Made by a program: the position numbers and the translations under genes | The notes under the pieces: model-generated | Databases searched by the model: none | Seen by the model: the letters and a program-made list of their open reading frames with translations, nothing else | What the model was told of the DNA's origin: nothing | NCBI GenBank assembly: GCA_027622905.1 | Contig: JAQBVV010000019.1 | Coordinates: 1-36,493, forward strand | DNA length: 36,493 nt | Source of the DNA: Acidobacteriota bacterium | GTDB taxonomy: Bacteria; Acidobacteriota; Vicinamibacteria; Vicinamibacterales; UBA2999 | Direction of reading: 5' to 3' | Shown: positions 1 to 36,493 of the stretch, one piece after another | Layout of the letters: each line of letters starts with the position of its first letter | Numbering within the stretch: position 1 is the stretch's first letter

Positions 1-41
1 CTTCGCGCCTTGCCGGGTGGGCGCCTCGACGCCCACGATGA

Positions 42-180
42 TCAACTTATTCCTGCCCGGGTCCTTAGCAGGATCGCACCTGCGAACTTGCCCACCACGG
101 CAACCGCGAATACTGTCACGGAGAAGATCCAGATGTACGGCGAGCTCCGGACGCGGGAACTGATCGCGGCTACGTGGGCG
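42..180 (-). pseudogene. Possible remnant of a CPA2/KefB-type cation antiporter
   Basis: On the minus strand, downstream of the Mrp operon, one frame reads as a hydrophobic segment (YIWIFSVTVFAVAVVGKFAG and then AILLRTRAGIS) before a TGA at 44-42. From memory of the family, a helix ending in GKxxGA followed by a basic, small-residue loop resembles the region after the long cytoplasmic loop of KefB/NapA-type antiporters. There is no start codon, and the reading frame upstream runs into the Mrp terminator hairpin. If real, it is a decayed fragment rather than a working gene. A different frame stays open to the window edge but has no recognisable content. The call rests on about 30 residues and could be chance. 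Confidence 0.25.
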
Positions 181-181
181 C

Positions 182-212
182 TGCGGGCTCGTGAACTTTG
201 GGCCAGCCCGCA
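182..212 (-). terminator. Hairpin directly after the Mrp operon
   Basis: A perfect 8-bp stem (TGCGGGCT at 182-189, AGCCCGCA at 205-212) with a 15-nt loop begins immediately after the TAG stop of the last Mrp gene. No T-tract follows on the minus strand, so intrinsic termination is uncertain. The position argues for a transcript end or an RNA-stabilising stem. Confidence 0.4.
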
Positions 213-1913
213 CTACCGAGTGTAGTAGACCAACAGAAACGCGCTCAGGATCAGCGAGACCCACAGCACCGTGTTGCCGGTCGGCCATGTGCGCGCGAAC
301 AGACCGTACGGGCCCGCCGAGTGGTACACACTTTCGATCGCTTTCGCCAGTTGTCCGCGCACCATGGCCGAGGACGCCGCGAAGCTCGCCGAGGCTCCCT
401 GACGCAGACTGCCGTACATCGTCGGCAGGATCCGTCGATACACCCAGTCGGTATCCAGGTTCACCGAAGGGGTCTCCTGCGGATAGAAACCGGTCCGCAT
501 CAACACGGCGAACGCCAGCGCCGCCCACAACAACAGCTGAAACGATGTGACCACGTGCTCGACCGTGAACGGCTGATAGCCCACCGGGTACGGCAGGATC
601 GAGTACAGCGGCCCCGGAACGATGCCGATGAACAGGCACAGCGCGGCCGTAGCGCCCATAGCGATACGCATGTTCCACGGGGCCTCCTCGCAGCGCTTAC
701 CCGAGTCGTGGCCGAAAAAGGCAAAGAACGGAATCTTGATCCCGGAATGCTCCATCACGCCGGCTGACGCAAACAGCAGGCCCAGGAAGACGATCGTCAT
801 GTGGCCCTCGCCCACCGCGCTCAGGATCATCGACTTGCTCACGAATCCCGACAGCAGCGGAAAGCCTGCGATCGACGCTGCACCGATGACGCAACAGACG
901 GTCGTGAACGGCATCGATTTGTAGAGCCCGCCCAGCTCGGAGGCCTTCACCGTCCCCACGCGATGCAGGACCGCGCCCATCGACATGAACAGCAGCGACT
1001 TGTACAGGATGTGGGCAAAGGCGTGCGCTGCGGTGCCATTCAGAGCCAGTTCGGTGCCCACGCCGATACCAACGACCATGAAACCTAGCTGGTTGTTGAG
1101 GCTGTAGGACAGGACCCGCCTGAGGTCGTTCTCGATGACGGCGAAGTAGATCGGGAAGAGCGTCATCGTGACACCGATGTAGATGAGGATCTCGGTCCCG
1201 GCGAAGCTCCGCGCCAAGGCGTACACGGCCAGCTTGGTCGTGAAGGCGCTCAGAAACACGGTCCCCGTGGGGGTCGCCTCGGGATACGCGTCCTGCAGCC
1301 AGTTATGGAGCAACGGGAAGGCGCATTTGATGCCAAACGCAATGAAGATCAGGTTCCGGCCAATGCTCCCCAGCCCCAGGTGGTCAAAGGCGATCGACCC
1401 GGTCTCGTGCACGTGAAACAGGATGCCTGACAGCAGAATCACGCCCGACCCCACCTGAATGATCAGGTAGCGCATGCCGGATCGGTACGATCGTTCGGTG
1501 CGGCTTGCCCAGATCAGGAACACCGAGGACAACGCCGTCAGTTCCCAATAGACAAACAAGGTGATCAGATCACCGGCAAACACCGCGCCGATTCCGGCAC
1601 CGGCGTAGACCAGTCCGGAGATGTGTTGCACGTTGTCCCGAACGTGCAACGCGTAGATCACCGACAACAGCCCGGCGATGTGAAAGATCAGCCCGAACAC
1701 CAGACTGAGACGGTCCACGCGAACCAGACTGAGCGAATAGTCGAACATCGACAGGGACAGGTGATCGCCGGGCGCGCCGAACAAGAGCAGCACGTGCAAC
1801 AGACTCGCGACGGGCAGCGCGACCAGGTAGGCGTTCTGCACGCGTCCGCGCAGCAATGGCACCAGGACGGCGCCCAGGATCAGGAGCAGACCGGGGGGAA
1901 GACTAGCGATCAT
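213..1913 (-). CDS. Mrp-type antiporter, third proton-channel subunit (MrpD/NuoL-like)
   Basis: This is a proton-conducting membrane subunit of the NuoL/M/N (PF00361) superfamily, about 566 residues with roughly 14-16 membrane segments. The key charged residues of an antiporter-like subunit are visible: the Glu in FVYWELTAL, the Lys in FGIKCAFPLLHNWLQD, the Lys in FTTKLAVYAL and the Lys in ILYKSLLFMS. The C-terminus has an extra amphipathic stretch and a final helix. I chose ATG 1913 because upstream in-frame codons give a non-conserved Cys/Ser-rich peptide, and this start overlaps the preceding gene by 11 bp. It is the last gene of the operon and the third such subunit in it. It probably adds another ion pathway to the complex. 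The exact subunit name is uncertain. Confidence 0.85.
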   Translation of the reverse strand: MIASLPPGLLLILGAVLVPLLRGRVQNAYLVALPVASLLHVLLLFGAPGDHLSLSMFDYSLSLVRVDRLSLVFGLIFHIAGLLSVIYALHVRDNVQHISGLVYAGAGIGAVFAGDLITLFVYWELTALSSVFLIWASRTERSYRSGMRYLIIQVGSGVILLSGILFHVHETGSIAFDHLGLGSIGRNLIFIAFGIKCAFPLLHNWLQDAYPEATPTGTVFLSAFTTKLAVYALARSFAGTEILIYIGVTMTLFPIYFAVIENDLRRVLSYSLNNQLGFMVVGIGVGTELALNGTAAHAFAHILYKSLLFMSMGAVLHRVGTVKASELGGLYKSMPFTTVCCVIGAASIAGFPLLSGFVSKSMILSAVGEGHMTIVFLGLLFASAGVMEHSGIKIPFFAFFGHDSGKRCEEAPWNMRIAMGATAALCLFIGIVPGPLYSILPYPVGYQPFTVEHVVTSFQLLLWAALAFAVLMRTGFYPQETPSVNLDTDWVYRRILPTMYGSLRQGASASFAASSAMVRGQLAKAIESVYHSAGPYGLFARTWPTGNTVLWVSLILSAFLLVYYTR

Positions 1914-2166
1914 AGTAGTCCTCGTCCCGCATGAGAATCTTCCGCAGCTGTCCTCCGACCAGCACGACGAAGACGAACACAGCGAACCCAAAGAAGCCGT
2001 AGAATCCGACCCATCCTTCGAAGTCGAAGTGCGCGTGCTTCTGATACAGCAAGTCGGCCGGGATCAACAGCAGGCACACGGCCAGCAGTGCGTAATAGAC
2101 ACGATCCACGTTTCGTGGCATGTCGAGGAAACGCTTCGGTTCCGATGGCGTCTTCCCTCTGCTCAC
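1903..2166 (-). CDS. Small two-helix membrane protein of the Mrp-like operon
   Basis: This is a protein of about 87 residues with two predicted membrane helices (ALLAVCLLLIPADLL and GFFGFAVFVFVVLVGG). They are joined by a loop containing KHAHFDFEGWVGFY, and the tail ends in RDEDYYDR. It sits between two NuoL/M-like subunits, overlapping the downstream gene by 11 bp. I recall similar small proteins with an EGWxGFY loop and an acidic EDYYD tail beside Mrp-D-like genes in other bacteria, but no function is known to me. GTG 2166 is chosen because it lies next to the stop of the upstream gene (2168). ATG 2121, inside the frame, is an alternative. It is likely an accessory or linker subunit, by inference from position. 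Confidence 0.75.
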   Translation of the reverse strand: MSRGKTPSEPKRFLDMPRNVDRVYYALLAVCLLLIPADLLYQKHAHFDFEGWVGFYGFFGFAVFVFVVLVGGQLRKILMRDEDYYDR

Positions 2167-2167
2167 G

Positions 2168-3628
2168 TCACTGTCCCCCCAACGGCGCAAGCAGGCGGTA
2201 GATGCCGTCAGCGTAAAAGAACAGCAGGACGCAGCCCGTGGCCGTCACGCAGAGCGGCACAAGGCAGAACAACGGCGCCTCCTTGACCTTCGGGTTCGCG
2301 ACGCCCTCGGGCGCTGAGAAAAACCCGCGAATGGGCAGCGGCAGCAGGTAGGCGATATTCAGCAACGAACTGACCATGAGTACGCCCACCAGGATCGACT
2401 GGTGAGCGTCGATCGCGCCGAGCGCGAGGTACCACTTGCTCCACGAGCCGCCAAACGGCGGCACACCGATCACGCTCAATGCACCGATCAGGAACGCGAA
2501 GGTCGTGATCGGCATGACCCGACCGATGCCACGCATGTCACTGATCTCCGTCTTGTGGGCGGTGACGTAAATCGCACCGGCGCAGAAGAACAGCGTGATC
2601 TTGCCAACGGCATGCATCGCGATGTGCATGCTGCCACCGATGACACCCGATCCGGTGGCCAGCGCCGCACCCAGCACGACATACGAGAGCTGGCTGATGG
2701 TCGAATAGGCCAGCCGCGCCTTCAGGTTGTCCTTGGTCATCGCGATCAGCGACGACAGCATCACCGTCAACGCCGCGGCGTACATCAGCCAGACGCTGAT
2801 GTGCGTACTGGCCAGCAGGTCTATGCCGAAGATGTACACGGCCACCTTCATCACCGTGAACACGCCGGCCTTGACGACGGCCACGGCGTGCAGCAACGCG
2901 CTAACGGGAGTGGGCGCCACCATCGCGGCGGGCAACCAGCGATGGAACGGCATCAGCGCCGCTTTCCCTGTACCGAAAGCGAACAGAGCCAGGAGGATTC
3001 CAAGCGTCAGGTTGTCCGCCTTGCCCGCGAGGATGCCGCCCTCGGTGAAGTCCAGCGTGCCGGCGAGCGTGTAGGTCCAGATGACAGCCGGGAGCAGCAG
3101 CGCGACTGACGTCGTCAGCAGCACGCCCAGGTACACCCGTGCCCCGCGTCGTGCCTTCTCGTCGCCGTGGTGCGCGACGAGCGGGTAGGTCGAGATCGTC
3201 AACACTTCGTAGAACACGAACAGCGTGAGCAAGTTGCCGGCCAGCGCCACGCCCAGCGCCGCGAAGATGGCAACAGCGAAGCACGTGTAGAAGCGGGTCT
3301 GGTGACCCTCGTCGTGCGATCGCATGTATCCGATCGAGTAGTTCGTCGTGACGATCCAGAGTCCAGACGCGACAAGGGCAAACAGCATGCCGAGCGGCTC
3401 GAGCGTGAACGCGATCGACACGCCTGGGACCACCTCGAACAGCGTAGCCTCAGGACGGAGCCCACTCAGGACATCGGGCACGAGCGACGCAACCACCAGA
3501 AACGTCAGGACGCCTGCGACCAGCGTCGTGGCCTCTCGCACGTTCGGCCGCCGATCGAACAGACCCGTGAGCACAGCCGCCACCAGCGGCAGCGCGAGCG
3601 TCAACAGCAAGACGGTCGATGGGCTCAT
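2168..3628 (-). CDS. Mrp-type antiporter, second MrpD-like subunit
   Basis: This is a 486-residue polytopic membrane protein of the NuoM/MrpD superfamily. The transport residues are present: Glu in FVFYEVLTIS, Lys in GTGKAALMPFHRWLPAAM, and the following PTPVSALLHAVAVVKAG with its Lys in the next helix. A further Lys is in HAVGKITLFFCAG. ATG 3628 overlaps the TGA of the preceding gene in an ATGA junction (3625-3628). Codons upstream of it in this frame overlap the previous gene and show no homology. It forms part of the antiporter membrane domain with the other two large subunits. It differs enough from its neighbour to be an old paralogue rather than a recent duplication. Confidence 0.87.
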   Translation of the reverse strand: MSPSTVLLLTLALPLVAAVLTGLFDRRPNVREATTLVAGVLTFLVVASLVPDVLSGLRPEATLFEVVPGVSIAFTLEPLGMLFALVASGLWIVTTNYSIGYMRSHDEGHQTRFYTCFAVAIFAALGVALAGNLLTLFVFYEVLTISTYPLVAHHGDEKARRGARVYLGVLLTTSVALLLPAVIWTYTLAGTLDFTEGGILAGKADNLTLGILLALFAFGTGKAALMPFHRWLPAAMVAPTPVSALLHAVAVVKAGVFTVMKVAVYIFGIDLLASTHISVWLMYAAALTVMLSSLIAMTKDNLKARLAYSTISQLSYVVLGAALATGSGVIGGSMHIAMHAVGKITLFFCAGAIYVTAHKTEISDMRGIGRVMPITTFAFLIGALSVIGVPPFGGSWSKWYLALGAIDAHQSILVGVLMVSSLLNIAYLLPLPIRGFFSAPEGVANPKVKEAPLFCLVPLCVTATGCVLLFFYADGIYRLLAPLGGQ

Positions 3629-5100
3629 CTCGACAGACCCAGCAGTGACTCGGCCGCGACTCGGGCGACACCGGCAGACCAGCTCGTCTGAAGGCCGAAG
3701 AACAGCGTGGCGCCAATGACGAGGCCCGTCGGCACGAGCAGCGACATCGGCGCCTCGGTCACGTGCGCGTCGCCCTCCGCCGGCTCCTGGAAGTAGGCCA
3801 CCTCGACGACGCGCAGGATGTAGACGAGGGCCAGCAGCGAGCTGACCAGCACGAGCGCAGCTACGACCCAGCGGTCCTGCTCCAGTGCCGCCATGATCAG
3901 GTACCACTTGCTGATAAACCCGGCGGTGACGGGGATGCCGATCAGCCCCAGACCGCCCACGACCCACAGCGCCATCGTCACCGGCATCGTCCGACCGATG
4001 CCCCGCATGCGATCCAGATCCACGGACCCGAGCCGGAACGCGATGCACCCCATCGCCATGAACAGGCCGCCCTTCATCAGGGCGTGGTTGAACATGTGGA
4101 CGATGCTGGCCGTCAGTCCGTTCACCGATGCGAAACTGATCCCAAGCACCATGTAGCCAACCTGGGCCACGCTGCTGTAGGCCAGCATCCGCTTGATGTT
4201 CTGCTGGAAGATGGCCACGGTCGACGCCACGAAGATGCCCACCAGCGCCAGCGGAAGCAGAATCCTGTCCAGCCCCAGTGTGTCGAAGGCGAACCCGACG
4301 CCGAACACCGAGAACACGAATCGCAACAGCACGTACACCGAAACCTTCGTCGACGTGGCCGCGATGAACGCGGTGACGGCGGACGGCGCGAACGCGTACG
4401 CATCCGGTAGCCAGAGGTGCAACGGGAAGAGCGCCATCTTCAGGGCGAGGCCGACCGACAAGAAGGCGAAGGCCACCAGGACGGTCCGCACGCCGGTCAC
4501 ATCGCGGAGACGCTCGGCCATGTCGGCCATGTTCAGCGTGCCGGTCATCTGGTACAGCAGGCCGATCCCGATCAAGATGAACGTCGCGCCCACGGTGCCG
4601 AGAATCAAGTACTGAAAGGCTGCGGTCAGCGCGCGGCGATGCCGGCCGAGGCTGATCAGCGCATAGCTGGACAGCGACGAGATCTCAAGAAACACGAACA
4701 CGTTGAACAGGTCGCCGGTGATCGTCATACCCATGAGTCCGGTCAGGCACAGGAGGTAGGACGTGACAAACAGGTGGTGCTTGCTCTGTGGAATCTCCCT
4801 GGCGATACTGCGCGGCGCGTACGACAGCACGGCCGCGCCGAGACTGGAGACAAACAGCAGTACGAACGCGTTCAGCGCGTCAACGCGGTACTCGATGCCG
4901 TATGGGGCTGGCCAGCCGCCGATGGCATAGCTGATCGTACCGTCCGCGAGCACGCGCTGGAGCAGGGTCGCTGCCATCAGTGGACAGGACCAGATGACGA
5001 CCAGCGCAAACCCCATGACCAGCGTGGGCTGACGGATCAGGACGCAGAGCGGCGCGGCCATCAGTGGAACGACGATCAGCAGGACCGGAAGGTGTTCCAT
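3625..5100 (-). CDS. mrpD: Na+/H+ antiporter subunit D (MrpD/MnhD)
   Basis: This is a proton-translocating subunit of the multisubunit cation/H+ antiporter, 491 residues with about 14 helices. Diagnostic stretches are NVFVFLEISSLSSYALIS (catalytic Glu), SVGLALKMALFPLHLWLPDA (Lys and the HLWLPDAY motif), STKVSVYVLLRF, and FNHALMKGGLFMAMG. It directly follows the MrpC gene, the usual C-D order. The start is either ATG 5100, giving a TGATG one-base overlap with the mrpC stop, or GTG 5103 immediately before it. ATG is preferred. It is the best match to canonical MnhD among the three large subunits here. Confidence 0.92.
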   Translation of the reverse strand: MEHLPVLLIVVPLMAAPLCVLIRQPTLVMGFALVVIWSCPLMAATLLQRVLADGTISYAIGGWPAPYGIEYRVDALNAFVLLFVSSLGAAVLSYAPRSIAREIPQSKHHLFVTSYLLCLTGLMGMTITGDLFNVFVFLEISSLSSYALISLGRHRRALTAAFQYLILGTVGATFILIGIGLLYQMTGTLNMADMAERLRDVTGVRTVLVAFAFLSVGLALKMALFPLHLWLPDAYAFAPSAVTAFIAATSTKVSVYVLLRFVFSVFGVGFAFDTLGLDRILLPLALVGIFVASTVAIFQQNIKRMLAYSSVAQVGYMVLGISFASVNGLTASIVHMFNHALMKGGLFMAMGCIAFRLGSVDLDRMRGIGRTMPVTMALWVVGGLGLIGIPVTAGFISKWYLIMAALEQDRWVVAALVLVSSLLALVYILRVVEVAYFQEPAEGDAHVTEAPMSLLVPTGLVIGATLFFGLQTSWSAGVARVAAESLLGLSR

Positions 5101-5456
5101 CACTCTTCCCGGTTGATGGCGTCCAGATCGTCCTCTTCGATCGTGCCGTAGGCCTCGCGAATGCGGACGATCAGAGCCAGCGCGACGGCGGTCGTGGCGA
5201 TACCTACGACGATCGCGGTCAGAATCAGGACGCTCGGGAGGGGGTGCGTGTAGATATCGGCGCGGATCTCCGCGAAGATGGGCACCGTGCCGCCGCGGAC
5301 TTTACCCATCGTGAGATACAGGAGGAACACCGAGGTCTGGAAGATGTTCAGACCGATGATCTTCTTGATCAGGTTGCCGCGCGCGATCACGACGTAGAAG
5401 CCGGTCATCATCAGGAAGATGACGACCCAGTAGTTGTACAGGCCAAGCGGACTCAT
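5100..5456 (-). CDS. mrpC: Na+/H+ antiporter subunit C (MrpC/MnhC, NuoK-like)
   Basis: This is a 118-residue NuoK-like subunit with three helices and the conserved sequence GLNIFQTSVFLLYLTMG, followed by HPLPSVLILTAIVVGIATTA. In the family this subunit forms part of the ion path between MrpA and MrpD. It ends in an acidic tail (TIEEDDLDAINREE). It is coupled to mrpB by a TGATG junction, with a GTG three bases earlier (5459) as an alternative start. Length and helix pattern are normal for MnhC. Confidence 0.92.
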   Translation of the reverse strand: MSPLGLYNYWVVIFLMMTGFYVVIARGNLIKKIIGLNIFQTSVFLLYLTMGKVRGGTVPIFAEIRADIYTHPLPSVLILTAIVVGIATTAVALALIVRIREAYGTIEEDDLDAINREE

Positions 5457-5881
5457 CACCGCACCCGCTCTCGGCCGGCGAACGCGAAGTAGATCAGCGT
5501 CATGCCGGAGGCGACGGCCATCCCCACGCCGAACTCCACCGCCATCAGGCCCCAGTGTTGCCCATGAATCGGATCGTGGGGACTCAGGGCGTTGTAGTCC
5601 AGGAAGTGGCCCCCCATCAGCATCGTCGCAACGCCGGTGCCTGCGAAGATCAACACACCCAACGCGAAGAGTGATTCCAACACAACCGGTGGCGCAATGC
5701 GGATGGCGCTGTTCAGACCGTAGACCAAGGCGTAGAGGATGATGCCCGCCGCGAAGATGACACCGGCCTGAAATCCGCCGCCCGGGCCGAAGTCACCGTG
5801 AAACTGCACGTAGAGTCCGAACAGCAGGATGTACGGCATCAGGATCTTGGTGACGACCCGCAGGATGGTGACCGTCGTCAC
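5456..5881 (-). CDS. mrpB: Na+/H+ antiporter subunit B (MrpB/MnhB)
   Basis: This 141-residue protein belongs to the MnhB family (PF04039), with four predicted helices. The family signature GDFGPGGGFQAGVIFAAG is clear near residues 30-47, and the N-terminus TILRVVTKILMPYILLFGLY fits MnhB. GTG 5881 overlaps the stop of the preceding DUF4040 gene in a GTGA junction. The subunit is membrane-embedded and is part of the antiporter complex. Nothing is unusual apart from the GTG start. Confidence 0.93.
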   Translation of the reverse strand: MTTVTILRVVTKILMPYILLFGLYVQFHGDFGPGGGFQAGVIFAAGIILYALVYGLNSAIRIAPPVVLESLFALGVLIFAGTGVATMLMGGHFLDYNALSPHDPIHGQHWGLMAVEFGVGMAVASGMTLIYFAFAGRERVR

Positions 5882-6429
5882 CTCGGCGTCTCCCCATCGG
5901 ACGGCGTGTCATCGCCGCGGACCCGCCTGTGGCGTCCCCGCAACAGCAACAGAACTGCGATTCCCGCGGTGAAGATCACCGTTGTCTCGCCCAGCGTGTC
6001 GTACCCGCGATAGCTGCCCAGCACCGCCGTAATCACGTTGGGGACGCCGATCTCGGCTTCGGTCTTGTCGACATAGCTCGGCGACGGATACAACTGAATC
6101 GGCGCGTTGGGATCACCGAAGGCCGGCATGTCCATCGTGCCGTAGACGAGCGCAGCTCCCGTCACCAGCACGGCGGCCAGCGGTAGCCAGGGCGAATGCC
6201 CCCTCGGCTTCATATCGCTCCCGGTCAAGGCCAGCGTGGCCAACATGAGCACCGTCGACACCCCGGCCCCCACCGCGGCCTCGGTGAACGCCACGTCAGG
6301 CGCGTCAAGCAGCAACATCCAGCCGGCCCCCAGGAAGCTGTAGATGCCGGTCAACATCACGGCCGCCAGTAGACTGCGCATGCGGGCGATGGTCACGGCA
6401 GTGGCCGCCAGCAGCGTGAGCAACAGCAT
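5878..6429 (-). CDS. DUF4040 / MrpA C-terminal-like fusion subunit
   Basis: This corresponds to the separate C-terminal part of MrpA (subunits MbhD plus MbhE in archaeal hydrogenases). The first part has the DUF4040 signature DAPDVAFTEAAVGAGVSTVL. The second part has NVITAVLGSYRGYDTLGETT followed by a helix, the MrpA-C/MbhE-like motif. The two are joined by a periplasmic loop rich in Pro, so this is a natural fusion. The start is unclear. The Shine-Dalgarno-like GGAGG at 6476-6480 is followed by GTC and ATC, not a standard start. ATG 6429 is the first normal codon but lies inside what should be the first helix region. The true N-terminus is probably 10-13 residues longer. The total is 183-196 residues. 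Confidence 0.85.
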   Translation of the reverse strand: MLLLTLLAATAVTIARMRSLLAAVMLTGIYSFLGAGWMLLLDAPDVAFTEAAVGAGVSTVLMLATLALTGSDMKPRGHSPWLPLAAVLVTGAALVYGTMDMPAFGDPNAPIQLYPSPSYVDKTEAEIGVPNVITAVLGSYRGYDTLGETTVIFTAGIAVLLLLRGRHRRVRGDDTPSDGETPR

Positions 6430-6455
6430 GGTGGTCCACTCGACCGCCAGCAGGT

Positions 6456-6791
6456 CTAGGGTGTCGATGACGTCGCCTCCGTTTCTCGCTCGTCGAGGCG
6501 GGGCTTGAGGCCGTTGGCCAGCGCGGCCCTGGCGAGCGCGTGACCGGACGTCGGGCTGGTGATGAACAGGAACGCCAGGATCATCAGCAGTTTGACAGCA
6601 ACCTGCCAGTCCGGCGACTGACACAAGAGCCCCCCCAGGATCAACGCAGCCCCCATCGTGTCGGTGATGCCGGCGCCGTGCATCCGCGTGAAGAAGTCGG
6701 GAAGCCGGACGATGCCGACACCTCCGACCACAGCGAAGACCGATCCGGCCGCCAGCAAGACCCAGCTGGCCACTGCCAGTGCGCCGCTCAC
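6456..6791 (-). CDS. mrpG: Na+/H+ antiporter subunit G (MrpG/MnhG)
   Basis: This 111-residue protein of the MnhG/PhaG family (PF03334) has three helices. The signature GIVRLPDFFTRMHGAGITDT, followed by MGAALILGG, is typical. The C-terminus is charged and cytoplasmic (LKPRLDERETEATSSTP). It starts at GTG 6791, overlapping the mrpF stop (GTGA), and its end overlaps the Shine-Dalgarno of the next gene. It belongs to the E-F-G accessory module at the start of the operon. Confidence 0.94.
   Translation of the reverse strand: MSGALAVASWVLLAAGSVFAVVGGVGIVRLPDFFTRMHGAGITDTMGAALILGGLLCQSPDWQVAVKLLMILAFLFITSPTSGHALARAALANGLKPRLDERETEATSSTP
6476..6480 (-). promoter_or_regulatory. Strong Shine-Dalgarno without a standard start codon
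   Basis: GGAGG lies near the end of mrpG, seven bases before an in-frame ATC (6468-6466) of the DUF4040 fusion gene. Homology of the protein begins about here, so an ATC start or translational coupling to an internal codon is possible. The next candidates are CTG codons and then ATG 6429. Confidence 0.4.
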
Positions 6792-7072
6792 CGGTCCATC
6801 CTCTCGGCTTCATCGGGCTCCGCGAAGTGGCCGAACCTGATGAACCGCAGCAACGCGACCACACCGATGAAGTTGATCAGCGCGTACACAAGACCAAGGT
6901 CGAGGAACTCAGGTCTATCGGTGAGAAACCCGATGACGGCAATCAGCAACACCGTCTTGGTGCCGAACATGTTCACGGCCAGGATCCGATCGAAGACCGT
7001 CGGGCCCATGGAGGCCCTGGCCAGCGCGAGCGCCATCGTGACCAGGATCGCGACCATGGTGACGTCGAGCAT
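6788..7072 (-). CDS. mrpF: Na+/H+ antiporter subunit F (MrpF/MnhF)
   Basis: This is a 94-residue protein of the MrpF/PhaF family (PF04066) with three helices. The recognisable core is RASMGPTVFDRILAVNMFG, followed by TKTVLLIAVIGFL and the NFIGVVALLRF helix. ATG 7072 overlaps the stop of mrpE (TGATG). The longer open frame upstream of this ATG overlaps mrpE and shows no homology, so it is excluded. Length is normal for the family. Confidence 0.93.
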   Translation of the reverse strand: MLDVTMVAILVTMALALARASMGPTVFDRILAVNMFGTKTVLLIAVIGFLTDRPEFLDLGLVYALINFIGVVALLRFIRFGHFAEPDEAERMDR

Positions 7073-7548
7073 CAGTGTCTGCCTTCCAGCGCCGTCACCT
7101 TGCGATCCATCACGCCCGACTCGACGCCCTGGGCGGATTCGCGGGTGAGCGCGTGAATGACGATCGTGTCGCCCTCGATGTCGATCGAGACGGTGCCTGG
7201 CGTGAGCGTGATCGAGTTGGCGTGAACCACCAGGCCGAGTCCCGTTCGCTGTCCTGCCTTGACCCTGATCACCCGCGGGCTGATGTGCAGGGTCGGCGAC
7301 AGGATCAGCAGCGCAACATCGACGTTGGCTTTGAGGATCTCCCAGAGAAGCCACGGAATGTAGAGCACTGGCCGTAGCGCGAATTCCACCAGGGCGCCCT
7401 CCTCGTCGACCACGCCCATCCGGCGCACGAAGGCAACGATCGCGATGCAGGAGACCAGACCCAGCGTCAGGGTGAGCGCTTCCCAAATGCCCGACCAGAG
7501 CAGCCAGGTCATCGACAGGAGGAGGAAGAGGCTAACGAGGTACTTCAC
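7072..7548 (-). CDS. mrpE: Na+/H+ antiporter subunit E (MrpE/MnhE)
   Basis: This 158-residue protein of the MnhE family (PF01899) is the first gene of the operon. Two N-terminal helices precede RPVLYIPWLLWEILKANVDV, which is typical. A cytoplasmic domain with SITLTPGTVSIDIEGDTIVI then matches the conserved NSITLTPGT region of MrpE. Translation starts at GTG 7548. The operon promoter should lie in 7549-7691. I could not identify convincing -35/-10 boxes there. Confidence 0.94.
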   Translation of the reverse strand: MKYLVSLFLLLSMTWLLWSGIWEALTLTLGLVSCIAIVAFVRRMGVVDEEGALVEFALRPVLYIPWLLWEILKANVDVALLILSPTLHISPRVIRVKAGQRTGLGLVVHANSITLTPGTVSIDIEGDTIVIHALTRESAQGVESGVMDRKVTALEGRH

Positions 7549-7691
7549 GATGAGTTTCCAAACCGGCCGGCCGTCATCACTTCAATTTTGCCTCAGAACG
7601 ACGCGAGGGTTAACCGCCGGGGCGGTGCCGGACTGGAGCGCTGGAGGACCTGGATCGCAATCCGGGTGGAACCAGAGGACGTGTCGGGCTG

Positions 7692-8603
7692 CTAAGGGAG
7701 CTCACTGAACAACGTCTGTACGTTGGCCAGCAGACGCGCCTCAGGGACGGCATAGCCCTCGAATCTGGCCGATGGTGTCCAACTCTCCGCTGCTTCCTCG
7801 GCCGACTGCCCCGCTGCCTTCGCGGCTCGCATCGCCCCGAGAAACTCCAGGGTGAAGTCAGCGTACTCGCGCAAATCGTCCATCGTCATCAGCGTGCTGT
7901 GCCCGGTGATGATCGTCTCAACCTCGATGGCGTCGATGACCTTCCGAAGCGTCGCCGGGAACTCCAGCGCGCTGCCGCCGTTGTTGGCATCCATGATCGG
8001 GAGGTTCTTGCCGGAGAACGCATCACCACCATGCATCACGCTGAGTGAGGGAAACACCACCCATATATCTCCGTTCGTGTGGGCACGGCCAAAGTAATAG
8101 AGCTCGATGCGAGCGTCGCCGCCCCCGAGCGTGAACCTGTCGGTAAACGTGTCGGTCGGCATGCCGCGATCACCCTCGAACGTCATGTTCTGCGGCCCGA
8201 AACCCGTGACCGGGCGCATCTCCAACATGTTCGCTGCAGAGTTCTCGTGCGCCACGATCTGGATATCGACGGGCAACTCGGGGTTGCCGCCCACGTGATC
8301 GAAGTGGCTATGGGTGTTGATGAGGGTCGTCACCGGACGGTCGGTCAATGCCGACACGCTATCGAGCAGCGTCTGGCCCCAGCCTGGTATCTTCGTGTCC
8401 ACCAGCGTCACGCCGTGGGGGCCGATGAAGGCCGCGGTGTTGCCGCCGCCACCCCGCAGGACAAAGAGGTTGTCACGCACTTCTTCCGTGTCGATGACGC
8501 GGGCCTCAGCCTGCTGCGCAGACAGGCGGGAGCCGGTGCCAACCGTCACAATGGCAAGTCCACCAACGATCAGCAGGCCGGCGAGTATTAAGAGTCTCCT
8601 CAT
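7692..8603 (-). CDS. Periplasmic metallo-beta-lactamase-fold hydrolase
   Basis: This 303-residue protein has an N-terminal signal helix (about residues 3-23). The complete metal-binding set of the MBL superfamily follows: His98, His100, Asp102, His103 (THSHFDH), His175 (GRAHTNGD), Asp194 (MHGGD) and His235 (ITGHST). A two-zinc hydrolase is therefore expected. The GRAHTNGDIWVVFP region resembles the group related to class B beta-lactamases, cyclases and quinoprotein-relay hydrolases, so the substrate cannot be named. ATG 8603 is supported by AAGGAG a few bases upstream and by the signal peptide. It lies 53 bp after the G8-domain gene on the same strand, so co-transcription is likely. Confidence 0.85.
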   Translation of the reverse strand: MRRLLILAGLLIVGGLAIVTVGTGSRLSAQQAEARVIDTEEVRDNLFVLRGGGGNTAAFIGPHGVTLVDTKIPGWGQTLLDSVSALTDRPVTTLINTHSHFDHVGGNPELPVDIQIVAHENSAANMLEMRPVTGFGPQNMTFEGDRGMPTDTFTDRFTLGGGDARIELYYFGRAHTNGDIWVVFPSLSVMHGGDAFSGKNLPIMDANNGGSALEFPATLRKVIDAIEVETIITGHSTLMTMDDLREYADFTLEFLGAMRAAKAAGQSAEEAAESWTPSARFEGYAVPEARLLANVQTLFSELP

Positions 8604-8656
8604 GGGACTCCTTCTAGCGAGGTGATGCGAGCCAGAAAGCCCGCCGAACCCTACCT

Positions 8657-10849
8657 CTACCTGCACACCCACCCCGTGATATCGGGCTGCGTCTCGTGAC
8701 ACGGTGAGACGTCGGGAGGCGCGTCCAGCGAGTAGTACACCTTGAAGTCGTCGCCGGACCTGCCGTTGAAGCCGACGATCTCGATCGGGTCGCGCGGCTC
8801 GGTGTCGCCCGGCGCCATCCTGTAGTTCATCGAGACAGCGGCCGGCGCGTAGCTCGATCGTCCCGGAAGATCCAGTGACTCGAAGGTGGCATTGCGCACG
8901 ACGGAGCGCTTGGCGGCTCGCGCCAGTTCGCTGTCCGACGCGTACCCGGTCGCGACCACGACGCCAATGTGGTTGCGGAAGTACCCGTTCTCGATCACGA
9001 CTGACCCGTCGCCGCGCCCGGGCTCCAGCCGCGCCTGGTTTGGGTAGAACGGGCTGGCTACACCGACGCGAAGACCCTGGATGTCGGCATCTGTGACCAC
9101 CACGCTCTTTGCGGCATAGTTCGAGAACCAGAGACCCACGGGAGCGTCGAGGTCACTCACGAGTACCGATGTGTCGCCGCGGACCGTCAAGCGATCGACG
9201 ACCAGCTTGTCTGTTGGCGTCGCCGTCACGCCGTGACGCGAAGGATGCCAGACGCGAAAATTCGTGACCTCACCGTTCCAGCCCCACACCGCGCCCGCCT
9301 GGATCGCGCCGTAAGCCTCGTTGTTCGTGAACTCGAGCACACCCGAAGCAGTCGTATCGAGCTCGACCGTTTCGCTTTGCAGCGTGGGATCGGCGCCTTT
9401 GAAGGCCGGGATCCTGATCGAGCCGAGCCCGCCAGCGGCCAGCCCGAAGCCGACCGCGTCGGCGTTGGCCGCGACGTTGTTGCGGATGTAGTTGTGCGGC
9501 CCGCGGAACCACAACCCGGCCCCCTCGCCCCCGGGGTCGGGCGTCGGACCACCGTAGCCGCTGCGCGGCGCGAAGTCGCCAGAGCCCGCGATGCGCATCG
9601 CGAAGTTATGTTCGAACACGTTGAACGCCTCGTTGCCGTCCTCGGTGGCGATGCCTGCGCCCCCGGTGTTGTACACAACGTTGTCCCGCACAAGGCCGTA
9701 GTGGCTGTTATGGATCGTGACTCCCCACTTCGGGGCTTCGTCCACGGCGTTGCCGATCAGTTGGAACTGGTACCCGTCCTCCGGCGTCGTCGTCGGACCG
9801 AAGTAGTGATGGAAGTGGATCGCATACCGCCCGATCTGGTTCTCGCCGGCGTGGATCATGTGTCCGTCGCCGTCAAACATCGTGTTGTCGAGCGGCCCCA
9901 TCTTCGTGCGTCCCATGCCCTGCACAGCTACATAGCGAATGTCGACGTCGGCGCGGGCCATGAAGATCGTGTGTCCGCGGGTGCCCTCCGGGTTCTCGGA
10001 ACGGATGAGCACGTTGCGTGTGAGATTCCCAACGTGCGGAAGGAATTCGAGTGTTCCCTCTGGCGTTCGTGCCCCGACGTGATCGAACTGGAGCGCGGCT
10101 TCGAGCGTCACCCGGTTGCCTGCCACCGACCTAACCCGGAGCCTTTCATCACGGGAGACGAACCCCGCCCGGCGATCGCGCTCTCGCAGCTGCCGCGTGT
10201 CTGGAATGACGACCTCGTCACCGGCCGCCCAACCGGCTGGTTCGTCTTCAAGCAGCAGCGTGGTCTGCCCGGCGAGCGGCTCGGCAGCCAGACGCAGGAA
10301 CGTGGTGGGCTTGACCGCGCCGTGCATTCTGACGGTACCAAGACCCTGGATGCCCGTGCCGATCTGTGCGGGATCGAGGCCATCATCGGTGGCCTGGTCC
10401 GCAATGATGATCTCGGCCATGGCGTCCCTGGCGACAGGCTGGGCCTCGGTCCCAACTTCGAGAACCCCGTCGTCCATGACGGTCAGATTGACGATCCGCA
10501 TGTGCGTGCTGGCGTCGGTGCTGAACCTGAGGCGTCCGTTCACCTCGATGCAATCGAGTCGAACATCGCTGGCAACATCGTAGACAACGTCGTGTCCGGC
10601 CTCGATACGCACCTTGTCGTCAACTCCAGGCACCCGCTGTGGGGACCACGTCTCGGGATCCGACCACGCCCCGCCTGTGGCGCTCGTGACGCTGGGATTC
10701 GCGCAGAAGTACGGGACCCCCTGCGGCACGCCGCTCAGCGGCGCTGTATGAGTATGCGCGTCCTGACCCAAGGCTGGCTGCGTAGCGCAGAACAGGCCGG
10801 AGATGGCGATAAGCAGTCCAACGACGGTCCGAGTGATCTTGGCAGACAC
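8657..10849 (-). CDS. Secreted G8-domain, right-handed beta-helix protein
   Basis: This is a 730-residue exported protein. The signal peptide covers about residues 1-30 (VVGLLIAISGLFCATQPALG). A G8-like domain follows (GAWSDPETWSPQRVPGVDD, then strands ending near residue 150). This domain is known from CEMIP/TMEM2-type proteins and bacterial surface proteins. Residues about 200-680 have the repeated short strands and Asn/Gly turns of a parallel beta-helix (for example NSHYGLVRDNVVYNTGGAGI and GPHNYIRNNVAANADAVGFG). Similar proteins bind or cleave polysaccharides, but no catalytic residues can be assigned here. GTG 10849 is preferred because of AAGGAGG upstream and the signal peptide. It is divergent from the cytochrome c gene. 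Confidence 0.8.
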   Translation of the reverse strand: MSAKITRTVVGLLIAISGLFCATQPALGQDAHTHTAPLSGVPQGVPYFCANPSVTSATGGAWSDPETWSPQRVPGVDDKVRIEAGHDVVYDVASDVRLDCIEVNGRLRFSTDASTHMRIVNLTVMDDGVLEVGTEAQPVARDAMAEIIIADQATDDGLDPAQIGTGIQGLGTVRMHGAVKPTTFLRLAAEPLAGQTTLLLEDEPAGWAAGDEVVIPDTRQLRERDRRAGFVSRDERLRVRSVAGNRVTLEAALQFDHVGARTPEGTLEFLPHVGNLTRNVLIRSENPEGTRGHTIFMARADVDIRYVAVQGMGRTKMGPLDNTMFDGDGHMIHAGENQIGRYAIHFHHYFGPTTTPEDGYQFQLIGNAVDEAPKWGVTIHNSHYGLVRDNVVYNTGGAGIATEDGNEAFNVFEHNFAMRIAGSGDFAPRSGYGGPTPDPGGEGAGLWFRGPHNYIRNNVAANADAVGFGLAAGGLGSIRIPAFKGADPTLQSETVELDTTASGVLEFTNNEAYGAIQAGAVWGWNGEVTNFRVWHPSRHGVTATPTDKLVVDRLTVRGDTSVLVSDLDAPVGLWFSNYAAKSVVVTDADIQGLRVGVASPFYPNQARLEPGRGDGSVVIENGYFRNHIGVVVATGYASDSELARAAKRSVVRNATFESLDLPGRSSYAPAAVSMNYRMAPGDTEPRDPIEIVGFNGRSGDDFKVYYSLDAPPDVSPCHETQPDITGWVCR

Positions 10850-10981
10850 GGGCGCCTCCTTCTGAGAATGCGCGAATATAGCACGGCGGGCCGGTTGGCG
10901 CCGGGGTTGCCCCAGGGCACACACCAGCCGCCAACCACGGTAGAATGTGCGCTGATACTTAAGCTGACAGGAGCATATCCC

Positions 10982-11374
10982 GTGAATTCACGTCTCTTCT
11001 CTACGTTCGTCGCAGCGGTCGCCGTCGCAGCCCTGGGAAGTATCGCCATGGCTCAGGGAAATCCCGAAGCGGCCGCGCTCGAAAACCCGGTTGCCGCAAC
11101 GCCGGAGTCCATTGCCGCCGGCCAGGCGAGCTATAAGCAGTACTGCGCGTCGTGCCACGGCGCCACCGCGGAAGGCGGTGTCGGCAACGACCTGATCCCT
11201 GACTCGCCGAACCTGATCGACGCGGAGTGGGATCACGGCTCGGCCGATGGAAATATCTTCGACTCGATAAAGAACGGCGTCCCGCCCAACTTCGACATGA
11301 TTCCGTGGAGCAACAGGCTGTCGGACGATGAGGTCTGGAACGTCGTGAACTACCTGCGCTCGCTCGCCGAATAG
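10982..11374 (+). CDS. Periplasmic mono-heme cytochrome c
   Basis: This 130-residue class I cytochrome c has a cleavable signal peptide (about 1-25, ending ...SIAMAQG). The haem-binding site is CASCHG, and a probable distal Met lies in FDMIPWSNRLSDDEVWNVVN, which also carries the conserved C-terminal helix pattern ending VNYLRSL. GTG 10982 has AGGAG eight bases upstream. The open frame extends far upstream on this strand but only as antisense of the G8 gene. It would shuttle electrons in the periplasm. Its convergent neighbour is also a haem protein, so partnership is possible but unproven. Confidence 0.9.
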   Translation: MNSRLFSTFVAAVAVAALGSIAMAQGNPEAAALENPVAATPESIAAGQASYKQYCASCHGATAEGGVGNDLIPDSPNLIDAEWDHGSADGNIFDSIKNGVPPNFDMIPWSNRLSDDEVWNVVNYLRSLAE

Positions 11375-11397
11375 ACATCCGCCAGCACAAAAAAGTA

Positions 11398-11421
11398 GAG
11401 GCGGGCCCGCAAGCCCGCCTC
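11398..11421 (-). terminator. Intrinsic terminator between convergent haem-protein genes
   Basis: A perfect 9-bp GC-rich stem (GAGGCGGGC / GCCCGCCTC) with a six-base loop is followed on the minus strand by a run of six T. This is the expected form for terminating the gene ending at 11447. On the plus strand the stem is 23 bp after the cytochrome c stop and has an A-run before it, so it may also block readthrough in that direction. Confidence 0.85.
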
Positions 11422-11446
11422 CACCACTGATCGCGCCCCGCCCAGC

Positions 11447-13624
11447 CTACTTGGCGAGTGGGTTCGGTCGCATCTGGAACTTCACGAGCTTGGGCAGCGT
11501 CCCCTTCCCCGTTTCCATGTGGAACGGCGCTCGTGTCGACACCGGCGTGTAGATGCCCTTGCCCTTCCAACCGGCACCCGGATCGTCGATACGGCCGTCG
11601 AGCCCCTTGGCGAAGTAGCCCATCGGATACGGCACGCGAAGCGTCAGGAACTCGTCATCAACCAGTGCCAGCAACGCCTCGGACAGGTTACCAGTGACCA
11701 ACGCGACGTCGGTGCCCACGCCGAGCATGTCGAATCGGTCGGTGAAGTTGTAGTACGCCGAGTCGGCACTGGCGCTCTGGGTGGCTCCCTTGTAGTTCGG
11801 ACCCGGGAGCGGATACAGCGTCCACCCTTCGGCACAGTGCTGCCCGGTCGCGGTGGGGCCGTTCAGCTTGCCCGTGCACTTGCTCCGGTCGAAACTCGAG
11901 AGGTGGCCGCTCGACAGAACCGTCCAGACGACGTTATCGCTGTCGACGTCCATACCGCGTGGCCCATAACCCTGTTCCGTCGCCTTGGGGTTCTCCCAGG
12001 GCACTTCATAGAGTTCGAGAAGGGCTGTCTCCGACGGGTTGTCACCAGGCACCAACCGACCGAGCGCGCCCGGCATGCCCCGCACCGAGCCCCACACCGA
12101 ACCGTCGAACGCCGGTGAATCACCGTAGAACTCAATATCCACCCGCTTGTCCTTCGTCGGATCGTCAGGCTCGTTGGGCTCGGTATAGGCGTCCCGCTTC
12201 CCGTTCCCGTTGTAGTCGAGCACAAACGGCGTCCAGCCCTGGGCCAGCTGCTCGTCCTGCGTCTCGTCCCAGACCCTGACGTCGAACCAGCCCTCGACGC
12301 CCGCAGGTCCGAACGACGACCAGAGCTTGTCGTTCTCGTCGAAATTCACGTGGCCATAGGAGAAGCATGTGTCGATCGTATGGGTCTGCTTGGTCTTCGG
12401 GTCGTACATGATGAGTCCGCGGCTGGACCGATCGATCGGAAACACCTTCGCTGACGGGTGATCCGAGCCCTCACGGCACCAGGCCGGCGTGTCCGGTCCC
12501 CGAACGATCGACGCCGACCACACGCGACCCTGGCTGTCCATGGCGAAGCTGTGGGCGCTCGTCTGGCTGTTCCAGATCACCTCGTCGCCCCAATAGGGGG
12601 ACGGCGCGGCCGGCGGATTGTCGCCGGAGCTCGGCGTGTTCGGATCGCGGGGAGTCAACTGAATCCGGCTCGAGGTGTGCGTGACCGGATCGATGACCGA
12701 CATGTAGTCGGCGGCCGCTTCGAGCGCCCCGTAGATCGGACCGTTCGCGTTGACCGTCGGATCGCGCTTGTCACTCGCGATGGCGTCGTGCAGATAGGCT
12801 TTCTCGTCCGCCCAATCCCAGATTGTCACGACAACGTCGCGCTCCCGGCCCTGCGGGCGGGCCGGCTCGGCGAACGGGAGCTCGCCGTCGGCAATCCGAT
12901 CCGTCCAGTCCGCATACATCCCCAATGTGCGGTCAAGGCCGACCTGGTTGAACCTGGCACTCATACCGGCGCCAGCCTGGCCCGCCAGCAGCCGGCGATC
13001 CCAGGCGCCCTTGGAGTCTTCCGACCCGTCAAGGATGCTCTGTGGGATGGTGCGGGTGGCCTTGTTGCCCATCTGGTGGCAGCCCGTGCAACCATCGGTG
13101 TTGACGACGCGAGCGACGAACGCTCCCTGGCTGTGGATATTCTGGGCGATACCGTTGCCGGCCGGCCCCGTTCCCGGGAAATCGCTCTCCGGTGGCAACT
13201 GCAGCATCGAGAACCAGTACTGCGCCGGGTAGTACTCGGCTGCTGTCTTCTTGTCTGGCGCGGCGCTGGCCGTCAGATTCACGATCTGGCCGGGCATCGC
13301 CTTGACCCTCGGCGTATCGACAAGCCCGTAGCCCCGGGCAAAGACATCATACTCAGCCGCGGGCAGGTCCGGCACGACGTAGCGGCCGTTGTCGTCGGTC
13401 ACGACGGTCTTGATCAGACGCGTGGGCAGGTTCGTGGTCTCTGCGATGACCCAGACCCCTGCTTCCGGGCCATTCGGACCGGTCACGACGCCTCCGACGT
13501 CGTCGTTATCAATGGCGACGGCAGCCTGACCGCCCTGGCCAGCGTTGACAACCACCAGCGACGCCACGAGGCTCGCGGTGACGCCAAACGTCACGATCCC
13601 CCAATAGAGAGCCTTCGAACGCAT
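11447..13624 (-). CDS. Secreted haem c protein with carboxypeptidase-regulatory-like domain
   Basis: This is a 725-residue exported protein. The signal peptide spans about residues 1-30. Residues about 40-115 form a carboxypeptidase-regulatory-like (CNA-B/transthyretin-like) domain (TDDNGRYVVPDLPAAEYDVF). One haem c site follows, Cys179-Thr-Gly-Cys182-His183 (GCTGCHQMGNKATR). The rest has WD/SMP-30-like propeller signatures (HSFAMDSQGRVWSAS, GPRGMDVDSDNVVWTVLSSG). Within them is an EF-hand-like loop, DYNGNGKRD at 470-478, that may bind calcium. ATG 13624 has AGGAGG eight bases upstream. I recall such proteins in Acidobacteriota beside cytochromes and dehydrogenases. Function is unknown, and a periplasmic electron-transfer or oxidoreductase role is an inference. 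Confidence 0.75.
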   Translation of the reverse strand: MRSKALYWGIVTFGVTASLVASLVVVNAGQGGQAAVAIDNDDVGGVVTGPNGPEAGVWVIAETTNLPTRLIKTVVTDDNGRYVVPDLPAAEYDVFARGYGLVDTPRVKAMPGQIVNLTASAAPDKKTAAEYYPAQYWFSMLQLPPESDFPGTGPAGNGIAQNIHSQGAFVARVVNTDGCTGCHQMGNKATRTIPQSILDGSEDSKGAWDRRLLAGQAGAGMSARFNQVGLDRTLGMYADWTDRIADGELPFAEPARPQGRERDVVVTIWDWADEKAYLHDAIASDKRDPTVNANGPIYGALEAAADYMSVIDPVTHTSSRIQLTPRDPNTPSSGDNPPAAPSPYWGDEVIWNSQTSAHSFAMDSQGRVWSASIVRGPDTPAWCREGSDHPSAKVFPIDRSSRGLIMYDPKTKQTHTIDTCFSYGHVNFDENDKLWSSFGPAGVEGWFDVRVWDETQDEQLAQGWTPFVLDYNGNGKRDAYTEPNEPDDPTKDKRVDIEFYGDSPAFDGSVWGSVRGMPGALGRLVPGDNPSETALLELYEVPWENPKATEQGYGPRGMDVDSDNVVWTVLSSGHLSSFDRSKCTGKLNGPTATGQHCAEGWTLYPLPGPNYKGATQSASADSAYYNFTDRFDMLGVGTDVALVTGNLSEALLALVDDEFLTLRVPYPMGYFAKGLDGRIDDPGAGWKGKGIYTPVSTRAPFHMETGKGTLPKLVKFQMRPNPLAK

Positions 13625-13848
13625 ACACCCCCTCCTTCTACCTGGCGCACAGCCCAACCGGCGCCCGCAACGCCCATCCTGGCCGAACCGAGGCATCTGT
13701 ACTGAAAAAAACAGACCACAAGTGTGCCTCCATGCGCCCCCGCAGTCAAGAAACATCGACCTCGAGCTGAAATCCATGATTGTGCCCCCGCGGGACGGCC
13801 CCGTACGGCCAGCTGGCTTCGGGTCGGCCGGGGAAAAATCACGGACTG

Positions 13849-15747
13849 CTAGTTTGAAGGGCGCCTCGTCAGATCCGCGGTCTCCGCGCCTTCAGGCAGC
13901 AGGTGCCAGCCCCGGAGCGCGAGTTCCGTGACGGCCTGTTCGTTCGCGCGTGCGTAGAGGGCGATCGCCGCGCGGTCGCCAGTACGCAGCTTCGCCGAGC
14001 GCGCCATCGGTACGACATGACGGTGTCGCTTCAGGGTAAGAACGACGTAGTTGTCGGAGCGACGGTCGACGACAGCCTGCTCTGCCGACGACTCCTCGGC
14101 GGATTTCTTCACCTCGCGAAACTCAAAATGACCGATCGTCACTTCCGACTGACGCCAGCGGACGTCCCACCGTTCCTCGTCATGGGGACCATCAAAGAGC
14201 ACCTCGGCGCCATGTCGAGCGACATGCTCCGGGGCGCCGTCCCCGCTGGCTGAGCTCACCGACACCAATCCTGTCGGTACGTCGAACTCGTGTCTGGCGT
14301 AATGAACAAACTGGCTGTTGCGGTTCTCGTTGAACGTCGCACCCACAACGGTGCCGACCAGCTCGATACGAGCGCGTCGCAACGTGCGTTCCTGCAGACC
14401 GTCACCAAACACCACGGCAAGACCCTGGCGCTCGGCTGCGTGGCACCGCTGAGGATCGTTATCGATCAGAACCACGTTGGCGCCCTGCGCCCGAAGCTCG
14501 GTCGCCAGCGCAAGCCCGAGTCCCTGCGCGCCGAGCACCGCGATCCGGTCCCGTGCGGCGAGTCGGAGGCCAAGCGCCGCCGACAACGGCCACGCGACGA
14601 CCGCGGCCGACACCACGGTCCCTGAGATCACGAGGAACACCAGCGCTCGCAAGGCGTCTCCTCCGGCGATGCCGTTACTGTCCAGGGCGCTGGCCATCAG
14701 CGAGGCCACCGCGGCCGCCACGATGCCTCGCGGCGCCAGCGCCGCGAGGAACACGCGCTCCTTCGCGGCAAGCTCGGCACCGCGCGTGACGAACCATACG
14801 CTCACCGGGCGCACCACGACGATCAACGTGCCGACCACCGCAGCACCCCGCCAGCCGAGCACTTCGATTTCCGCCATGCCAACGTCGGCCGCCAGAAGAA
14901 TGAAGATCGTGCCAATGAGCAAGAGCGTCAGCTGATCCTTGAATTCCCGCAGGTCCTCGATGACCGGATTCTCGTGATTGCCGACGATGACCCCAGCCAC
15001 GGTGACGGCGATCAAGCCGCTCTGGCTGAGTACGTGCTCACCCAAGTGAAAGATCAGCGTGACGAATGCCAGTACCAGGATGTTCTCAAGACCGCGTACC
15101 AGTTTCTCGAACCGCAACAGCAGCGTCAGGGCAAATCCGCCCGCTGCGCCGATGGCGAGACCAGCCACCAACCGCACGATGAGGTCGCGCATGCCCGCTG
15201 CCGCCTGCGACGTGTCGGTGGCCAGCGTGACCTGAAGCACGAGCACGGCCAGCAGTGCACCGATCGGGTCGATGAGTACGCCCTCGGCCTCGAGCACGGT
15301 CTGCAATCGCGGCCGCAGGCGAAGGTTCCGCACGAGCGGGCCGACCACGGTGGGACCCGTGACCACGACCAGCGCACCGAACAGGGTGGCGAGCGGCCAC
15401 GACCAGTCCAGCCACAGACGCGCCGTCAGCGTCCCGCCCACCAGGGTGATGAGCGCGCCAGTCGTGATGAGGAGTCGGATGACGCGTTCTTCGCGCTTGA
15501 GCCGCTTCAGGTCGAGGTTGAGCGCACCCTCGAACAGGATGATCGCGACGGCAAAATCGACGAGGACAAACAGACTTTCGCCGAGCGCGGCAGGCCTGAC
15601 CCATCCAAGCCCTTCGGGTCCCAGCGCCGCACCGGCCGCCAGCAGGAGGACGATCGCCGGAATGCGCACCAGCTTGGCGATACCTTGAACCGACACGCCG
15701 GCAGCCAGCGCAACGGCAACGATGAGGGCAGCACTCTCTTCTGTCAC
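13849..15747 (-). CDS. CPA1-type Na+(K+)/H+ antiporter with TrkA-N domain
   Basis: This is a 632-residue antiporter of the NhaP/KefB type. About 12 helices occupy residues 1-390, with the ion-binding region FGALVVVTGPTVVGPLVRNL and EAEGVLIDPIGALLAVLVLQ (Asp160). The usual Asn-Asp pair of NhaP is Ile-Asp here. A Rossmann TrkA-N domain follows at about 401-500 (RIAVLGAQGLGLALA and VVLIDNDP), able to bind NAD(H). The C-terminal TrkA-C-like region ends near 632. GTG 15747 was chosen where hydrophobic homology begins. No clear Shine-Dalgarno is visible, and GTG 15807 is an alternative. It exports Na+ or K+ in exchange for protons at the inner membrane, probably gated by nucleotide. Confidence 0.88.
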   Translation of the reverse strand: MTEESAALIVAVALAAGVSVQGIAKLVRIPAIVLLLAAGAALGPEGLGWVRPAALGESLFVLVDFAVAIILFEGALNLDLKRLKREERVIRLLITTGALITLVGGTLTARLWLDWSWPLATLFGALVVVTGPTVVGPLVRNLRLRPRLQTVLEAEGVLIDPIGALLAVLVLQVTLATDTSQAAAGMRDLIVRLVAGLAIGAAGGFALTLLLRFEKLVRGLENILVLAFVTLIFHLGEHVLSQSGLIAVTVAGVIVGNHENPVIEDLREFKDQLTLLLIGTIFILLAADVGMAEIEVLGWRGAAVVGTLIVVVRPVSVWFVTRGAELAAKERVFLAALAPRGIVAAAVASLMASALDSNGIAGGDALRALVFLVISGTVVSAAVVAWPLSAALGLRLAARDRIAVLGAQGLGLALATELRAQGANVVLIDNDPQRCHAAERQGLAVVFGDGLQERTLRRARIELVGTVVGATFNENRNSQFVHYARHEFDVPTGLVSVSSASGDGAPEHVARHGAEVLFDGPHDEERWDVRWRQSEVTIGHFEFREVKKSAEESSAEQAVVDRRSDNYVVLTLKRHRHVVPMARSAKLRTGDRAAIALYARANEQAVTELALRGWHLLPEGAETADLTRRPSN

Positions 15748-15753
15748 GCGATG

Positions 15754-15780
15754 ATCCAGTCCCCAATATATATATTTAGT
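15754..15780 (-). promoter_or_regulatory. AT-rich promoter-like stretch before the CPA1 antiporter
   Basis: A run of alternating A and T (about 15763-15778) in otherwise GC-rich DNA lies 16-30 bases upstream of the chosen GTG start. It could hold a -10 element. No convincing -35 box was found, so this is only a candidate. Confidence 0.3.
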
Positions 15781-15906
15781 GGCGCCAGCCCGCTCGTCCC
15801 TGTTCACACCTTTTCCGAGACTCCCTACGGTGTGCGCGGTCACCAACCACCCGCCAGCCACTATCTGGATATCCGAGGGGAGCTACCGTGGCGCAACTGG
15901 GCGCAA

Positions 15907-16012
15907 CTAGAGCGCTTTTCGTTTCGGTCTGGGGCTTCTCGCAGGGGCCAGGCCTTTTCGAAAAGCGCTTTCCCGCGTTTTTCGGTCTACACCAAATCGA
16001 AAAACGCTCTAG
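15907..16012. repeat. MITE/REP-like element with terminal inverted repeats
   Basis: The element is about 106 bp. Its two 21-bp ends are inverted copies matching at 18 of 21 positions, both beginning CTAGAGCG, at 15907-15927 and 15992-16012. Inside are a 12-bp palindrome (15954-15965), an inverted pair AGCGCTTTTCG/CGAAAAGCGCT (15911-15921, 15959-15969) and two copies of TTTCGGTCT. The right end supplies the TAG stop of the LapA-like gene. No transposase is present. Non-autonomous mobile elements and REP-type repeats have this form. Just outside the left end, GCGCAACT occurs twice (15891, 15901), the second copy overlapping it by two bases. Confidence 0.65.
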
Positions 16013-16365
16013 GCTGGCGGCGGGGTGATCCGCGGGGGACCGGCGCCTGGTTCACGGGAAGGCCCCGGACCACGCGGCACTGGCGGCCGCTGCGCCGCTG
16101 CAAGCTTGGTCTCCTGGAGCTCGACCTCGATCGCTGCAATCCGCTTCTTCAAGCTGGTCACTGCCCACTTCCCCTTGACGAGCGTGGGAATCGAAGCCAG
16201 CACGCTGACCAGCGCGCCGACGATCAAGGTGACGAACAGCAGTAGCGCGAGCGAGCCTTCAAAGGTCCATGTGAAGAACGCCACGGTGACCGGCGCGATA
16301 TTCTGCAACGCGAACATCACGGCGAACAACGCGACCCCGAGGGCGACGAAAAGGAACACCTGCAT
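16009..16365 (-). CDS. LapA-like (DUF1049) inner-membrane protein
   Basis: This 118-residue protein has two membrane helices (about 3-23 and 38-60) of the lipopolysaccharide assembly protein A (LapA, PF06305) type. It contains the typical FALQNIAPVTVAFFTWTFEG between them. A short coiled coil (TSLKKRIAAIEVELQETK) and a Pro-rich tail follow. ATG 16365 has AAGGAGA upstream. It lies 18 bp downstream of glgX and is probably co-transcribed with it. Its stop codon falls inside the inverted-repeat element, so the last residues may have been changed by that insertion. A role in envelope assembly is inferred from the family. Confidence 0.75.
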   Translation of the reverse strand: MQVFLFVALGVALFAVMFALQNIAPVTVAFFTWTFEGSLALLLFVTLIVGALVSVLASIPTLVKGKWAVTSLKKRIAAIEVELQETKLAAAQRPPVPRGPGPSREPGAGPPRITPPPA

Positions 16366-16383
16366 GACTCTTCTCCTTAGGGC

Positions 16384-18573
<2,190 letters not shown>

Positions 18574-18954
18574 GCGCGCCTCTGTCCGATTCCTGGCAAG
18601 CTCCGTCGTGCACCGTCCAATTCCGATCCCTCCATCCGTACAACCAATAGTATCCGTCGATGTCTCGCACCGACGCCCCGCGTAGCGACCTCGGCCTGAC
18701 GAACCGACCCGTCGGGCTGCGAGAACCGCCAGCGACCTCAGAACGTCGCGCGGTCCGCGGCACCGTGGGAGCGTCGACGGCATCTGTGACCAGCCGGCAT
18801 GCACAGGGCACTCAGCCGCGTCGTATGCGTCCTCATGACATGACAGCCGTCCCATGGGACGACGCGAAGCCCTACGAATCGACGGTTTCGGAGAGTGCGA
18901 GGCCGGTACGACAATTGCGTTAGTGTCCCGCAGAGGCATGCAGGGTCTCATGCA
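18574..18954. other. Divergent intergenic region, glgX / PEGA-protein gene
   Basis: This 381-bp stretch separates glgX (minus) from the PEGA-domain gene (plus). Both promoters must lie here. The open frame crossing it on the minus strand has no homology and is in frame with glgX by chance. I see no convincing operator, terminator or RNA. Confidence 0.5.
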
Positions 18955-19947
18955 ATGACATATTCACGAACACTCGCATTCACGTGCGCGGTGGTCGCCA
19001 TGCTCGGCGCGCCGCTATTGCAAGGCAGCGCCGAGGCACAGGGACGACGTGAACTCCCGCAGACCAACGGCGGTGGTGGCAGTGGTGGCGGTGGCGAACG
19101 CGCCACGCCCCCGCCCCGGACGGGCGATCGACGGGCCGCGCCGGCGCCCCGCACCGGCGGCCGACGAGTCGCACCGGCACCACGTTCTGGTGGTCGCACC
19201 GTCGTCGGACCCCGTCGCGGTGGCCGCTTCGTGGCACCCCGTCGCGGCGGCGTCGTCATCGGGGCCTACTACCGACCCTTGTACTACTCGTCCTTCTACA
19301 GCCCGTTTTACGGTCGGATCTACGACCCCTACTACTACGGCGGGTATTCCGGGTACGGCGGGTATTCCGGGTACGGCGCGAGCCAGATCTACCGCCCGGA
19401 CGCGGCACTTCGCCTGCAGGTCTCACCGCGCGAAACAGAGGTCTTCGTCGACGGCTACTACGCTGGAACCGTGAACGAGTACGACGGGATCTTTCAGCGG
19501 CTCCGCCTCGAACCCGGCGAATACGAGGTGGCGCTGTACCTGCCCGGCTACCGGACGGTCACACAGCGAGTCTTGCTGCAACCTGACAAGACGCTCCGCA
19601 TCAGGCACGAGATGATCCCGATCGACCCGAGCAGTTCGCCAGAGCCGAGGCCAGCGGCGAGGGACCAATCCTCGCTCCGGGGCGTTTCCGCCCCCGACAC
19701 TGTTCGCGTGAATCGTGACGCTTCCTTTGGGGCAATCGCGGTTCGCGTGCAACCTGCCGACGCCGAGGTGCTCATCGACGGCGAGCGGTGGGAGGGACCG
19801 TCGGACAATGAGGCGCTTGTCCTGGAGATTGCGCCCGGCACGCACCGCGTTGAAGTGCGCAAGAACGGATATCGCGGATACGCGGCGCAGATCGACGTGC
19901 AGGCTGGCGACACGACACCGATCAACGTCAGCCTTCCACCGGAGTAG
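18955..19947 (+). CDS. Secreted low-complexity protein with two PEGA domains
   Basis: This 330-residue exported protein has a signal peptide at about 1-29. A Gly-rich stretch then precedes a basic region of repeated RTGGRRVAPAPR-like units and a Tyr/Gly-rich segment with an exact tandem repeat encoding GGYSGY (19339-19374). Two PEGA domains (PF08308) occupy about 150-225 and 262-330, with core sequences LQVSPRETEVFVDGYYAGTV and VRVQPADAEVLIDGERWEGP. PEGA domains usually bind surface or peptidoglycan-associated partners. The basic, aromatic N-terminal half suggests an envelope-bound, perhaps polymer-binding, protein. ATG 18955 is chosen because the signal peptide follows directly. Function is unknown. 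Confidence 0.75.
   Translation: MTYSRTLAFTCAVVAMLGAPLLQGSAEAQGRRELPQTNGGGGSGGGGERATPPPRTGDRRAAPAPRTGGRRVAPAPRSGGRTVVGPRRGGRFVAPRRGGVVIGAYYRPLYYSSFYSPFYGRIYDPYYYGGYSGYGGYSGYGASQIYRPDAALRLQVSPRETEVFVDGYYAGTVNEYDGIFQRLRLEPGEYEVALYLPGYRTVTQRVLLQPDKTLRIRHEMIPIDPSSSPEPRPAARDQSSLRGVSAPDTVRVNRDASFGAIAVRVQPADAEVLIDGERWEGPSDNEALVLEIAPGTHRVEVRKNGYRGYAAQIDVQAGDTTPINVSLPPE
19339..19374 (+). repeat. Exact 18-bp tandem repeat inside the PEGA gene
   Basis: Two perfect adjacent copies of an 18-bp unit encode GGYSGY twice. Perfect identity at the DNA level implies recent slippage or copying. Confidence 0.85.
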
Positions 19948-19972
19948 GCACAACCGACGAACACCGGACGAC

Positions 19973-19993
19973 TCGCCCGCCGCCTTCGGGCGA
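19973..19993 (+). terminator. Candidate terminator after the PEGA-protein gene
   Basis: A perfect 7-bp stem (TCGCCCG at 19973-19979, CGGGCGA at 19987-19993) with a 7-base loop lies 25 bp after the stop. It is followed by a weak CTCTCTT stretch instead of a clean T-run, so the call is tentative. Confidence 0.4.
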
Positions 19994-20157
19994 CGGGACT
20001 CTCTTGTGCCTTGGAGCCGGCGACCGGCAGCGTTGCGCTACAGATCGAGTGGTAGCATCGTCGGACTCGCTGTTCCCCTGGAAGCCTTGTTCCTGGCTGC
20101 GGTCCCGGAGCGCCACAGCGCTCTTCAGATCGCTCTGGTGCTGGCGCTTTTGGCGGA

Positions 20158-22479
20158 TCAGGACCTGAAGAAGCGATTGAACTTGACGACAAGCGCGCGG
20201 GTCATCAACTCGGGCACGCCCCGGCCGGCCGTGTCACGTTCGTCGTTGTACACCACGAACAGCTCGCTCCCTGGCTGATACTCCCAGCGAAAACGGACGT
20301 TGGCGGAGAGGGACTCGCTCGCTGAGTTGAATTGCACCAGCGCGCTGACAAACATCCACGGCGTCATCGTGTAGGTGACCCTGGATCCACCCAGGTGCGT
20401 GGAGAACGATCCTTCGCGCAGGTCCACCCAATTGACCGAATAGGTCGGCTCCAGCGACAGGCGTGGCCCGAAATTCAGCCGGCCCCTGGTCGCAGAGACC
20501 GCGGCCCTGTGGCCACTGTAGAACGTGCCGTACTCCGCGGCCACCCCCACCGACGCCGCCCGCTGTGGACCCAGCGCGTATCTGAGTGTGACCGTGTCGG
20601 TGTCGTATCCCCCGACCGGAACCGACACGTCTGACGCGATCTGAAACGCGCGTGGCACGAACTCATAGGCCCGCGTGTAGGTCAGATTGAACAGGTCGGC
20701 GTTCTGAAACTCGATACCGAAGTCAGCCACCTCCTCGCGAGCTTCCAGGCGCCCGGCACCGTTCTCGACATAGGCGATCGAACCGGTCCACGACAACTTG
20801 CGGATGGTGTCGCTCGCCAGACGGGGGCTGAATCGCGCCTCACCGAACGAGCGTCTGATATCTCGCCGACGGACGAATCCCAGCTCAGGCCTAAAGCGAC
20901 TGCCGACCGCGAGATGTTCCAGCTGCATGCCGTAACGATCGCCGGCGTAGTCCGCTGCTGCCCGATAGCTCGTGTCGTCACCGCCCGCGGCGCCGTCCGA
21001 GTGCGTTTTCGCCCAGTAGCTGTCGATCGTCAGATATCTAAGGAAGTTGAAGTTCGCGTCAAGTCCGAACGCCGCGTTCGCGCCTCCGCCCCCCGATCCC
21101 ACCGACCGCCCAGTGGCCAGAACCCCCACGCTGCTTCGCGCCAGGATGTCCCTCTTGAGACGAATCGTAGAAAAATTCGTCGATCGAGCATTGGTGGCGT
21201 CTGACGACCGGGTCTGGATATCCATCAGACCCACGGTAAAGCGTCCCACCCTGCCGGTCAGGCGACCACCAGCAATGATCGGCACCTGTTGCCCAGCCTC
21301 CAGGCCGATGCGCCGGCTGTAGAAGAGAATGGGAGTATCCCCGCCACTCCCGCCACCGCGACCTCCAGTCCCCACACCACCGAACGCGAACGTGTCGCGA
21401 TTCTCCAGGAAGAACTCACGCTTCTCAGGAAAGAACAAACTGAAGCGCGTCAGGTTTACCTGTTGCTCGTCCGCCTCGACCTGCGCAAAGTCGGTGTTGT
21501 ACGTGAAGTCGGCGACGAGGTTCTGCGTCGGGCTGTACTTCACATCCAGCCCAATGTCGCCGTCGGTTGACGTCGACGCGGGCGAACCGTCTGGGGCGTC
21601 CGTCGTCAGGCTCGAGACCGCGTAGGGCTTGAGCTCAAGATTGTTCGACGCGGGAGGTGCCTCGATCCCGACGATCGTCGCCGCAAGCTGCGGTTGCCGG
21701 ATGCTATTCATGCCGCGCAGGGGCGGAACCGGGATCAGGACTGACAGCTCGTTTCGCCATCGGACCGTCCGCAAGGCATTGAAGCCCCACAGCTGGTCCG
21801 TTCCCGTTCGGTACCGGAGCGACTTGAAGGGCAGCGCGACCTCCAGCGTCCATCCCCCATCGAAACGGCCATTGGCCATCGCCCACACCGGATTCCAGTC
21901 TGAGTTGTACTGCCCGTTGATCACCTGGCCGTCGTTACGACCGCCGATCGAATTCATGGTGATGCCGAACCCGTTTCGACGATCGTAGAAGGTGTCAACG
22001 AAGATGCTGATGACATCGTTGCCGTTGTACAGGTTGTTGCCGTCCCGGCGCATCTCGGTAGCCACCCGGCGCTCGGGCTGCGAGTCCCAGCAGCGAAATG
22101 AGAGGTAGACGTTGTCGCCGTCGAATGCGATCCAGACTTCGGTCTTCTCGGTAGCGGGCGCGCCAAGGTCCGGCTCCACCTGCACGAAGTCCGTCATCGC
22201 CGGAACGCTCGTGTAGAGCGCTTCATCGAACGTGCCATCAATGCGCAGCGGTGTATCCACGCGTACGGCGCGTATGGTCGTTCGGCCTTCGGCCTCTCTC
22301 GCGATGACCTCCGGTGGCAGCGGTGCGGCGGGACCCTCGTACGCTGGGCTGGTAATCTGGCCGGCGTGCGCAACGCCGGCGTGCAACAGCAACGCCGCCA
22401 CCGTCACACACCGCCGGGACGCGGTCAATGCGAGCCCTCCGTGGACACGCGGTTCCTTCGAACGCCGGCTAGCGACCAT
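20158..22479 (-). CDS. Outer-membrane DUF5916 protein with CBM9-like domain
   Basis: This is a 773-residue exported protein. The signal segment is near residues 20-40 (VTVAALLLHAGVAHA). An N-terminal CBM9-like carbohydrate-binding beta-sandwich covers about 45-240 (VDTPLRIDGTFDEALY, KTEVWIAFDGDNVYLSFRCW, WTLEVALPFKSLRY). The C-terminal two thirds match DUF5916, with PEKREFFLENRDTFAFGG and alternating-strand sequence ending in aromatic-rich VKFNRFFRS. This suggests an outer-membrane beta-barrel. Known members occur widely in Acidobacteriota, Bacteroidota and Gemmatimonadota, usually without known function. ATG 22479 overlaps the CitE-like gene by 11 bp and precedes the signal peptide. Surface polysaccharide or peptide handling is possible but unproven. 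Confidence 0.82.
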   Translation of the reverse strand: MVASRRSKEPRVHGGLALTASRRCVTVAALLLHAGVAHAGQITSPAYEGPAAPLPPEVIAREAEGRTTIRAVRVDTPLRIDGTFDEALYTSVPAMTDFVQVEPDLGAPATEKTEVWIAFDGDNVYLSFRCWDSQPERRVATEMRRDGNNLYNGNDVISIFVDTFYDRRNGFGITMNSIGGRNDGQVINGQYNSDWNPVWAMANGRFDGGWTLEVALPFKSLRYRTGTDQLWGFNALRTVRWRNELSVLIPVPPLRGMNSIRQPQLAATIVGIEAPPASNNLELKPYAVSSLTTDAPDGSPASTSTDGDIGLDVKYSPTQNLVADFTYNTDFAQVEADEQQVNLTRFSLFFPEKREFFLENRDTFAFGGVGTGGRGGGSGGDTPILFYSRRIGLEAGQQVPIIAGGRLTGRVGRFTVGLMDIQTRSSDATNARSTNFSTIRLKRDILARSSVGVLATGRSVGSGGGGANAAFGLDANFNFLRYLTIDSYWAKTHSDGAAGGDDTSYRAAADYAGDRYGMQLEHLAVGSRFRPELGFVRRRDIRRSFGEARFSPRLASDTIRKLSWTGSIAYVENGAGRLEAREEVADFGIEFQNADLFNLTYTRAYEFVPRAFQIASDVSVPVGGYDTDTVTLRYALGPQRAASVGVAAEYGTFYSGHRAAVSATRGRLNFGPRLSLEPTYSVNWVDLREGSFSTHLGGSRVTYTMTPWMFVSALVQFNSASESLSANVRFRWEYQPGSELFVVYNDERDTAGRGVPELMTRALVVKFNRFFRS

Positions 22480-23332
22480 CGTGCTTCCCAGCCAGTGCGA
22501 CCAGGCGACGTGCCCGCTCGACGATGGGCAACTCAACCATCCGCCCGTCCAGCGTCGTGACGCCCTGCCCGCCTGCCCGGGCGGCTTCATACGTGTCGAT
22601 AATTTGTCTCGCTCGGTGGACCTCGGCTGCCGTCGGCGTGAAGGACTCGTTGATGACATCCAGCTGTCGAGGATGGATCGCCATCTTGCCGCGAAAGCCT
22701 AACGCGCGCGCGCGCACGCAGTCGCGCCGAAGGGCGTCGGAGTCGTTGAGATCGATACAGACACCATCGATCGCATCTGCCCCCACCAGGGCCGCAGCCA
22801 GGACAATCTGGGCCCTGGCGAACGATAGTTCTTCGCCGTCGATCGTGCGCTCGATGGCAAGGCTGGCCGTGTAGTCTTCGGCGCCGAACAACAGAGCGGC
22901 GACCGGCGCGTCGGCCACCACGATCTCGGCAGCCTTCAGAATGGCGCGGGGCGTCTCGAGCAGCAGAAACAACGGGGGCACGGTGCCTGACGGCGACCGC
23001 TTCGCGAACGCTCGCGCAACCTGCTCGACAGCAGCGGCGGTCTCTATCTTCGGCAGCAGTAGGCCATCGACACCGGTCGCCGCACCGAAGTATTCGAGGT
23101 CCGCGTCGCCGTCCGGAGTGCCAGGCGGGTTGAATCGAATCAACCGCCGCGCACCGGTCCCAGGCATCGCCAGGTAGTCGGCCACGAGCGCGCGAGCCTC
23201 GCCCTTCCGGCCCACCTCCACGCTGTCTTCAAGATCGAACGCGACGGCATCAGCGCCGGCGTTCATGGCTTTGCCGAATCGGTCCGGGCGGGTGCCCGGC
23301 GCGAAGAGAAGTGAACGGATAGGACCGATCAT
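22469..23332 (-). CDS. CitE-like HpcH/HpaI family lyase
   Basis: This is a 287-residue TIM-barrel lyase of the CitE-like group (malyl-, citramalyl- or beta-methylmalyl-CoA type lyases or thioesterases). The family features are RSLLFAPGTRPDRFGKAMNA, DAVAFDLEDSV (residues 29-37), LLPKIETAAAVEQV, the Mg2+ ligands Glu126 (LLLETPRAI) and Asp153 (FGAEDYTASL), and the C-terminal GKMAIHPRQLDVIN. It lies in an overlap with the DUF5916 gene. The start may be GTG 23335 or ATG 23332. ATG is used. The exact CoA substrate cannot be told from sequence. Confidence 0.88.
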   Translation of the reverse strand: MIGPIRSLLFAPGTRPDRFGKAMNAGADAVAFDLEDSVEVGRKGEARALVADYLAMPGTGARRLIRFNPPGTPDGDADLEYFGAATGVDGLLLPKIETAAAVEQVARAFAKRSPSGTVPPLFLLLETPRAILKAAEIVVADAPVAALLFGAEDYTASLAIERTIDGEELSFARAQIVLAAALVGADAIDGVCIDLNDSDALRRDCVRARALGFRGKMAIHPRQLDVINESFTPTAAEVHRARQIIDTYEAARAGGQGVTTLDGRMVELPIVERARRLVALAGKHDGR

Positions 23333-23472
23333 CACCGTCCCCTACCTGTCGCGTGGCGCGAGACCCCTCGGTGTGACCCTGTCGGCTCGGTCTTCACCCG
23401 ATCGGCACGCGACGCTGCTGGATTCGCCCGTTCCCGGCAACCGACGCCGAGCAGCCGCAGCTCCGTTGTCAG

Positions 23473-23871
23473 CTACGGCTCTTCCGTGACAGCACTGTCC
23501 GCATCGGGCTCGTCAGCCTCGGCCGCCGGCGGCGTCTGAGGTCCAACGGTCAGCTGCGTGCCGGCGCCGGCCGTGCCACCAGGCGCCACGAACCACCCTC
23601 GCGACAGGTAGTCGGTCATGGTCAAACCGAACAGGACGACCAGGAAAAAGAAGGCGCCGCCGCAAATGAGTTTCGTGAGGCGGCTGCTGTACTTCACGTG
23701 CATGAAGAACAGGATCACGAGCGTCGCTTTCAGAATCGCGATCGACAGCGCGACCGGAAAGTTCAGTGCACCAAGATTGACAAACGCAATGCCGACGGTA
23801 ATCGCCGTCAGCACCATGAGCGATCCGAAGATCGCGTAATACGAGGACTTTGGTGAGACGTGGCCAGACAT
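23473..23871 (-). CDS. ctaF: Cytochrome c oxidase subunit IV (CtaF/COX4-type)
   Basis: This is a 132-residue small oxidase subunit with three helices of the COX4 pro family (PF03626). It has the typical ILKATLVILFFMHVKYSSRL in the second helix region. The C-terminus is extended by about 40 acidic, Pro-rich residues, mostly outside the membrane. It lies 13 bp after ctaE and is the last gene of the respiratory operon. No clear terminator hairpin is seen in 23336-23472. Its role is structural stabilisation of the caa3 oxidase. Confidence 0.88.
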   Translation of the reverse strand: MSGHVSPKSSYYAIFGSLMVLTAITVGIAFVNLGALNFPVALSIAILKATLVILFFMHVKYSSRLTKLICGGAFFFLVVLFGLTMTDYLSRGWFVAPGGTAGAGTQLTVGPQTPPAAEADEPDADSAVTEEP

Positions 23872-23884
23872 GTTTCTGACTCGC

Positions 23885-24583
23885 CTAGTTGAGTTGATGC
23901 ACTCTGTCCACCAGGTACAGAAGCGGAAAAAGAAAGATCCATACGATGTCGACGAAGTGCCAGTACAGGCCCGATAGCTCCACCGGCGTAGACCACTCGG
24001 GTGTGAATCGCTTCCGGTGCGCCATCCAGGTAATGACGGAGAGAATGCCGAACCCGATCACCATGTGCAACGCGTGCAGACCCGTCAACGCGAAATAGAG
24101 CGATATAAAGATCTCGACCTGAGGCGCGTGCGGCCCCTCGAAGGTGAAGTTTTCACCCGGGATGTGATTCAGATCCCACTTGTGCTTGTACTCGAAGAAC
24201 TTGACGACCAGGAACGTCAATCCAAGCGCCATCGTGAGCAGCAGCCATCGTACTGTTGCTTTGGGAAGGCCCGTTTGCGCCGCCCTGACAGCCAGCGCCA
24301 TCGTCAGGCTGCTACCGATCAGCACAACCGTATTGAAACCACCGAGAACGATGTCGAGTTCGAGGCTGCCCTCCGCCCACGCCTCCGGATACCACACCCG
24401 ATACAGCAGGTAGGCCATCAACAGGCCGCCGAAGAACATCACTTCGGTCACCAGGAAGACCCACATGCCCAACGTGGCGGCCTCGTGCTGCTGCCCGAGC
24501 GTCTCGAAATGGTGCTGCAGGTCCGGGTGGTGCGCCTCCCCGTGTTCGTGCGAGTCGACGTGCGCTACGAGCCCGTCAGCCAA
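23885..24583 (-). CDS. ctaE: Cytochrome c oxidase subunit III (CtaE)
   Basis: This 232-residue subunit III of a haem-copper oxidase has about five helices. The family core is present: [33 protein letters not shown] and [20 protein letters not shown]. It starts at TTG 24583, overlapping ctaD by 8 bp with a GGGAG upstream. No better ATG or GTG exists near the conserved His-rich N-terminus ([15 protein letters not shown]). Subunit III stabilises proton uptake. The length suggests the shorter five-helix form typical of caa3 enzymes. Confidence 0.94.
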
Positions 24584-26189
24584 CGTTGCTCTCCCTCGTC
24601 TCGTATCCGTATGGTGCCGCAGTCACGATCGGTTGCTCGGTGAAGTTTTCGGGGATCGGCGGCGATTGCGTCTCCCATTCAAGGCCGACCGCGCGCCACG
24701 GATTCGGACCCGCATCCTTGCCCTTGAAGAACGAATACAACAGGTAACACGCGATCAGCGTGTACCCGACGCCCATGATCGACGCGCCGGCGGACGACAG
24801 CACGTTCAGAACCTGAAACTCATCCGCGTAGGCGTGATACCGGCGCGGCATACCCAGATAACCAACAATGAACTGCGGGAAGAACGTCAGGTTGAACCCG
24901 ACGAAGACGAGCAGCGCAGCCAACGTGGCCGCGCTGTTGGAGTACATCTTCCCGGTCATCTTGGGCCACCAGTAGTGCAGGCCCGCGAAGTAGCCCATGA
25001 TCGCACCGCCGACCATGATGTAGTGGAAGTGCGCGACCACGAAATAGGTGTCGTGGAGGTGCACGTCCAGACCGAGCGCCGCGAGAAACAGGCCCGTCAG
25101 GCCGCCGATCAGGAACAGGCCCATGAACCCGAACACCCACATCATTGGCGCCTGCCACCAGATCGCGCCCCTGTACATCGTCGCGGTCCAGTTGAACGTC
25201 TTGATGGCGGACGGAATGGCGACAGCGAACGACAGAAACGAGAAGACCATCGCGGAGTACGGCGAGATCCCGGAAACGAAGAGATGGTGCGCCCACACCA
25301 GAAAACCAAATACCGCGATGGCCAGACTCGAAAACGCCACGAAGGAGTATCCGAAAATGCTCTTCCGCGAAAAGCACGCGATCACTTCGCTGATCGCTCC
25401 CATCGGCGGAAGGATCATGATGTAGACGGCCGGGTGTGAATAGAACCAGAACAGGTGCTGGAAGAGCACCGGGTCGCCTCCCAATCGAGGATCGAAGAAC
25501 CCGAAGCCCAGAGCCCGCTCGACCGCCAGCATGAGGACCGTGATCGCGATCACGGGCGTGCCCAGGATCTGCACGAGCGACGTCGCGTAGAGTGCCCAGA
25601 TGAACAGCGGGAGCCGGAACCACGTCATGCCCGGGGCGCGCATCCGGTGGATCGTGACCATGAAGTTCAGTCCGGTCAGGATCGAGGAGAAGCCGGCAAT
25701 GAAGATGCCGATGCCCGTCAAGAGCACGTTGGAATTGGAATAGACGCTGCTATACGGCGTGTAGAACGTCCACCCGGTGTCGACACCTCCGAGTATCCCG
25801 GCGGCGATCGTGAACAAAAATCCGATCACGAAGATGTACCAGCTCAGCAGGTTGATCTTCGGGAAGGCCACGTCCTTCGCGCCAATCATGAGCGGTAGCG
25901 CAAAGTTCCCGAGAATCGCCGGCACCGCCGGGATCAGTACGAAGAACACCATGGCCACGCCGTGCATGGTGAACAGCTTGTTGTAGGTATCGTCAGAAAC
26001 CAGATCGCCAAGCGGCGTCGTCAGCTCAACGCGAATGAGGGCGGCGAAGATGCCGCCGATGAGAAAGGCCAGCGACACCACGATCAGGTACATGATCCCG
26101 ATGCGCTTGTGGTCTTTCGTCAGCAACCACGACGCTACGGTGTGCTTGACGTTGAGATAGTTCACGCGCGGGAGGACTGTCGTCGTCAT
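24576..26189 (-). CDS. ctaD: Cytochrome c oxidase subunit I (CtaD, A2-type)
   Basis: This is a 537-residue catalytic subunit of a caa3 oxidase that reduces O2 to water and pumps protons. Haem and copper ligands are His76 (low-spin haem), His252 with Tyr256 ([10 protein letters not shown]), His301 and His302 (WAHHLFVSG), His387 (haem a3) and His389. Asn95 and Asp106 mark the D-channel entrance and Lys330 the K-channel. The D-channel Glu of A1 oxidases is replaced by Ala254, and Tyr250-Ser251 is present. This is the YS motif of A2-type enzymes such as the Rhodothermus caa3. Start ATG 26189 has GGGGAG upstream. It sits 4 bp after ctaC. Confidence 0.97.
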
Positions 26190-26193
26190 ATGG

Positions 26194-27204
26194 TCACTCC
26201 CCTGGACCGCCGGTGTTGTCGGAAGCCGCAGGCGGCGGCGCGGGCGCGCTCGCCTGAGTCGGCGCGGCGGGTCCCGCGGTTGACGATAGCGACTTGATGT
26301 ACTCGATGAGACTCATCACGCCTTCTTCAGTGACGAGTCCCTGAAAAGTGGGCATCAGCGGCCCGTACCCGGCCGTCAGTTTCATCTGCGGAGTCAGGAT
26401 CGACTCGCGGATATAGATGTCATCGATCGCCACGGTGGCGCCCGTGGCTAGCGTTTCCTCCGTCCCGTACTTCCCAGCCAGCGAGGGACCACGCCCGGAT
26501 CCATCGCCGAGGTGACAACCCACGCAACCCAGCTGCTGAAATAACTGCTCGCCACGCGCCGCCAAGGACAACCCTCCGCCCCCGCTCAGCCAGGCCTGAT
26601 AGTCGTCTGGTTCCATGACCACGACCTTCCCGACCATACCGGAATGCGCCGTGCCGCAGTATTCCGCGCAAAACAGATGGTATTCGCCAGTCTTGGTGGC
26701 CGTGAACCAGAGCGAACTGTAGCGTCCCGGTATCGCGTCGGCCTTCACTCGGAAAGCCGGGAAGTACAGGGAGTGGAGCACGTCCTCGGACGTGAACGTG
26801 ATCTTCACCGGACGACCGACGGGCACGTGCAGCTCGTTGATTTCACTCTGACCGTCGATGTGCTGGAAGCGCCACATCCACTGCTTGCCGGTCGAGTAGA
26901 CCTCCAGTGCCTGATCCGGCGCCCGCACGATGTGGAAGAAGACGACCGTCGCCCAGACGAAGATCACCATCGCCACGAGAAACGGGATGATCGACCAGCC
27001 GATCTCAAGCGGGAGCGAGCCGTGGATCGGATGGCCGACCTTCTCGCCCGTCTTGTCCCGATACTTGATCGCGAACACGACGACCAGGACCACGACGAGC
27101 AACGCGAAAAACGCCGTCACCGCGGTAATGAAAAAATACAGGTTGTCCACCTCTGGAGCGAGGGTGGACGCCTGTTCAGGGAAGAGTGGAATACCAGGCA
27201 ACAT
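26194..27204 (-). CDS. ctaC: Cytochrome c oxidase subunit II with fused cytochrome c domain (CtaC)
   Basis: This 336-residue subunit II has two helices (about 22-47 and 69-92) and a cupredoxin domain. The CuA ligands are His144, Cys179, Glu181, Cys183, His187 and Met190 ([13 protein letters not shown]). A cytochrome c domain follows, with Cys227-Val-Gly-Cys230-His231 and a likely distal Met284 (GPLMPTF). This fusion defines the caa3 type. The last 25 residues are Pro/Ala-rich. Both metal centres face the periplasm and receive electrons from the ActE or ActA haems. ATG 27204 follows sco by 14 bp. No cleavable signal peptide is evident. Confidence 0.96.
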
Positions 27205-27218
27205 AAAGCGTTACGGTC

Positions 27219-28118
27219 TCATGCTCGGCTTGGCATCGGCGCGCGCAGGTCGCGGCGACGCATAATCAGGATGAAACCACCCATAAACAACACGGTGACG
27301 ATACCGCCGAGGCGCACCAGGTTCATCACCACCAGGCCATAACGGCCGCTCTCGGGATCGTAGTGAAAGCAGTAGAGCAACAACTCGTCGATCGCCGATC
27401 CGATCCGGCCTTCGCCGGATTCGATCAACGCCAGGCGCAGTTCCCTCGGCGAGTACTCCACGCCGTAAAAGTATCTGGAGAGGCGCCCCTCCGGTGTGGC
27501 GACCAGCACGCCGCTGACATGGGCAAACTGCCCTGTCCGCTCATCGAATTGATAGGTGAACCCCGCGGCTGACGTCACCCGGCTGATCGCAGCTTCATCT
27601 CCGGTCAACAAGTGCCAGGAGTCCGCATCGTTCTCAGCTGACCAGTACTCCAGATGCGCGCGCTTCTTTTCCGCCGCGATCGCCGGCGTATCGCGCGAAT
27701 CGAAACTGATCAACACCACGTCGTAGTCCTGGCCCGCGGCAAACGGCAGCACCTCGAGCGCGCTGGACAGCCCGTTCATGACCTGCGTGCACAGCATCGG
27801 GCACTCGTAGTAGACGAAGGCCAGGAGCACCGGCCTCGTGCCGAACAACTCACCCAGCGTGACCGCCTGACCGTCATCGTCCCGAAACTCGGCATCGAGC
27901 GGCAAAAGCTCGTCGAGGTGCTGCTTGAACGACACCTCCTCGAGCAGCGTCGGCGTAAACGTCGCAGCAACCCCGGGTCCCTGCTGGTCGCCGCTGTAGG
28001 CCGACTGCGCGGCAGGAGCCGCACCGAAGCACACGAACCACAGCGCCAGGCACAGCGTCCCCGACACGATCGCCGCCCCCCGGGCCGGACCGCGCGTGGC
28101 CAAGACGGTGCTCGTCAC
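27219..28118 (-). CDS. sco: SCO1/SenC-type copper chaperone with C-terminal anchor
   Basis: This is a 299-residue thioredoxin-fold protein of the SCO1/SenC family, needed for copper insertion into the CuA site. The copper-binding residues are Cys106 and Cys110 (YYECPMLCTQV) and His200 (GQFAHVSGVLV). A signal segment is at about 13-39, and a C-terminal helix (VRLGGIVTVLFMGGFILIM) gives a second membrane anchor. GTG 28118 overlaps the stop of the previous gene (GTGA). The location between the ACIII genes and ctaC matches its role in oxidase assembly. Confidence 0.93.
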   Translation of the reverse strand: MTSTVLATRGPARGAAIVSGTLCLALWFVCFGAAPAAQSAYSGDQQGPGVAATFTPTLLEEVSFKQHLDELLPLDAEFRDDDGQAVTLGELFGTRPVLLAFVYYECPMLCTQVMNGLSSALEVLPFAAGQDYDVVLISFDSRDTPAIAAEKKRAHLEYWSAENDADSWHLLTGDEAAISRVTSAAGFTYQFDERTGQFAHVSGVLVATPEGRLSRYFYGVEYSPRELRLALIESGEGRIGSAIDELLLYCFHYDPESGRYGLVVMNLVRLGGIVTVLFMGGFILIMRRRDLRAPMPSRA

Positions 28119-28609
28119 GGCGTGCTCCGTTCCGCCACGCGGCCGCCGCTGCTGTCGGACGGTCGCGATCCCGAAGACCCGGGCGGCTGCGCACGCGACG
28201 GCAATCCAGCCTCGACCGTCAGTCGCATCGCTTCCTCGATCGGAATATGCACGCTGCCGGCGTCCCTGTTCATCCAACCGTAGCCCTCAAGGAAGATCTC
28301 TTCTTCCTGTCGAAACTCGCGGAGTTCGTCTGGCGGGTTCATCTGCAGCCGCGGCGCTGGTGGCAGGCGTTCCCCCTGGGTCACGGCCAGCGGATACTCG
28401 CGCTGCCCGGTTTCCATCGCCTGATCGACCATCAACGCGTACACGAAGCCCAGGCCGAAATGGATCACCACCGTCGACACCGCGATCCAGAACAGGAACT
28501 GCACAACGGGCCAGGTGTGAGCATCGGTGTGCTCGTAGGTCGAGTCCGGTGGCGTGGCCAGATACTCGTCATCGGCCGACCCGTGCCCTCCGCCTTCAGG
28601 ATGCTCCAT
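28115..28609 (-). CDS. Conserved single-helix protein of ACIII/caa3 operons
   Basis: This 164-residue protein has one membrane helix at about 35-60 (VVQFLFWIAVSTVVIHFGLG) between a His/Asp-rich N-terminus and a periplasmic domain. Its most conserved part is probably YGWMNRDAGSVHIPIEEAMR, followed by LTVEAGLP. The same pattern is familiar to me from unnamed proteins next to actF in other genomes. The C-terminus is Ser/Pro-rich and dispensable-looking. ATG 28609 overlaps the actF stop (TGATG), with TTG 28612 just before it. It may help assembly or supercomplex contact, by inference from gene order only. Confidence 0.8.
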   Translation of the reverse strand: MEHPEGGGHGSADDEYLATPPDSTYEHTDAHTWPVVQFLFWIAVSTVVIHFGLGFVYALMVDQAMETGQREYPLAVTQGERLPPAPRLQMNPPDELREFRQEEEIFLEGYGWMNRDAGSVHIPIEEAMRLTVEAGLPSRAQPPGSSGSRPSDSSGGRVAERSTP

Positions 28610-29829
28610 CAATGGCCTCCCGTCGTTTCAAGCGACTCGCGCAGGTACGGATCACGGAATGCCAGGAGTGGCCTCTGCGCGAGCTGCGTGAAGAACATCC
28701 ACGCCCACAGGCCGCCCACGGCGAGCGGCGCCGCCAAGTCGAGCCAGTGCAGATAGAACCCACCTTCGTGCTCCCCGGCTTCCATGTGCAGATTGACTCC
28801 GGCTGCGTCGAACTCCGGCGACACGAGCATGACCAGATCGATGTACCGGACCACCAGAATCGCCAGGGCGACCCAGACGAGGCGGTGCGGCATCCGCTTG
28901 TTGTCCCGCGACAGCAACAGCGAGAACGGTACGGCGAAATGGAATACGACGAGAAAGATCGCCAGGTACTGCCATCCGTGCGTAATGCGCGCGATGAAGT
29001 AGGGAATCTCCTCGAGCAGATTCGCCGCGTAAATCAGCAGGAACTGCGAGAAGTTGAAGTATGCCCAGAGCATGACGAACGCCAGCGACAACTTTCCGAG
29101 ATCGTGAAAATGACTCGGCTTGAAGAGCGATGCCATCGGAGCACGCCGGACAAGAAATGTGCTGACGATGATCGTGAACGCGAGCGCTGACAAACCTTGC
29201 CCACCCACGAACAGAAAGCCGAACAGCGTCGAGTACCAATGAGGGTTGAGCGACATCAGCCAATCGACCGAAGCAAACGTCGCCGTCAACGTGTAGAACA
29301 CGATCCCGCCACCGCTGAGATACTGCAGCTTGATATTGACGCTCATGTCGCCCTCGTCCTGCAGCCGCGACCAGCGCGACAGGGTCCAGGCGATCGTCGT
29401 CCAGCCCACGAAGTAGAAGAGGGCCCGGACCATGAAGAAGACGCTATTCAGGTACGGCGCCTTGTGCGTCAGCACCGCGTCGTTCTGAACCAATTCAGGA
29501 TGCGACCACGGATACAGACTTGTCATGCCGACGGCAATCGGCAGGAACAAGACCGCCATCAGCGGCAGCGTTCGACTCGACGCCTCGAACACGCGCCGAA
29601 ACACACCCCACGCGCCTCCGGACAGATGCTGCACCATCAGCAGGCCCATCGAACCGAGTGCGATGCCCAGGAACAGGAGGTACGCAATCAGCCAGGAACG
29701 GAAGAAGTGCTCGGGAGCGAAGCCATAGCCGAAGGCACACGCCACGAGGCCAACAGCTCCAACCTTCAGGGCCATGGCGCGTCGCGCGTCAAGGTCTTCA
29801 GGCGGCGCGTACGTGGTGTCCGAGGTCAC
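28609..29829 (-). CDS. actF: Alternative complex III subunit ActF (integral membrane)
   Basis: This 406-residue protein with about ten helices is the second NrfD-like-fold membrane subunit of alternative complex III. Typical stretches include YLLFLGIALGSMGLLMVQHL, SHPELVQNDAVLTHKAPYLN, TFASVDWLMSLNPHWYSTLF and AYFNFSQFLLIYAANLLEEI. GTG 29829 forms a GTGA overlap with actE. Its role is quinone-associated and structural, with ActC forming the quinol site. The length matches that of homologues. Confidence 0.93.
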   Translation of the reverse strand: MTSDTTYAPPEDLDARRAMALKVGAVGLVACAFGYGFAPEHFFRSWLIAYLLFLGIALGSMGLLMVQHLSGGAWGVFRRVFEASSRTLPLMAVLFLPIAVGMTSLYPWSHPELVQNDAVLTHKAPYLNSVFFMVRALFYFVGWTTIAWTLSRWSRLQDEGDMSVNIKLQYLSGGGIVFYTLTATFASVDWLMSLNPHWYSTLFGFLFVGGQGLSALAFTIIVSTFLVRRAPMASLFKPSHFHDLGKLSLAFVMLWAYFNFSQFLLIYAANLLEEIPYFIARITHGWQYLAIFLVVFHFAVPFSLLLSRDNKRMPHRLVWVALAILVVRYIDLVMLVSPEFDAAGVNLHMEAGEHEGGFYLHWLDLAAPLAVGGLWAWMFFTQLAQRPLLAFRDPYLRESLETTGGH

Positions 29830-30446
29830 GGTTCCGGCTCCTCCTGCGGCGCCGGCTCGTCCAAGTTCGCTCGGAGGCCAACGGGCACATCGTCGATCGT
29901 CGCCTGCTGGCTTCGCTGCAACGCGCGAATGTAGGCGGTGATCGCCCACCGGTCATTGACCGGAATCTGGGCAGCGTAGTCAGACATGGCACCAAAGCCA
30001 TGCGTCATTACATCGAAAAAGTATCCGGCCGGTGCCTCGCGCAACCGCGCCTCGTGGTACGACGGCGGCGCTCGGAAGCCACGCTGCACCACCATGCCGT
30101 TTCCCTGGCCGGTCTGGCCGTGGCACGGAGAGCAGAACACGTTGAAGCGCTCCCGGCCCCGCGCCATGAACTCCTCGGTCACCGGCATCGGAAACACATC
30201 CGTGAGTTGGCCGTTGATCTTGCCCTGATACAGATGATCGTCCTCACGGAGCATCCCCCGCGCGACCGTATTGGCGACCAACATGCGCGAGCCACGACCG
30301 TCAGCGAAGAAGGTGCTCGCCTCGAGCGGTTCGTATCGCGGCGCGTCGTGCATATCCTGGCGACAGCCCGCAACCGCAAGCGTCACCAGGACGACTGCCA
30401 TCGCGACCGGCCGGCTAGCCACCGCAGCCTTCGGGTTACGCGGCAA
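29826..30446 (-). CDS. actE: Alternative complex III subunit ActE (mono-heme lipoprotein cytochrome c)
   Basis: This is a 206-residue lipid-anchored cytochrome c, with lipobox LAVAGC at Cys28 and haem site Cys105-Ser-Pro-Cys108-His109 (FCSPCHGQTGQGNGMVV). A distal Met is likely in GFGAMSDYAAQIP, followed by the conserved AITAYIRALQRS helix. ActE passes electrons from the complex to the oxidase. The start is uncertain. TTG 30446 is preceded by GGGAG at nine bases and overlaps actD by 11 bp. GTG 30422 and TTG 30479 are alternatives. All place the lipobox within a plausible signal length. Confidence 0.9.
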   Translation of the reverse strand: MPRNPKAAVASRPVAMAVVLVTLAVAGCRQDMHDAPRYEPLEASTFFADGRGSRMLVANTVARGMLREDDHLYQGKINGQLTDVFPMPVTEEFMARGRERFNVFCSPCHGQTGQGNGMVVQRGFRAPPSYHEARLREAPAGYFFDVMTHGFGAMSDYAAQIPVNDRWAITAYIRALQRSQQATIDDVPVGLRANLDEPAPQEEPEP

Positions 30447-30984
30447 CTTCGGACACTCCCAACGGATGCAAACTCTCAAGAAACTTCGACGTCGCCTGGA
30501 GATCGAACCTCGGGTCGGACGTCTCGATGCACAGGAAGAACCGGTCCGTCGAGGCCCGGGCGAACGCGGGCACGTTGAACACCGGATGGTACGGCATCGG
30601 CAATTTGTTCAGTGCCCACATTCCGATAAAGGCTCCAAGCGCCGCGCCGAGGATTGTCGTCTCGAACGTCACGGGAATGAAATACGGCCAGGCGTGAAAC
30701 GGCCGACCGCCCACATTCATCGGGTACGCGATGACCTGCGACCAGTACTGAAGGCCGTACCCAGCAAGTCCGCCCAGAATCCCGCCCCCGAGCACGAGCC
30801 GCGGGAGCCGCGTGCGGGGAAGACCGAGCGCCTCGCTCAGTTCCTCGATCGGAATCGGCGAGTACGCGTCCATGTTCCGGTAGCCCTCAAGCCGAGCCCG
30901 CTCGGTCGCGGCAACAAGGGCCGTGGGCGTCTCGAATTCCGCCATGAGACCGTGGAGCGTGGGTGACGTCTCAGCGTGTGTCAT
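30436..30984 (-). CDS. actD: Alternative complex III subunit ActD (DUF3341)
   Basis: This 182-residue protein of the DUF3341 family has two helices and a small cytoplasmic domain at each end. Typical parts are ARLEGYRNMDAYSPIPIEEL and YPMNVGGRPFHAWPYFIPVT, followed by FETTILGAALGAFIGMW. ATG 30984 lies 5 bp after actC. The longer frame upstream is antisense-like and is excluded. The subunit is structural within ACIII. Confidence 0.92.
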   Translation of the reverse strand: MTHAETSPTLHGLMAEFETPTALVAATERARLEGYRNMDAYSPIPIEELSEALGLPRTRLPRLVLGGGILGGLAGYGLQYWSQVIAYPMNVGGRPFHAWPYFIPVTFETTILGAALGAFIGMWALNKLPMPYHPVFNVPAFARASTDRFFLCIETSDPRFDLQATSKFLESLHPLGVSEVAA

Positions 30985-30989
30985 CGCAA

Positions 30990-32402
30990 CTACCCGTGCT
31001 GTTCCGGCTGAAGCTTGGCCTCCGGCACGATGGTGCGCATCTCGAAGATGGCCAGCGCCGGCAGGAAGCGAATGAACAGGAAGAACAGCGAGAGGAACAA
31101 TCCGATCGTGCCCGCGAACATCGCGAAGTCCCATCGCGTCGGCTGGTACATGTCCCACGACGAAGGGAGGAAGTCGCGGTGGAGGCTCGTGACAATGATG
31201 ATGAAGCGCTCCAGCCACATGCCGACGTTCACCAGCAGCGACAAGACAAAGAGCAACCCGACGTTGTCGCGGACGCTACGGAACCAGAAGAGCTGAATCA
31301 TGCAGGCGTTGATCGCGATCAGCGACCAGTAGAACACGGCATACGGACCAGTCATCCGGTTGTGCATCATGTAGCCCTCGTACATGTTCGCGCTGTACCA
31401 GGAGAAGAACACCTCGTTGGCGTATCCGTAGGCGACGATCATCCCGGTCACCAGCATGATCTTCGTCATGTTGTGGATATGCCGCATCGTGATGAAGTCC
31501 TCGAGCCCGTAGAACTTCCGCAATGGAATCGCGAGCGTCATCACCATCGCAAAACCCGAATACACCGCGCCCGCGACGAAATACGGCGGGAAGATCGTGG
31601 CGTGCCAACCAGGCACGACTGACACGGCGAAGTCGAAGCTCACGACCGTGTGGACCGAGAGAACCAGCGGCGTTGAAATGCCCGCAAGGAGCAGGTACGC
31701 CATTTCGTACCGGTGCCAGTGTCTCGCGGACCCGCGCCACCCGAGCGACAGCATGCCGTAGATCACCTTGCCCGCTTTCGATTTCGCACGGTCGCGCAGC
31801 GTCGCCATGTCGGGCACAAGCCCGGTATACCAGAACAGCAGCGACACGGTGAAATAGGTCGACACCGCGAATACGTCCCAGATCAAGGGGCTTCGGAACT
31901 GAGGCCAGAGGCCCATGCTGTTCGGGTATGGAAAGAGCCAGTAGGCAGCCAGCCACGGACGTCCGGTGTGCAGCAATGGAAACATCGCGGCGCAGGCGAC
32001 CGCAAACAACGTCATCGCCTCGGCGAACCGGTTGATGGACGTGCGCCACTGCTGGCGGAACAGCAACAGGATTGCTGAAATCAGCGTGCCGGCGTGACCG
32101 ATACCGATCCACCAGACGAAGTTGATGATCGGGAAGGCCCAGCCGACCGGATTATTGTTGCCGAACACTCCGATCCCGACAAACAGTAGCTGGCCGATGG
32201 TCATGTTCATCAGCATCAGCAACGCGAAGCCGATCGCGAAGCCGACCAACCAGCCGATCTGCGTCCGCTTGGTGAGAACAATCCCGCCGATCTTCTCGGT
32301 GACCGATTCGAAGGTGTGCCCCGGCGCGATGACGGGCGGTATCGGGCGCATGTTGCCGCCGTCCGCGACCCCGTCGTGCGAATGCCCTGGTGCCGCCGCC
32401 AT
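30990..32402 (-). CDS. actC: Alternative complex III subunit ActC (NrfD-like quinol oxidase subunit)
   Basis: This is a 470-residue NrfD/PsrC-family membrane protein with about ten helices. It forms the quinol-binding site near the iron-sulfur clusters of ActB. Signature regions are GWAFPIINFVWWIGIGHAGT, LISAILLLFRQQWR, and the conserved PLVLSVHTVVSFDFAVSVVPGW, split here as PLVLSVHTVVSF and DFAVSVVPGWHATIFPPYF. ATG 32402 overlaps the actB stop by one base (TAATG). Length and composition are normal. Confidence 0.95.
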   Translation of the reverse strand: MAAAPGHSHDGVADGGNMRPIPPVIAPGHTFESVTEKIGGIVLTKRTQIGWLVGFAIGFALLMLMNMTIGQLLFVGIGVFGNNNPVGWAFPIINFVWWIGIGHAGTLISAILLLFRQQWRTSINRFAEAMTLFAVACAAMFPLLHTGRPWLAAYWLFPYPNSMGLWPQFRSPLIWDVFAVSTYFTVSLLFWYTGLVPDMATLRDRAKSKAGKVIYGMLSLGWRGSARHWHRYEMAYLLLAGISTPLVLSVHTVVSFDFAVSVVPGWHATIFPPYFVAGAVYSGFAMVMTLAIPLRKFYGLEDFITMRHIHNMTKIMLVTGMIVAYGYANEVFFSWYSANMYEGYMMHNRMTGPYAVFYWSLIAINACMIQLFWFRSVRDNVGLLFVLSLLVNVGMWLERFIIIVTSLHRDFLPSSWDMYQPTRWDFAMFAGTIGLFLSLFFLFIRFLPALAIFEMRTIVPEAKLQPEQHG

Positions 32403-35400
32403 TAGCCGTGTTCCTCAGCCGGGCGCGAACCCGCCGGTTCCAAGTCTGTATTCGGATTCCGCACAATAGCCAGGTACGTCGTTCGCGGTCGCGCATTGAG
32501 TTCGGCGAGCAACGAGTAATTCAGCTGGCTGGCCTTGATCCGCGAGACCCGGCTATTGGGATCGTTGATATCGCCGAACACGATCGCCTCCGTCGGGCAG
32601 GCTGACTGGCAGGCTGTGACCACATCGCCATCTCGAATGGAGCGATCCTCGAGCTTGGCCGCCACGCGGGCGTGATTGATGCGCTGGACGCAGTACGTGC
32701 ACTTCTCCATCACACCGCGGCTCCGTACCGTGACGTCCGGATTCCGCTGCAGCGAGAGGCTTGGGGTATCCCAATCCTGGTAGAGCAGGAAGTTGAACCG
32801 GCGCACCTTGTACGGGCAGTTGTTCGAGCAGTAGCGGGTCCCGACACACCGGTTGTAGACCATGTCGTTCAGGCCTTCGTCGCTGTGGACCGTCGCGGCG
32901 ACCGGACACACGACCTCACACGGCGCGTTCTCGCACTGCTGGCACGGCATCGGCTGGTGGTACGTGTCGGGATTCTCGAGGTCGCCGCTGTAATACCTGT
33001 CGATGCGCAGCCAGTGCATCTCGCGACCGTTCAGCACCTGTTCCTTGCCAACGACCGGCACGTTGTTCTCCGCCTGACAAGCGACAACGCACGAGTTGCA
33101 ACCAGTACAGACGTTCTGATCGATCGTCATGCCCCAGGCGTAGCCGTTGCTCTTGTGCTCCGCGTACATGCTCAATCCGGTGATCGGCATGTGCTCCATC
33201 TTCTGGGCAAACAGTGGATCCTCGGCGTACTGCGTCGAGGTCGCGACCCGCACGAGATTCCGGCCTTCAAGCGACCAGTGATCCTGTGTCGACGCCAGCG
33301 TGTATGTCTCACCGGTCGTCGTGAGTGCGACGTTAGTCAGAATGTCGGGCGCGGCGGTGGTACGAAGCGGATTCACATTGAAGCCGGTGCCGTTGCCAGC
33401 GCGGCCGGCGCGCGTGCGCCCGTAGCCCAGGTGCAACGTCAAGGTGTCAGCCGCCTGGCCGGGCGCGACCCAGACCGGAATCCTGATCGAGCGGTCTCCT
33501 GCCGACAACTCGACAATATCGCCGTTGGTCAACTCGAGCCGCGCGGCGGTCGCCGGCGATATCAGCGCGGCGTTGTCCCAGGTCAGCTTCGTCAGCGGCT
33601 TGGGCGTTTCCTGCAGCCAGGCGTTGTTTGCAAAGCGCCCGTCATAGACGCTCGGGTCCGCACGGAAGACGACTTCCAGCCCGGATTGCGCGCCCTCAAT
33701 CGACGCTCCGACCGCAGCGGCCACGTCTGCTTCCATGACCAACAGCGTCCTTAGCGCGAAGGCGGTTTCCGGCACGAGTCCGTCGTGCAGCCATCTGCGC
33801 CACTCGCGGTCCAGCGGCGACAACAGCTGCACCGGCGCCGCGGCGACCGGAGGTGGTCCGGCCGGCTCGGCCCCTTCGACAGCAGTAACTCCGGCAGACG
33901 CACCCGCCGCGCCGCCAGCGGGTGGGATCGGTGCCGCGGCCACCGGCGACGACTCCATCGACAGACCGGTCTCCCGTGACCAGTGCTCCCGAACCAGATC
34001 GTACCCGGAACGCCCGGCGTCGGTCACGGCCGCCAGGACCTCATGCGCGGACTTTCCGTTATACAGCGGCGCGATCAGCGGCTGGACGATCGTCGCAGTG
34101 CCGTCGTCTGACCGCACGTCACTCCAGGCTTCCAGGAAGTGCGCCTCCGGGATGTGCCAGTGGCACTGCGCGGATGTTTCATCCGCGTACAAGCTCAGGT
34201 GAGCACGAAACGGCACGCTCTCCATGGCTGCCGTGAAATCCAGGTCTACTGGGGCGCTGTAGGCGGGGTTGCCACCGAGAATCAGCAGCATGTCGACGGT
34301 TCCCGCGTTCATGTCAGCGACCAGCTCGCGCAGCCCATCCAGCTGATTCGTCGGCTGCGCTTCGGCTGTCTGGGTATAGCCGACTGTGAAACCGACGTTA
34401 CCGAGTTCCTCGTTGATGAGGTGCGCCAAGGCATGCACAATCGGGGGCTGGCCATCGCCGGCGATCACGAGGCTCCGCCCGCGATGGGCTCGAAGATCCC
34501 CAGCGAGCGCGACCACCCAACCGTACGCCACGTCCGGAACAGAGCCCCTCCGACTGATCTCAGGATGCACTTGCAGCACTTCCGCAAGCAGGAGGGCAAA
34601 GGCCTCTACCTCGGACGGGCGCAGCGGCAAACGGTGATCGGCCCTGGACCCCGTGATGGTGGGCGTGCTCTCCACGGCATACAGGCGGCTTGCCAGCGCC
34701 GGATCCCCGTCGGCCCGCCGCCGGGACGCGAAAGCGCGAGCATGCTTCAGACCTGCGGGCCCGGTGCAGAGAAAGTCCGCGTCGAGCGACACGAGGACCG
34801 TCGCCTTCTCGATGTCGTACTGGGCGTCCGCATACTCGCCAAAGGCCAGCCGGCTACCCTCGCGCGCGTTGTGGCGCCCGAGTGGCTCCCACTGCACCCA
34901 CTTCGCGAGTGGATAGCGCCCGAGCAGATCGCGCAGCTGCGCGGCCAGGGTCGGCGATGCAACCGTCTCGGTCAGAATGCGAACGCCTGCTCCCTGCGAG
35001 GCTTCCTGGCTCGACAGCACGGCCTGGGCGGCGCCGGCAAATGTCTCGAAGGGCCGAATCTCACCGAGGTTCGTCAGGGTCCGCGAACGATCTGGATCGT
35101 AGAGACCCAGGATCGCCGCCTGCGCGTACACGTCGGTCGCGCCACGACTTGATGGGTGGTCCGGGTTGCCTTCGATCTTCGTGGGACGGCCTTCATGGCT
35201 TTCGACGAGCAGCCCCATCCCGGCTCCCGCCATCGGCATGGCCGTGGCGTAGAACAACGGTTTTCCGAGAACGAGCTCTTCCGGCTGCCGGACGTACGGC
35301 ACGAGTTCCTCGGTGGGCTGCCTCGTGCAGGCGCTGACCCCCGCCAGTGCGAGCGACGCGCCCATCAGCTTCAGGAAGTTGCGGCGACCAACCGGATCCA

Positions 35401-35551
35401 GCCACTCCGACGCGTTCTGGGGAAACTCCCGGTGCAGGTACTCCTTGAACTCCGGCGTCTCCGACAACGACTCGAGGCTGCGCCAATACTCACGGCCCCT
35501 GGTCTGTTCCAGTTTCGTGCGGAGAACGTCGATGTCTTGAGGTACCGTCAT
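32402..35551 (-). CDS. actB: Alternative complex III subunit ActB (iron-sulfur, molybdopterin-like fold)
   Basis: This 1049-residue protein fuses a molybdopterin-oxidoreductase-like domain (no cofactor is expected in ACIII) with a ferredoxin-like domain. A TAT-type signal, RRNFLK at 56-61, precedes a lipobox-like Cys75 (ALAGVSAC). Cysteine groups between Cys815 and Cys985 (NVCTGCNSCVVACQ, PCQQCENAPCEVVCP, RYCSNNCPYK, KCTYCVQRI, CQSACPTEA) would hold three [4Fe-4S] and one [3Fe-4S] cluster. A Pro/Ala/Gly-rich insert lies near 530-575. ATG 35551 is 4 bp after actA. The N-terminal hydrophilic 55 residues fit known ActB proteins. Confidence 0.95.
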   Translation of the reverse strand: MTVPQDIDVLRTKLEQTRGREYWRSLESLSETPEFKEYLHREFPQNASEWLDPVGRRNFLKLMGASLALAGVSACTRQPTEELVPYVRQPEELVLGKPLFYATAMPMAGAGMGLLVESHEGRPTKIEGNPDHPSSRGATDVYAQAAILGLYDPDRSRTLTNLGEIRPFETFAGAAQAVLSSQEASQGAGVRILTETVASPTLAAQLRDLLGRYPLAKWVQWEPLGRHNAREGSRLAFGEYADAQYDIEKATVLVSLDADFLCTGPAGLKHARAFASRRRADGDPALASRLYAVESTPTITGSRADHRLPLRPSEVEAFALLLAEVLQVHPEISRRGSVPDVAYGWVVALAGDLRAHRGRSLVIAGDGQPPIVHALAHLINEELGNVGFTVGYTQTAEAQPTNQLDGLRELVADMNAGTVDMLLILGGNPAYSAPVDLDFTAAMESVPFRAHLSLYADETSAQCHWHIPEAHFLEAWSDVRSDDGTATIVQPLIAPLYNGKSAHEVLAAVTDAGRSGYDLVREHWSRETGLSMESSPVAAAPIPPAGGAAGASAGVTAVEGAEPAGPPPVAAAPVQLLSPLDREWRRWLHDGLVPETAFALRTLLVMEADVAAAVGASIEGAQSGLEVVFRADPSVYDGRFANNAWLQETPKPLTKLTWDNAALISPATAARLELTNGDIVELSAGDRSIRIPVWVAPGQAADTLTLHLGYGRTRAGRAGNGTGFNVNPLRTTAAPDILTNVALTTTGETYTLASTQDHWSLEGRNLVRVATSTQYAEDPLFAQKMEHMPITGLSMYAEHKSNGYAWGMTIDQNVCTGCNSCVVACQAENNVPVVGKEQVLNGREMHWLRIDRYYSGDLENPDTYHQPMPCQQCENAPCEVVCPVAATVHSDEGLNDMVYNRCVGTRYCSNNCPYKVRRFNFLLYQDWDTPSLSLQRNPDVTVRSRGVMEKCTYCVQRINHARVAAKLEDRSIRDGDVVTACQSACPTEAIVFGDINDPNSRVSRIKASQLNYSLLAELNARPRTTYLAIVRNPNTDLEPAGSRPAEEHG

Positions 35552-35555
35552 GCGC

Positions 35556-36206
35556 CTACCGATGACACGTCGAGCAGGTGGTGAGGCTCTGAATCGCGTA
35601 CTCACGAACCAGTTGCGGTCCGAGCACCGCCTGCGCCACCGGCGGTCGGTAGCCCATCGTAAAGACCTCCTCGCGTGGCCGGACGAACTGCTCCGGCGCG
35701 AGATGACACCCGATGCACCACTCCATTTGCAGAGAATTCTGCTGATACATCAACGGCATCTGGTCGACACGCCCATGGCAGGTTTCGCACCCGACGCCCT
35801 TCTTCCCGTGGATGCTGTGATTGAAGTAGACGAAGTCCGGTAGATCGTGCACGCGCGTCCAGCGCAGCGACTGATCATCGCGAAGGCTGGCGCGTACCGG
35901 CTCAAGGATCGGACTGTCGACCCACAACTGTGAGTGGCAATTCATGCACGTTTGCGTCGAAGGTATGCCGGCAAACGACGACGTCTCAACAGACGTGTGG
36001 CAATAGCGGCAATCGATGCCGTCATCCCCCACGTGATGCGCGTGGCTGAACTGCAGCGGCTGCTCAACGAACTCGTTGGCACGAGTCACGTACGACGACT
36101 TGCCAAAAATGATGAGCAGGCTGATTGCGCCAACGGCGCCCATCAGGCCAAGGGCCAAGCTGAGCTTCGCGAGCGTGTTCGCGCCGCGACTAAAAATCTG
36201 AGGCAT
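35556..36206 (-). CDS. actA: Alternative complex III subunit ActA (pentaheme cytochrome c)
   Basis: This is a 216-residue membrane-anchored multihaem cytochrome c, the first gene of the respiratory operon. One N-terminal helix is at about 14-34. Five CxxCH sites are at 66-70 (CRYCH), 87-91 (CMNCH), 140-144 (CETCH), 164-168 (CIGCH) and 211-215 (CSTCH), the last one residue before the end. Sequences such as LQFSHAHHV and YFNHSIHGKKGVGC supply distal His ligands. ATG 36206 has no clear Shine-Dalgarno. Five haems match Rhodothermus-type ActA. Confidence 0.94.
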   Translation of the reverse strand: MPQIFSRGANTLAKLSLALGLMGAVGAISLLIIFGKSSYVTRANEFVEQPLQFSHAHHVGDDGIDCRYCHTSVETSSFAGIPSTQTCMNCHSQLWVDSPILEPVRASLRDDQSLRWTRVHDLPDFVYFNHSIHGKKGVGCETCHGRVDQMPLMYQQNSLQMEWCIGCHLAPEQFVRPREEVFTMGYRPPVAQAVLGPQLVREYAIQSLTTCSTCHR

Positions 36207-36304
36207 CTGATGCTGTACGGTCGAAGGCCAGTGCGCCTGACACGCCCACTAGCGCGCCAGGAAAGACGTGGATCGGATCCGCTTTTCGCTTCTTAACGCC
36301 CTGA

Positions 36305-36333
36305 GTTTTACCATATTGTGAAAAAAGGATCAA
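36305..36333 (-). promoter_or_regulatory. Candidate sigma70-like promoter of the act-cta operon
   Basis: In the AT-richer 287 bp between actA and the window edge, the minus strand has TTGATC (36333-36328), 17 bases, then TAAAAC (36310-36305). It lies about 100 bp upstream of actA. An inverted pair GGATCAAG (36327-36334) and CTTGATCC (36393-36400) overlaps it and could be an operator. Both are weak, inspection-only calls. Confidence 0.3.
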
Positions 36334-36493
36334 GCCGCTGGATTTCCTCAAATCGCTAACCAAACCGAGGAAGCTTACGCGAAATCAGTGGCCTTGATCC
36401 ACCCCTGCTTTCAACACAAAGGTTTAACACTACTTTGTCAGGTTCATTCTCGCTGAACCACGGTCTGTCAGATTGCGCTTGTACTGCCGCGCG

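Follow-up and report, generated by a model that had tools for sequence, protein, structure and literature searches.

The window, a 36,493-nt stretch of DNA from an Acidobacteriota bacterium, carries an operon of 10 genes on its minus strand, which extends from the start of MrpE at 7548 to the stop of D3 at 213. Reading frames and Pfam matches gave the gene order MrpE-F-G-J-MrpB-MrpC-D1-D2-s-D3, and both this order and the boundaries 213 to 7548 are exactly those of a preliminary description made from the sequence alone. Neighboring genes mostly overlap by 1 to 11 nt (1, 4, or 11 nt), and a gap of 46 nt separates D2 from s, a layout as in one operon. The genes are as follows.

7072..7548, minus strand: MrpE/MbhA-like, 158 aa, GTG start; PF01899 (MNHE), E 1.3e-29
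6788..7072, minus strand: MrpF/MbhB-like, 94 aa; PF04066 (MrpF_PhaF), E 3.8e-18
6456..6791, minus strand: MrpG/MbhC-like, 111 aa; PF03334 (PhaG_MnhG), E 2.8e-27
5878..6429, minus strand: J, MbhD (DUF4040, NuoJ-like) and MbhE fused; PF13244, PF20501; NF009159 above cut-off; start uncertain, 6429 being the first in-frame ATG
5456..5881, minus strand: MrpB/MbhF-like, 141 aa; PF04039 (MnhB); NF009162 above cut-off
5100..5456, minus strand: MrpC/MbhG/NuoK-like, 118 aa; PF00420 (Oxidored_q2); NF005621 above cut-off
3625..5100, minus strand: D1, MrpD/MbhH/NuoN-like antiporter subunit, 491 aa; PF00361 (Proton_antipo_M); best PDB match MbsH 6u8y_H
2168..3628, minus strand: D2, antiporter subunit with NuoL/MrpA-type TM8 and no C-terminal extension, 486 aa; PF00361; best PDB match NdhF 6hum_F
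1903..2121, minus strand: s, predicted two-helix membrane protein, 72 aa, between D2 and D3; conserved in relatives
213..1913, minus strand: D3, antiporter subunit with TM15, lateral helix HL, and TM16 (AF2 model), 566 aa; Proton_antipo_M; NF009310

J, MrpB, MrpC, and D3 score above their NCBIfam cut-offs (for D3, 729 bits against the curated 564 bits of NF009310, PRK12668), and the best matches of D1 and D2 are clear but sub-threshold. J is the equivalent of the MrpA C terminus, with MbhD and MbhE in a single ORF. This ORF bears out the earlier view that MrpA is split here and its C-terminal parts are fused. The Glu of the TEAA motif of J is invariant (62/62); in the MrpF-like subunit, Arg29 is present in 50/50 relatives and Asp28 in 46/50. 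No hydrogenase or NuoB/C/D/H/I genes were found adjoining the operon in the window, in line with the preliminary description. D2 weakly matches DabB2, and no YbcC/COG3002 partner, which would point to a DAB-type system, was found among the neighboring window genes checked. Because the window begins at the first base of its contig, the DNA past D3 is known through relatives, and these were used for downstream context.

The small protein s is predicted to form two helices (AF2 model, pLDDT 79). Its Gly45 is invariant, Glu67 and Tyr70 are nearly so, and a C-terminal EDYYD-like motif is conserved. Substitutions at the third codon position outnumber those at the other two (0.45 versus 0.24 and 0.19), the pattern expected for a coding gene. 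Searches for a family of s gave no Pfam, NCBIfam, or PDB match, only weak scattered matches. The gene adjoins D3 in nearly all loci, with s weak or undetected in some divergent clusters. Two genomes encode the s-D3 pair away from the rest of the set (L138/L139 and L140/L141), and since s and D3 stay paired even where they have moved away, s goes with D3.

How widely is this arrangement distributed? A search with D3 returned 465 related places in named genomes, and we compared the best 80 of these 465. The complete ten-gene set was found in identical order in 62 of the 80, answering the proposal in the preliminary description that the same order be sought elsewhere. Of the 18 others, 14 were without the E-side genes (the contig piece was short or cut) and 4 were without a detected MrpB match only. 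Hosts include members of the Alpha-, Beta-, and Gammaproteobacteria, Acidobacteria, Gemmatimonadota, Planctomycetota, and Myxococcota, some of them cultured strains (Sedimentitalea xiamensis, L049, and Pseudohalocynthiibacter aestuariivivens, L056). The ten-gene set is conserved over at least five bacterial phyla, and its full retention in so many relatives shows that the arrangement is not due to chance. Among sampled genomes of the window's own phylum, D3 was above cut-off in 14/149 and MrpE in 29/149. The preliminary description had also raised the possibility of redox genes just beyond the operon; complex I or hydrogenase redox genes followed D3 in none of the 65 relatives with at least 3 kb of downstream sequence, the exception to this picture being a nuo-embedded cluster in Gemmatimonadota, described below.

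Are D1, D2, and D3 recent duplicates, as the preliminary description had left possible? We placed them in a tree of 118 antiporter-like proteins with SH-aLRT supports; the MrpD of L146 carries an MrpA label in the tree table owing to its ORF length, without effect on the D groups. D2 and D3 each formed a clade with a support of 100, divergent clusters and green complex I copies (see below) included, and the main D1 clade reached 100, or 95 with divergent D1 added. The green complex I copies of D2 and D3 formed subclades of their own (98 and 99). D1 was placed near NuoN (83), D2 on the NuoL/MrpA side (88), and D3 alone on a long branch; in a thinned tree, the support for grouping D2 with NuoL and MrpA was only 53. 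Approximately unbiased (AU) tests were compatible with a sister pairing of D2 and D3 (p 0.42) and also with a grouping of D1, D2, and D3 (p 0.12). Because these tests and the support of 53 leave several deep orders of the three proteins, we make no claim on the first duplication. Since each protein forms one deep clade across five phyla, recent duplication is ruled out by the tree, which indicates that D1, D2, and D3 are ancient distinct clades older than the split of the sampled phyla.

Each protein has its own set of invariant residues: E139, K221, K252, H339, and K398 in D1 (71 sequences), H247 and V252 of TM8 in D2 (76/76), and E124, K196, K227, and K360 in D3 (81 antiporter copies). GluTM5, LysTM7, and LysTM12 were kept without exception in all three (71 to 81 sequences each), and for this reason all three pumps could conduct protons. 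Four positions of TM8 are reported to tell NuoL and MrpA from NuoM, NuoN, and MrpD (PMC4938563). His247 and Val252 of D2 are two of these four, and D1 and D3 carry Lys at the Val position. Together with the C-terminal part of D3, which D2 is without, these residues reveal that the features of NuoL/MrpA are shared out, with the core in D2, the clamp helix in D3, and the MbhD/E part in J.

The C-terminal part of D3 offers a measure of how many pumps stand in a row. The AF2 model of D3 (mean pLDDT 82) placed TM15 at residues 451 to 474, the lateral helix HL at 489 to 533, and TM16 at 545 to 565; the AF2 models are of single chains and were built from 44 and 32 sequences. In Foldseek, the D3 model ranked MrpA (7qru_A) first with a TM of 0.79, and in structure alignments it could be aligned to NuoL chains as far as residue ∼535; by sequence, the closest solved chain is MbsH'. 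We measured HL from the aromatic residue at its start to the Gly before TM16, with anchors chosen by eye. HL length was 21, 21, and 21 in MrpA and 23 in an Mbs-like protein (two-pump complexes), 44 to 49 in NuoL (three pumps), 54, 54, and 54 in antiporter D3, slightly above the three-pump NuoL value, and 73, 73, and 73 in D3 of green complex I (four pumps). A 26-residue insertion has been reported with one additional pump (PMC9040806). From the start of HL to the C terminus, there were 73 to 78 residues in 77/80 antiporter D3 proteins (best 80 of 465) and 98 to 99 in 8/8 complex I D3 proteins. Divergent clusters from the window's own order depart from this: their D3 tails mostly span 85 to 91 residues (one 114) and include a proline-rich insert, which blurs the ruler in those cases. 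Because HL length scales with pump number, these data argue for a single complex in which three pumps are lined up, and antiporter D3 would fit such a row best, divergent clusters excepted.

The same block occurs outside Mrp operons. In eight further loci, D2-s-D3 stands in place of nuoL, away from Mrp genes; seven are from the window's order (L136, L137, and L177-L181) and one is from a planctomycete genome (L153). In loci whose contig extends far enough, the genes run nuoJ-K-D2-s-D3-M-N-A-B-CD-F-G-H-I. In plasmid searches, the closest relatives were rhizobial (∼59% identity for D3), and an annotated rhizobial plasmid reads nuoJ-nuoK-D2-"hypothetical protein"-D3-nuoM-N-A-B-C-D-E-F-G, where the gene so annotated is s, as its profile match (E 8.6e-18) and 37% identity show. 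This nuoJ-K-D2-s-D3 arrangement is the published "green complex I," described as having NuoL replaced by two MrpD-like subunits (PMC9040806, citing Degli Esposti and Martinez Romero 2016); no mention of s was found in the searched text of PMC9040806. At the TM7 position of D3 (Lys196), every antiporter copy (81/81) has Lys, and every complex I copy (9/9), the rhizobial one included, has Asn. Extra pumps could add protons, as the literature suggests (PMC9040806). Given the change from Lys to Asn, normal proton conduction through the additional subunit of green complex I may be lost.

What might the ten genes encode? We consider it likely that their products assemble into a single membrane complex that works as a stand-alone Na+ (or K+)/H+ antiporter of the group 3 Mrp type, with the P. 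furiosus/MbhA-H gene order and with D2-s-D3 in the MrpA slot. Such a complex would probably be a sodium/proton antiporter of increased size, in which three proton channels take the place of two. E-F-G-B would form the cation module and J plus C the coupling layer, with D1 (MrpD/NuoN-like), D2 (NuoL/MrpA-like core), and D3 lined up in a row. HL of D3 would run back along the three pumps, clamping D1-D2-D3, and s would be a small two-helix subunit tied to D3. Proton motive force would drive H+ inward via the three channels, with Na+ exported in exchange. H+ use per cycle may exceed that of MrpA/MrpD antiporters, which would allow cations to be exported up a steeper gradient or with a weaker driving force. 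We infer the assembly, ion specificity, direction, and stoichiometry of the ten-gene complex; antiport has been established for other types of Mrp only. The earlier suggestion of a complex larger than standard Mrp gains indirect support from the length of HL in D3.

The s-D3 pairs encoded apart from the rest (L138 and L140) count against a single complex and would suit one operon that encodes two, with E-F-G-J-B-C-D1 as a P. furiosus-like Mrp and D2-s-D3 as an antiporter or pump of its own, all the more as the P. furiosus Mrp functions in the absence of MrpA (PMC8415708). We regard this as unlikely, however, since a D2-D3 pair would call for a much shorter HL than that of D3 (54 versus 21 to 23 in two-pump complexes) and all ten genes are found side by side in 62 loci (best 80 of 465) from several phyla. 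Group 3 Mrp often has more than one mrpD gene (PMC5703873 and PMC8415708), which could mean an ordinary two-pump Mrp in which D2 or D3 arose by recent duplication and is redundant. The separate clades that predate the split of the sampled phyla, each with different invariant key residues, make this highly improbable.

Could the operon instead encode the membrane arm of a redox-driven pump, with peripheral subunits encoded elsewhere, or a module that docks onto complex I? Two Gemmatimonadota genomes have the entire ten-gene cluster within a nuo operon, with nuoM on one side and nuoN on the other (L014, L022, L151, L194, and L195), and D2-s-D3 belongs to green complex I. That nuo operon, however, already carries L, M, and N of its own, the cluster is without a NuoH/MbhM-like anchor subunit, and the downstream flanks of 0/65 relatives hold redox genes; a redox role is therefore improbable.

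What does the block itself represent? We lean toward viewing D2-s-D3 as a portable two-pump block that fills the NuoL/MrpA slot both of a ten-subunit, three-pump Mrp antiporter and of a four-pump complex I. By the same view, the helix of D3 lengthens as the row grows, s is an unrecognized dedicated subunit of both machines, and complex I D3, without its TM7 Lys, may mean that fewer protons are pumped than the subunit count suggests. The preliminary description had suggested a possible bearing on the kinship of Mrp and complex I, and the replacement of NuoL by D2-s-D3 and the cluster between nuoM and nuoN provide one, a direct sequence link between complex I and Mrp antiporters. The two-, three-, and four-pump machines form a natural series of relatives that tests whether one ion moves per antiporter-like subunit per cycle, a central question for complex I, and the Lys-to-Asn change tests the published assumption that extra pumps mean extra protons. 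A widely distributed antiporter type is also defined, with an unnamed small subunit. The novelty implied earlier was overstated, as the Nitrospira papers (PMC7784846 and PMC12342949) and NCBIfam models already cover parts of the system; extra nuoL/M-like genes beside Mrp in Nitrospira and green complex I are both published. The open-licence literature yielded no published account of s as a subunit of two machines, of the fixed ten-gene unit across phyla, of an HL comparison covering this antiporter, or of the Lys/Asn split at TM7 of D3.

Among known systems, group 1/2 Mrp (A. flavithermus, B. pseudofirmus, and Dietzia) shares subunits C, D, E, F, G, and B and an MrpA fold similar to that of D3. 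MrpA is intact there, with NuoL-like core, HL, and MbhD/E part in one chain, whereas here it is split into J, D2, and D3. Respiratory complex I differs in its NuoB, C, D, H, and I, which are absent from the window and from the 65 flanks. The rhizobial green complex I (L192) has D2-s-D3 homologues in the same order (49, 37, and 43% identity), with D2 and D3 replacing NuoL; in contrast, it is a full complex I with NuoJ, K, M, N, and A-I, an HL of 73 versus 54, and Asn at TM7 of D3. The window has the D2-s-D3 block with K196 and no nuo context. The P. furiosus MBH and MBS (PMC7684303) have a membrane module colinear with ours in the order MbhA-H (correspondence table in PMC8415708), and by sequence, D3 is nearest MbsH' and D1 nearest MbsH. 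Their hydrogenase-like or MbsJ-N module has no counterpart in the ten-gene set, and the MbhJ-N redox module is absent from the window and downstream in all 65 relatives.

Group 3 Mrp (CPA3) is defined by the lack of an intact mrpA and by one or more mrpD genes (PMC8415708). Our cluster has MrpB, C, D, E, F, and G homologues together, no intact mrpA, and three antiporter-like genes. "Ca. Nitrospira alkalitolerans" and Nitrospirales lineage IV have a group 3 Mrp/Mnh followed by two NuoM/NuoL-like genes (PMC7784846 and PMC12342949), which, from the description, is probably the same system; s, the ten-gene unit, and the helix length are not described in the available parts of these papers. The stand-alone Mrp of P. 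furiosus (mrpEFGBB'CD), for which deletion data support Na+/H+ exchange (PMC8415708), likewise has no mrpA and no redox subunits, and its order E-F-G-B/J-B'-C-D confirms, with MbhA-H, the earlier assignment of the first part of the operon (E-F-G-J-B-C-D1). It differs in being without D2, s, and D3, with one antiporter-like subunit versus three here. The ten-gene set is most suitably classed as a group 3 Mrp variant.

Green complex I, the rhizobial-type complex I in which D2-s-D3 replaces NuoL (L192 is a rhizobial example), was also found outside rhizobia, in the window's taxonomic order and in one planctomycete genome. The loci outside rhizobia are L136, L137, L153 and L177-L181. In all nine green complex I copies examined, L192 included, D3 carried Asn instead of the TM7 Lys (Lys196 of the window D3).

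We also observed other arrangements of the Mrp genes. In the genome with L138/L139 and in the one with L140/L141, the s-D3 pair lies away from the rest of the Mrp cluster. Within the window's order, a divergent form of the cluster was present at L143, L144 and L183-L188; its D3 tail was proline-rich and mostly 11-17 residues longer, and the match to s was poor or undetected. In two Gemmatimonadota genomes, the whole ten-gene Mrp cluster sits between nuoM and nuoN, within the nuo operon (L151, L194, L195, also L014 and L022). The window's own genome contains two further nuo clusters, L120 (contig C154) and L121 (contig C64), both of which encode ordinary NuoL, NuoM and NuoN.

The window carries the following other genes.

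8657-10924, beta-helix protein with a G8 domain/CEMIP-type
13849-15861, second cation antiporter, single-subunit (domains Na_H_Exchanger and TrkA_N), close to the Mrp operon
23885-36206, likely alternative complex III and caa3-type oxidase gene cluster; parts, read mostly from sequence: multihaem cytochrome, FeS/molybdopterin protein, NrfD-like protein, cytochromes, SCO-like protein, CoxB, CoxA and CoxC

Finally, a bacterial gene cluster resembling those of the P. furiosus membrane-bound complexes MBH and MBS was observed at L155 (genome G012, contig C21), in the order NuoH-like, HyfI- and HyfG-like, antiporter subunit, J, B, C, D, E, F, G and HyfH-like.
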